The position numbers and the translations under genes are program-made. 64,000 nucleotides of DNA. Origin: Lathyrus oleraceus (Eukaryota > Streptophyta > Magnoliopsida > Fabales > Fabaceae). Location: assembly GCF_024323335.1 (NCBI RefSeq), contig NC_066579.1, positions 252,333,575-252,397,574 on the forward strand. Reading direction: 5' to 3'. Positions 1-64,000 of the stretch are shown in pieces (the first letter of the stretch is position 1; each line of letters begins with the position of its first letter). The notes beneath the pieces were generated by a model. It made no database searches, was not told where the DNA came from, and worked only from the letters and a program-made list of their open reading frames with translations.

Positions 1-87
1 ATGCCTAAGCTGCTGGAAAAAGAAAGAATGCGAAAACGGCAAAAATCTGGAAAAAGGCGTCGAACCCTGAGCTTTCCAAAAAGCTAC

Positions 88-95
88 TATTTATA
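88..95 (-). promoter_or_regulatory. TATA box of the leftmost LTR
   Basis: The minus strand reads TATAAATA, a canonical plant TATA box, about 450 bp into the LTR and downstream of the TGACG palindrome cluster. Transcription would run leftward out of the window. Confidence 0.55.
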
Positions 96-224
96 AGCCA
101 CCTCCCGCAACTGCTTCCGCGTCAAAAAGTCTTCAACGTGCAGAATAGTTGGGCGTGGAAATAGGGCTCAACTCTGTCTCAACGTCTTTGAAGCGTTCCT
201 TGTGCCTCAAATATAGGGGAATGG

Positions 225-311
225 TGTGACGTCCGTCACACCATGTGTGACGCTCGTCACACAAGTGCATATAGCGTGACGCTCGTCACAACCTCTGTGA
301 CGCTCGTCACA
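225..311. promoter_or_regulatory. Four TGACG/CGTCA palindromes in LTR U3
   Basis: Four copies of a 14-16-bp palindrome lie at 225-240, 246-261, 276-289 and 296-311. Each pairs GTGACG with CGTCAC around a 2-bp centre (TC or CT). TGACG is the core recognised by TGA-type bZIP factors in as-1/ocs elements. The cluster sits 130-220 bp upstream of the TATA box on the minus strand, so an enhancer role is a reasonable inference; no binding is shown. Confidence 0.5.
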
Positions 312-543
312 GGCACAACGCCTGTGCCTTCTTTGGGCTGGGCTTGGCTTTTGCTATTTGTTTCCAGTAACTTCTTTTTACACCTCCTTTTCTACCTTTT
401 TTTACTTTTGCTTCAAATAGATACCTGAGATAAATAGGAAGGAAATACCGCGTAATATCTGATAAAATGAAATAATTTAAAGTAAATAATAATATAATTT
501 AATTGAATCAAGTCCTAAAATATGATATAATTTCGTGTTATCA

Positions 544-2952
544 CATTACCAGCAAACGGTGAATGAAAGAGAACCCACTGAGGATAAAATTGCTTACTCG
601 CAGAAATTATCCAAAAGGAAGGGGGAAGACCCGTTGGGGACAAGATTTCCTAATCAAAGCAAACATTCAAAAGGGGAAAGGAATATCAATACCGAAAACT
701 GGATAATGATAACCACAATGAGGGGATTACATCTACCGGTTAGTAGGTAGAAAACCACAGAAAAGTAACCATCATCGACTAGGATGAGCACAAGGGTTGA
801 CTCCACAAAGGTGAGGAAAGAGGGTTTCACATCTACCGGTTAGTAGGTAGAAGACCACAAAGATAGGACTTACAACTACCGGTTTGTAGGTAGCAGCCAC
901 AAATTCCGCTGATGATAAGATAAATGAGTGCCGGTTAGTGAGCAACTATTCATTTATACCACAGGGAAGCACAAGAGACAGCCAAGCAGCCAATTTAGGA
1001 TCGACCCAAAAAGGCAGACTGAATCAAGACTCATCCTAATGAGGAAATAACTCAATAGGGAAAACCCATCCCGTTATGTGTAGGGAGGGAACGGAAACAA
1101 CCGTCATCCACGAGGATATAACTCAGTGGGGAGCGCAGAAGGAAATGGTAGACACTTTCTGCCTAAAGGGTCGACTCTACATGGAGAGATCAGACACACC
1201 CACGTCTGCTTGGGGAATCGATCCAAGCTTGCAAGATGCTACCAATTTTGTGGGGAGTAACACTGCTGGGGATATCCGCTCAACTAAGGAGTCACTTGTT
1301 GGGAAAACACCAACCTCTCAACCATGCTGGGGAACCCAATTCTGAAATCAATCCAACGGCGCGATGCTAAACTCTTTCCGACAACCCAATCTCGGGTGGT
1401 CACCACGGCCTATGGCTAATGGATATGTTTGCAATGCTAATGCATGAGTTTTTTTTTTTAGCGCAATGCTCCATGATCATGGAAATGCTACGCACTAATG
1501 ATGCAATATGCTATGCTTATCTAAATGATGAATGCATAAAAACACATCTCCTCCAGAGACAACACCGGGGAGCTCCAGGAACTATGTTGAGGATTTCTAT
1601 ACCACGTCACTTTCCACCCTGCTGGGGAAAGACAACCCTTGCTGGGGATGACCTCCATCGAACCCGAACTGCTTGGGGATTACCCTGCTAGGGGAAAACA
1701 CCAATGCTTATCTCTACTGGGGATAATTTTTTTCGCCGAACCTGATCCGCTTGGGGACCTTACTAGGGGAAAACCATCAACACAAACCCTCTGCTATGGA
1801 GATCCACTAGGGGAAAACACTCCACACCCTGATGGGGAAATGCATAACTCTGTTGGAGAAAAGCCTACACCACTCTGCTGAGGAAATAATATACTAGGCC
1901 ACACTGGGGATAGACATCCACAAACCTGCCGGGGACAAGCGTTCACGACCACACTTGGGATACATCCTCAACCCTTAGGAACAATCTACCCATCGACACT
2001 TCCACTGGCGATATGGCAACCTTCAGGCTCGCTGAGGAGACACCGATCTCGAATCTGCTAGGGAGATAACACTCTCAAACCCACTGGGGAGATACGACTT
2101 ATTTGACACGGAACACCTGTCGATTCGTCGAACACTGGCATTCACCATCCCAACATAGTGTCGACTTTCCACTTTTGAGAACTCCCAGACTCGTCTGGAC
2201 TTTTCTGATTCATCACCTTGTATTCCCGACTCCTCCGTACTCCACGGAGATCGAACTCCTGGGATTCATACAAACTTTTCAGTCCTCAGACTTTGAAGAG
2301 TCTTCTTGATTATCCCTCCAGGATCGTCGTCATCCCTCGCCGTCTTTCTATCCCTTGCCCCTGGTTGGACTCTGCAGGGATCTTTTGTCAAAAGGTTATC
2401 CATCACAAACTGCAAGTGAGTGAACATAGCTAACAACACCTGCAAAAGAGATTGTTAGATAAAAGCGTGCCCCAAGCGTGCCATCATTTCAACACCTAGG
2501 TCACTCAAACTTCCGAATAAGATTTCCAGATTTCAATCTTATAAGCATGCATCGGAAGGGACCTCTATGTTTCAAAATGAAAATATTCTTATCAAAAATA
2601 GACGGATGTTTTCGCAATCAAAGCGGTAATGAAGACAAAAACAAAATTATTCGACTGAACACGCATTTTATTGACTGAAACAAAAAGGCAGCTCAGAACC
2701 GAGCAACACACAGGAAGCAATCCCTAAAAAGAGGTGATTGCGCACAACAGGAAAAATCTACCCTAATGGTAATGTGAAACCGTGATCTCATCGGGTTCCA
2801 ACTTGGTTACACCCATATGTCCTCAAGACTTTCCGCACTTTCTGTCTTCTGAACAAGACGCTTCCGATCGATCTCTGTCGGAGATTATCCAAGTCATATC
2901 TCAAGCACAAACGATCATGCTGGACGCAGTTGTTCGTTTCATTCCCTCTTTT
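544..2952 (-). other. 3' untranslated region of element B, rich in short repeats
   Basis: No credible gene is seen. Near 733-750, 833-850 and 876-893 there are three copies of CTACCGGTTAGTAGGTAG (the third with one change), each able to fold as CTACC/GGTAG, about 100 and 43 bp apart. From about 1130 to 2100 the plus strand repeats TGCTGGGGA-like words dozens of times, i.e. TCCCCAGCA in the element's sense, resembling the 3' end of tRNA-Arg. Around 2640-2780 the sequence matches the 3' UTRs of A (near 17990) and C (near 61020), which supports assignment to B. Small open frames here look like chance. Confidence 0.6.
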
Positions 2953-3150
2953 GCCTGGACCGCCCTTTCGGGTTTTCAGTACACCGGGATACCCTTTTTT
3001 GCCCAAGTCGCCCTTGTGGGGTTTTCGACTTGCCGGTTGTACAGTTTCTTTTCATTCTTATCCCTAATTTTTGCCCGAACCTTTTCTCTTTTTTTCTTGG
3101 TTCGCCGGGATGCCCTTTTTTTCCTGGACTCTTTTATTCTTTTCGTCCAG
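2953..3150 (-). repeat. Post-pol hairpin array of element B
   Basis: A row of stem-loops sits just after the pol remnant. Stems read on the plus strand: CAAGTCG at 3004-3010 with CGACTTG at 3026-3032; GAACC at 3077-3081 with GGTTC at 3099-3103; CTGGAC at 3124-3129 with GTCCAG at 3145-3150. A further degenerate one covers 2955-2985. The first stem differs from the matching stem in A and C by a paired T-A to C-G change, as expected if pairing matters. Linkers between hairpins keep GGCAAAAA and a GGGTATCCCG-like word. Confidence 0.6.
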
Positions 3151-3164
3151 CGGGTCTCTTTTTT

Positions 3165-4870
3165 TTACGAAGTATCTTCTAACTACGTCCGCATTCACAA
3201 GGGATGGAAAATCCTCACCATCCATGGTCGTCAACAACAAGGCTCTACCAGAGAACGCCTTCTTGACCACGAATGGGATCCATAACTGTATATCCACTTG
3301 CCCCTACGATCGTTGAGGAGGAAGGATCCTTTTCAATACCAGCTCTCCCACGTGGTACGCACGAGGTCGCACTTTTCGGTCAACAACACGCTTCATTCAT
3401 TGGGTACAACTGCCCCATGACAAGTAACTGCCAGCCTATTTTCCTTAGTCAGGCTCAACGTGTTATACCGAGTCCTTATCCACTCAGCCTTCTCTAATTT
3501 CTCATTCATCAGGACTCTCCACGATGGGATCTAGACTTCAGTAGGTAATACCACTTCTATCCCATACATGAGCGAGTGCGGCGTTGCCCCAGTAGACGTA
3601 CGCACCGCAGATCGATACCCAGGATACAAGCTTCGTACTCAGCCACCATCGTTGGTGTCTTCAAATGTTATCCGGGCAACAAAAGGAATGTGGGATCTTT
3701 TTGGCGTAACCAACACGGCACTAACTCATCCGCATTAACCTCCCCATCAGACATCAGAATCCGTTCGGATTCAGGGTCGGGCCCCTCCTCCGGGATCGAT
3801 TCCTCACAATCTTTCGATTTGAGCACCTCGACATGTCCTCATCAGGGAACTCCAACTTCCTTGGTTGATAATCCTCAATGGGTTGCGGGGAGATATAATC
3901 GGACAATACACTCCCCTCGATTGCTTTCTGAGAGGTATACTGAATATCGTATTCAATCTAAATCATTTGCCCTCTCGCAACCAGTCCGGTCAATGCTGAC
4001 TTCTCAAACGTATACTTGATTGGATCCATCTTGGAAATCCACAAAGTGGTATGAACCAGCATATACTGTCTCAGTCGGCGAGCAGCCTATGCCAAAGTAC
4101 AACAAGTTTTCTCGAGCAGTGAATGTATTGTTTCACAGTCGATAAACTTTTTGCTAAGGTAAATTGCATGCTCTTTTCGACAAGACTCGTCATGCTGACC
4201 CAGTACACACCTCATAGACCCCTCGAGGGCTGTCAAGTACCAGATTAAGAGTTGTTCCTTCCACGGGAGGCATCAGAATCAAAGGTTCCTGCAACTTATT
4301 CTTTTATCTTTCAATGCCCATTGGCAATCATTATCCACCTGACCGTTTGATCTCTTGTTTTTTCTTGTTTTCGGTTCAGGTATTTCTTGTATTGTTTTTT
4401 CCTTTTCTTTTTTTCTTTTTTCCTTTTTTTTTAGCAGGATCAACCTCGATTCCTCTTATCCGCTCATAATAAACCTCAACAGCTTATCGGACAGCACTCC
4501 ACAAGTGCACTGATTCGGACTCAACCTCAGTCTGAGTTGTCTCGATCCAGTCAAACAACTTGACCAGATCCACCAGATGCCCCTCTTCTGCTTGGGACTT
4601 TGCTATCATGTCATCAACATAGCATTTGATTCCACGATGAATCATATCATGAAACAAAGTCACTCTGATACGTGGCACCGGCTTCCTGTTTCTCTAGAGG
4701 ACAGTCTTCTCTCAATGGCAGCTTGTGCACAACGACATCGGTATCCGACCCTGGCATATCCTGATACGACCAGGCGACGATATCAACATGCTCTTTCAAC
4801 AGGGCTACCATTCTTCTCTCGACTCGCCTCTGAAGCGGCCCCAACTTTCACTTTCTTTCTGACCTCGGCG
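3165..4870 (-). pseudogene. Pol remnant of element B (RT, RNase H, archaeal-type RNase H, integrase C-terminus)
   Basis: On the minus strand, 4844-4690 encodes the region before RT (AWSYQDMPG motif), then the frame jumps directly to the YVDDM catalytic motif of RT near 4615, so most of the RT palm is deleted. RNase H and the start of the archaeal-type RNase H follow with several stops and frameshifts. Near 3620 the archaeal RNase H (AEYEACILG) is joined directly to the integrase C-terminal part (RTSTGATP-like), deleting the zinc-binding and catalytic integrase core. The end (TTMDGEDF) lies near 3240 and the usual stop is lost. By comparison with A and C this is a dead copy with at least two large deletions. 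Confidence 0.7.
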
Positions 4871-5284
4871 GTGTAACCTGGCTAATTCCAACAACCTTCT
4901 CCTCTTATTTCAACAACCTGGCTAATTCCAGCAGATCACAATCTTCTTCGCCTTATTCTTCGGCATGATAGATCGGATTGTCGAAGTCATACAAAGGTGT
5001 AACCGAATTGTTATCAATGAGATCAGGAGGACAGTCACTTTTGAGGTTGGAACAAGACAGATCAAAAGGAAAGAAAAATGAAAATAAACATTGCCATTTT
5101 TATTATTTTTCAACTGCAAAATAAATGAAAAACAGGGAACACTACTTTTAATCGCAAAAACATCCATTTATTAATGATGCAAAATGTTGCACAATGAAAC
5201 ACATGAGATGGCCCTTACAATGGACCATTACGTTTCGGGCAAAACGTATGGCTTTCATGCAAACAAAATTGAAAAACAGAAATA
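4871..5284. other. Spacer between gag and pol of element B, probable intron region
   Basis: No open frame is convincing. It corresponds in position to the gag-pro/pol intron known from Ogre elements. A short direct duplication (AACCTGGCTAATTCCA at about 4876 and 4916) falls in what was coding sequence for an ELARLL-type segment just upstream of RT. The rest is AT-rich. Confidence 0.4.
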
Positions 5285-6569
5285 CTACACTTCAGGATGA
5301 GTGACAGTGATGATCTTGGAGGTTTTCCAGTTTCCTAGTACGCACGATTTTATCCACGACTCGAGCACGCGGTCACGGTCAATCTTTTCACTCACTGAAC
5401 AGGCGTGACCTGGATCCAGCATTCCGGCACTACCGAATGTGAACGGTGGACGACGTCCTCTGTTTTGTCTAGACGACTCTTGATCTAGCTGATAGCCCAC
5501 CCCGAACATATCCGCTTTCACCACAATGTCTATGATCTTCCCCCAGCCTAGGGCTTCTCCGTTCTTCACCACTTCCATGGCCTGTTTGTAAGAAGAAATG
5601 GACAGCTTCTTCTCTTTCTCAGCTAGAATGGCATCCTCCACCTTGATGGTTTCAACTGCCTGACTTGGTATTTCAAAATTTTCACCGTCCATTTCTACTT
5701 CCGACATCTTCTGATTCGCCTCCTTCATCATTGCACACCCATTTGTGGCGACAGCCGCACAACAGTTATCAACACTAGGGAAAGCTCCTCTCTTCATCAG
5801 ATGTGTTGAGACCACAGACACTGAAGTTTTTAACTGATTCCCCTCAGGCACATCTGTTCCTCTCTTGTCTTTTGACACCACTTTCACTCCCACGGGACCT
5901 GGCACGGGGTTAGGGTTAACATTCAATGTTGGCGCCAAGCTGATGGCCTTAGAATCCACCAAATCTTGGACGACATGCTTAAAAGCTCTACAACCCTCAA
6001 TGTTATGTCCGGGTGTCTCAGAATGGAACTCGCACCTGGCATTCTCATCGTAATTTGCAGGCCTCCGATGCGGTTCTACAGAAATCAATATCCTCGGCCG
6101 AACTAACCCAAGATCCCTCAACCTTTTGAACAGAAAGGTATAAGTCACGGGTGGCTTATCAAACTGACGATCTGTCCCCTTCTTCACTTGGCTCTTAGCT
6201 TTCTGTACTTTCTGTTGAGGTGGCGGTCGCTGCTGTGGTACAGGTGAATTACCAACAGAAGTGATTATAGTGGTAGTATAAGGGTGGTAACGATCCTTAC
6301 TGTGCTCCTTTCGGGCAGGCACACCACCTGATTCGACCTCCTTCTTAAGCTGACCATTGCCAGAGGGCTTCTTTACTACAGTACCAGAGGGGTTTTTTTA
6401 CTGCGGACGACAGATCCTTTCCCTGAACCTTCTCCTCTATCATCCATTTCTCAATCCTCTCCAACCTTTCAGCCATTGCTTTCTGCCCCAAGGCGAGCCC
6501 TTGCACGACTTTGAACAACTCCCCCATCATCTCTTTCAATTCGAGAATGTCGGCGCTGGGCGGATCCAT
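5285..6569 (-). pseudogene. gag: gag of element B (capsid core deleted)
   Basis: The start is placed at 6569 (MDPPSAD), giving a coiled-coil-prone N-terminus rich in charged residues and Leu. The reading frame breaks near 6330-6345 and resumes as a 345-residue open frame ending at 5285. That part holds proline/glutamine-rich linker, then the knuckle-like CEFHSETPGHNIEGC segment at about residues 115-130, and a C-terminal region with GEALGWG and GHACSVSEKID. The large helical capsid core expected between N-terminus and linker, present in A at 12420-12850, is absent, so an internal deletion is inferred. No D(T/S)G protease motif is visible. The C-terminal segment is typical of Tat-lineage polyproteins just before the intron. 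Confidence 0.65.
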
Positions 6570-7639
6570 CAGCTTGAAATATCTGAACGGAAGAGCTATG
6601 CGCACCAGTTAGACACTGACACCTACAAAACAGCAAACAGGTTAGTATGACTAACACATGCAATGTCTATCCGTATAAGGAGAATTCTGTCCTTTGATTC
6701 TGGTTTCATTGAGACGGATAATATTTTAACAATAACATTCTGACATCAGGATATCTCTCGACCAGAACCTCAATCAAAAAAGGACCCTGAGCACGGATAG
6801 ACATGAGTTGAATGCAGATGAATGCGAAATGGGCATGATGCAAATGCATTAATGCAGGTCAATGTGCCATCTTCCAAGTCATCTGAAGATCCATTAAGTC
6901 TCTGAACCAGTCACAGTCATCTGAGGGACTAAGTCACCATAAATCCAACTTGGGGAGTTCCGAAATAAACGGAACTGGAGGTTACATCACTATCATCACA
7001 GGAACATCCACTGAACGGATGACAACCAGATCCTCTGAACAAGTACTCTCAAATTCAATCCAGGGATCCGAAATAAACGGAACCCGCTGATAAGTACCGC
7101 GGACAGAATTCCGGCGTCTCAGAGATAAATATCCACAAATCCATCTGAACCATAGTCACCATCTGTACCTGCAAATGATTCATTCCCTCCCCACTCACGG
7201 GTGTCATCTAGGCCAGGGTAAGGTCGATAGAAACGCAGCATAAATAACCCTTTCATAGAATATCATCATATACACACCCGAAGTATGTAACGATAATACC
7301 CCATCAGAGTCTGAACTGCTCGTGATATCAATGTTCCGCTAAGTGGCGCCATACCACCCGCTTCCCATGAATCACTCTATACCTAGGTGTCCTAGATTTC
7401 ACTCATAGCCTGGGTATTGGGCCTTTTACCTCATGTAACTCCCACCCCAACAGAGAGACAACACAACACAGCCAGATGGACAGATGAATATGAATGAATG
7501 CAAACATAAATGCAAACATAAATGCAAACAATAAATAAATGAATGCAATAAATGAAACAGCAAAAGCAACCAAACCCTATCCTAGAGAGCGCTAGGAGAG
7601 ACTCGCTTAGGGAAGATGGACCAGCAAGAGAAAACGAAA
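6570..7639 (-). other. 5' leader of element B between LTR and gag
   Basis: About 1 kb without a believable ORF. Near the LTR end the minus strand reads CTCTTGCTGG (7621-7630), reminiscent of the CTCTGTTGGGG half of the tRNA-Arg PBS of element D, so a decayed PBS is possible there. A small tandem repeat of ATGCAAACATAA (three units) lies at about 7496-7530. Words such as GAACTGGA and ATCCACTGAACGG recur in 6960-7100. Confidence 0.45.
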
Positions 7640-7903
7640 CAACAGAGCCGCCACCGTGCGTTATTTATCCCAAAGGAGGGAAAGGAAACGCTCGAAGTAA
7701 ACCTGGAAAAGACATGGTCTCGCGACCAGAGAGAGATGGGATCGGGAGTCGGTTATGCGAAGGGAAGGTATTAGCACCCCTACGCATCCGTCGTACTCGA
7801 CGGGATCCACGCACAAAAGAAAGGATAAAGGTTGCTAAACACTGCTCAAACATCACACAACGGCTGAAAAGAGACACAGAAACGACAAAAGAAACTAACT
7901 CGG

Positions 7904-8399
7904 CAGGATATCGCATCCTGGGCCTACGTAGTCTGTCAGGCACAGACATCAGAGTCGACGTAGTTCGGGACAGGGGGGAACGTGCTCGCTAGGATATCGC
8001 ATCCTATGCATACGTATCTTCTCTGACTGGAGAAGAATCAGAGCACTCGTAGCTCGGCTAACGCACGCCAAACAAAACCACACAGGAAACCGACTGCCAA
8101 TCGCTGGACTTACGTCAGACTCCACACAAACAGGCAACATGGAAACCGAATACCAATCGCTGGACTTACATCAGACTCCGAACCAAACAAACACACACTG
8201 GAAACCAAATGCCAATCGCTGGACTTACATCGGACTCCAAGCACACGACGAACAAACACAGGAAACCGACTTCCAATCGCTGAACTTGCGTCAGACTCCA
8301 AACACACACAAAGGGTTGCAAAAGAAAAAGGGCGCCCGGAGAGATCAGCTCATCTCCTGCCTACGTACCTCATCTGGTATGAGGACCAGGGCGACGTAG
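7904..8399 (-). repeat. Structured U5 modules of element B LTR
   Basis: Three complete modules, read on plus. First: CAGGAT-ATCGC-ATCCTG (7904-7920), outer CTACGT (7924-7929) with ACGTAG (7958-7963), inner GTCTGT (7931-7936) with ACAGAC (7942-7947). Second: TAGGAT-ATCGC-ATCCTA (7990-8006), inner TCTTCTC (8017-8023) with GAGAAGA (8030-8036). Third: outer CTACGT (8361-8366) with ACGTAG (8394-8399), inner CCTCAT (8368-8373) with ATGAGG (8379-8384). Stems differ in sequence yet pair perfectly; the pentaloop ATCGC (GCGAT in sense) is constant in the first two. Confidence 0.65.
8060..8310 (-). repeat. Four 56-61-bp tandem repeats between U5 modules of element B
   Basis: The word CCAATCGCTG recurs with AATCG at 8099, 8155, 8214 and 8275, each followed by GACTTACRTC-GACTCC-like sequence and an ACA-rich spacer. 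Each can form CCA-ATCGC-TGG (the last copy TGA), reusing the loop of the flanking structured modules, so these look like degenerate module copies that have lost the inner stem. Confidence 0.65.
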
Positions 8400-10105
8400 T
8401 TCCCCTACACAGGGAAAGCAATTCTAACCTAACCAGAGACTGGGAAATGACATACTAGAAGGGAGACTAACTCGAGCCTAATAGTTATCATGTAAATTCA
8501 CCATGGTCCTAGGTTGAAGTTTCTATCTAACTTGCATAGGGAGCAAGCTATCCTAAACAGCACAGGCAAAGCAAACATACACACAATTAGCACACACTAT
8601 ATACAAACAAAGTGGGCTCACAAAAGGTTAGGCTGTGAAACACAAGCCAATTGGAATCGGGTGTAGTTAGCTCTTAACCCTAACATTGAGAGTTAGGGTG
8701 AAGCAGATGAAATGGGAAGTGAGGGTAAGACCCTACAGCTCTTATCCCTGGCCTGGGAGAGCTTCAGACAAATGAAAGTGGGAGTTCAGAAAGTTGGAAC
8801 TCTTCTATCCACATATGACTGACTCAACAATGATCTTGGGTTAATATCCACAATGCATCAACACAAGGTGTGTGAGCAAAGTGGATGACACACTGAATAG
8901 CAGGAGATGGATTGCACATCTCTTTTATCTGCCAATTGCCTCATAGAGGTCTTTACCTGCTTGGCACAAAGGTAAACAAATACAAGCATTGCCTCTTAAG
9001 GAGGACTTCAGACAGGTGCCTGCCCAAGTAACAGGACAGGTCTTCCAGACTACATGAAGTCAGAAAGTTATACCTCAAATGGTTAAGCAACCAAGCAAAG
9101 AAAAAGCAAGTTCAAAAGAACTTAAGCAACTTATGTACCTGAAAAAAATCTAACTCAATCAGTATACAAGTCAATCAATCAAACAGACAATCACACAATC
9201 AATCAGACAAGCAAGCAAGCAATGCCACAATGTACAAGGCACAAGCCAATGGGCATAACACAAACAACTTGGCATCAACCTACAAAACAACTCAAAGTTA
9301 GTCAACATCAACCAATTAGTCAACTCAAGAGAGTGAATCAATCCCATCATAGCAATGTACTTCTTAACCTGAAATCAAAGCTCAACTGTGAGTCACCAAC
9401 CACTAGGGCAAGGCCTAGGGTCAAAGAGGGAGAAAAAATTCAAAACAGAACATGAAATTCAACATGAATCAACCACAATCAATTAAGAACACCATCCAAA
9501 AGGTCTCATATCATTATCATCAACCAAATTCATTTCACAAACCAAACATGGCAAGGTATGCAAGTGGAAAGCACATTGAGGCAACAAAATGAACAAATGC
9601 ACATTAATTCAACAATGATCCAAATAATCTCAACAAAAATCATGGCTAAACAGAACACACAACATGATCAACACACCAAAAATTAGGGCATTTGGACATG
9701 ATTAGGCATGGTAATCAAATTGTATAAGGCAAGGCAATCAAAACAAGCTCAAATGGGACACAACTTGATACATCAACATAGCACAAGCCTAAAACAGAAA
9801 TGGTAATTGATAAAAACCCCAAATAAAATCCAAAACAACCTTTAACATGTCTAGAAAGAGTGTGCAAAGTTTCACATCCATATGATAAAGCACAAGCATT
9901 TCACAAACAATTGAAATTCAAGACACTTCAAAAGCTCACAAATGATCATCCAGCATGAAAAATCTCAATCAAATCAGAAATCAATCCAAAAATTCCACAA
10001 AAAATCATGAGCATTCACAACATCCATAAGAAGCATCATACAAAAAATCAAGGCATTTGGAATTTATTTGGTAGGGCAAAGAAATTAATCAGATTGAGCA
10101 AGAAA

Positions 10106-10130
10106 AGGTGTGACACACATTGTCACACCT
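10106..10130. repeat. 10-bp perfect inverted repeat in element B LTR
   Basis: AGGTGTGACA at 10106-10115 and TGTCACACCT at 10121-10130 around a 5-nt loop. It sits about 1.3 kb downstream of the TATA box, in the transcribed part of the LTR. No function is known to me. Confidence 0.5.
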
Positions 10131-11419
10131 ACATTCACAAGATCATATCTCAGCAATGGCAATTGATAAAAATGCAAACTCAACACCAAAATGTCCAGCC
10201 AAGAGTCTAGTTTAAGCATGTCAAATTTCATGAGCATTGGATAAACAACCATCATTTCACAAATGAAATAGTGAGGCAAGGTTCAAAATGGACATGCATA
10301 CACAAACCCTAGCACCAATTAATTTCCAGGAATACACAAATTGTGGAAAAATAACCAAACAAAACTAGACACAATAAGGAAAACAATGCAAAAATTCCCA
10401 TATTTTTTGGATCATTTATCAATTAGATATGAATTCTTAAAGTGAAAGAAAAATTAAAAAAAAGCATGTGAAGTATGTAGGAACATGTGGAGGGAAATGA
10501 GATAAAATGCAATGCCATTTGAATAAATGTTGTAGCCTAGAATCGAAGTGAGGCATGATTCAAAATGAAGCGCGCTTTATACATGAAACTCTGCGTTTCA
10601 TTAAACGCGTGGCTGGTCAACATGTGACGTGGCTAGGTCAAACAGATATGCACCAATTAACATGCCATGCAAGCGACGCGCTGGACCAATACATGTTCAG
10701 GTATCCCAAAAACACATGCAAGGCGCGAATAACACACTCCCATGGATCAAAACCAGTTCTGGAAACGAAATTCATCAACATTCATCAAGTTCATCATGGC
10801 TCAAGAACAAATTTCTCAGAATCACAAAACAAGCACATCAATGTGTTCATCTCTCATCACTCATCACTAATCCATGCCTGATTTAACCTAATTCTCACTA
10901 ACATGAACAAATCGAAGCAAACAAGTTTAACATGTCAAACTTTAAATCCTCATAACTACTTCAATTCTACATGGAATTCAGTGATCTAAAGCTCAGATTG
11001 ATCAACAATGTAAGATCTACAACAACCACATGATAATTTCAAGAATTGAAAGATTCGATTTCCGACCTTAATGAAAATGCAGAACTGGAATAGCTTGATT
11101 CAGGCCTTGCTAAGCTCAAACAGATCTTCCAAAGTGTTTGTGGAGTTGATTGGATGAAGAATGAAGGCTTAATCGTGCTTGATCCTTAAAAATCAGATTT
11201 CACCATTGTTGAATGCAAGCTTCGAGCTTCTTCAAATCTGCATGAATTGTTATGGTTCTTGCTTCAAACATGCTCCATAATCCTTCCAGATGATGATTTG
11301 ATCAATGGATGATGAAGTTATGTGAAGAAAATTGAAGAACAAAATGAGAGAAAACTTTGTGATTTTTTCTAGATCTGAAAATTCTGATTGTGATTAGATG
11401 AAATCTGTTATGCTTTGCC

Positions 11420-11426
11420 CTTTATA
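11420..11426 (-). promoter_or_regulatory. TATA box of element B LTR
   Basis: The minus strand reads TATAAAG in a GC-richer context, about 1 kb from the LTR start. Position and orientation fit transcription of element B toward its gag. Confidence 0.45.
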
Positions 11427-12419
11427 CTCCCTCCTAATCATGTTCTTAATCACACTTAAGCAAATGGCAAATGGATTAGTGAAAACAAGGTGTAAATGCA
11501 AATTTGATAATTCACCCTTATGCATGGAATTCAATGGAACAGTGCACGAAAATGTAGCCAAATCCACTTGAAATTCTGTTTGGAAGCTAATGCAAGTGTT
11601 GGAATATGAAAACAATGCATTATTTTTATATTTGAAAATTCCCTCCAAAATTCAAATGAAAAACCAAAAAATTATGTGATGAGAATGCATGACTTGTGAT
11701 GTATGATTTGGATAGTAGAGGTAAAAATAAGAATGTTGCAAAAAGAACCACTTCATTTGGCCTTATGGTTTGAAAGTTATGCATGTTTGAAGTTCAATGT
11801 TCACTTGGTCATGATTGATCCATATCTCCTCAACCACACATGATAAATCCATGATCTTGGACTTTTTGGAAATGGAAGAGAAAGTTCTTCAACTTTCATG
11901 TTGGACAAAATTTCATTTGAAGCTTGCTTGATGATGTAATCTTGAGGAGAAAACCTTTCCATTTTTGGCAATTTCAAATTACAGGTCACTTACTATTTTT
12001 GGAAAGTTTTGATCTGACCTCAAATTCTTCATTGTTGATGTTTGAAATATCAAATGAGACTTGTATGGACATGAATGAGGCCTCTCTAACCATCTCCCAC
12101 CTCCAAATCCATGGTTGAATTGACAGTTGACTTTTGTTGACTTTCTAGGGTTTCAAATGAATTGATCATTGACTGATGAGCTTTGAGCCTTCAATGCCTT
12201 GCCAAACCACTTCAAAATGATCCTTGGATCACATGAACTAATTGCACCAACCCTAGGGCTTTGATCTCATGGAAAATGCACTTGCTTGCTTGCACAATTG
12301 AATCTCCTGACTTGCCTGACTGATGACATGTGATGGACTATGCAAATGTTAATGCAATGTTAATGACCTAAAATGAAAATGTATGTACAAATGGGAGGTG
12401 CAAATTTGAGGTGCTACAC

Positions 12420-13827
12420 ATGGCTCCGGACAGAACTCAACTTCAGAATCTGTCTCTTAAAGGCAATGAGTGCTTCAGGGAATACGCTCAACGCTGTAGG
12501 GAGACAGCTTCCCGTGTTCAACCTCCTATGTTGGAGAAGGAAATGGCTAACATGTTCATGAACACTCTGCCCGGACCTTATTTGGAGCGCCTGGTGGGTT
12601 GCAATGCCTCCAACTTTGCTGATGTAGTCTCTACCGGAGAGAGGGTGGAGAATTACCTGAAGACATATAAGACCCAGAGTGGAGGTGGATCTTCATTAGG
12701 GGTTAAGAAATCGTTCATTCAGGGACAGAAGAGGAGAGAAGGGGATGCAAGTGCCATATCTTCTTATCAGAACATAGATAACCGGAGGAATAACTTTCAA
12801 AACTATCATCAGCAACCGTATGTTGCGGCTGTGACGATTCCAGCTGTAGCACCACTATAACAACAACAACCACAACGTCAGCAAACTCAGTACCAACCAC
12901 AACAACCGGGTAACAGACCTGCTTATCAACAGAGGCAAAGGATGATGGACCGGCGTTTCGACACTCTTCCAATGTCGTACGCTCAGCTACTTTCTAGTCT
13001 TCAACAAGTACAACTTATGCAGTTACGCACTCTGGCTCCTCCCGTTGGTAGACTTCCGATGGGTTAGGACGCCAACGCTAGGTGTAGCTTCCACTCTGGG
13101 GCACCTGGCCACAATATTGAGAACTGCAAAGCTTTTAAGCACGTAGTTCAGGACCTCATAGATTCAAAGGCCATCGACCTTGCACCGGCTCCGAATGTCG
13201 TCAACAATCCCATGCCCCAGCATGGTGGTGCAAATGCTAATATGATGGAAGGGGAAGCCAGATCCGTCAAAGATACGTTGAAGCTGAAGACTCCGTTGTC
13301 GGATATCAAGGGATACTTGTTGAAGGCCGATGCTTTCCCCGGTTGTGGGAAGGGTTGTTTGGATTGTGCTACTCAGAGTGGAGGTTGTTTGAAGCTACAA
13401 CAGGGTATCCAGGTCTTGCTCGACAAAGGTATCCTCCAGGTTGAAGATTTGTCTGTCCAAGAGTCTGTGGAAGGGGTTGAGGAAGAAGTGTTTGAAGATG
13501 CTACTGATGAATTCGCAGATGTTGTTCCTACTGATTCTGTAATTCGTGATGATGTAGTTAATCTTTCCAATGAGGGTAATCCATGATGTAATTGAACTTG
13601 ATTCCGATGTTTCGGATGTGTGTACTTCAACGCCTCAGACTCGTCAGGGGCCGATTACTTTCTCCAGTGCTGGTATCATTCAGTATGGCCAGGTCTCTGC
13701 GGTCAACGATGAAAATGGGGATAGCGATTGTGACATCGATAACTGGGTGCGTCCGAGGATCCCAGGTGAAGTCATCAACAATTGGTCTTCTGAGGAGATT
13801 GTCCAAGTCACTTTTCCGGAGGAGTAA
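12420..13827 (+). pseudogene. gag: gag of element A (partial, broken)
   Basis: The frame opens at the B junction within the capsid domain: CFREYAQRCRETASRV near the start is typical of Ty3/gypsy Gag. A Gln-rich linker follows, then the knuckle-like CSFHSGAPGHNIENC segment near 13085-13130 and a Cys-rich stretch (CGKGCLDCATQSGGC) near 13340-13390. In-frame stops lie at 12858 and about 13067; the frame shifts near 13575 and continues to 13827 through DNWVRPRIPGE, the segment that precedes the intron in Tat elements. No D(T/S)G protease motif is seen between the knuckle and 13827, so the protease seems to be deleted near 13665. Confidence 0.75.
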
Positions 13828-14078
13828 TTTTTCTTGTTTATTCATGCATATCCAAGTCTTACGTTCCGCCCAGGGCGTAATGACTCATTGTAGGGCTCAT
13901 CTATGTGGATACTTGCATTTTTTATCATAAATAAAGGACGTCTTTTTGAATTTAAATATTTTGTTCACTGTCTTTCAATTTTTGCAGTTTTCAAAAATCA
14001 AAAAAATATATTTGGAAATGTTTTGTTTAGTTTTCATTCCTTGTTCACACTCATAAGCACATACCATCACTCATGCAG
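13824..14078 (+). other. Candidate gag-pro/pol intron of element A
   Basis: Ogre elements are known to carry a short intron between protease and RT. Here the upstream frame ends at a TAA right after GAGTAATT (possible donor GT at 13824), the next 200 bp are T-rich with stops, and acceptor-like sites TTTTTGCAG (ending 13987) and TCATGCAG (ending 14078) precede the frame that leads into RT. Exact sites are inferred and untested. Confidence 0.4.
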
Positions 14079-14079
14079 A

Positions 14080-17000
14080 TGCACAACACCGGGTCCTGTT
14101 GATAACAGTTCTGCTATGGCTCGCTTCGACTTTGAAAATCCAATCTTTCAAGCTGAAGAAGAGGGTGATGAAGACTGTGAACTCCCTGAAGAACTTGCCA
14201 GGTTATTAAAACAGGAAGAAAGGGTCATTCAACCGCATCAAGAGTCTGTGGAAGTGATTAATCTTGGCATCGAGGACGTCAAGAGAGAGATCAAGATAGG
14301 GGTTGCTTTGGAAGATAATATGAATAAGGGGTTGATTGAATTGCTGCAAGAATATGTTGACATCTTCGCTTGGTCTTATCAGGACATTCCAGGGCTTGAC
14401 ACAGATATTGTGGTACACCGTTTGCCTCTCAAAGAAGGTTGTCCTCCGGTCAAGCAGAAGCTCAGAAGAACAAGACCAGAGATGGTTGTCAAGATAAAGG
14501 AAGAAATGCAAAAATAGTTAGATGTAGGGTTTCTAGCAGTCACAAATTATCCTCCATGGGTTGCAAATATCGTTCCAGTACCTAAGAAGGATAGAAAGGT
14601 ACGGATGTGTGTTGACTACCGGAATCTGAATAGAGCTAGTCCTAAAGATGATTTCCCATTACCTCACATCGACGTTTTGGTGGATAACACAACTCAGTTC
14701 TCGGTATTCTCCTTCATGGATGGCTTTTCTGGCTATAATCAAATTAAGATGGCACCAAAAGACATGGAGAAGACAACATTCATAACCCCATGGGGCACTT
14801 TCTGCTACAAGGTGATGCCGTTTGGTCTGAAAAATGTCGGAGCAACATATCAACGAGCGATGGTGACTCTTTTCCATGATATGATTCATCATGAAATCGA
14901 GGTTTATGTTGATGATATGGTTGCCAAATCTCAGACGGAAGAAGAACATTTGGTGAATTTGCAGAAATTGTTTGAGCGTTTGAGAAAATTCAAGCTGAGG
15001 CTTAATCCAAACAAGTGTACTTTTGGGGTGAGATCTGGAAAATTACTGGGTTTTATTGTTAGTGAAAAAGGGATTGAGGTGGATCCGGCCAAAGTGAAAG
15101 CGATACAGGAAATGCCTGAGCCAAGAACAGAGAAACAAGTCCGTGGTTTCTTAGGGAGGTTGAACTACATTGCAAGGTTCATCTCTCACCTAACAGCCAC
15201 GTGTGAGCCAATATTCAAATTGCTGAGAAAAGATCACGCTATCAGGTGGAATGATGATTGCCAAAGGGCTTTCGAGAAGATAAAAGAGTATTTGCAGAAT
15301 CCTCCTATCCTTATGCCTCCGGTCCCAGGGAGACCGCTGATTATGTATTTGACAGTACTAGACAATTCCATGGGTTGTGTTCTCGGTCAACACGACGAGA
15401 CAGGTAGGAAAGAGCATGCCATCTACTACCTGAGTAAGAAATTCACAGACTGCGAGTCGAGATACTCAATGCTTGAAAAGACATGTTGTGCACTTGCATG
15501 GGCTGCTAAGCGATTGAGACAATACATGTTGTCTCACACCACCTAATTGATCTCCAAGATGGATCTAGTCAAATACATATTCGAGAAGCCAGCTCTCACC
15601 GGAAGGGTTGCTCGTTGGCAAATGGTACTGACAGAGTACGATATCCAGTATACATCCCAGAAAGCCATCAAAGGGAGTATTCTATCAGACTATCTTGCTC
15701 AGCAGCCGATTGATGATTATAAGCCGATGAAGTTTGATTTTCCAGATGAAGACATCATGTTCCTCAAGATGAAAGACTGTGAAGAGCCAGTTGTTGAGGG
15801 GGGACCTGATCCAGACGAAAAGTGGACTTTGTGGTTTGATGGGGCTGTCAATGCCAGAGGAAGTGGAATTGGCGCTGTCATTACTACTCCGAAAGGTGCC
15901 CACGTGCCTTTCACCGCTCGCCTGACTTTTGAGTGCACCAATAATGAAGCTGAGTATGAAGCTTGTATCTTAGGTATTGAGCAAGCCATTGATTTGAGAA
16001 TCAAGACTCTGGACATCTTCGGAGACTCAGCTCTAGTGATCAATCAAGTGAATGGTGATTGGAACACCCTCCAGCCCAATCTGGTCCCTTACAAAGATTA
16101 CACGACAAGACTATTGACTTTCTTCACAACAGTAAAGTTGTATCACATACCTCGTGATGCGAACCAGATGGCAGATGCTCTTGCCACTCTATCCTCCATG
16201 ATCAACGTGATTCGGTGGAACCACGCTCCCAGGATCGATGTGATGCGCTTCGACAGGGTCGCGTATGTGTTTGCTGCTGAACTGGTAGTTGACGACAAGC
16301 CCTGGTATCACGACATCAAGCGCTTTCTGAAGAATCAAGAGTACCCTGCAGGGGCATCCAACAATGATAGAAAGACTTTGAGAAGATTGGCAGGCAGTTT
16401 CTTCTTGAACAAAGACGATGTGTTGTATAAGAGGAACTTCGACATGGTTTTGCTCAGATGCGTGGATAGACACGAAGCAGACATGTTAATGCAGGAAGTT
16501 CATGAAGGCTCTTTCGGTACTCATGTCGGCGGGAATGCAATGACTAAGAAATTGTTGAGAGCGGGATATTACTGGATAACCATGGAATCTGATTGTTTCA
16601 AATATGCTTGGAAGTGTCATAAATGCCAGATTTATGCTGATAAGGTACATGCGCCGCCAAATCCTTTGAATGTGATGTCTTCGCCGTGGCCTTTTGCTAT
16701 GTGGGGCATCGATATGATTGGAAAGATTGAGCCGACCGCCTTCAATGGGCATCGCTTCATCCTTGTTGCCATCGACTAATTCACCAAGTGGGTCGAAGCA
16801 GCATCGTTCGCGAATGTCACCAGACATGTGGTTGCCCGTTTCATCAAGAAAGAAATCATTTGTCGCTGTGGGATTCCCGAAAGAATCATTACTTATAATG
16901 GTTCTAATCTCAACAACAAAATGATGAAGGAGTTGTGCCAGAACTTCAACATTCAGCATCACAATCTTCCCCTTACCTCCCTAAGATGAACGATGCTGTT

Positions 17001-17551
17001 GAGGCGGCAAATAAGAACATAAAGAAGATTGTGCAGAAGATGGTCGTTACATATAGAGATTGGCATGAGATGCTACCCTTCGCCTTGCATGGGTACCGTA
17101 CTTCAGTACGTACATCGACGGGGAAACCCCTTACTCCCTTGTGTATGGTATGGAAGCAGTCCTACCTGTTGAAGTGGAGATTCCTTCTCTAAGAGTCCTG
17201 TTGGATGTCAAGTTAGACGAAGCTGAATGGATTCGGACAAGGTTCAATCAGTTGAGTCTTATCGAAGAGAAGCGAATGGCAGCCATTTGTCATGGGCAGT
17301 TGTATCAGAGTCGGATGAAGAGAGCCTTTGATCAGAAAGTGTGTCCTCGATGCTTCAAGGTCGGAGATTTGGTGTTGAAAAGGATCCTTCCTCCTCAGAC
17401 AGATCACAGGGGCAAGTGGACTCCTAACTATGATGGACCGTATATTATCACCAAGGTTTTTGATGGTGGGGCCTTAATGCTTGCAACTATGGATGGTGAA
17501 AACTTCACTTCCCCTGTGAACTCAGACACAGTTAAAAAATACTTCGCATAA
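14080..17551 (+). pseudogene. pol: pol of element A: RT, RNase H, archaeal-type RNase H, integrase
   Basis: One frame runs to 16779 with stops at 14515-14517, 15544-15546 and 16777-16779. RT shows DYRNLNRASPKDDFPLP and YVDDMVAKS (near 14905). RNase H lies at about 15340-15560 with YLTVLDNSMG where the catalytic Asp is expected. The archaeal-type RNase H at about 15810-16200 keeps its four acidic positions (FDGAVN, NEAEYEA, GDSALV, MADALATL). Integrase has the HHCC finger (about 16500-16630) and WGIDMIG, but the second catalytic Asp is changed (IITYNG, near 16890). Frameshifts occur near 16965 and 17120; the C-terminus ends KKYFA at 17551. Two RNase H domains place it in the Tat lineage. Confidence 0.85.
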
Positions 17552-17561
17552 AATAGACCCG

Positions 17562-17749
17562 CTGGACAGTAAAAAGAATAGTCCAGGAAAAAATGGGCAT
17601 CCCGACAAACAAAGAAAATGAAAAGGTTCGGGCAAAAATTAGGGATTAAAAATGAAAATATCGTACACCCGGTAAGTTGAAAACCTGAAAAGGCAACTTA
17701 GGCAAAAATGGGTATCCCGGTGGATTGAAAACCCGAAAAGGGCGATCCA
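17562..17749 (+). repeat. Post-pol hairpin array of element A
   Basis: Four stem-loops follow the pol stop by 10 bp: CTGGAC (17562-17567) with GTCCAG (17581-17586); CCCGA (17601-17605) with TCGGG (17628-17632); TAAGTTG (17673-17679) with CAACTTA (17694-17700); TGGATTG (17721-17727) with CGATCCA (17743-17749), the last with an inner CCC-GAAAA-GGG. Each is followed by GGCAAAAAT (GGAAAAAAAT after the first) and then either GGGYATCCCG or TAGGGATTA. The same layout is found in B, C and, partly, E. Confidence 0.7.
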
Positions 17750-19100
17750 GGCAAAAATTAGGGATTAAGCGAATGACTGCGTTCTGAGTAGTTCTGAATC
17801 TCATCCCATGTCGATAACTGGAAACTTTTGAAGGATAGGAAACAGTCCAATCACTCTTTTCAGAAAGCTGATCATCTGGAGGATCTTGAAGACGAGCCAG
17901 TCATAGCAGAATTGGAACCCAATAGAAATCCATTTCACATTACCATTAGATTAATTTCTGTTTTTATCTTTTGTGCGATTACCTCTTTCCAGGGATTGCT
18001 TCCTGATGTAAATTCCTATTCAGAGGCCATTCAATCGATAAAATCATGTTATTCAGTATATCTCTGTTTTCATTTTCATTTTACTGTTTTGTTTGCAAAA
18101 ATGACGTCCGAATTTTTGATAAACATTGCATCATGAAACATAAGAGCTTTACAGGTACATGCTTAATAAACATTTAAAATTGCTGTAAATGTTAAGTGCT
18201 TTAGATCGTCTATTCAGAACAGGTATCCTCGGGGCATTTCCTTAAGGTTCCCAGTCGATAATCGCGAATGTTTTCCCCCAACAGTCGAAGTTGGTATCTT
18301 ATCCCTGCAGAGCTGATCAGAGCATTGGATTCTTCGATCCCCAGCAGGCTCTCACTGTTGTACCTCCCCCAAGCGGTTGTTTCAGAATATACACTCCCCA
18401 GTAGAGTTGACAGTGCCAGACTATATATCCCCAGCGGAGTTGACAGTGCCAGACTGTATCTTCCCAGCAGAAGCGGCTGCTCCTCAGGGTTCGATGCCAG
18501 ATCGATGATCTCGACGCCAAATCCATGGTCTCTTTCCTTGAAGCAGAATCTCGGTACCGTATCGGTGTTTGCTTCCCCTGCTAAGTCGTCTCTCTCATAG
18601 ACTATGGTTTCCAGAACCACTATCGCTTTCCCCAACAGCAGGTTTTCAGTGTCGTTCTCTCCCCAGTCAGAGTCTCGGTATTTCGTCATTGCTAGAACAC
18701 CGTGTGGCGGGTCATTTCCCCACAGAGTTCTTTGCGCTGTGCATCTCCAACAGCCTTGCCAGGGTCCAGAAGATGGTGATCATTTCCCCAGCAGATTCCC
18801 TTGCCTCGGCTTGGCATTCTACCCAGCATTTCGCATCCCTGCATGTAGAATCATATTGCATTGCATCCTCCCAAATCGCGTAGCATTTCCATTTTCATGG
18901 AGCATTACGCCATTGAAAAATTCAAACATACGCATGTAAGCATAAAACATTCTCGGTATCCCAAGTGATAAGCCAGAAGTTGTTTCCAGTACTCAGACTG
19001 AAGATTGTTCATGACTTACCTTTATTATCCCCAGCAAGTGTCATTGGCCTATGCGCCGCCTCAATTATCTTTCCCTATTTCTGCCGATGCTGACAGGCAT
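17750..19100 (+). other. 3' untranslated region of element A
   Basis: No gene is supported. 17780-18180 is a conserved stretch shared with B and C (for example around CAGGGATTGCTTCCTGATG). 18240-19040 is rich in TCCCCAGCAG-like words annotated separately. Words ending in YATTCAG near 18980 already resemble the tandem array that begins at 19101. Confidence 0.6.
18338..19045 (+). repeat. Dispersed repeats resembling the 3' end of tRNA-Arg (PBS complement)
   Basis: Best copies are TCCCCAGTAGAGTTGACA (18395-18412) and TCCCCAGCGGAGTTGACA (18428-18445). Each could pair with the 18-nt PBS of Ogre element D (33090-33107) by 14 Watson-Crick and 3 G-U pairs with one mismatch. Shorter relatives occur at 18338, 18461, 18659, 18717, 18784 and 19029. 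The PBS of A itself is outside the window, so the pairing partner is inferred from D. Confidence 0.5.
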
Positions 19101-19440
19101 GAAGTTTTTCCGGTATTCAGACCGAAGTGGCTTTCAGGCCAGTTTTCCGATGTTCAGATCGAAGAAGTTTCCGACGTTCAGGTCAATGCAACTTGTGGCA
19201 TTCAGGGCAATTTTCCGATATTCAGATCGAAGTGGCATTCAGGCCAATTTTCCGATATTCAGATCGAAGTGGCATTCAGGCCAGTTTTCCGATGTTCAGA
19301 TCGAAGAAGTTTCCGACATTCAGGTCGATGCAACTTGTGGCATTCAGGCCAGCCTCTCGGTGTTCAGACCGATATTAATAATCTCATATCTTCCGATGTT
19401 CAGATCGAAGTCATTTCCAGTATTCAGACTGATGAGCAGC
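19101..19440 (+). repeat. 37-bp tandem array in the 3' UTR of element A
   Basis: Units such as TGGCATTCAGGCCA followed by ATTTTCCGATATTCAGATCGAAG recur, some carrying a variant block with GTTTCCGACGTTCAGGTC and GCAACTTGTGGC. Because 37 is not a multiple of three, the same peptide pattern (FRYSDRSGIQ-like) appears in all three sense frames, all largely free of stops. Element C has a longer version. Tandem repeats in this hypervariable 3' region are known for Tat-lineage elements and can seed satellites. Confidence 0.75.
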
Positions 19441-19690
19441 ATTCAGGCCATGGTTATTTCTATGTTACCATTTATTTTGGTATCCAGGTTAACATTCTAT
19501 TTCGATATTCAGACTGACTCTCACCGTACCAGACGGATTCTTCTTTCAAGACCACCTCTTTGCCGAATCTGACAAGCATTGTTACTTCACTTCACTTCAG
19601 TGCAAACTTTCGGGCTTTTATTGTATTCAATCCCTTGATACCTCGAAAGTGCGAAAGCCGCTGCTATCTTCTTTTCGGGTCTCCAGTTGA

Positions 19691-19705
19691 TTGAATAGGG
19701 GCAGC
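19691..19705 (+). promoter_or_regulatory. Polypurine tract region of element A
   Basis: AATAGGGGCAGC directly precedes the TGTAATACC start of the 3' LTR. The same word in reverse complement borders the LTR of element C (59142-59153). It is the expected plus-strand primer site, although short and not purely purine. Confidence 0.6.
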
Positions 19706-19964
19706 TGTAATACCTCAAAATTTGCCCCCCTCATTCATGCATTCATTTTTAGGTCAGTTAACATTTCATATTGCATTTCATCATGTCAATCGGAATTAGA
19801 TCCAAGAAGCTCGAATATCATCCAAGACACTTTGTGGGTCCTATCTGGGTGATTAGTCAACACAAGGGAATGGCTTGAGATACTTCCAACATGTTCAAAT
19901 GGAGTCTATTCATCAGTCAAAACGTTAATCTTGAAGGAGCAAAAGTTTGTTCATGAGCTGTCAT

Positions 19965-19999
19965 GCTCGCTAGGCGAGCAGAATGGGTCGCCTAGCGAG
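19965..19999. repeat. Nested palindromes in U3 of element A LTR
   Basis: GCTCGC-TAG-GCGAGC (19965-19979) lies within a larger inverted repeat, CTCGCTAGGCGA (19966-19977) with TCGCCTAGCGAG (19988-19999). The same core, TCATGCTCGCTAGGCGA, recurs at 20052-20068. It lies about 300 bp upstream of the TATA box, so it may be a protein-binding or cruciform-forming site. Confidence 0.6.
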
Positions 20000-20107
20000 T
20001 CCCAAGAAAAGCCACAAGAATCACCTACGCTCAGAGGAATTTCTTGAACTGTCATGCTCGCTAGGCGAAGCCCACGCATTTTGAAAATAAAATAATAAAA
20101 AAAAACG

Positions 20108-20243
<136 letters not shown>

Positions 20244-20303
20244 CAGAAAAATCTTGGACTTGGACCTCTCTCATTTGAGCCCACAAAGCCACGAAAATCA
20301 GGT

Positions 20304-20310
20304 TATAAAT
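20304..20310 (+). promoter_or_regulatory. TATA box of element A LTR
   Basis: TATAAAT, aligned with CTATAAATAC in C and TATATAAATA in the solo LTR by flanking sequence (CTGAAATTTCAG-like just downstream). It is about 600 bp from the LTR start. Confidence 0.6.
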
Positions 20311-20866
20311 TCTGAAATTTCAGTAAAGGGAAAAGAAAGAGAGAGAGGGAGAATTGGTGAAAGCTGAAAACACTCTGAAGTTTCCTTGGAACAAAAGGCT
20401 AGAGAGATTCTAACTAATTCAGAGCAACCTCCAGAGACTGAAGGGAACTCATCTGCAAAGAACCAATTCCCTCTCATATAAACCCTAAGATTGTTCTGCA
20501 AAGCCAACGGTGCAATTCAATTTCAATCGATCCTCCCCAATCAGTTTTTTTGTGAGGGCTCACATGACTCTTGAAAGGATAGCTTGCTTGGCATTCCACT
20601 TTATTTGTGGGATACCATTTGGAGATTTATTCCGATTACCTGTATTGACTTGCTTTCTTTGATGGTGCCAGCTCGAGAGATCTCTGAGTTTCTTATTTCT
20701 TTAGTTGTTATTACTTCGGATCTTTTGTAACCCAAACAAACTCATTGATTTTTCTTCTCCTAAGAACACGTTAACTCCTTCTACTACAGGCGAGTAAGTC
20801 TCCAAAGGTCGAGCATCCGGTAGATTGCGTAGTAACATCGTTCATCTAAAAAACACAACCCTTAAC

Positions 20867-21045
20867 CCGTAGTTAGCCAAACTACGGTTTGCTCTGATTC
20901 TCATTCCAGATGAGATACGTAGGCATAAGACGCGATGTCTTAGCGAGCACACTCCTCTTTAACCCATAGGTAGCCGAGCTACGAAGACTCTGATTCTCAT
21001 ATCCAGATGAGATACGTATGCAGTGGATGTAATATCCGTGCGAGT
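20867..21045 (+). repeat. Two structured U5 modules of element A LTR
   Basis: Module 1: CCGTAGTT (20867-20874) can pair with AACTACGG (20880-20887), or CTACG (20882-20886) with CGTAG (20918-20922). Inner TCTCAT (20899-20904) pairs with ATGAGA (20910-20915), then TAAGAC-GCGAT-GTCTTA (20926-20942) and GCGAG. Module 2 repeats the order at about 20973-21045 with TCTCAT/ATGAGA and GGAT/ATCC around GTAAT, ending GCGAG. The two possible partners of CTACG suggest a switchable fold. Confidence 0.65.
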
Positions 21046-21355
21046 CATTTTCTTTTGACCCCCTCTTTTAGCAAATAGTACATTAGATAAACCCACACCC
21101 TTTAGACAAGAACAACAAAAGTGGATCCCGTAGAGTACTACGGATGCGTAGGGGTGCTAATACCTTCCCTTCGCATAATAGACTCCCGAACCCAAGATTT
21201 GGTTGTGAGACCTTGTCTTTTCCTTTCCTTTTTTTTCCAGGATTACTTCGAGCGTTTCCTTTCCCTCCTTTGGGATAAATAACGCACGGTGGCGACTCTT
21301 CTGTCATTTCTTTCTCGCCGGTTGTTTTTCGCATCTCCTTTTTCAGGTTGCGACA

Positions 21356-21654
21356 CAATGGAAGCAGTTGGTCTCAACTGGGTTGGATGAAACTACTGAT
21401 GATTGCATACAATGTCACACACGATGTCATGACATTGTATTGTGACAACCTGAATGCTGCAACTAGGTCCAAAAATCATATTCAGCACAAGTGGACCAAG
21501 GACAGTTTTTGCTATCATCACTCCATTAGAGAATTCGTGGAAGACAAATCCATGGGTCTAAAGCATGATATGGAAATAGATGACAAGGCTGCAAGATATT
21601 TGGGTCATATTCAGTTTGAATATGAAAGAGGGAAATTAGGGATTTGGACTCTTG
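21356..21654 (+). pseudogene. Ty1/copia RNase H C-terminus (Sirevirus), partial
   Basis: The frame reads MTLYCDNLNAATRSKNHIQH, the copia RNase H motif containing the catalytic Asp before Asn, then HHSIREFVED and, at the end, FEYERGKLGIW, matching the conserved C-terminal RGKLGI. The segment between is degenerate. The N-terminal part was cut off by element A. The same frame runs on into the spacer before the envelope-like ORF. Confidence 0.7.
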
Positions 21655-21873
21655 TGAAATCATGGCAATTAAAATGGAAAAGAAAAGGAAATAAAAACAG
21701 TGTCTTCCCACTAAAAAGAAAGAGCCACATTAATGAAAAATCATTCCCTAGCATTGAAAATAGTATTTATGCCCTTAGCACACGCTACCTAAACACAGCA
21801 ACTTCCATCTCCATTCAACTTCTCAGAGACACTCAGCTAGGGCAAAGAAACTTCTCTCAAAAGTTCTACAACA

Positions 21874-23629
21874 TGTCTCAACATCCATCATCATCTAGTT
21901 CAAAATCCTCTCACCATGCAAAGACTCCCTCAATGGAGTTTCTAGATGAAGACGTGCTGGACGTTACTCCGCTTTGCGTGATACCAGGTGACACCCCAGG
22001 TCCCTCTTCCATGGCTGGAGATAAGCAAGGTAATACCCCTGGTAAATCTTCTCTTCCAAAAGACATGCATATGTTGATCGTGCCATTAGGAACCTAGTTA
22101 CTAGGATTCTAAGTGAAGGGCATGAAGTCAAAGGGGTTTCTACCCCTCTGTCCGGAAGGGACCCCTCACCTGAGGAGGAACCTCATGCTGATAAATATGA
22201 TGACTCATCTAGATCAGAAAAGGAAGTTATTGTTGAGGGGCTATGCTCTCTAGGTAAAACCCTACCTAGCAAGAAACCAGCAAATGTGTCTCAGGAGAAT
22301 ATTATTGACCTAGAGGAAGAAAGCTCTGAAGAAGAGGATGATCCTTTGGTCCATCTTGTAAAACCTAATGTAGCTGAGAAACTGAGAACTAGGAAAGGGA
22401 AAAGTGTGGCTAAAATAAGAACAGCAAGAGTGAAAAAGGCTGCTGGTGTAGGACCCTCAAAATCCTGGAGCAAAGTTGAGGTTAGGAAAAGGAAAGAAAG
22501 AGACAGTTCTGACTCTGATGAGGATGTCAAAGACGATGTCCCAGACATCTCCCCTGCAAAGAGGCAGGCTGTTAAGAAGTCTCCTGGCAAAACTGATGCA
22601 GTGCACCTAGACAATATCTCCTTTCATTTAGAAGATGGTGCTGCAAAATGGAAATTTGTCATTCAGAGAAGGGTAGCTGTTGAAAGAGACCTTGGAAAAG
22701 AGGCTGGAGAGGTAAAGGAAGTAATTGATTTGATCAAAAATGTTGGACTAATGAAGACTGTGGATGCCTTACCGCAATGTTATGAGGGGTTAGTAAAAGA
22801 GTTTATTGTGAATATCCCTGAGGATATTTATGAAAATAGCAGCAGGGAGTTCTGCAGTGTGCTTGTAAGGGGAAAATGTGTGAAATTCTCACCAAGCATT
22901 ATCAACAAGTTCTTAGGAAGAGGAATTGATGGAGGAGTGGATCTAGAGACTACAGACAATGAGGTCTGTAGGATTATTACAGCTGGCCAAGTTAAGGAAT
23001 GGCCTAGTAGGAATCACCTTTCAGCTGGCAAGCTCACTATCAAATATGCCATCTTACACAAGATTGGTTCAGCCAACTGGGTGCCTACTAATCATATCTC
23101 TACCATCACCATTGGTCTTGGAAGAATCATTCATGCAATTGGAACCAAGATAAACTATGACTTTGGAAAGTTTATATTTGATCAAACCATCAGACATGCC
23201 TCCACAAATGCTGTGAAGCTGCCCATTGCCTTCCCATCCATTATTTGTGGCATTATCCTGAGCCAACAACCAGGCATACTGAGTACAAGTGACATTGCAA
23301 GCAGGAGAAAGTCCCCTCTATAAATTCACTATAAGCTTTTTGAGGGAAGTCATGTCAATGATGTTGTCATGACATCTGCCAGAAGAGAGCCTGCATCTCA
23401 AGGGAGCTTGATTGAGCAATTAAAATAAACCTGCAAGGAATTGGATAATGGTATAAGGGTGGCCAAGACAATAAAAGAAGCTTTGGAGGTTCTTATTTGT
23501 AGCCTGGAAAAGGAAGAAATAGATAAGGCTGGTAAGGATTCAAATGCAAGGTCAAAAGCCCAATCCAGTGGCAGCTCTGATAGCTCTGAAGGCTCTGAAG
23601 GTGAAGGTGATACTTCTTCCTCTGATTGA
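21874..23629 (+). pseudogene. Sirevirus envelope-like ORF (putative plant transposon protein family), broken
   Basis: Starts MSQHPSSSSSKSSHH, shifts frame near 22070, then stays open from about 22073 to a stop at 23321-23323, with another stop at 23426-23428 and an end at 23629. Features in order: Ser-rich head, acidic stretch (LEEESSEEEDD), basic Lys/Arg region with an NLS-like KRKERD, a folded core starting near 22610 (FHLEDGAAKWKFVIQRRVA ... KEFIVNIPEDIY ... FSPSIINKFLGR ... HLSAGKLTIKYAILHKIGSANW), hydrophobic segment FPSIICGIILS, and an acidic Ser-rich tail. The core matches the envelope-like family found after pol in legume Sireviruses. A true membrane role is unproven. Confidence 0.7.
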
Positions 23630-24502
23630 TGGTCTCCCCCCTTTGTGTTGAAGACTGGTATGAAGACTGTGTGAAGAATGTTCTAGGTGTGGCTGTTGTG
23701 ACTGTTTGTTTGAAGCTGTTCTGGTGTTGCTGTTTGGATGCTGAAGTTTTATTGTTTTTTTTTAAATGTGTAATTTGGGACAATCCTCATTGATGCCTGT
23801 TTGTAATATCTTGGGCTCTTGATGAGTTCCTTGGATTTGTTCATTATCTCAGCTATCACAGCTGTGCATGATGATGGTTTGTACTTCCTGAATATTATGT
23901 TTTAACATTATTAATGTTATAACATCTGATCTAGTATTCTCTACTAGGCTAATAGACATTTATTTTGTCTAATTGGTCACCTTTGGTCAATTTTGACTAA
24001 AAAGGGGGAGGAGTGCTGATGTGGAAGTTGTTGTGGAAGTTGTGAGATGTATATAGCTGAATGACAGCTATTATGGAAGGAAGTGCTCAGGTGTTAAAAC
24101 AGAATGTTATTCTGTTTACAGATGTCAAAGGGGATGTCTGATATGGTGCACAGGTGTTGATGTTGAAGTAGATGTCAGAATGACATTCTGGCTGGTACAG
24201 GTGCTGTGATTACAATAGCTGTTATGGAGGTTGTTTGATGTATGCACAGATTTAGGGGGAGAAGGAGTACCCTTGTGCATTTGTGTGTCTTACTAGTTGC
24301 ATCCATAACTAGTAATTCTGTTTTTGTTGCACAAATTAGGGGGAGGAGAAGTACCCTTGTGCATGTGTGTATTACTAGTAGCTATAGCTAGTAATTGTGT
24401 TTCTTCTGCTGCTGTTTAAACTGTTGTTTAACTACTGATAGTTTTCTTGTGAACAAAAAGGAAAGATATATGTTTTAGCCAAAATTTGCCAAAGTGGGAG
24501 TT
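23630..24502 (+). other. 3' UTR of the Sirevirus with three purine tracts
   Basis: Non-coding. Purine-rich words occur at about 23999-24012 (AAAAAGGGGGAGGAG), 24252-24267 and 24337-24350 (AGGGGGAGGAG), and AAAGTGGGAG lies next to the LTR start. Multiple PPT-like tracts separated by several hundred bases are seen in Sireviruses. Short words on either side of 24260 and 24340 are repeated (GTACCCTTGTGCAT, ACTAGTAGCTA/ACTAGTTGC). Confidence 0.6.
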
Positions 24503-24589
24503 TGTTGGTTCTATGTGTTGGCAGCAATTTTGGTAAAACAAAGAGAGTTCACAAGATGTTATGTGTGATGTCTTAACATAAGATATCCT

Positions 24590-24845
24590 ATGTACCTGCT
24601 GGAGTTCAAGAACATAATCATGCAGGATTGTTTCAGAATGTCATATGCAATGCCATGAATTTTGATATTTTGTTCCTGCTGGAGTTGAAATGAAAAACAT
24701 AATTATGCAGGACTGTATCAGGATGTCATACACGATGTCATGACACCTGATGTCTTCATGTACCTGCTGGAAGCTATAAAAGGAAATATGGAATTATGCA
24801 GGATTTTTCCAGGATGTCAGACCCGACGTCATGACATCCTGTACA
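24590..24845 (+). repeat. Three degenerate repeats in U3 of the Sirevirus LTR
   Basis: CCTGCTGG(A) recurs near 24596, 24675 and 24764, each followed by AT(T/C)ATGCAGGA and a TGTCAG/ATGTCAT block. The palindromic word GATGTCATGAC occurs in the second and third units (GACGTCATGACATC in the last) and also near 21420 and 23360 in the element body. Confidence 0.6.
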
Positions 24846-25077
24846 CAGAACATTCAGTGTGAATGTCTGGTGTTTTGTGATTGCACATTTAATGGCAATC
24901 TATGGATGATTGATGATCTAATTAGCTGACGCATTCAATCATGGATTACAACCTGATTTACTTATTTTCCAAGAAGATCTAACCAACTATTATGAAAAGA
25001 TTTAATTGGAAAGATCTAACCAGCAATCATGGATTATAACCTGATTTACTTATTTTCCAAGCCCAGCTGAAAGCTTC

Positions 25078-25085
25078 TATAAAAA
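25078..25085 (+). promoter_or_regulatory. TATA box of the Sirevirus LTR
   Basis: TATAAAAA followed by GGGACTTAG, about 575 bp into the LTR, a normal U3 length. Confidence 0.55.
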
Positions 25086-25245
25086 GGGACTTAGAAAACC
25101 TGTTTTACAACACAACCAATACTGAGCGAAATATAGAGAGAGAGCTAGGGTTTGTGTTCTGTTTAGTCGTGAGACTTGTAAGCCATTCAAGTTATCTTTT
25201 GATGATTGAATTGGACTGATTTGTGGTTGTAATTTATCACTCTAA

Positions 25246-25395
25246 AGCTGTGAAGCAAGAGTGTGTGTCTACTTGATCAAAGCTGTGAAGCAAGATCAAG
25301 TGTGTGTCTTCTTGATCAAAGTTGTTAAGCAAGATCAAGAGTGTGTCTTCTTGATTGAAACTGTGAAGTAAAATCAAGAGTGTGTTATTGAAAAG
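25246..25395 (+). repeat. About 46-bp tandem repeat in the Sirevirus LTR
   Basis: Nearly four units of CTGTGAAGCAAGATCAAG followed by TGTGTCTTCTTGATCAAAG. Each unit contains a CTTGATC and a GATCAAG, so units can pair with each other. Confidence 0.7.
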
Positions 25396-25725
25396 TATTT
25401 TCTTTTCTCAAGGGATTGTTGTTTAAGATCACAGGTGTAATGGTAAGGAAGTGAGTGGGTTTTCATATCTAAGAGTGCTTAGGTAGAAATTGCACGGGTA
25501 GAGATTAGGTGAGAAAGACGGTAACTTGTTGAAGTGTACGGAGATTCTTTGAACTGATTCTATTTTAGTGGATTTCCTTCCTGGCTTGGTAGCCCCTAGA
25601 CGTAGGTGAGTTGCATCGAACTGGGTTAACAATTGCTTGTGTCTTTTGCTTTACCATTCTGTATCTTTATCCTATTTGTATTAACAGATATTAGTGTCGT
25701 GACATTACCTTCAACATCTTATATT

Positions 25726-26660
25726 TGATACCAGAATTTCAATGCAGATAAGATTCATGTTCCTCCGACACTGTTGAACGTCATTTCCTCCCCATGGCCC
25801 TTCTCCATGTGAGGCATTGATATGATTGGCATGATTGAGCCCAAAGCGTCGAACGGACATCGTTTCATTTTGGTGGCTATTGACTACTTCACAAAGTGGG
25901 TTGAAGCGGCATCGTATGTGAATGTAACTAAGCAAGTTATTATGAGGTTCATCAAGAATCAGATTATATGTCATTATGGTGTACCAAGTAAGATCATTAC
26001 TGATAATGGTTTGAACTTGAATAATAATATGGTGGAAGCTCTTTGCAAAGACTTCAAGATTGCACATCATAATGCTTCTCCCTACAGAACTAAGATGAAT
26101 GGGGATATTGAAGCTGCAAACAAGAACATCAAGAAGATCATTCAGAAGATGGTTGTGACGTACAAGGATTGACATGAGATGCTCCCATTTGCTTTGCACG
26201 GGTACCGTACATCCATCCGCACTTCAACAGGGGCAACCCCGTTCTCACTTGTTTATGGCATGGAAGCTATGCTCCCAATAGAGGTTGAGATCCCATCATT
26301 GCATATGCTAATGGAAGCCAAGTTGACAGAAGCCGAATGGTGTCAGACCAGGTATGATCAGTTGAATTTAATCGAAGAGAAGAGGTTAACTACCATGTGT
26401 CACGGTCAGTTGTATCATTAGAGAATAAAGAAATTTTTTGATAAGAAGGTCAGACCTCGTGTATTCAGAAAAGGTGACCTTGTGCTCAATAAGATCCTAT
26501 CTTTCAAACCAAATTCTAGGGGCAAATAGACTCCTAATTATGAAGGCCCATATGTTGTTAAGAGAGACTTTCGGGCGGTGCTTTGATTCTTACAACTATG
26601 GATGGTGAAGAGTTCACACGTTCTGTGAACGCATATGCAGTCAAGAAATACTTCGCCTAA
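25726..26660 (+). pseudogene. Integrase C-terminal two thirds of element E
   Basis: The frame begins at NADKIHVPPT, just after the zinc finger, and keeps the catalytic Asp-Asp-Glu positions (GIDMIG, IITDNGLNL, GDIEAANKN). In-frame stops are at 25810-25812 (TGA), 26170-26172 (TGA), near 26420 (TAG) and 26527-26529 (TAG); three of these correspond to TGG codons in element A. A frameshift near 26565 precedes the C-terminal end. The GPY/F-like segment reads NYEGPYVV. Confidence 0.75.
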
Positions 26661-26677
26661 AAGAAAAGAACAGCTTG

Positions 26678-26827
26678 CTAAGTTGAAAACCCGAAAGGGC
26701 GGCTTAGGCAAAAATGAGTGTCTCGGTGGATTGAAAACCTGAAAGGGGGATCCAGACCAAAGTTAGAGGCATAAAACAGAAGATAGTTATCCCGATAAAT
26801 TGAGTACCCCACCTTGGGGCAATTTAT
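26678..26827 (+). repeat. Post-pol hairpin array of element E
   Basis: CTAAG (26678-26682) pairs with CTTAG (26703-26707) around CCC-GAAA-GGG; TGGATT and GATCCA follow near 26728-26754; then ATAAATTG (26795-26802) pairs perfectly with CAATTTAT (26820-26827) around CCCC/GGGG. The last stem has a sequence unlike those of A and C but the same architecture and the same trailing GCAAAAATTAGGGATTA. Confidence 0.65.
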
Positions 26828-28246
26828 GCAAAAATTAGGGATTATGGCAAGTAACTGCAAGTTGTTGATCTCCAGTCTTGAAGACTTTCTTGAGCACAAT
26901 GTTCGGTTCTGATTCATCTTCAACCAAAGCCAAGAGCACACTGGATATTGAAGGCAGTAGAAGAATTAGTGATAATTGTATTCAATGTAGCCATTTTCCA
27001 TGTAAATTACCACTTTTCAAACTTTTGTAAAGATCGATAGAGTCTTGTCATTTACAGATTATCATCATATTAAATAAAGTTGAGTTTTTATCCAATTGTT
27101 TCTACTCTTATTTATTCAGCTAAATGGAATTAAATTTTATTGTGATCATTTTGAAATTAAAGTTTTAAAATAAAAAATCATGTTTTCTTAAATAATAAAA
27201 GCAATTACTTTTTAAAGAGCAATCGATTTCATTAAAGGATGTTCACAGCAGTCCAAGGACAGGTAAGCCCTAAAATGTGAAGCATTATTGGTTTTTCCCA
27301 AGCAGTTGGTGTGATCTTTGTTTCTTCCCCATAAACATTTTTAGCTTCCAGCCGAGTTTTGATGGTTCCCTCAGTTGAGTTCGTAATTGCCTCCCTTGAG
27401 TTACAAGCGCGTTATCGCAACAGGTTGCATAGATTCAGCAATTTTGTCTCCCCTCAAGTCGCCAGCAGAGTTACTCATGACCCCTGTTAGCCTTGATTCT
27501 TGAGCAGTATTTTTAGTCCTCTGTAAGGTTGTCGCTCATTTGATATGGTGTCGAACTAAAATTACCCGCAGAGTTGATAATGCAGGTTTTCAGCAAATCT
27601 TTTCCTTTTCCCCAGCCAGGGTTGAGCCTTTGAGGTGGATAACTCCTGTTCTTTCCTTTGCGACTTTTTCTCTCCAGCAGCTGCTTCCATCCTGTGAGGA
27701 TTGGATGAGTATTGTATTGGTGATGTAGACCAGTGACCTTTGTATCCTTTGCGATTGTTTTGTCAGCATAATCATCATATATATACATATACATTCATAG
27801 ATTTCATCATTTCATTAATAATGCACTTTGTGATTCACTATTTCTCTGATCCTCTACTACGGTGGTATCCTTTCCCCCCACGCAGATTTGGTGTGTCTGT
27901 CCTCTTTCAATTATAGAGTGTCATCCCCTTTAAGTAGAAAGAATTTAACATTTCTCTTTCCCCATTGAGTTACTTCCTCGTGGATGATCATTATTTCAAT
28001 TTCCTCCCCATTTGATCGTCTGGATGGAATCACTCTTCCTGAGTTATATCCTCGCTGTGTTGAGTCTTTGATTGACCGTTTATTTCTAGATCTTGCCTAG
28101 ATAGATGCTTTTGGTCCCCTAAGAGTCTATTACCCAGTAACTGGTAATATTCTTCTCAATTTTCAAGTATCTCACTTTTGCCCCAATACTCGGTAAAAGT
28201 AACCTTTTTCTCCCTAGCGGATTCGTTTTCACGTGTCCCAGGAATT
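26828..28246 (+). other. 3' UTR of element E
   Basis: No gene is seen. From about 27300 to 28050 words such as GCCAGCAGAGTTAC (27461), CCCGCAGAGTTGATAA (27565), TTCCCCAGCCAGGGTTGAG (27608) and CTCCAGCAGCTGC (27671) again resemble the tRNA-Arg 3' end, as in A and C. The rest is T/C-rich. Confidence 0.5.
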
Positions 28247-28400
28247 CTATCCTTGATATGTTCATCTTAACCGATGACGAATACTCTTTCCCTTCTGAAT
28301 TTATCCTTGATATGTTCATCTTAACCGATGACGGATACTCTTTCCCTTCTGAATTTATCCTTGATATATTCATCTTAACCGATGACGGATATTCTCTTTT
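28247..28400 (+). repeat. 54-bp tandem repeat, three units
   Basis: CCTTGATAT starts units at 28251, 28305 and 28359. As 54 is a multiple of three, the array is open in one frame and encodes an 18-residue repeat (MFILTDDGYSFPSEFILD). It lies at the 3' end of the E fragment where hypervariable arrays occur in A and C, directly before the Ogre LTR, so translation is doubtful. Confidence 0.75.
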
Positions 28401-29918
28401 TGGTATGTGTAAGACCCCAATTTTGACCCTAAGATCCCTCATGCAATTTCATCATATGCATTAGCATTGGGATCACACCTTGGCATTCTCCTTACTCCTC
28501 TTTCATTGGTTTTGTTTGGGGAGAGATCACCAAGCACTATGTGATTGTATCATACTTGTATATTATCATTTTTACTAATCAAAATACCAAAAATATGTCT
28601 TTGTATTTGTCTAACCCCTTTGTAGGTAGGGCATGATCCCCATTGATCTATCAAGTTCACATCTAGGGTTTAACACCCTCATGGCTAAAAGTACAATCAA
28701 GGATTGATCCACAATGTCTCAAAGCATCATATATGAGTCCCAATGACCTCTACATGTTATATTGATCAAGTATTCTTCAAGAGTTTGGAGGTGATTTGCC
28801 TTGGAAACCTTTGTTTGATTGGGTATCTTAAGTAACTTCTCCAACAAGCTATCTCACCAATTGATCAAACTTCTAAAGGGACATTTAAAAATTCATCATA
28901 TTATGCATATATGATCTACCATGAGTCTATAAAGTCAAGAGAATTGGAGGTTAGCAAGTTGGTTGATGGTGGTTGGCCAGATGAATTCATCTAATCAAAA
29001 TTGGGCCTCCCTAGACCCTATCTCCTACAATTTTCACCATATGAAAATGATTTCAAGAGAAATGTTACTCTAAATGACATTCCAAACAACTTTCATGTTG
29101 ATACCTAGAGCTAGTTGTTCTTGGAAAATCATTTTCTATGTTGAAACAATATAGGTCATTTTTTCTAAACCCGAATTTGAATGTCAACTTCCCAAGACCA
29201 TAACTTGCTCAATTTTTATGAGATGAAATATTTCCAAGTTGAAAAATCAAATTCAATATATCTACTTCAACTTTGATGTTTGGAGTGAGAGCTAAATCAA
29301 CTTTTATGAGTATTTGATATGAGGATACATTATAGGTCATTTTTTACCTATACCTTTGAACAAGTGATTTTCCTCAACTTCAAAAATGCATAACTCTATC
29401 ATTCTAAAGCCAAATAACATGAAATTGGTGGCCATTTGGAAGGTATTTGAAATATCTACCACTTTGATAAAGACACCTTTCTCATTTGGAGCTCACATAA
29501 AAAGTTAAGTAAGGTGGAATATTGAGATATATGACTTAACACTTAGAAAAAAATTCAACATGTTGAAATTTTCAAACTTCCCCCTCAAAATTCACCATGA
29601 TCCAAGTTCCAATTGGAAACGTTTCCAACATCAAAGTTGTTCCCCTTGATCTAAGTCTCCAAAGAACCATGTTTCATGCATTTTGGATGAGGTTTGTTAG
29701 GGTTGCGCATGGTCTTAACAGGTCTGCATCATTAGAGAAACTCAAATGTCCAAAACTCCATTTCACTTTTCCTTGCCATTCAAGCATGATTTGAACTTCA
29801 GTACAGTTGAAATTGGATCATAATGGATTGCTTCATGGGCTTGTACACGCCCATGCAAGCTTGTGCATCACATTTCCAAATTTAGAAAATTTTCAAGTGT
29901 GCAATTATCAATCCCAAA

Positions 29919-29926
29919 TATAAATA
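29919..29926 (+). promoter_or_regulatory. TATA box of Ogre LTR
   Basis: TATAAATA followed by CAAGGCCTCTGAGC. In the deleted LTR copy the same site is changed (CTATAGACACAAGG near 55180), so that copy has probably lost its promoter. Confidence 0.65.
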
Positions 29927-32687
29927 CAAGGCCTCTGAGCGCATTTCAAGGACCCCTTGCGCGCCAGCTTTGCCCCCCAATTGAAACCCTCACAATTCAA
30001 AGGAAAGCCTGAGAATTTTCAACTTGAAAATTGAGTTTGAATCTCACTGTTTGGAGATTTAAAAACTCCATGATCCAAAGCTTTGTACCATTGCCAAACC
30101 ACTTCTGCAAGCTCCTCGAGTGTGATCAAGTCAAGTTTGAAGCAAGCAAGATCCATTCTACACAGCATTGAAGGTAATTTTCATAAATCTTCTTCTCTTC
30201 GATTCTCACTCAATTCTCTTGGATCTTTGGTTGTATGAAGTCCTACCAATATAGGCAAGAAGAATGAGTTGAATTGCGGTCAATTCGAAGCAACTCAGTT
30301 GACACACCTCAAAATTCAACTCCCCATATCTTTCTATATATTTGGAGTTAGTTGAAATTGAGGTCAGATTCGTGCTCTACGCCATTTTTTCTTTAGATCA
30401 TGTCCTCTTTTTTCATTTTGGTGATGGTGATGATTGAACCAGTCCGGTGGACCTCGCCTGAGAAGGTGATCAGAGGTCCAGCACTGGTGGTGTGCTGGAC
30501 AGGTTCTGAGTCATTGATCTCATTTAAAATGTTTTAATCTTGAGCGCCCAAAGTAATTACCACGCGTGTGGAACAGTTGACCGGGTGTATGGTGGAATGC
30601 GCGCTCACGTCCACTTGATTTGCCACCTCAATTAATGAGGGAGATCAAGTGGTCCACGTTTTTTTTGATTTTCTGATTTTCATTTTATTTCATTTGTTTT
30701 TCATTAATTCGTATTAATTTTAATATTGATCCAAAAAATATGAGAGTTTCACCAAAAAAATTTAAATAAATTCTTCTTTCATATTTTGAATTAAAATTAT
30801 TTTTTGGATCATTATTAATATTTTTCATGATTTAATTGATTTTGTGAATATTTTTAATTGTTTAAAAATACTTTTAAGTCTCCAAAAATTTTGAACTTTT
30901 TTCTCCAAGGTCCTTTGACCTTGTTTGAACTATGATAAATCTCATGGCCATTTCTTTGGTGTTTTGATGAGATTTTAGGAATTTGACAAACCATATTTAA
31001 TTTAATGCATTATTTTTAGTATTTTTAAATTGAATAAATGTCAAATAATTGTGTTGAGCTATCTTGATGATTTGTATAAGTTTAACTTGTGTTGTTGGGC
31101 CTTGGTCAATGTTGATTTGACTTTGTTAGGTTAATATCATTGAACTTAGGGGATTGATGGAATGTACATTGCATCTCCCAAAATGAATGAATGATCTTAA
31201 TTTGGTAAAAGTCCTCCTTTGACCAATTTGAGTTTTGATCTATTCCCCTCCCTCTTCATCTAACTCCCCTTCTTTATGCATTCATTTCATTTGGTATGTG
31301 ATATCTCTAAATCCTAAGGCTAGTTGATTGTAAAATCAACATAAGTATGGATGAGATTAGGCCACCTCTTTTGCATATTCTTTTTGTGTGTGTTATGTTT
31401 CATGAGCATAATCCATTATACTATGTCTCTAACATGCATTAACACCAAAATTATATTGCCCGGCCTCAAATAGTTGTGACTTCTACATAAGTCCAATTAC
31501 GATTTCTTAACATAGCGCTAAGTTTTTGATACAAAAGGCATAACATTCTAGTTAGTGAGATTGTAAGTCTCCCCTCTTTCATGGTATTGTGTGAAGACTT
31601 GACCTTTTTTCCTTCCTTTGAAAGATGTCTTGGTTCAAGTATCCATGCTTGTGATAAGTGGGTTGAGTGTTCTCCAAAGAATGATTTAAAATGAAAAGCA
31701 AAAACAATACTAACTTCTAATTCATTAACAACTAACATTTAATTTCAAGCCATTTACTTTTAATGCACTTTAATTTTTAAGCTTTATTCATTTGCCATTA
31801 TTCATGCCATTCTAATTGTTTATATTAATGCCTTTTCACTTTGTCCACTTGGACCATATTGTGTGATATATCTTGTTTGTGTATATTTTGTTTGTTTTTG
31901 TGGTCTTTGACCATTATTGTACATAATAAGACACAAAAACCCTAAAAAACTATTGTGTGGACTGTTGGTTTGATCTTGGGCAATTAGACTTAGAATATAG
32001 GCAACATTCTTATGCAAAAGGACTTGGCCAATGCCAACTTTCATGTAACCAAGTGCTTGCAATTTGAAACTTCATCTGAGTTCATCTGCAACATGATCTT
32101 TGTGAAGTTGTTATTTTGAACCTATGACTTGTGGAATTCATCTGCTACATGGGCAAATTTGAAGAAGATCAAGGAGTGGCTAAAGCTTGGATGTGGCTAT
32201 CTTTATTTGATTCCTTGCTCTTCAAATTAATATTGTATGCATTGTTTGTTGCTTGATTCTAATATCCAAGGGAATTTGGGGTTTCTATATGACATTCTTG
32301 TCCATTGGATTGCAGCCCATTTGTCAGATCTTTTCAACTCTTAACTTTTAAATTTATACTTAGGATTAGTCTCTTCATCTCCTCCCCACTTCTTTAATTT
32401 CAAAACCTCTCCCTCATTTTTAAAAAAAAAAAGTCTTCTTTGCTTGTACTAGTTTTTTTTGTTAAACTTTGACCACTTTGCAAACTAGAAACTTTGGTCT
32501 TATGCCATTACATTTTCAAACTTCTTTTCTTAAATCAAACTTATAAATAAACTTAAATATACTTGACTTAAAAATTTTAAAAGGCAAAAAGAACTAACTC
32601 ATTCGAACCATTTTCTAGGCCCTCGTGCCTTTCAAACTTTATTTTTGATTAAAAATAGTGCATCCACTTTGAAATTTGTATCATGAA

Positions 32688-32747
32688 CTACGAGGATTTG
32701 ATCCCTCATTTTATGTTGGTACGTAGGCACAAGTCCGAAGGTCTTGT
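32688..32747 (+). repeat. Structured U5 module of the Ogre LTR
   Basis: CTACG (32688-32692) pairs with CGTAG (32722-32726), then GC, then ACAAG (32729-32733) with CTTGT (32743-32747). The spacing and the CTACG...TACGTAGGC frame match modules in A, B, C and the solo LTR although surrounding sequence differs. In the copy near 56691 the C-to-T change in ACAAG keeps pairing as G-U. Confidence 0.5.
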
Positions 32748-33015
32748 CAAACACAAAAATATAATTAATGAATTCTTTTCTCATCCCCCCATTCTATTTG
32801 TTTGTAAACATCATTTTAATCAAAATACATATGCACACAAGAAAGGGCTCTCCCTAGGAGTACCTAGGACACTTTGGGTGCTAACACCTTCCCTCTGTGT
32901 AACCAACCCCCTTACATGTAATCTCTGGCATTTTATTAGTTTTGATTTGAAAACTTCTTACTTTTGGGTTTTGTTCGTACTTTTCCCTTTTCCCTTGGAA
33001 ACAATAAAAGCGCGG

Positions 33016-33029
33016 TGGCGACTCTTGTT
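33016..33029 (+). promoter_or_regulatory. PBS-like echo inside the LTR end
   Basis: TGGCGACTCTTGTT matches the start of the true PBS 74 bp downstream (TGGCGACTCTGTT) apart from one inserted T. The same GGTGGCGACTCT word is at the corresponding LTR end in A, C and the solo LTR (GGTGGCGGCTCT in B). Confidence 0.55.
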
Positions 33030-33089
33030 ATTTGACGTCTAGCTTATCCATGGCTTGATGGTCATGAATTTACCTCTATAGAAATTAAG

Positions 33090-33107
33090 TGGCGACTCTG
33101 TTGGGGA
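33090..33107 (+). promoter_or_regulatory. Primer binding site, tRNA-Arg type
   Basis: TGGCGACTCTGTTGGGGA, complementary to the 3' end of a tRNA-Arg ending in CCA, as established for Ogre elements. It starts within a few bases of the LTR end and fixes the boundary. Confidence 0.8.
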
Positions 33108-33946
33108 GTAGTCTCCAGTGGGTTTAGCCTACTTTTTTGTGTGTATATAATTGTATATATGTGATGTATGTATATTTGTGTGATATAATTTGCTTATTGT
33201 GCTTGGTGATCTCTGAGTGCTGAGATAAGTTCTAACCCGAACTTGAGTACAATTAAGATAGGAGGATGGTATAGTCATTTTCTTCTTGTGTGGAGTAGTC
33301 CTTAACAAGTTGGCTTGAGAACCATCTTCTCAATGGAGACCCTTTTGGATTTGGAAATGTCACACAAGTATTTGTGGTTAGGCATTACTATCTCTATTTT
33401 GGGTCCGAGAAGCTGAGGACCGTAGAACACTTATCCCTCTTGGTCTATCTAGGACGTAGTGCGGAGACTGTTCAAGTGTAGACTTGATAACAGTTGTTAC
33501 GCGACACTACACTCAGACGAGTTTCTCTTGAGAATATTATGGGTCGATGAGTCAGTCATCTTAACCTGTAATATCCGATAGATGGAATTAAGACTCTAGG
33601 AACTTTTTAGAACATGATCTACATGTTTTATCCTTAGTTCACTCCTTTGGGATGGTTCTTACCCAGACTCCATGCTCGTGACTCACAACAAACCCTTGAT
33701 TCTTGGTTGATCCAATCAAGTCTTGTCTATATCAATGGAACTTGGGTGTTGATAAGGTGTAAACCATAATCCACCAAAATGGATGATTGATCTTGACAAT
33801 GACTTGATTCATCCTTTGACCTTTGTTTGCTTGCCTTGTGTGTGATCCCTTATTTGTGATTGTTGCATTCATGCATTCATACGCATCATAGCATTCACAT
33901 GAAAATTTCAAGGAACTGAGGTATTATTTGCAAATATTTTCAGACC
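33108..33946 (+). other. 5' leader of Ogre element D
   Basis: Non-coding, 839 bp between PBS and ORF1. No convincing ORF. It contains several short upstream ATGs, so ORF1 would need leaky scanning, reinitiation, splicing or an internal entry mechanism. This is an inference from position only. Confidence 0.5.
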
Positions 33947-35449
33947 ATGGATTGTGGAAGAAGGAACACTAAGAAGTACGGTTTCAAAAGTCCTGACTTG
34001 AAAGAGTTAAGGAAGCTAGCATCTTTTGTATCAGATCCCTTGGACTTCAAACAACGCCATAGGAAATTATTGTCTGTCTTGTCTGCAGATGTGGTTGAAA
34101 GACTTCTGAGTGTGCTAGTACAGTTCTATGATCCTCTCTACCGTTGTTTCACTTTCCCAGATTACCAGCTTGTGCCTACATTGGAGGAGTATTCTCATCT
34201 CTTAGGGATACCCATTTCTAGTAGAGTGCCTTTTAGTGGATTGGAGGAGATTCCCAGATCTCATCTTATTATTGAAGCTCTTCATTTGAAGAAATCTGAG
34301 ATAGAGGCTCATTGGGCGAAGAAAGGAGGGTTATTTGGGTTGCCGCCTGATTTCCTCATCAAGGAAGCTACTGCTTTCGCTCAAGCATGTAGTGTGGACG
34401 CTTTTGAAGCTATCTTTGTGTTGCTCATTTATGGATTATCTATGTTACCTAACATTGACGATTTTGTTGATGTTAACGCCATTAGACTTTTCTTGATTGG
34501 GAATCATGTACCTACTTTGTTGGGTGATATGTATTTCTCTTTGCATCTAAGAAACTCTAAAGGTGGTGGAACTATTGTCTGTTGCATTCCTCTTTTGTAC
34601 AAGTGGTTTATTTCGCACTTGCCTCAGACACCTGCTTTTGTGGAGAAAAAACAATGTCTACGGTGGTCTCAAAGACTTATGTCTCTCACTAATGATGATA
34701 TAGTTTGGTATGATCCTTCATTGAGCAGTTTGGAGATTATTGACTGTTGTGGTGAATTCTCTAATGTGCCTCTCATTGGTACACAAGGAGGAATTAACTA
34801 CAACCCTGCTTTGGCTCGCCGACAACTTGGGTTCCCCTTGAGAGACAACCCTAATAACACTTTGTTAGAAGGTCTTTACAATCAAGAGGGTAAATATCCC
34901 CAACATTTGAAGCAAAAGATTGTGCATGCTTGGCATAATGTGCATAGGAAGGGAAGATCCGAGCTTGGTCCGTGCAATTATGTAGCTTTAGAAGCTTACA
35001 CTACTTGGGTAAAGAAAAGAGATTTGGAGTTGAAGATGCCTTATCCTTGTGAAAGACATATATCTATGGTTGTGGTTGAGCCATTAACTCTCCCTAACCA
35101 AGATGTAGAGGAGTTGGAAGACACGCTTGTTAAGATGAAGCAAGAGAAGGATATGTGGGAAGAGTGTTTCCGTGCTTTGAGAAAGAAGCATGAGGAGTTG
35201 CAGTTGGAGTCTAAGGACAAAGACGCACTCATTGAGCTACTTGAAGACCGAGTTACAAAGAGAGATAGAGAGCCGAAGGTTTCATCTTCTAGCATGCCTC
35301 ATCCTTCCGTCGCTTGGAAGAAGGTTGTTGATCAGCTTGTCCTCGAGAAGACTCAGATGAAGGCTTCTTTTGAGACCGAGATTCATCGCATTCGAAGGAA
35401 GTACGCTCCTACTGCCAGATCTTCTGACATTGTTGTTAGGGATCCTTAG
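33947..35449 (+). CDS. Ogre ORF1 protein (plant mobile domain-like), intact
   Basis: A 500-residue frame without interruption, upstream of gag, the hallmark extra ORF of Ogre. The N-terminal 370 residues look like a folded alpha-helical domain with FPDYQLVPTLEEYSHLLGIP near residues 65-85, a pattern seen in plant mobile-domain/aminotransferase-like proteins; residues about 385-455 (VEELEDTLVKMKQEKDMWEE and on) are a probable coiled coil; the tail is basic. Its biochemical role is unknown. The start ATG follows TTCAGACC. It is notable that this frame is intact while the adjoining gag-protease frame has many stops. Confidence 0.8.
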   Translation: MDCGRRNTKKYGFKSPDLKELRKLASFVSDPLDFKQRHRKLLSVLSADVVERLLSVLVQFYDPLYRCFTFPDYQLVPTLEEYSHLLGIPISSRVPFSGLEEIPRSHLIIEALHLKKSEIEAHWAKKGGLFGLPPDFLIKEATAFAQACSVDAFEAIFVLLIYGLSMLPNIDDFVDVNAIRLFLIGNHVPTLLGDMYFSLHLRNSKGGGTIVCCIPLLYKWFISHLPQTPAFVEKKQCLRWSQRLMSLTNDDIVWYDPSLSSLEIIDCCGEFSNVPLIGTQGGINYNPALARRQLGFPLRDNPNNTLLEGLYNQEGKYPQHLKQKIVHAWHNVHRKGRSELGPCNYVALEAYTTWVKKRDLELKMPYPCERHISMVVVEPLTLPNQDVEELEDTLVKMKQEKDMWEECFRALRKKHEELQLESKDKDALIELLEDRVTKRDREPKVSSSSMPHPSVAWKKVVDQLVLEKTQMKASFETEIHRIRRKYAPTARSSDIVVRDP

Positions 35450-35563
35450 GATGACTAGTCTCCTTTTCTCTTGTATTTTTCATTTGGTTTTTGAAATTGT
35501 ACTCCGTGTAATCCTTCCAAATAAAAGAGATTTTTGGTCATATCAAATTGTTGCAATTGTTGT

Positions 35564-35632
<69 letters not shown>

Positions 35633-35728
35633 GTAAATAATTAAGTTAGTTCCTTGAAAGAATAAAAATAAATCAATAAGCATTGCATTTCATGCATCAT
35701 TTTCATAAGCAGGTCTCTCTTTCGCCAG
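35450..35728 (+). other. ORF1-gag spacer of element D
   Basis: Non-coding and T/A-rich, with an (AT)32 microsatellite at 35567-35630. Confidence 0.7.
35567..35630. repeat. (AT)n microsatellite
   Basis: Thirty-two uninterrupted AT units between ORF1 and gag. Confidence 0.95.
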
Positions 35729-38194
35729 ATGTCTCATTGGTGTTTCTTTTGTGCTTCAGCCAAGCTGACTCATCGGTACAACACTCGCGTCAATCACTCC
35801 AAAATCATGGAACATCTTGAGCAAGAGAATAAAGAGCTAAAGGACGAGATCGCTCGACTGACTGCCATGATGGAGTCAGTGTTAGCTGCTCAGAGCCAGT
35901 CTTCTCCAACACCCACAACTCTTCCTCCTCAAAGGACTGTTATTTCAGAGGTGGCTACCTCTCCCATGCATACCGCTCATTTTGCGCCTGCCATGCCTGC
36001 CGGATTCCCGTGGGGAACGCCGCCGAACTTCGTGCCTGAAGGCTTTGCGCCTACCTTTGCTTTTATGTCGGCATCTATCCCGGTCATGTCTGTGCCACCT
36101 CCCATAGTGCATACCTTACCTCGTGTGGAAGACACCATTTATCATTCCGAGCCATCTGAGGGCCCGAACGTGTATGAGAAAATGGATGAGATGAAGGATC
36201 AATTTCTTGAGCTGCGCAAGGAGTTGAAAACATTGAGAGGTAAGGACCTGATTTGAAAGAGTGATGTTGGATTATGTCTGGTGCCGAATGTGAAGATTCC
36301 GGTGAAGTTCAAAGTGCCTGACTTTGAAAAATACAGAGGGAACACATGTCCGCTCAGTCATTTGGTGATGTATGCCCGCAAAATGTCTACCCAAACTGAC
36401 AATGATCAGCTGTTAATCCACTACTTCCAAGACAGTCTGACCGGTGCGGTGCTCAGATGGTATATGGGGTTGGACAGTGCAATCATTCGCACATTCAACA
36501 ATTTGGGAGAAACTTTTGTCAAATAGTATAATTATAAGATGGATATGGCGCCTGATAGATACCAGTTGAGGTCCATGTCTTAGAAGGATAAGGAGATATT
36601 CAAAGAATATGCACAGAGATAGAGAGAGTTAGCTGCTCATATCACTCCTCCTTTGGAAGAAAAGGTGATGACAAAGATCTTTTTGAAGACCCTGAGTTCA
36701 TTTTACTATGAATGTATGATCGCCAGTTCCCCCAGTGACTTTACCGAAATGGTAAATATGGGGATGAGGCTTGAAGAAAGTGTCCGAGAAGGACGATTGT
36801 CAAAAGAGGAGGCATCATCGAGTAAGAGATATGGCAGCAGCTTCGGGAAGAAGAAAGACAGCAAAACCAACGCAATTTCCAGTGGGAGACAGAGGAGGCC
36901 TCAAATCAGAAAGAATCAACCACCCCATTAACACCATCATCAAGTATCCTCCGTAATTCCTATATTTTCCGCAAGTCAATCAACACCAATTCAACAACAA
37001 CAACATCAACAGCAACAACCACAGCGACGAACAAACACCTACAATAACAACAATACCAACAATCATCAACAACAAACTTTCGAGAGGAAGAAGGTCTCTT
37101 TCGACCCAATTTCTATGACCTATGCATAGCTTTATCCCTCGTTGGTTCTCAAGAACCTACTCCAATCGAGAAGTCCGCCACAAATTCCTGAACCACTTCC
37201 ATGGTGGTACAAGCTTGACCTCCGTTGTGCTTTTCATCAAGGAGCACCCGAACATGATATTGAGAACTGTTATCCACTCAAATACAGAGTTCAGAAGCTA
37301 GTGAAAAGTGGAATGGTATCCTTTGAGGACCACGCACTTAATGTGAAAGCAAACCCACTGCCAACCCATGGAAATTCATTTGTTAATATGGTGGACGGTT
37401 GTCCCGGAGAGTTTAAAGTGTTTGATGTATGTTTCATAAGGAGATCCTTGGTGACGATGCATAAGGACATTTGCGTAGTGAGCGATTGTGAGCATGACCA
37501 TGATGGTTGTGCTATCTGCAATGTTAACCCAAGGGGTTGTATGGTTGTGAAAAGAGACATCCAGCGGATGATGGATGAAGGTATGATTCAAATTATTCAA
37601 TCCCGTCACATAGATGACGATGTGAATGTCATAGTGCCCGTTTTCAAGAATCCAGAAAGAGTAGTCATTCAGTACGACAACAGTAATAGTAATAGCATCA
37701 GTCAGAGATCGGTAACGCCGTTGGTCATACGGTTGGCGGGTCCAGTCCTATATGCATCCGATAAAGTTATTCCTTATCAGTATAATGCAACAATGTTGAA
37801 AGATGGTCAAGAGGTTCCATTGCCTACAACCAGCTTTGTAGTAAGCATTACTGATGTTACTAAAGTGACCCGTAGCGGTCGAGTGTGTCGCAACCTGAAA
37901 AATACAGTGTGCGAAAAAACAACCGGCGAAAGAAAAATACAGAAGAGTCGCCACCGTGCGTTATTCATCCCAAAGGAGGGAAAGGAAACGCTCGAAGTAA
38001 ACCTGAAAAAGGAAAGGACAAGACGGGGTCTCGTAACCAAATCTTGGGTTCGGGAGTCGGTTATGCGAAGGGAAGGTATTAGCACCCCTACGCATCCGTA
38101 ATACTCTACGGGATCCACTTTTGTAGTTTTCGTCTAAAGGGTGTGAGTTTATCTTGTGCTGTTTACCAAAAAAAAAGGTTAAATGGAAATGACT

Positions 38195-38370
38195 CGCGCG
38201 GATGTCGCATCCACTGCATACGTATCTCATCTGAATATGAGAATCAGAGTCTTCGTAGCTCGGCTGACCTATGGGTTGGGGGATGTGTGCTCGCTAAGAC
38301 ATCGCGTCTTATGCCTACGTATCTCATCTGGAATGAGAATCAGAGCAAGCCGTAGTTCGGCTAACTACGG
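38195..38370 (-). repeat. Two structured U5 modules of the solo LTR
   Basis: Plus-strand TAAGAC-ATCGC-GTCTTA at 38295-38311, CTACGT just after, CTCAT/ATGAG, and CCGTAGTT/AACTACGG near 38350-38370. The other module has GGATG-TCG-CATCC near 38200-38212. The layout is the same as in A and C. Confidence 0.6.
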
Positions 38371-39292
38371 GGTTATGGATTGGGTTTTGGACGAACGACG
38401 TCACTACGCAATCTACCGGATGCTCGGCCTTTGGAGACTTACTCGCCTGTAGTAGAAGGAGTTAACGTGTTGCTTTGGGTTTTAGGGTTTGGGATGCTCA
38501 AGGGCAAAAAGGCAGTCCTTGATGAAGGAACCGCGCTACCTGCAGGGATACGAACACATACAAAACAAACATGTATAAAGTAAATGTGCCAACAAGGGGC
38601 TCAGAAGTAAATAAACAAAAGAAAACAAATGCCTCCTATCGAGGTCTTCCAGCTAAGAAAGCGATAAAATGCGGAAAAGAGGTAAAAGTAGCACACGGAT
38701 AAAGATCTGAAGTAACAGCAATTAAAGGAGTAAGAAACCCAGGGATCTCCCAAGCTAATGCCATCAAAGAAAGGTGAGTCAGTACAGGTAATTGGAATGA
38801 ACCTCCAGGGGTTATCCCACAAATAAAGTGGGAAACCACGCAAGTTATCCCTGCAAAAGTCATGTGAGCCCTCACAAAAACTCAACAAAAGGGTTAGTGA
38901 AACACGATAAGCATTTTTTTCATGAATAACAGTATGGTTTCAGAAACCTCAAACCCTGTGGCATACACTCAAAAATTAAACGGATAAACATTCAAGGCAT
39001 TGTTTATACATTCATATACATATTAAACCCATGGGCGAAAAACCTAATGAAATTCATCCATCATACCTCATACATTCAGAGTATTCAACTTCAAAGCAAA
39101 AGGTAATGGGAATAAAGGCAAACCTGATTGGAGAGCTTGATTGAAATTGAGTTGCACCCGTGAGGCCCTTCAGGGTTTGGAGGCTGCTCTGAGTTCTCTG
39201 TCAGGTTTCTCTTCAGGTTTTGTCCAGGGTTTTGTTCCAAGGAAACCTCAGAGTATTTTGTTTCTCTTCCTTTTTCTCAAGTGAAACCTTGG

Positions 39293-39302
39293 TATTTATA
39301 TA
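39293..39302 (-). promoter_or_regulatory. TATA box of the solo LTR
   Basis: Minus strand TATATAAATA, about 250 bp from the LTR start. A T-rich (A-rich in sense) tract at about 39355-39470 lies upstream of it. Confidence 0.6.
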
Positions 39303-40432
39303 CTGAATTTCATGGTTTTGTGGGCTCAAATGAGAGAGACCCAAGTCCAAAAATTTTTATTATATTTTATTTATTTTTTTATTATTTTTTTTATTTATTT
39401 ATTTTTTTTGTAAAAAATTATTTTTTATTTTTTATTTTTTTTCGTTTTTTTTTCCATTTTTTTTTCGGATCTAATTCTGATTGACATGATGAAATGCAAT
39501 ATGAAATGCTAAATGAATGCATGAATGAGGAGGGCAAATTTTGGGGTGTTACAGAGTGTTTGGGTCGGTGATCCCAAAATTTGTAGAAGATTCAACAGTC
39601 ACTAAGAAGGTGGAAGTACCTGCAATAGATCCAATTAGCACTTCAAAGCGTCAGTCTGGTGAATCCAGCAATTTGAAGGCTAATGATGATGATGAGGTAC
39701 TCCGTCTGATCAAGAAAAGCGAGTTTAATATGGTGGAGTAGCTGCTCCAAACCCCCTCAAAGATTTTAGTATTGTATCTACTCAAGTTCAGAAGCGCACA
39801 GAGAAGCACTCCAAAGAGTTCTAGAATAAGCGTTTGGGGAACATGATGTTACGGTGGATCAATTTGATCATATTGTGGCTAACATCACTTCCTGCAACAA
39901 TCTCAGCTTTTGTGATGAAGAACTCCCTGTGGAGGGTAGGAATCATAACTTGCCTTTACACATCTCCATGAATTACAAAGATGATGCTTTGTCCAATGTG
40001 ATTGTTAACACCGGATCGTCGTTGGATGTGCTTGATAACACTGAAATTTATCGTATTTTCGACTCCGATTTCACATGAATTCTAGTTGTTTTATTGTTAT
40101 TTTGTTGTGTTATTGCTATGTTTTCCTTTGTTTTCAGGTTTTTACTTTAATTGGAGCCTCGATCGAGAAAAGGAGTGAAAAAGAGCTAAAATCCCTAAAA
40201 TTCAACATTTTGTACTTGTGGCCTACCCCATGGCTAGTGCCATAGACCCTGCCATGACGTCTCCAAGCTCAACTTCCCTCAACTGCCACGTTCCCCACTA
40301 CTTCCACTAAGGCGCCTCAGATTGGCCTTGTGGCGGGCGCCATGGCCTTGTGGCGGGTGCCACAAGAGGAAACGTTTTCCTCCCATTTTCAAGTTGAAGG
40401 GCATCCTTGTCATTTCCATCTTTTTACTTGCT

Positions 40433-40440
40433 TATAAATA
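40433..40440 (+). promoter_or_regulatory. TATA box of element F 5' LTR
   Basis: TATAAATA followed by GAAACTCG, 400 bp into the LTR; the 3' LTR has the identical box at 52238-52245. Confidence 0.7.
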
Positions 40441-40723
40441 GAAACTCGAAATCACTTTTACAATCATCCAAACTTAGAGCAGAGGCAAACTAAGAGCAAC
40501 TTTGTTTCACTTAGGCATATATTCAGTATTATAAAGTGGTAATCGCTTCGCATTGGAGTGTTACCACAATTGTGTAATCAAGTCTGTGATAGAGTCTGTA
40601 ATCGAGTTTGGAGCACTTTGGAAGGAAGTTAATCCTGCCACCATTTTCATTTCCGCTTTGTAATTTATTCAACCCTCAGATTGGAGCAGGTTTTTATTAC
40701 TTGTCTTTATCTTATTTATTTTC

Positions 40724-40970
40724 TCGCACTCGCTTTAAATTATTTAATACCTCGCACTCGCTTTAAATTATTTATTTTCTCGCACTCGCTTTAAATTATT
40801 TATTTCCTCGCACTCGCTTAATTTTATTTATTTTCTCGCACTCGCTTTAAATTATTTATTTCCTCGCACTCGCTTTACTTTTATTTATTTTCCCGCACTC
40901 GCTTTACTTTTATTTACTTTCCGCACTCGCACTACTTTTATTTACTTTCCGCACTCGAACTACTTTTATT
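40724..40970 (+). repeat. Nine-unit CGCACTCG tandem array in 5' LTR of F
   Basis: About 27-33-bp units made of CTCGCACTCGCTTTAAATT plus TATTTATTT, with later units changing to CTTTACTTTTATTTA. Nine copies of CGCACTCG are present. The 3' LTR array also has nine. Confidence 0.85.
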
Positions 40971-41763
40971 TAAATTAATGCACTTTTACTTTACCATGTC
41001 TAACTAAATCTATAAGGTTAGAATGTAAGAATCGTAATTGAACCGATAATCCATACAATTGTTCGTAGAAGCACTTAAGGGCTATTTTAACTTTCAACTT
41101 AAGTTTTCCCGCACTTAATTTCCGTTGGGTAAGATCGAAAGCCGTCCAACGTCTTTTTAAACTTAATTGCTTTTAACTATTTCAAAAACAGCGAAAGCGC
41201 TTTGTTTAGTTCATTAGGAGTTTTTAACTTAAGAAGAAAAGAGATTTTAAAACTATTTTCGGACGCGTTTATAAGTTTAGAGTCTGATTCGTGAGAACCT
41301 CTTTTGGTTCAGAAATCCAGGTTATAATACTTTTCAACTTAGTCAAGATACTATATTTCTTAAAAATAGGTTTACTACTCTAACGCAATGCGCGCCTTTT
41401 TATAAGTGACAATAAGAGGGTTTGATTAGGGAGTACAACTCGGTTCTGAATACGCGAAAGCGACAGTTCCCGTTATATTAGTTCTTTTCAAACTAGAAAA
41501 CATTGCCCATAAGTAGTTCTGTTAGCAAGTATTTGGATTATTAATTGATTACGTGAATTACATTCGACCTTGTCTTTATTAATTAAATCTTTATTCAACA
41601 CTTTACTCTTCATTGCACACTCCAAAAACACCTATTTTGATTGCCTTTGATAAACACCATAACAATAGATAACGATAGATTGACACTTGGTCTTTGTGGA
41701 TTCGATAATCTTTTATATTACTCTGACGCGTTCGTATACTTGCGAAACACCGCATCAAGTTTT

Positions 41764-41781
41764 TGGCGCCGTTGTCGGGGA
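41764..41781 (+). promoter_or_regulatory. Primer binding site of element F
   Basis: TGGCGCCGTTGTCGGGGA; Athila-type elements use a near-identical PBS assigned to tRNA-Asp. It begins seven bases after the LTR end. Confidence 0.8.
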
Positions 41782-41848
41782 ACAATTTCGTCAAATTTCA
41801 TTTCCCTGTTGTTATATCGTTTAGACTTAGGCTATTTCCCGCCAGTCA

Positions 41849-43957
41849 ATGCGAAGAACTCACAGCACCGGAAGTTTAAGCTTAGTATACCCTCTGGCGG
41901 AACCTGAACGTTACGCTCGCGCACGTTTATTCTTTCATAGAATTAAGAGAGCTATGGCCGAAGATCAAAACCAAAGACCTCTTAAGGATTTCGCTCAACC
42001 ATCAAATGAAGAACCTAGTTCTAGTATAGTAAACCCAACCACCCCAGCTAATAATTTTGAACTTAAACCATCCTTGTTGCAACTAGTGCAACAGAGACAA
42101 TTCGCAGGTCTCGCTACTGAGAACCCAAACCAACATTTAAAAATATTTCTTCAATTAGCAGACACTTTTAAAACCAATGGAGCTTCTCCTAAGGCAATAC
42201 GTTTAAGATTATTTCCTTTTTCCCTCAGAGATAAAGCCCTATCATGGTTAGATTCCCTTCCACTCAATTCCATTACGACTTGGGATAATCTTAGAAGAGT
42301 ATTTCTTGCTAGATATTTTCCCCCGAGTAAGACCGTCGTTCTTCGAAACCATATAACTAGATTTACCCAAAACCAAGGAGAATCGCTGTTCGAAGCTTGG
42401 GAGAGATATAAAGAGTTGTTACGAGCATGCCCACATCATGGTTTAGAAGATTGGTTAATCATTCAAACCTTCTATAATGGACTTCACTATAAGACGAAGA
42501 TGACCATCGACGCTGCCGCAGGTGGTGCTCTGATGAACAAACCTTATCCTGAAGCTAGTGCCCTCATCGAAGATATGGCTCAAAACCATCAATCATAGGG
42601 AGTCGAACGAGCGACAGTAGAGAAGAAGGAAGCCCAAGGAGGAGTGCATGAACTAAGCTCTATAGACATGATGCAAGCTAAAATGGACGCATTAGCCCTC
42701 AAAGTCGAGCATATGTGCATAAACCCGAATACTGTAGCCGCAATTTCGTCAGATTGTGAGATATATGAAACCAAAGGACACCAATCTACAGAATGCATTC
42801 TATTAAACGAAACCCACTCTGAGCAAGTGAATTACACCCAAGGGAACCCATACTCGAATACCTATAACCCCGGATGGAGGAATCACCCGAACTTATCCTA
42901 TAAAAACAATAACCCTATCTAAAATAATGCACCTCCGAGACCTAGTTATCAAGCCCCAAGATCGAATCAACCTATGCAACCTGTGCCACCAAAGTCGAGC
43001 CTTGAGAAAATTATGGAAAATTTTATCACCGCTCAAACCGAACAAAACAAGGAGTTCATGAACCAAAACATTCATGTTAACGAATTGATTACTCAGTTAG
43101 GAACCAAGGTTGACCAAATAGTTACTCATACCAAGATGCTTGAAACTCAGATCTCTCAGGTAGCTTTAAACCAAGCCCCTCAGACTACACCTGGAGGACA
43201 ATTCCCTGGACAACCTCAACAAAATCCGAGAGGACAAGCCAATGCCATTACCCTACGAAGTGGGAACGCTTATGATGAGCCACCAAACCCTAGATTGAGT
43301 GAACCCAAAACTTCTAAGGAATGTACCAAGCCCCCGGACGAAGTAAAGGAACCAGAGGAATCTAAAAACTAGGAAGGTCGAGAAAAAGGAGAAGAACCTA
43401 AAGATAAAACTTACGTACCACCCCCGCCATATAAACCACCTATACCATATCCGCAAAGACTCAAACAAACCCAGATCAATAAACATTATCAAAAATTTAT
43501 TAAAGTTATAGAAAAACTTCATGTAGAAATCCCTTTCACAGAAGCCATCACCCAAATACCTTCTTATGCAAAGTTTCTCAAAGACATCCTTACCAACAAA
43601 CGTAGACTTGACGATCCGAAGCCTTTGGAATGTAATGCTATTTCCAAGGACAAATTAGCAAAGAAAGATAAAGATCCTGGAAATTTCTCCATTCCTTGCC
43701 TTTTGGGTAATCATGTCATCGAAAAAGCTTTTCTAGACTTAGGAGCTAGTGTAAGCTTAATGCCTTTAGCAGTTTGTGAGAGGTTAAACTTAGGAGAATT
43801 ACAGTCCACTAAGATGTCACTTCAGTTAGCCGATAGATCTGTTAAATATCCGATAGGCATTTTAGAAGATATTCCTGTTAGGATAGGTCAGTTATTTATC
43901 CCTACTGATTTGGTTGTCATGGACATCAAAGAGGACAATGATATCCAATCCTTCTAG
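41849..43957 (+). pseudogene. gag-pro: gag-protease of element F, four in-frame stops
   Basis: A single frame from 41849 (alternative ATG at 41954, MAEDQNQRP). The capsid region is clear at about 42060-42590 (FLQLADTFKTNG, LRLFPFSLRDKALSWL, RFTQNQGESLFEAWERYKEL). A CEIYETKGHQSTEC knuckle-like motif is near 42760, then a coiled-coil-prone segment, NAITLRSG near 43245, a Pro-rich linker and the protease LDLGASVSLMP near 43735. Stops are at 42596, 42920, 43370 and 43955; a frameshift near 43942 precedes the next frame. The domain order is normal for Athila. Confidence 0.85.
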
Positions 43958-46900
43958 GTAGACCATTCTTATCGACTGCAGGAGCTATAATAGATGTCAA
44001 GAAAGGAAAGTTGACATTTGAGGTAGGTGACGAGAAAATAGAATTTATACTTTCGAAATTTCTTATGGCACCTGTGATGGGAGACTCGTGTTATGCCTTA
44101 GATATCATTGATGAATGTGTTAGAGAATTAGAACAAAAAGAAATTATAAAAACAATTAAGTTACCATCAACTCTCATAAGGGAAGATGATGACTTTAAGA
44201 AACCCTACATCGATGATAACCATTACGAATGTTTATCCCTTACTCCAGATCCCATGCCATGCCCTAAGAAACCAACCTTAGAACTTAAGGAACTGCCTAA
44301 GAACCTGAGATATGAGTTCCTCGATGAAGAGATGAACCGTCCAGATATAGTTAGTGCTACCTTGAGCCAAGAGGAAACGAGCCAACTTTTAGACGTTTTA
44401 CGAAGATATCCCTCAGCCTTAGGATATAATATCTCTGACCTGAAAGGTATAAGCCCATCCGTATGCATGCATCGGATTTCGCTCAAAGAAGATTCAAAAC
44501 CCTCCAGAGAACATCAGAGAAGAATAAACCCTATAATGAGTGATGTTGTTAAAAAGGAAGTTCTTAAGTTACTTGAGGCAGGTATAATCTATCAGATCTC
44601 GGATAGTAAGTGGGTAAGCCCTGTGCATGTAGTACCTAAAAAGGGAGGCATCACAGTCATGCAAAACGATAAAGGCGAACATGTAGCAAAACGATTAGAA
44701 GGAGGATGGCGGATGTGTATAGATTACAGAAAATTAAATAAAGCAACTAGGAAGGATCATTTCCCTTTACCATTTATAGACCAAATGTTGGAGCGTCTAG
44801 CCAGACACTCTTACTTTTGTTATCTAGATGGATACTCTGGATTCTTCCAAATACCTATCCACCCCGAAGATCAAGAAAAAACTACCTTTACATGCCCTTA
44901 TGGAACATTTGCCTACAGACGAATGCCATTCGACCTCTGTAATGCCCCAGCTACTTTCCAACGCTGCATGATGTCAATCTTCGCATATTACCTAGACGGT
45001 ATCATGGAAGTGTTTATGGATGATTTCTCGGTTTACGGATTTGATTTCCATAATTGTCTTGCTAACCTTGAGAAAATCCTGGAGAGATGCGTGGAGGTGA
45101 ACCTCATGCTAAACTGGGAAAAGTGTCATTTCATGGTAACCGAAGGAATAGTTTTACGACATATAGTTTCCGAAAAAGGTATAGAGGTAGATAAAGCTAA
45201 AATAGAAGTTATAGAAAACCTAAAACCCCCTAAAACTATCAGAGAAGTCCGAAGCTTTCTTGGACACGCTGGATTCTATCGGCGTTTTATTAAGGACTTC
45301 TCCAAAATAACTAAACCTTTAACTGGACTTTTAATGAAAGATGCTGAATTCATTTTTAATGAAAAATGTAATGACGCATTTAATCTTTTAAAGCAAGCGT
45401 TAATCTTAGCACCCATTATGAAACCACCTGATTGGTCAGAACCTTTTGAGATAATGTGCGATGCTAGTGATTATGCAGTTGGAGCCGTTCTAGGACAAAG
45501 GAAAGATAAAAAATTACATGCCATTTATTATGCCAGTAGAACCCTAGATGCTGCCCAACTTAACTACGCAACAACTTAAAAAGAATTACTCGCTGTAGTT
45601 TTCGCTGTAGAGAAATTTAGATCTTATCTAGTAGGAGCAAAAATTATAGTTTACACCGATCATGCTGCCATTCGTTACCTATTAAGTAAAAAGGATGCCA
45701 AGCCCAGGTTACTCCGATGGATTCTATTACTACAAGAGTTTGATTTAGATATAAGAGATAAAAAAGGCACTGAAAATGTAGTAGCCAATCACCTTTCTAG
45801 GCTAGAACATCTAAAACATGAATTAATACCCATAAATGATGATTTCGCCTATGATAGACTGATAGCTAGAGTAGAAACCATTGAAGATAATAACCTAAGC
45901 CCTCATGAGCGTCCCCAAAATTCCTTAGCAATAAGTAACGTATCGTGGTATGCAGACTTCGTTAATTACCTAGCTGCTGATATAGTACCCCCTGATCTTG
46001 ACTACCACCGCAAGAAGAAAGTCTTCCACGATGTGAGAAACTTCTATTGGGACGAACCGCTCCTTTTCAAAAGGGGTAAAGATGGCATTTTTCGCCGTTG
46101 CGTTCCAGAAGAAGAGGTAAATAGTATTATCGAGCATTGTCACTATGCACCTTATCATGGACATGCGAGCCCCTCTAAGACATACGCCAAGATTCTTCAA
46201 GCTGGCCTATTCTGGCCTACCATGTGGCGTGATGTCTATGCTTGCATTGTCAAGTGTGATAGATGCCAACGCACTGGAAACATTTCAAGGCGTGATGAAA
46301 TGCCTCTAAGAAACATTCAGGAAGTAGAACTCTTTGACGTATGGGGTATAGATTTCATGGGACCTTTCCCACCATCCTTAGGGAACAGGTATATCTTAGT
46401 AGCTGTGGACTATGTGTCTAAGTGGATCGAAGTTATAGCTGCACCCACAAACGACACTAGGGTAGTAATCAAACTATTTAAAAACTATATATTCCCTAGA
46501 TTTGGAACACCAAGTTTAGTCATAAGCGATGGAGGATCACACTTTATATCGAGAATATTTGACAAACTTTTAAGAAAATATGGAGTTAGGCATAGAGTAG
46601 CAACACCAACCACCCACAGACTAGTGGCCAAGTAGAAGTATCTAATAGGGAGATAAAACAAATCCTAGAGAAAATTGTTTCTATTTCTAGGAGAGACTGG
46701 TCTCAGAAGCTTCAAGAAGCATTATGGGCCTATAGAACCGCTTTCAAAACCCCTATAGGAACTACTCCTTACCAACTAGTTTATGGAAAATCCTGTCACT
46801 TACCGTTCGAATTAGAGCATAAGGCCTATTGGGCCATTAAAACTTTGAATTTAGACTACCTAGCTGCTGGAGAAAAGCGTACCCTAGACATTCATAAAAT

Positions 46901-47249
46901 AGAAGAACTTAGGCAATCTGCCTATGAGAATGCAAAAATATACAAAGAAAGAACAAAAGCCTATCACGACAAAATAATAGTAAAGAAAAACTTCAATATA
47001 GGCGATCCTGTTCTCCTTTTCAACTCTAGGTTACGACTCTTCCCTGGAAAGCTACGTTTAAGATGGACTGGTCCTTTCGAAGTATCCAAGATTCTGAGAT
47101 CCGGAGCCGTAGAAATCAAGAACGAAACCTGTAGTCCATTCATTGTAAATGGACAAAGACTGAAGCTCTACGAAGGAGGAGACATTCCAGCATACTACTC
47201 AAGCCACACTCTGATTGATCCACCAATCCCTACTACTACAGGTGTATAA
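43945..47249 (+). pseudogene. pol: pol of element F: end of protease, RT, RNase H, integrase
   Basis: Begins in the protease tail (PILLGRPFLSTAGA). RT has CIDYRKLNKATRKDHFPLPF, LDGYSGFFQI and the catalytic FMDDFSVYG (near 45015). RNase H keeps the first Asp (MCDASDYAVG). A stop at 45577-45579 is the only nonsense change up to the integrase, where HHCC (about 46135-46270), GIDFMGPF and VISDGGSHF are intact. A frameshift near 46612 falls just before the catalytic Glu segment ([10 protein letters not shown]), after which the frame is open to 47249, including the GPFEV C-terminal motif. The pol is therefore two small changes away from full length, but dead as it stands. Confidence 0.88.
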
Positions 47250-47287
47250 ATTATAATCGTCAAGCTAATGACGTTAAACAAGCGCTG

Positions 47288-47305
47288 CATGGGAGGCAAC
47301 CCATG
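47288..47305 (+). repeat. Hairpin after pol of element F
   Basis: CATGGG-AGGCAA-CCCATG, a perfect 6-bp stem with a 6-nt loop, 38 bp after the pol stop, preceded by AAACAAGCGCTG. The GGGAGGCAACCCA word is recurrent at this place in legume Athila elements as far as I recall. Confidence 0.6.
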
Positions 47306-47389
47306 GTTTTTCTTTCATTTTACTTTTCACATTTATTTAATTTTATTTTTCTTTTATCATATTTTGCATTAAGACTAAAATTTAAATGG

Positions 47390-47425
47390 TATGCATTTTC
47401 AGGATCACTTTCTTAACTTTTACAG
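47390..47425 (+). promoter_or_regulatory. Candidate 3' splice sites before the first extra ORF of F
   Basis: ATGCATTTTCAG (ending 47401) and CTTAACTTTTACAG (ending about 47424) precede the ATG at 47427. Expression of an ORF after pol would need a spliced or subgenomic RNA; these are plausible acceptors only. Confidence 0.35.
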
Positions 47426-47426
47426 G

Positions 47427-48658
47427 ATGCAGGATTTCGATGACATGCATGTGGCCTATAGAGATAATGCTCAGAGAGAGCGCTACATCGCTCTGTATCA
47501 ACGCCCTATGGAACCTTCACGTTATCCTGATCAGCATTGTACGGAGGCACTGGGCATTGAGCCGAGTATTCGATTCCTTAGCCACCAGCTTCACTGGGAC
47601 GAGTTTGCTGATGACTTGAGTAACACCTACAGGAACCTAACATTGGAGTTCCTGAGTTCATTCGACTATGACCCATACTCTGGACCAGATGGGTATGCTG
47701 CTTTCAGGCTCTTTGGAGTTGAGTACTCTTTCAGCCAGAAAGAGTTCGGCGACCTACTAGGTTTCCAGACCACTCCTGATGCTATCCCGGAGACACCTAT
47801 GGGATATTTTCTGGGTAAGGAGGTTGAGAAGTTTTGGAGTGATATCTCAGGTGGCGGAAGCCAGGATCCATCTACGCAGCTATCTCATGTTATACATAAC
47901 CCCGCCTTCAGATACTTTCAGATAATATTGGCACATTCCTTCCTGGGAAGGCCGGATGCAGAGACATTACTGAGTGAAGAGGAGATCTTCCTACTATTTT
48001 GTGCATCCCAGTCTCCCCCAGTAGCATGTGGGAACGTTTTGTTATATAGTCTCAGCGGTATCTCCAGATCTACCGAAGGAGTCATCCATGTGGGCAGAAT
48101 CATCACACAGATTGCTGTCGCTTTAGGTCTGTCTTGCAAGCTGTCACATCTCCGGATCTACTGTGGTACACTACCATGGACATCGACTTCTGTTTGAACA
48201 GAGGGTTAATGAGGAGAGCCTCTTTCCACCCATGTCAGTTCTAATTGTTGGTCGACAGCGAGGCTATCCATTATTTCACACTGCCAGATCCTATGATGAC
48301 CAGTGTCCATGATCTAGCGAATTGGAGTTATGCTCTAGAGGACCAAGGAGAGACCGTCGAGGAGCCGAGATCACCACCCATTGCTGAATACACGCCTACA
48401 CCACCATCTCCCAGGATCACTGTTTTCTCTAATAATCTTTCATTGCAGACCCCCGACATCCGCACTCAGATTGCTGAGTGTCATAGAGAGATCGCAGAGC
48501 TTAGACAGGAGGTGGCTGACCTCACTTTACAGATGGGAGTGTCTGATCTCACCCATGCTACTGAAGCCGATTGTCTATATCAGGAGATCGCAGAGCTCAG
48601 GCAGGAAGTAGCCATGCTTCGTGGATCCTCTCAGGAAGACGACATCCCTACTATATGA
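47427..48658 (+). pseudogene. First extra ORF of F (ATHILA ORF-1-like), broken
   Basis: Start chosen at MQDFDDMHVAYRDN. Core motifs: LTLEFLSSFDYDP, FRLFGVEYSFSQKEFGDLLGF, HNPAFRYFQIILAHSFLGR and VGRIITQIAVALGL. A frameshift near 48165 and a TAA at 48242-48244 break it; the C-terminal part (48245-48658) has a Pro-rich linker and two copies of EIAELRQEVA, a coiled coil. It is clearly related to the next ORF, so the pair looks like a duplication. The family is known after pol in Athila elements, where it is sometimes called envelope-like; no function is established. Confidence 0.75.
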
Positions 48659-49281
48659 TCTCACCATTTCATCTTATTTTATCTCTTTTTTATATTTCTT
48701 GTATTTACATAACTCATCTTATATTATCGCATTTGGAATATTATATAAACTACGTCTATACATTGATATTTCTACTTTTATCTATATATGTCTTATGCTT
48801 GTTTTATGTGCATTTTTTATTTTCAGTTATTTATTTATTTATTAGTCTAATATTTAATTTTTTGTTTCATTTTCATTTTTATTTTTACTTTTATAAAAAT
48901 TATGCAAGCCAATGATACTAGGAAATCACAAGACAAATGCTATCCGGACCCCTCAAAGCCAAAAGACAAGAGAAGCCCAAGCCAAAGGACCAAAATCCAG
49001 CCCAGCCAGATTTTGCCTTGTGGCGCCCGCCACAGCGTCTGTAAAAGGTCGGGGCAAAACCCCTTTCTTCACCATTTTCACACCTTACAACCTTCCAAAC
49101 CCATTTTTTCACCTTGGAAAAACATCCTTGAACCCACAAAAAGCTCACACCTTTCTAATCCCCACGTCGTACAAATCATTTTTCCGATTTCCATTTCCAT
49201 TTTCATCCGTTGGATTTCGTAAAAATCCAACCTTTTCACATTCCACTTCATCTTCTTCGTCACTTTTCAATAGCTACACAA
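48659..49281 (+). other. Spacer between the two extra ORFs of F
   Basis: T-rich, non-coding. At 49019-49034 TGTGGCG-CC-CGCCACA forms a perfect hairpin reminiscent of the TTGTGGCGGGCGCCAC block of the LTR, just before the second ORF. A TATA-like ATTATATAAAC lies near 48738. A separate promoter or processing site for the second ORF is possible but unproven. Confidence 0.45.
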
Positions 49282-50706
49282 ATGGAGTTTAATGGATTCA
49301 TTCTTCGAGGAGGGAAACCGGGGGATAGACAAAGAAAAATTATCGAACGGTTGCAAAATCGGGAGATCCTCCCGACAAGGTATGTTGACGAAAATTGTCT
49401 CTACACTTTAGGTATCTATCATAGCATATTTCATTTATTAGATAACTTAGGTTTGCATACTTTCTTTTCCAACAAAGAACCCACCTATGAGCGATTGACA
49501 ATTGAATTCTTGAGTTCCTTAATTTATATTGTCAACCCTAGCACTGCTAGCACAATTGGTACTGTCAGATTTAGAATGTTTGTTGTTGAATATGAATTCA
49601 GTACCGACGAACTAGCCAGCTTGTTAGGAATCCCTCATGGGGACGGTGCTATTTGTGAGACCCCTTTGGATTCGGAGTGGTCAGTTGAGGTATTTTCCTT
49701 CTGGGAGTGTTTATCAAACACTTCCATAAACTCTTTTGAAGGAGTTCTTGCCTCAACTATCCATAACCCGGCCATCAGAATTTTTAGATATCTATTGGCA
49801 TGCACTATTTTTGGCTGGGAGAATCCAAATAAGGTTAATGCTAGAGAGCTTCTATTTTTACAAGGAAGCCTCACAAATAGACGAATTAATTTGGTCCCGT
49901 TCCTGCTTGCTCATATGACTTTAACTTTGAATAAAGCGAGACCGATTTCTTTTGGTGGATTGATTACATCTATTGCTCGGGCGCTTAACCTGATCAATGA
50001 GATGGCTACCCTAGACCCCTTACATCCTCGCACAATTAACCTAAAATTTCTAAGAGACATGAAATTGTGTCGTTTGAGGAGAGAAGGAGGCTATATGCTT
50101 ATGGTTCATGGTGTAGCCATCCCATCTGTTATTTTACCGTGCACTAGACGTACAGATGTACGAGATGAAAGGAATTGGACCTGCGCTCCAAACATTCCTG
50201 ATGAGGCGGGACATGACACTGATGATGAATATGATCGGAGAGAGAGATCTCCCGTACCCCATATGTCCCCCCATCATCCTTCACCATCACACACCGCACC
50301 ATCTTCTTCTTCTGCAGGTACCACTCCTGGCTTTTATATTACGGAGGAGATGTGGCGTGACCACATGGCTAGAGAGCAGAGGCGTGACGACCTACTCTCT
50401 ACCATCCAACAACAGCTGGCGAATAACATGAGATTCATGCAAGAGTCGCAGCGGAGGACAGACAGGTCCTACGACACTGTTTTACAGTCCCTGCAAACGA
50501 TCACAGATACACAAGACCGTCAGCAACACCACCACCGTCAGCATATTGCTCTCATAGAAAACACTCAGGGTTCCATTTTGGGTAACCTTCGAGAGGTGAG
50601 GACCGCGCAGGATGCCCTGCAGGCGAGGATGGATCAGAGAGACCATCGTCGTACCCGATCACGTCGTCCACCTCAGGATGGCGAGGGCACTAGTGGTCAG
50701 CAATAG
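49282..50706 (+). CDS. Second extra ORF of F (ATHILA ORF-1-like), intact
   Basis: An uninterrupted frame of 474 residues from ATG at 49282 (MEFNGFILRGGKPGDRQRK); the frame is open further upstream without an ATG. It shares with the first ORF the motifs TIEFLSSLIYIV, FRMFVVEYEFSTDELASLLGI, HNPAIRIFRYLLACTIFGWE and FGGLITSIARALNL. After about residue 310 comes a Ser/Pro/His-rich linker and a Gln/Arg-rich, probably helical tail ending RTRSRRPPQDGEG. I see no signal peptide and no convincing membrane anchor, which argues against a classical envelope protein. It is the only complete ORF in element F. Confidence 0.75.
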   Translation: MEFNGFILRGGKPGDRQRKIIERLQNREILPTRYVDENCLYTLGIYHSIFHLLDNLGLHTFFSNKEPTYERLTIEFLSSLIYIVNPSTASTIGTVRFRMFVVEYEFSTDELASLLGIPHGDGAICETPLDSEWSVEVFSFWECLSNTSINSFEGVLASTIHNPAIRIFRYLLACTIFGWENPNKVNARELLFLQGSLTNRRINLVPFLLAHMTLTLNKARPISFGGLITSIARALNLINEMATLDPLHPRTINLKFLRDMKLCRLRREGGYMLMVHGVAIPSVILPCTRRTDVRDERNWTCAPNIPDEAGHDTDDEYDRRERSPVPHMSPHHPSPSHTAPSSSSAGTTPGFYITEEMWRDHMAREQRRDDLLSTIQQQLANNMRFMQESQRRTDRSYDTVLQSLQTITDTQDRQQHHHRQHIALIENTQGSILGNLREVRTAQDALQARMDQRDHRRTRSRRPPQDGEGTSGQQ

Positions 50707-51837
50707 GTATTCAGGTAACTCTTCCCTTATCTTATTTTGAAACACTGGAACAATGTTCGATTTAAGTGTGGGGGGAGACTCTATCGTTTTTTCTTTATTA
50801 CCTTTCTCGTCTTTTCCTTTATCGCTTTTTCTTTGCTGTTTTTAGATAAGTTTATTTATTGTTATTTCCTTTTAGTTGTTTATTTTGCTTTTTAGTATAA
50901 TGCATGAGTCTGACGAGTCACCAAATATAGTAGATCTTTAGTACAATCCTACCTCCCCATACCTTTAGCCCCACCGGAAAAAAAAATTGCAAAAGAAAAT
51001 AGTGTTATTCCGAAAGTTTTCAGGTTTTAAAGACATGTTTTGAGTAAGGATGCGTTGACTTGGGAGAACTTTGCGAAACATCAGTATTATTTTAGCACCA
51101 TAGACTTCGTAAATATAGGAACCACTCCTGAAACCCCATATACCATGGCCTTAATCATCATTTTCGTATAAGTCCTCAATAGTTTATCTCAGCAGTCAGC
51201 TCCGGCCTACGCATCCTCTACGTAGGGGACCGATGCAAATAAGTGAATGATCCAGCAAAACAAAAAAATAAAAGAAAGCAAAAAGGCAACTCTGGTATAG
51301 GTGACCCTCACAAAGTCATTTAAACCAAAGAATTATAAAAATTTGCTACAAAAAGAAAAAGAAAAACTTATCCACCGTTAGTTGGTTCAGAGGTATCTGG
51401 CACTGAACTCGGTAGGGCAGATTACGATCTGATCCCCCACAACTACAGTTAGGTCAAATAAAAGGGTTTACACATATTTATATGCCAGAAACCCCATGCT
51501 CAGATCATAATCACTAACAGGCCAGTCTACTATGAAGCATGTACGGATAACGGGCTTAATGTGATTGCGCCTGAATGAAAAGGACACAAAAAGAGATGAA
51601 GAGGCAGGCCTAGGTATTGTGGGATGATATGGGTTGGTTAATATAGGAATGAAGTTTATGTCCGTATTTGCGGATTAGTGTCATCATGATACCCTTAGTT
51701 CACTCAGTTAGTACCTATCACTGCATCCCGACTTGAACTTAGAATTTTTACCTGAGGCACTCGTTTACATAAAAAAAAATTATCAGCTTTTTAATGTTTT
51801 GCTTGAGGACAAGCAAAGGTTTAAGTGTGGGAGAGTT
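50707..51837 (+). other. 3' UTR of element F
   Basis: Non-coding. Two near-copies of TTTAAGTGTGGGRGAG, at 50761-50777 and just before the 3' LTR (51820-51834), mark purine-rich tracts; the second is the likely PPT, the first may be an internal PPT as known from other retroelements. Confidence 0.6.
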
Positions 51838-53142
51838 TGATAACACTGAAATTTACCGTATTTTCGACTCCGATTTCACATGCATTCTAGTTGTTTTATT
51901 GTTATTTTGTTGTGTTATTGCTATGTTTTCCTTTGTTTTCAGGTTTTTACTTTAATCGGAGCCCCGGTCGAGAAAAGGAGTGAAAAAGAGCAAAAAACCC
52001 TAAAATTCAGCATTTTGTACTTGTGGCCTACCCCATGGCTGCGCCATAGACCCTGCCAGGATGTGTCCAAGCTCAACTTCCCTCAACTGCCACGTTCCCC
52101 ACTACTTCCACTAAGGCGCCTCAGATTGGCCTTGTGGCGGGCGCCATGGCCTTGTGGCGGGCGCCACAAGAGGAAAAGTTTTCCCTCCCATTTTCAAGTT
52201 GAAGGGCATCCTTGTCATTTCCATCTTTTTACTTGCTTATAAATAGAAACTCGAAATCACTTTTACAATCATCCAAACTTAGAGCAGAGGCAAACTCAGA
52301 GCAACTTTGTTTCACTTAGGCATATATTCAGTATTATAAAGTGGTAATCGCTTCGCATTGGAGTGTTACCACAATTGTGTAATCAAGTCTGTGATAGAGT
52401 CTGTAATCGAGTTTGGAGCACTTTGGAAGGAAGTTAATCCTGCCGCCATTTTCGTTTCCGCTTTGCAATTTATTCAACCCTCCGATTCGAGCAGGTTTTT
52501 ATTACTTGTCTTTAACTTATTTATTTTCTCGCACTCGCTTTAATTTATTTATTTCCTCGCACTCGCTTTAAATTATTTATTTTCTCGCACTCACTTTAAA
52601 TTATTTATTTCCTCGCACTCGCTTTACTTTTATTTATTTTCTCGCACTCGCTTTAAATTATTTATTTCCTCGCACTCGCTTTACTTTTATTTATTTTCTC
52701 GCACTCGCTTTACTTTTATTTACTTTCCGCACTCGCACTACTTTTATTTACTTTCCGCACTCGCACTACTTTTATTTAAATTAATGCACTTTTACTTTAC
52801 CATGTCTAACTAAATCTATAAGGTTAGAATGTAAGAATCGTAATTGAACCGATAATCCGTACAATTGTTCGTAGAAGCACTTAAGGGCTATTTTAACTTT
52901 CAACTTATGTTTTCCCGCACTTAATTTCCGTTGGGTAAGATCGAAAGTCGTCCAACGTCTTTTTAAACTTAATTGTTTTTAACTATTTCAAAAACAGCGA
53001 AAGCGCTTTGTTTAGTTCATTAGGAGTTTTAACTTAAGAAGAAAAGAGATTTTAAAACTATTTTCGGACGCGTTTATAAGTTTAGAGTCTGGTTCGTGAG
53101 AACCTCTTTTGGTTAAGAAATCCAGGTTATAATATTTTTCAA
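51838..53142 (+). mobile_element. 3' LTR of element F, truncated
   Basis: Begins TGATAACACTGAAATTTACC after AAGTGTGGGAGAGTT. It matches the 5' LTR to about 53142 (the AATATTTTTCAA word) and then breaks off, missing about 430 bp. It includes the TATA box at 52238-52245, the nine-unit CGCACTCG array (about 52526-52780) and the hairpin CTTGTGGCG (52131-52139) / CGCCACAAG (52162-52170). Confidence 0.88.
52526..52780 (+). repeat. Nine-unit CGCACTCG tandem array in 3' LTR of F
   Basis: Counterpart of the array at 40724-40970, with the same number of units but a different order of the CTTTAAATT and CTTTACTTTT variants in the middle, suggesting unit exchange after insertion. Confidence 0.8.
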
Positions 53143-54147
53143 AAGAATATTTGAGATGTCTCATGACAAAGGCACATTTGAGATGTCTTGAACATGAGAA
53201 ACATTTTTCCAAAAGAATGAACCAATTTGAAGCATTATATCAAAAGTTATGCCATTTTGAATTTCCATGCACCCTTTGTGATCAAATGACCATAACTCCT
53301 CAACCATTCATCATATGGACATGAATTAGGACTTTTTGGAAAGGGGAGACAAAGATCTACAACTTTCATGTTCACCAAAAATCCATTTGAAACATCCTTG
53401 ATATTGAAAAGTCAAGTTGAATGTGGACCAAAAACTTGCCAAATTTGGAAACTTTGAATTATAGGTCACTTTCCATTTTTGGTAACTTTTGCCATGACCT
53501 TTGAATCTTCAAGATGGATGCTTAGAACGATAAATGGATCCCTTTTGAACATGATTGAGGTGTCTCAACTCATTTCCCCACCTCATAGCCCTCAGTTGCC
53601 TGCACAGTTGACTTTTTGGTCCTTAGATGACCTTGAAATGTCCTGATCAGCTTGAGCCTCCACCACTTGGGGAAATTGCTCAAAAATGAAACCCTAGCTT
53701 ATGTAAGCTCCTTATGACAATCATGTGATCCTCATCCCAAGAAAATACCTCATCTCTTTGAGAAGCCCTGGTTGGAAGAATTGCGTTGATTAGGGTTGAC
53801 TAGAGGTCACAACCCTAATCCAAAGGAACTTGAGAATGAACTATGAAACTCTTGATGCTGATAGAACCATGATGATGATAATATATCCTTGCAAACAAGA
53901 TGATACTCAATACCTTTGAAGAATCAAGAAACCCTAACTGAAGCCCATGCCCTCAGATGGTTGATCATCAATTCATAGAGACCCTCAGACTTGAATCATG
54001 TAACTTCTCCATCTTTTGAAAAGACCTTGGAGGATGACCTTCTCATTTCACATGAGATTCAAAATGCAATGCCTAATGCCCTAAAATATGAAATGCAATG
54101 TGTCAAACTAGTCTCAAGAAGAGGAGGGCAAATTTTGAGGTATTACA
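53143..54147 (-). mobile_element. LTR fragment of the element B type
   Basis: On the minus strand it starts TGTAATACCTCAAAATTTGCCC at 54147 and follows the same course as the first kilobase of the B LTR (shared words such as GACTTTTTGGAAA and AATTATAGGTCACTT, read on plus, near 53331 and 53457 against 11855 and 11969). It is cut off at 53142 against the F LTR and, at its start, abuts an Ogre LTR about 77 bp after that LTR's expected start. Confidence 0.65.
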
Positions 54148-56895
54148 CTTGGCATTCTCCTTACCCCTCTTTCATTGGTTTTATTTGGGGAGAGATCACC
54201 AAGCACTATGTGATTGTATCGTACTTGTATATTATCATTTTTACTAATTAAAACACCAAAAATATGTCTTTGTATTTGTCTAACCCCTTTGTAGGTAGAG
54301 CATGATCCCCATTGATCTATCAAGTTCACATCTAGGGTTTAAGACCCTCGTGGCTAAAAGTACAATCAAGGATTGATCCACAATGTCTCAAAGCATCATA
54401 TATGAGTCCCAATGATCTCTACATGTTATATTGATCAAGTATTCTTCAAGAGTTTGGAGGTGATTTTCCTTGGAAACCCTAGTTTGACTGGGTATCTTAA
54501 GTAACTTCTCCAACAAGCTATCTCACCAATTGATCAAACTTCTCAAGGTACATTTTAAAATTCATGATCTTATGCATATATGATCTACCATGAGCCTAGA
54601 AAGTCAAGAGAATTTGAGGTTAGCAAGTTGCTTGATGGTGGCTACCATAACTCTATCATTCTAAATCCATATAACATGAAATTGATGACCATTTTGAAGG
54701 TCTTTGAAATAGATACAACTTTGATGAAGACACTTTTCTCATTTAGAGCTCACATAAAAAGTTAGGTAAGGTGGAATATTGAGATATATGACTTAACACT
54801 TAGAAAAAATTTCAACATGATGAAATTTCCAAACTTCCACCTCAAAATTCACCATGATCCAAGTTCTAATTGAAAAAGTGTCCAACATCAAAGTTGTTCC
54901 CCTTGATCTAAGCTTTCCAAAGAACCCTATTTCATGCATTTTGAATGAGGTTTTCTAGGGCTGAGCATGGTCTTAATAGGTCTGCATCATTGGAGAAAAT
55001 CAAATTTCCAAAACTCCATTTCACTTTGCCTTGCCATTCAAGCATGATTTGAACTTCAGTACAGTTACAATTGGATCATAATAGATTGTTTCATAGGCTT
55101 GTACATGCCCATGCAAGCTTGTGCATCACATTGCCAAATTTTGTAAATTTTCAAGTGTGCAATTATCAATCCCAAATGCTATAGACACAAGGCCTCTGAG
55201 CTCATTTCAAGGACCCCTTGCGCACCAGCTTTGCCCCCCAATTGAAACCCTCACAATTCAAAGGAAAACCTGAGAATTTTCAACATGAAAATTGAGTTTG
55301 AATCTTACTGTTTGGAGATTCAAAAACTCCAGGATCCAAAGCTTTGTACCATTGTAAAACCACTTCTGCAAGCTCCTCGAGTGTGACCAAGTCAAGTTTG
55401 AAGCAAGCAAGATCCATTTCTGCATAGCATTGAAGGTAATTTTCAGAAATCTTATTCTCTTCGATTCTCACTCAATTCTCATAAATTTTTGACACAAAAA
55501 AGGCATAGCATTCTAGTTAGTGAGATCGTAAGTCTCCCCTCTTTCATGGTATTGTGTGGAAACTTGGCCTTTTTTCCTTCCTTTGGAAGATGTCTTGGTT
55601 CAAGGATCCATGCTTCTGATAAGTGGGTTGAGTGTTCTCCAAAGAATGACTTAAAATGAAAAGCAAAAGCAAAAACAATACTAACTTCTAATTCATTAAC
55701 AACTAACATTTAATTTCAAGCCATTTACTTTTAATGCACTTTAATTTTTAAGCTTTATTTATTTTCCATTATTCATACCATTCTAATTGTTTATATTAAT
55801 ACCTTTTCACTTTGTCCACTTGGACCATATTGTGTGATTATATTTTGTTTGTGTTTATTTTGTTTGTCTGTGTGGTCTTTGACCATTAATGTACATATTA
55901 AGAAACAAAAACCCTAAAAAACTATTGTGTGTACTGTTGGTTTGATCTTGGACAATTGGACTTAGAATCTAGGCAACATCCTTATGCAAAAGGACTTGGC
56001 CAATGCCAATTTTTCATGTAACCAAGTGCTTGCAGTTTGAAACTTCATCAGATACATCATTGAAGATCCATCTGAGTTCATCTGCAACATGATCATTGTG
56101 AAGCTGTTATTTTGAACCTATGACTTGTGGAATTCATCTACTACATGGGCAAATTTGAAGAAGATCATGGAGTGGCTAAAGCTTGGATGTGGCTATCTTT
56201 ATTGATGCCTTGCTCTTCAAATTAATATTGTATGCATTTTTTGTTGTTTGATTCTAATATCCAAGGGAATTTGGGGTTTCTATATGACATTCTTGCCTAT
56301 TGGATTGCAGCCCATTGGTCAGATCTTTTCAACTCTTAACTTTTAAATTTATGCTTAGGATTAGTCTTTTCATCTCCTCCCCACTTCTTTAATTTAAAAT
56401 CCTCTCCCTCATTTTTTTTAAAAAGTCTTCTTTGCTTGTACTAGTTTTTTTTTGTTCAACTTTGACCACTTTGCAAACTAGAAACTTTGGCCTTATGCCA
56501 TTGCATTCTCAAACTTCTTTTCTTAAATCAAACTTGTAAATAAACTTAACTATACTTGACTTAAAATTTTCAAAAGCCAAAAAGAACTAACTCATTCCAA
56601 CCATTTTCTAGGCCCTCGTGCCTTTCAAACTTCATTTTTGATTAAAAACAATGCATCCACTTTGAAATTTGTATCACGAACTACGAGGTTTTGATCCCTC
56701 ATTTTATGTTGGTACGTAGGCATAAGTCCGAAGGTCTTGTCAAACACAAAAATATAATTAATGAATTCTTTTCTCATCCCCCCATTCTATTTGTTTGTAA
56801 ACATCACTTTATACAAAATACATATCCACATAAGAAAGGGCTCTCTAGGAGTACCTAGGACACTTTGGGTGCTAACACCTTCCCTCTGTTACCAA
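54148..56895 (+). mobile_element. Deleted Ogre LTR copy
   Basis: Collinear with the D LTR (28485 to about 32905) but lacking about 0.4 kb (junction near 54648) and about 1.3 kb (junction near 55482). The TATA region is mutated (near 55180). The structured module (CTACG at 56691, CGTAG after) and GGGTGCTAACACCTTCCCT (near 56866) are still there. It could be the former 3' LTR of D or an unrelated Ogre LTR; the sequence alone does not decide. Confidence 0.75.
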
Positions 56896-57421
56896 TAGTT
56901 CTAGAGCCAATGATCTTTCCTTTCTAGTTTCCTCTAAAACCAACGAAGCCTCCAGGCTTAAGTTCCAAATCTTGGAACATAGACCTTCTGCTCGTCATGT
57001 GTCGCGAGCATCCATTGTCCAGGTACCATGACTGGTGTTTCAGCTGAGCTATTAAGGATGTATGCAACATAAACTATTTTATCCTTAAGTACCCACTTTT
57101 TGGGTCCTCTCTTGTTAGTTTTCCCAGAGTTTCTTGCAACTTTAGGTCTTTTAGAAGAAGGATAATTATGGGGAATTTATGCATGATACTCAGGTTTCAT
57201 AACTGAATTCTTATCCTTTGTATGTTTCTGCATTTATGCAGAAATAACAAGCTCAGTGTCAGCAAGCACGAAATGCAGATAGAGAGGTTTTGGTTTTACC
57301 TTCTGTCTTTCGTCAGGTTTTATAGTGTATGTACAACCTAAACCTTTCTTTCCATTTCTGCTAACTTCATAGATCAAGGAAGCCATTTTGCTTCTATCTG
57401 TGCTTTTAGCTAGAAAGTACC
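56896..57421 (-). pseudogene. Sirevirus gag/protease fragment
   Basis: On the minus strand, near 57040-56990, it reads WYLDNGCSRHMTSRRSMF, the Ty1/copia protease start (usual D-S-G here D-N-G), followed by FQDLELKPGGFVGF. Upstream (57421-57240) the frame KPLYLHFVLADTELVIS resembles the Sirevirus Gag-protease linker. Several stops and frameshifts are present. It is cut by the LTR of element C at 57422 and by the Ogre LTR at 56895. Confidence 0.65.
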
Positions 57422-57734
57422 TGTCGCAACCTGAAAAATACAGTGCGCGAAAAAAACAACCGGCGAAAGAAAAAGACAGAAGAGTCGCCACCGTGCGTTA
57501 TTCATCCCAAAGGAGGGAAAGGAAACGCTCGAAGTAAACCTGAAAAAAGGAAAGGACAAGACGGGGTCTCGCAACCAAATCTTGGGTTCGGGAGTCGGTT
57601 ATGCGAAGGGAAGGTATTAGCACCCCTACGCATCCATAGTACTCTACGGGATCCACTTTTGTAGTTTTTGTCTAAAGGGTGTGGGTTTACCTAACGTGTT
57701 TATTTACTAAAAAGGTTAAGAGAAATGACTCGCG

Positions 57735-57907
57735 CGGATGTCGCATCCACTGCATACGTATCTCATCTGAATATGAGAATCAGAGTCTTCGTAGCTCGGC
57801 TGACCTATGAGTTGGGGGGATGTGTGCTCGCTAAGACATCGCGTCTTATGCCTACGTATCTCATCTGGAATGAGAATCAGAGCAAGCCGTAGTTCGGCTA
57901 ACTACGG
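57735..57907 (-). repeat. Two structured U5 modules of element C LTR
   Basis: Plus strand: TAAGAC-ATCGC-GTCTTA at 57832-57848, CTACG at 57852, inner CTCAT/ATGAG, CCGTAGTT (57887-57894) with AACTACGG (57900-57907); a second module with GGATG-TCG-CATCC near 57736-57748. It is nearly identical to the solo LTR modules. Confidence 0.6.
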
Positions 57908-58840
57908 GGTTATGGATTGGGTTTTGGACGAACAACGTTACTACGCAATCTACCGGATGCTCGACCTTTGGAGACTTACTCGCCTGTAGTAGAAGGAGTA
58001 AACGTGTTGCTTTGGGTTTTAGGGTTTGGGATGCTCGAGGGCAAAAAGGCAGTCCTTGACGAAGGAACCGCGCTACATGTGAGGATATGAATACAAAACA
58101 CAAAACATGTATCTCAAAGTAAAATGCCACCAAGGGGCTCAAACATTGCCTCCTATCGAGGTCTTCCAGCTAAGAAAGCGATAAAGTATGAGAAAGGGAA
58201 AAAATTACCACACGGATAAAGATCCGAAGCTATAGCAGTTAAAGAGGCAAGAAACCCTGAAATGTCTCCAGCTGGACCGTCAAAGGAAATCAGTCAACAC
58301 GAATAATCAGAATAAAACTCCAGGGGGTATCCCACAAATAAAGTGGGAAACCACGCGAGTGTCTCTGCGAAAGCCATGTGAGCCCTCACAAAACTCGACA
58401 AAGGGTTAGAGTAGTAGGATGAAATCAAGAGAAAACAATGCCATGGAAACACAAGACAGGTTAGAATAAACAAAATAGGATAACCCAGAGTTGCCCCTAA
58501 ATCAAAATGTAACCACATGAATAATTCCATCAAAATTCACAAAAGGCTCACAAAAAGGTATCAAATTCACCCATAATACCTCATACGTTTAGAGCATTCA
58601 AATAAAAGGCATAAAGATGATGGATATAGGGCAAACCTGATTGGAGAGCTTGATTGAGTTGCGCCCGTGAGGTTTACAAGTTGAGTTCCTTTCAGGGTTT
58701 GGAGGTTGCTCTGAACTCTGTTGGCTTTTCTCTCACTATCTTTTCCTCAGGGTTTTGCTTCTCTTCCTTCTTTCTCCAGTGAATCTCCCAGTGTAACTCC
58801 AAGTGTAACTCCAAGTGTGTTTTCCTCTACTGAAACTTCA

Positions 58841-58850
58841 GTATTTATAG
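58841..58850 (-). promoter_or_regulatory. TATA box of element C LTR
   Basis: Minus strand CTATAAATAC followed by TGAAGTTTCAG, about 300 bp from the LTR start. Confidence 0.6.
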
Positions 58851-58904
58851 ACTGATTTTCGTGGGTAATGGGCTCAAATGAGGGAGACCCAAGTCCAAAA
58901 TAAT

Positions 58905-59065
58905 TTGTTATATTTTATTTATTTATTTTATTTATTTATTTAATTAATTAATTAATTAACTAATTAATTAATTAAATTATTATTATTTTATTTTTTTTCA
59001 TTTTTTTTTTCGTTTTTTTTTTTTTTCGTTTTTTTTTTCGTTTTTTTTTTTTCGTTTTTTTTTTC

Positions 59066-59106
<41 letters not shown>

Positions 59107-59107
59107 C
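58905..59107. repeat. Homopolymer-rich tract in U3 of element C
   Basis: TTTA/TTAA repeats then runs of T broken by CG (TTTTTTTCG words) and a final run of about 40 T on the plus strand. Comparable A-rich (sense) tracts occupy U3 of A and the solo LTR. Length may be affected by assembly. Confidence 0.85.
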
Positions 59108-59141
59108 AGGAAAAATGAAGGGTAAATTTTGGGGTATTACA

Positions 59142-59156
59142 GCTGCCCCTATTCAA
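59142..59156 (-). promoter_or_regulatory. Polypurine tract region of element C
   Basis: The minus strand reads TTGAATAGGGGCAGC directly before the LTR, identical to the site in element A. Confidence 0.65.
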
Positions 59157-59329
59157 TCAACTGGAGACCCGGAAAGAAGATGACAGTTGCTTTCGTACTT
59201 TCGAGGTATCAAGGGATTGAATACAATAAAAGCCCAAAAATTTGCACTGAAGTGAAGTGAAGTAACAATGTCTGTCAGAATCAGCAAAGAGGTGGTCTTG
59301 AAAGAAGAATTCGTCTGGTACGGTGAGAG

Positions 59330-59940
59330 TCAGTCTGAATATCGAAAAAGAATGTTAAACTGGATACCAAAATAAATGGTAACACAGAAATAACCATGGC
59401 TTGAATGCCGCTCATCAGTCTGAATACTGGAAAGGATTTCGATCTGAACATCGGAAAATGGGCCTGAATGCCACAAGTCGCATCGACCTGAACGTCGGAA
59501 CCTTCTTCGATCTGAACATCGGAAAATTGGCCTGAATGCCACTTCGATCTGAATATCGGAAAATTGGCCTGAATGCCACTTCGATCTGAATACCGGAAAA
59601 CTGGCCTGAATGCCACAAGTTGCATCGACCTGAACGTCGGAAACTTCTTCAATCTGAACATCGGAACACTGGCCTGAATGCCACTTCGGTCTGGATACCG
59701 GGAAAACTGGCCTGAATGCCACTTCGGTCTGGATACCGGAAAACTGGTCTGAATGCCACTTCGGTCTGGATACCGGGAAAACTGGCCTGAATGCCACAAG
59801 TTGCATCGACCTGAACGTCGGAAACTTCTTCGATCTGAACATCGGAACACTGGCCTGAATGCCACTTCGGTCTGGATACCGGAAAACTGGCCTGAATGCC
59901 ACTTCGGTCTGGATACCGGAAAATTTCATGCCTGTCAGCA
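59330..59940 (-). repeat. 37-bp tandem array in the 3' UTR of element C
   Basis: About 15 units on the minus strand of GGCATTCAGGCCA followed by GTTTTCCGGTATCCAGACCGAAG, alternating with GATGTTCAGATCGAAGAAG variants and a longer unit with CAACTTGTGGC. The array is open in all three minus-strand frames over long distances. It is longer than the array in A, showing unit-number change between close relatives. Confidence 0.8.
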
Positions 59941-61270
59941 TTGGCAGAAATAGGGAATGATAATAGAGGCGGCGCATGGGCCAATGACACTTGCTGGGGA
60001 TAACAAAGGTAAGTCATGAACAATCTTCAGTCTGAGTACTGGAAACAACTTCTAGCTTATCACTTGGGATACCGAGAATGTTTTATGCTTACATGCGTAT
60101 TTTTGAATTTTTCAATGGCGTAATGTTCCATGAAAATGGAAATGCTACGCGATTTGGAAGGATGCAATGCAATATGATCCTACATGCAGGGATGCGAAAT
60201 GCTGGGTAAAATGCCAAGCTGAGGCAAGGGATCTGCTGGAGAAATGATCACCATCTTCTGGACCCTGGCAAGGCTGTTGGAGATGCACAGCGCAAAGAAC
60301 TCTATGGGGAGATGACTATCCATGCGGTGTTCTGGCCATACCGAGACTCTGATCGGGGAAAGAATGGCATTGGAAGCCTGCTGCTGAGGAAAGCTACAAT
60401 GGTTCTGGCAACCACGATTTGCGAGAGATGACTCAGCAGGGGGAGCAAACACCGATACGGTACCGAGGTTCTGCTTTAAGGAAAGAAACCATGGATCTGG
60501 CATTGGGATTATCGATCTGGCATCGAACTCTAAGGAGCAGCCACTTCTGCTGGGAAGATAAAGTCTGGCACTGTCAACCCCGTTGGGGATATGTAGTCTG
60601 GTACTGTCAACTCTACTGGGGAGTGTATGTCCTGAAACAACCGCTTGGGGAAGTGCGATGGTGAGAAACTGCTGGGGATTGAAGAATCCAACGCTCTGAT
60701 CAGCTCTGCAGGGTCAAGACACTGAATTCGTCTGTTGGCGACTTCACTGGGGAAGATATTCACGATCATCTGCAGGAGATTTTAAGGAAATGCCCCGAGG
60801 GTATCTGTTCTGAATAGACGATCCAAAGCACTTAAAATTTACAGCAATTTTAAATGTTTATTAAGCCTGTACCTGTAAAGCCCTTATGTGTCATGATGCA
60901 ATGTTTATCAAAAATTCGAACGTCATTTTTGCAAACAAAACAGTAAAATGAAAATGAAAACAGAGATATACTGAATAACATGATTTTATTGATTGAATGG
61001 CCTCTGAATAGGCATTTACATTAGGAAGCAATCCCTGGAAAGAGGTAATCGCACAATAGATAAAAACAGAAATTAATCTAATGGCAATGTGAAATGGATT
61101 TCTATTGGGTTCCAATTCTGCTATGACTTGCTCGTCTTCAAGATCCTCCAGATAATCAGCCTTCTGAAAGAGTGATTGGACTGTTTCCTATCCTTCAAAA
61201 ATTTCTAGTCATTGGCACGAGATGAGATTTAGAACTACTCAGAACGCAGTCATTCGCTTAATCCATAACT
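59941..61270 (-). other. 3' UTR of element C
   Basis: Collinear with 17760-19100 of element A. It carries tRNA-Arg-end-like words in sense; the fullest is TCCCCAGTGAAGTCGCCA (minus strand, 60736-60753), which includes the CCA-type end. Others are near 60545-60680 (for example TCCCCAGTAGAGTTGACA, complement near 60606-60623). No gene is supported. Confidence 0.6.
60736..60753 (-). promoter_or_regulatory. tRNA-Arg 3'-end-like (PBS-complementary) motif in element C
   Basis: Minus strand TCCCCAGTGAAGTCGCCA. Against the 18-nt PBS of element D it gives 14 Watson-Crick and 3 G-U pairs with one mismatch. It is the closest match to a full tRNA 3' end among the 3' UTR repeats. Confidence 0.45.
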
Positions 61271-61274
61271 TTTG

Positions 61275-61464
61275 CCTGGATCGCCCTTTTCGGGTTTTCA
61301 ATCCACCGGGATACCCATTTTTGCCTAAGTTGCCTTTTCAGGTTTTCAACTTACCGGGTGTACGATCTTTTCATTTTTAATCCCTAATTTTTGCCCGAAC
61401 CTTTTCATTTTCTTGGTTCGTCGGGATGCCCATTTTTGCCTGGACTACTCTTTTTACTGTCCAG
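61275..61464 (-). repeat. Post-pol hairpin array of element C
   Basis: Read on plus: TGGATCG (61277-61283) with CAATCCA (near 61299-61305); TAAGTTG (61326-61332) with CAACTTA (61347-61353); CCCGAACC (near 61394) with GGTTCG (near 61414); CTGGAC (61440-61445) with GTCCAG (61459-61464). Same order and linkers as element A. Confidence 0.65.
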
Positions 61465-61474
61465 CGGGTCTATT

Positions 61475-64000
61475 TTATGCGAAGTATTTTTTAACTGCGT
61501 CTGAGTTCACAGGGGAAGTGAAGTTTTCACCATCCATAGTTGCAAGCATTAAAGCCCCACCATCAAAAACCTTGGTGACGATATACGGTCCATCATAGTT
61601 AGGAGTCCACTTGCCCCTGCGATCTGTCTGAGGAGGAAGGATCCTTTTCAAAACTAAATCTCCGACTTGGAAACAACGAGGACGCACTTTCTGATCAAAG
61701 GCTCTCTTCATCCGACTCTGATACAACTGCCCATGACAAATGGCTGCCATTCGCTTCTCTTCGATAAGACTCAACTCATTGAACCTTGTCCGAATCCATT
61801 CAGCTTCGTCTAGCTTGACATCCAACAAGACTCTTAGGGAAGGAATCTCCACTTCAACAGGTAGGACTGCTTCCATACCATACACAAGGGAGTAAGGGGT
61901 TGCCCCGGTCGATGTACGTACTGAAGTGCGGTACCCATGCAAGGCGAAAGGCAGCATCTCATGCTAATCTCTGTACGTGACGACCATCTTCTGCACAATC
62001 TTCTTTATGTTCTTATTTGCCGCCTCAACAGCGCCGTTCATCTTAGGGCGGTAAGGGGAAGAGTTGTGATGCTGAATGTTGAAGTTCTGACACAACTCCT
62101 TCATCATTTTGTTGTTGAGATTAGAACCATTATCAGTAATGATTCTTTCGGGAATCCCATAGCGACAAATGATTTCTTTCTTGATGAAACGGGCAACCAC
62201 ATGTTTGGTGACATTCGCGAACGACGTTGCCTCGACCCACTTGGTGAAATAGTCGATGGCAACAAGGATGAAGCGATGCCCATTGGAAGCAGTCGGCTCA
62301 ATCTTTCCAATCATGTCAATGCCCCACATGGCAAACGGCCACGGCGAAGACATCACATTCAGAGGATTCGGCGGTACATGCACCTTATCAGCATAAATCT
62401 GGCACTTATGACACTTCCGAGCATACTTGAAACAATCTGATTCCATGGTCATCCAATAATAACCCGCTCTCAACAATTTTTTAGCCATTGCATGTCCGCC
62501 GGCATGAGTACCGAAGGAACCTTCATGAACTTCCTGCATTAACATGTCCGCCTCGTGTCTGTCCATGCATCTGAGCAAAACCATGTCGAAGTTCCTCTTA
62601 TACAGCACATCGTCTTTGTTCAAGAAGAAACTGCCTGCCAATCTTCTCAAAGTCTTTCTGTCATTGTTGGATGCCCCTGCAGGGTACTCTTGATTCTTCA
62701 GAAAGCACTTGATATCGTGATACCAGGGCTTGTCATCGACTACCAGTTCAGCAGCAAACACATACGCGGCCCTGTCAAGGCGCATCACATCGATCCTAGG
62801 AGCATGGTTCCAACGAATTACCTTGATCATGGAGGATAGAGTATCAAGTGCGTCTTCCATCTGGTTCTCATCACGAGGTATATGATACAATTTTACTGTT
62901 GTGAAGAAAGTCAAAAGTCTTCTCGTGTAATCTCTGTAGGGGACCAGAGTGGGCTGGAGAGTATTCCAATCACCATTCACTTGATTGATCACCAGAGCTG
63001 AATCTCCGAAGATGTCCAGAGTCTTGATTCTCAGATCAATGGCTTGCTCAATACCCAAGATACAGGCCTCGTACTCAGCTTCATTATTTGTGCACTCAAA
63101 AGTCAAACGAGCGGTGAAAGGTATGTGGGCACCTTTCGGAGTAGTAATAACAGCGCCAATTCCACTTCCTCTAGCATTGACAGCCCCATCAAACAACAAA
63201 GTCCACTTTTCGTTTGGATCAGGTCCCTCCTCAACAACTGGCTCTTCACAGTCTTTCATCTTGAGGAACATGATGTCTTCATCAGGGAATTCAAACTTCA
63301 TTGGCTCATAATCATCAATCGGTTGCTCGGCAAGGTAGTCTGACAGAATACTCCCTTTGATGGCCTTCTGTGACGTATACTGGATATCATACTCTGTTAA
63401 AATCATCTGCCAACGGGCAACACGTCCGGTGAGAGTCGGCTTCTCAAAGATGTATTTCACTGGATCCATCTTAGAAATCAACAAGGTAGTATGGTTCAAC
63501 ATATACTGTCTCAGTCGGCGAGCAGCCCAGGCCAAAGCACAACAAGTTTTCTCAAGCTGCGAATATTTGATTTCACAGTCGGTAAACTTTTTGCTAAGGT
63601 AGTATATGGCATGCTCTTTTCGACCAGACTCGTCATGCTGTCCCAATACACACCCCATCGAGTTCTCGGTCACTGATAGGTACATTATCAGAGGTCTCCC
63701 AGGAACTGGAGGTATAAGGATCGGAGGTTTCTGTAGATACTCTTTTATCTTCTCGAAAGCCCTTTGACAATCTTCATTCCACCTGATAGCCTGATCTTTC
63801 CTCAGCACTTTCAAAATTGGCTCACACGTGGTTGTTAGGTGAGAGATGAACCTTGCAATGTAGTTCAACCTCCCTAAGAAACTACGGACTTGCTTCTCTG
63901 TTCTTGGCTCAGACATTTCCTGTATTGCTTTTACTTTGTCAGGATCCACCTCAATCCCTTTTCCGCTAACAATAAAACCCATCAATTTTCCCGATCTCAC
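61475..64000 (-). pseudogene. pol: pol of element C: RT end, RNase H, archaeal-type RNase H, integrase (one stop)
   Basis: Open from the window edge (64000) to 61964, then after a single TAG (61964-61966, a Trp codon in element A) to the stop at 61475, about 840 codons. RT thumb at the start (GFIVSGKGIEVDPDKVKAIQ); first RNase H around residues 100-225, with Ser in place of the first catalytic Asp (YLSVTENSMG); archaeal-type RNase H around 265-395 with FDGAVN, NEAEYEA, GDSALV and QMEDALDTL; integrase zinc finger then WGIDMIG, IITDNGSNL and GAVEAANKN, so the catalytic triad is intact. C-terminal NYDGPYIV and KKYFA as in A. Apart from one nonsense codon the visible part looks functional; the rest is outside the window. 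Confidence 0.85.

Follow-up and report, generated by a model that had tools for sequence, protein, structure and literature searches.

A predicted sense-strand RNA pseudoknot repeated in Tat and Ogre-like LTRs of Lathyrus oleraceus

To our knowledge, the cis-acting RNA signals of plant LTR retrotransposons have hardly been mapped. A topology relevant to the locus described here is that of the HDV-like ribozymes, a nested P1/P2 pseudoknot with two inserted hairpins (strand order a, b, hairpin, a', hairpin, b') in which the loop of the first hairpin (L3) is constant. Among LTR retrotransposons, published accounts describe a pseudoknot in the 5' leader of the yeast element Ty1 that lies near the primer-binding site (PBS) and is needed for transposition (PMC5767303), and the musD transport element (MTE), a cis-acting RNA with a pseudoknot (PMC12786077, PMC5767303). 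Small structured RNAs are also found in plant retroelements, namely the hammerhead ribozymes of plant retrozymes (PMC4918200). Sequence models of plant Ty3/gypsy LTRs, according to PMC3601003, could not be built because LTR lengths are too variable.

The window analysed here, a 64-kb stretch (64,000 nucleotides) of Lathyrus oleraceus DNA, contains Tat and Ogre-like LTRs in which a first-pass annotation had described a repeated RNA-like module. Judged by structure alone, this module, ~75 nt long, is very probably an RNA pseudoknot of the sense strand; its predicted assignment to the H type, with two hairpins (S1 and S2) set into two of the pseudoknot loops, is near certain.

Architecture of the module and its copies in the window

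Four helices can be distinguished: P1 is the outer CTACG/CGTAG helix, S1 the inner hairpin, S2 the 3' hairpin, often capped by GCGAT, and PK a crossing helix in which, when modules are compared side by side, the nucleotides immediately preceding UGAU pair with those immediately following S2. The strand order is GAR, P1 5' strand (CTACG), 1-3 nt, PK 5' strand (xCTC), UGAU, S1, UA, P1 3' strand (CGTAG), GCM, S2, about 2 nt, and PK 3' strand (GAGx). Because PK crosses P1, the whole module is predicted to form an H-type pseudoknot. The strings cited in the first-pass annotation are present where it had placed them, and P1, S1 and S2 of its three-helix plan are supported by covariation, but the pseudoknot was missed: the "GCGAG tail" that it recorded exists and is actually the 3' strand of the overlooked fourth, crossing helix, which in the last B module is at 7897-7901 and so falls outside the range that had been given. 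The GCGAT loop, taken to be constant, is so within families, but is replaced by CCGAAGG in the Ogre-like copies and by GAGCTG in the first B module.

The proposal that modules are present in every recognised Tat/Ogre LTR agrees with the results of a covariance model trained on 48 modules, including two window copies. In the window, the model finds 11 modules in six LTRs, one to three per LTR, all with E below 2e-12 and with nothing further up to E=10 under default filters; the window's one Athila-like element (40032-53142) lacks the module. The matches are:

7890-7968, minus strand: B module 3; P1 strands 7959-7963 (5') and 7924-7928 (3'), PK strands 7952-7956 (5', GACTC) and 7897-7901 (3', GAGTT), hairpins S1 at 7931-7947 and S2 at 7904-7920
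7976-8057, minus strand: B module 2; PK helix TGCTC/GAGCA
8326-8404, minus strand: B module 1; PK CGCCC/GGGCG, S2 loop GAGCTG, junction TGGT, not TGAT
20877-20956, plus strand: A module 1; PK TGCTC/GAGCA
20974-21053, plus strand: A module 2; PK GACTC/GAGTC
32683-32760, plus strand: Ogre-like 5' LTR module; PK GATT/AAAC with one mismatch (GTTT/AAAC in the 3' LTR sister)
38184-38263, minus strand: solo LTR module 2
38281-38360, minus strand: solo LTR module 1
56676-56753, plus strand: Ogre-like 3' LTR module; PK GTTT/AAAC
57720-57799, minus strand: C module 2
57818-57897, minus strand: C module 1

The B module, originally delimited as a single unit at 7904-8399, consists of three separate modules, the first and second of which are separated by tandem repeats, namely four imperfect copies around CCAATCGCTGGACTTAC (8085-8315).

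The host LTRs with delimited borders are:

19706-21355, plus strand: A 3' LTR, with ends TGTAATACC...GGTTGCGACA and a TATA-like box at 20304
28406-33089, plus strand: Ogre-like 5' LTR, its 3' end deduced from the PBS-like GTGGCGACTCTGTTGGGGA that follows
37886-39553, minus strand: solo LTR, with CACTC on both sides (5-bp target-site duplication) and a TATA-like box at 39300
57422-59141, minus strand: C 3' LTR, with a TATA-like box at 58849

Few of the cases in the window alone are independent, since the A, solo and C LTRs share 88-89% identity and the Ogre-like pair belongs to a single element. According to PMC6317226, Ogre/Retand elements have a further RNase H, of archaeal type, located between RH and integrase, and such an extra RNase H marks the Tat clade. 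Element A encodes, in successive frames (14518-16776), RVT_1 and RT_RNaseH, then RVT_3/RNase_H, then Integrase_H2C2, that is, a second RNase H in the Ogre/Retand order, which places it in the Tat clade of Ty3/gypsy. The element at 28406, provisionally called Ogre-like after the first-pass annotation, has a 4.7-kb LTR and an ORF with DUF7745 (33920-35446); an Ogre would be expected to have a pol of its own type, split by an intron, and no Ogre pol was identified between the LTRs. In this element, GGCGACTCT is found at 33017, inside the LTR and beside AATAAA, where it is possibly an internal PBS copy, and again at 33091, in the PBS position; the A, solo and C LTRs likewise carry GGTGGCGACT near the LTR end. 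The Athila-like element contains 28-bp tandem repeats in both LTRs (40705-40992 and 52482-52798), and a match to the plant C/D snoRNA R71 (Rfam, E 4e-07) is located on the minus strand within its interval, at 42338-42444.

In the A, solo and C LTRs, the modules follow the TATA-like box and precede the LTR end, near which there is an AATAAA-like signal. The first module follows the TATA-like box by 573 nt (A), 940 nt (solo) and 952 nt (C), in accord with the downstream position originally reported. In such an arrangement, the leader of the genomic RNA would contain the module, and its 3' end would do so as well provided that the AATAAA-like signal is used.

Covariation and pairing

Covariation was analysed in a set of 94 modules, obtained from 121 by dropping near-duplicates above ~95% and aligned with MAFFT without structural information. 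The scan, our own script following the idea of R-scape, combines a G-test with average-product correction and compares the scores with nulls that keep the tree and the substitutions. With 94 modules and 400 nulls, the best pairs are in S2, followed by PK and S1, with P1 lower. With 115 modules and 600 nulls, the top 8 of the 4371 column pairs are all structural (four in S2, one in P1, two in S1 and one in PK); the 21 added modules, however, all come from lists with an altered 5' P1 base and some were chosen when the partner could be seen, so that the selection is biased towards P1. Over all column pairs of the 115 modules, only three, all in S2, have E<0.05, so that covariation exceeds the phylogenetic null, as predicted, by this R-scape-like script. 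When the scan of these modules is limited to the 22 proposed pairs, eight reach E<0.002, a restriction that is partly circular given that PK was noticed in the same data. Pair-state parsimony yields 43.8 branch events in which both sides changed and pairing was kept, compared to 4.2-6.6 for slid partners.

Similar results were obtained with 48 modules clustered at ~88%, in which 90.6% of the cells are paired and the covariation score is 0.535; shuffling lowers these values to 74.5% and 0.232, and sliding the partners to 31-44% and 0.076-0.149. The argument of the first-pass annotation, that stems which change and stay paired betray a selected RNA structure, is sustained by these figures. The contribution of S1 is uneven: only 76.2% of its cells are paired in the 48 modules, it is imperfect in the Ogre-like copies, and its loops differ in length and sequence among the aligned modules. 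Given the 48-module alignment, RNAalifold returns, unprompted, the crossing PK helix and S2, together with one spurious pair.

The PK helix takes several forms among the 94 modules, most often GCTC/GAGC (28), GTTT/AAAC (24), ACTC/GAGT (16) and GCCC/GGGC (10). All four of its pairs are intact in 85 of the 94 modules, compared to a mean of 54 and a maximum of 62 when strands are shuffled; a possible fifth pair (columns 20-87) is formed in only 51. In the same alignment, a C usually precedes the PK 3' strand. Outside the helices, the 45 modules not selected for GAR have, in the unpaired GAR before P1, the G in 42, the A in 42 and a purine in 44 cases, two misregistered rows and a chance match being among the rows counted. 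An exact UGAU is present in 41 of these 45 modules; UA belonged to the search anchor by which they were found, which tolerated one mismatch.

The PK helix was proposed from the window and modules L029-L096, and 32 modules fetched later (L097-L128) served as a held-out set, chosen with P1, linker and S1 visible and with S2 and the tail unseen. In this set, 111 of 128 PK cells are paired (2 of 5000 shuffles as good), as are 176 of 192 cells in S2 (0 of 5000) and 129 of 192 in S1 (9 of 5000); P1 is paired in all 160 cells but hardly varies, so that 671 of 5000 shuffles do as well. In addition, PK tails were predicted from the linkers in three rounds before the respective sequences were fetched. 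The predicted string was found in 5 of 10 cases in round 1 (for L105, two alternatives were allowed), three others having at least four contiguous pairs, G-U included, by eye, and two being broken. Round 2 gave 3 matches in 12, which is not significant (shuffled mean 1.5, p 0.18) and includes a new six-pair helix, GGATTC/GAATCC; by our assessment, most of the missed tails differ by one or two bases from a large family and may be dead copies. With an exact four-base rule, rounds 1 and 2 together amount to 8 of 22 (3.5 shuffled, p 0.012). In round 3, the four-base rule held in 7 of 8 cases (L132 read by eye), the miss being TCACCC/GGGC, and five-base predictions in 2 of 5 (L130 and L132), including a new TTACTC/GAGTAA.

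Because the letters of P1 are nearly constant, four of its five pairs barely varying, this helix was assessed separately through its fifth base. When any 5' base except G is required and the partner is unconstrained, the first 100 listed of 50,353 matches comprise A-T 50, T-A 42, A-C 8 and no other combination; the 92 compensated copies belong to a few families and do not represent 92 events. The A-T form occurs with several linkers, of the GCCC, GGCTC and ACTC types, and the CTACT/AGTAG and CTACA/TGTAG families have lost the palindrome TACGTA but retained pairing. Compensation was also sought at the fourth P1 pair and found no support: 90 listed CTATG copies include 80 with CGTAG (a U-G pair), 3 with CATAG and 4 with TGTAG, the latter changed at a non-partner site. 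Eleven of the 94 aligned modules, of the GAGCTACG..TACGTATGC type (e.g., 20974-21053), combine an A to G change just 5' of P1 with a G to T change at its end; with a bulged T, P1 could then shift to a register of six pairs.

In S2, G-U combinations (72 cells, 20.1 events) exceed A-C ones (10 cells, 8.7 events), the excess that pairing in the sense RNA would produce. Neither PK (7 branch events from Watson-Crick to G-U and 10 to A-C) nor S1 (G-U 9.2 and A-C 6.9 events) is clearly biased. The folding energy of the 48 modules is slightly better than that of shuffled sequences (mean z -0.82 sense, -0.52 antisense).

Abundance and LTR context in the genome

The module is highly abundant in the source genome (3.795 Gb), where three patterns made mutually exclusive by their P1 5' strand have 143,208 matches, compared to 25 for the reversed controls. 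The single patterns match 83,933, 8,922 and 50,353 times (backwards controls 0, 25 and 0, respectively), and counts obtained with such large-family patterns mean at least that many copies. The first pattern tried, which partly overlaps these three, has 63,477 matches genome-wide and none when reversed. All these copies come from one genome and many derive from few masters, so that effective numbers are far below copy numbers.

Among 68 loci of 3 kb, 39 contain one module, 16 two, 10 three and 2 four, with none by the same rule in the remaining locus; modules within a locus are spaced by 84-759 nt. The last module is followed, at a distance of 222-641 nt (median 369 nt), by a PBS-like motif with up to 2 mismatches in 35 of 67 loci, and, at 220-585 nt, by GGTGGCGACT with up to 1 mismatch in 59 of 67. 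Two more conserved hairpins are located between the module and the LTR end. One of these, downstream of the modules and with the loop AGTA, covaries across loci (stems CCGTCG/CGACGG, CCGTAG/CTACGG, CCTAGG/CCTAGG, CCATGG/CCATGG and TTGTAG/CTACAA); its sense-strand starts are 21127 (A), 38112 (solo), 57650 (C), 7804 (B) and 32853 (Ogre-like). The short sequence GGTGCTAAYACCTTCCC, common to Tat and Ogre-like LTRs, is a possible hairpin with C-G/U-G alternation (sense-strand starts 21153, 38086, 57624, 7778 and 32877).

In viral contigs, the module pattern has 28 matches, none of which is a module by eye, suggestive of chance, and the conserved downstream stretch has none. No relatives of the Tat RT were confirmed in viral contigs, nor of the RNH-INT protein in genome contigs. 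No Rfam family was found at the modules, either in the window at the gathering threshold or in the 11 module loci at E up to 10. Searches of the open-access literature, by topic and with the string TACGTAGGCA and its complement TGCCTACGTA, revealed no description of the module in the titles and abstract openings of the papers listed.

Possible functions and comparison with known systems

The covariation fits a pseudoknot, and the folded RNA itself appears to be preserved by evolution, probably for the handling of the element's own RNA. Packaging, dimerisation and translation control had been put forward in the first-pass annotation as inferred roles. The reading adopted here, a pseudoknot that serves packaging of the full-length RNA, is plausible but tentative when structure and function are taken jointly. 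The module would be transcribed and fold in the cell, where its presumed reader, the element's own Gag, would select full-length RNA for packaging, with several modules per RNA offering several Gag binding sites; the varying helices would be a scaffold, and the constant single-stranded GAR, UGAU, UA and GC the likely contact surface. A site read by a shared element protein is suggested by the several copies per locus and the presence in both Tat and Ogre-like LTRs, and recognition by the element's own protein fits the predicted leader position, the repetition of the module, the unpaired letters that stay constant on a scaffold of changing helices, and the lack of a copy in the one Athila-like element of the window.

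A serious, if unlikely, rival is a nuclear transport element similar to that of musD, whose pseudoknots would recruit host export factors for unspliced, intron-bearing RNA. Export has to be weighed because Ogre RNA is only partly spliced, the intron being removed from only a subset of transcripts, so that unspliced RNA must be exported (PMC6317226 and PMC12786077), and because musD exports its RNA with a pseudoknot (PMC5767303); on the other hand, Rfam connects the 11 module loci with none of the known transport elements at E up to 10. It is rather improbable that the modules are a reverse-transcription or dimerisation element akin to the Ty1 leader pseudoknot. Their position upstream of the PBS-like motif would suit such a role, but the obvious dimer site, TACGTA, is lost in the two P1 families that keep pairing, and the variable copy number and spacing speak against a fixed partner such as a tRNA. 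Translation control, with modules that let ribosomes pass or enter a long leader, would be in line with the great distance of the first module from the TATA-like box in the A, solo and C LTRs; nevertheless, no Rfam IRES is among the matches at E up to 10 in the 11 module loci and copy number ranges from one to four per 3-kb locus, which makes this role improbable.

A self-cleaving ribozyme of HDV topology is highly improbable: the strand order P1, P2, hairpin, P1', hairpin, P2' is that of HDV and the C that usually precedes the PK 3' strand would be compatible with it, but no HDV or other ribozyme is among the 3 Rfam matches at E up to 10 in the 11 module loci, or in the window at the gathering threshold, the loop of the first hairpin, constant in HDV, is variable, and cleavage in the leader would remove the 5' part of the RNA. 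There is equally little reason to favour a DNA-level feature (a cruciform or a TACGTA site of bZIP type) or palindromes that are neutral and were multiplied by copying, for, although copies from few masters could mimic conservation and TACGTA resembles a bZIP core, covariation survives the tree-preserving null, TACGTA is destroyed in families that retain pairing, G-U exceeds A-C in S2, and a cruciform would not be expected to keep a crossing helix. The specific candidates considered, namely HDV and hammerhead ribozymes, a bZIP site and dimerisation through TACGTA, were judged unlikely on the evidence from Rfam, the loop and the loss of TACGTA.

More broadly, the module could represent a new RNA family, a non-catalytic pseudoknot of HDV topology common to Tat and Ogre, with ~140,000 or more copies in one genome, that would act as a modular, copy-number-variable code marking the element's own genomic RNA as distinct from host RNA; this broader proposal is made with caution. 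A landmark defined by structure would provide a testable functional site in Tat/Ogre LTRs and an RNA model with which LTRs can be found and classified. So large a number of copies in one genome is a natural experiment, and the means by which giant plant retroelements select or export their RNA would become testable.

Among the known systems, plant retrozymes differ in their hammerhead ribozyme, for which no Rfam match is present in the window. The covariation-supported topology of the module matches that of the HDV-like ribozymes, from which it differs by the lack of a constant first-hairpin loop, by its UGAU and UA junctions and by the lack of an Rfam match. The MTE is a cis-acting LTR-retrotransposon RNA with a pseudoknot, as the module is predicted to be; it differs in that it also uses a kissing loop and has a demonstrated role in export. 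With Ty1, finally, the module would share a pseudoknot in the leader of an LTR retrotransposon near the PBS; Ty1, however, belongs to another superfamily, and the module is distinguished by its occurrence within the LTRs, one to three times in each of those in the window, and by its two inserted hairpins.
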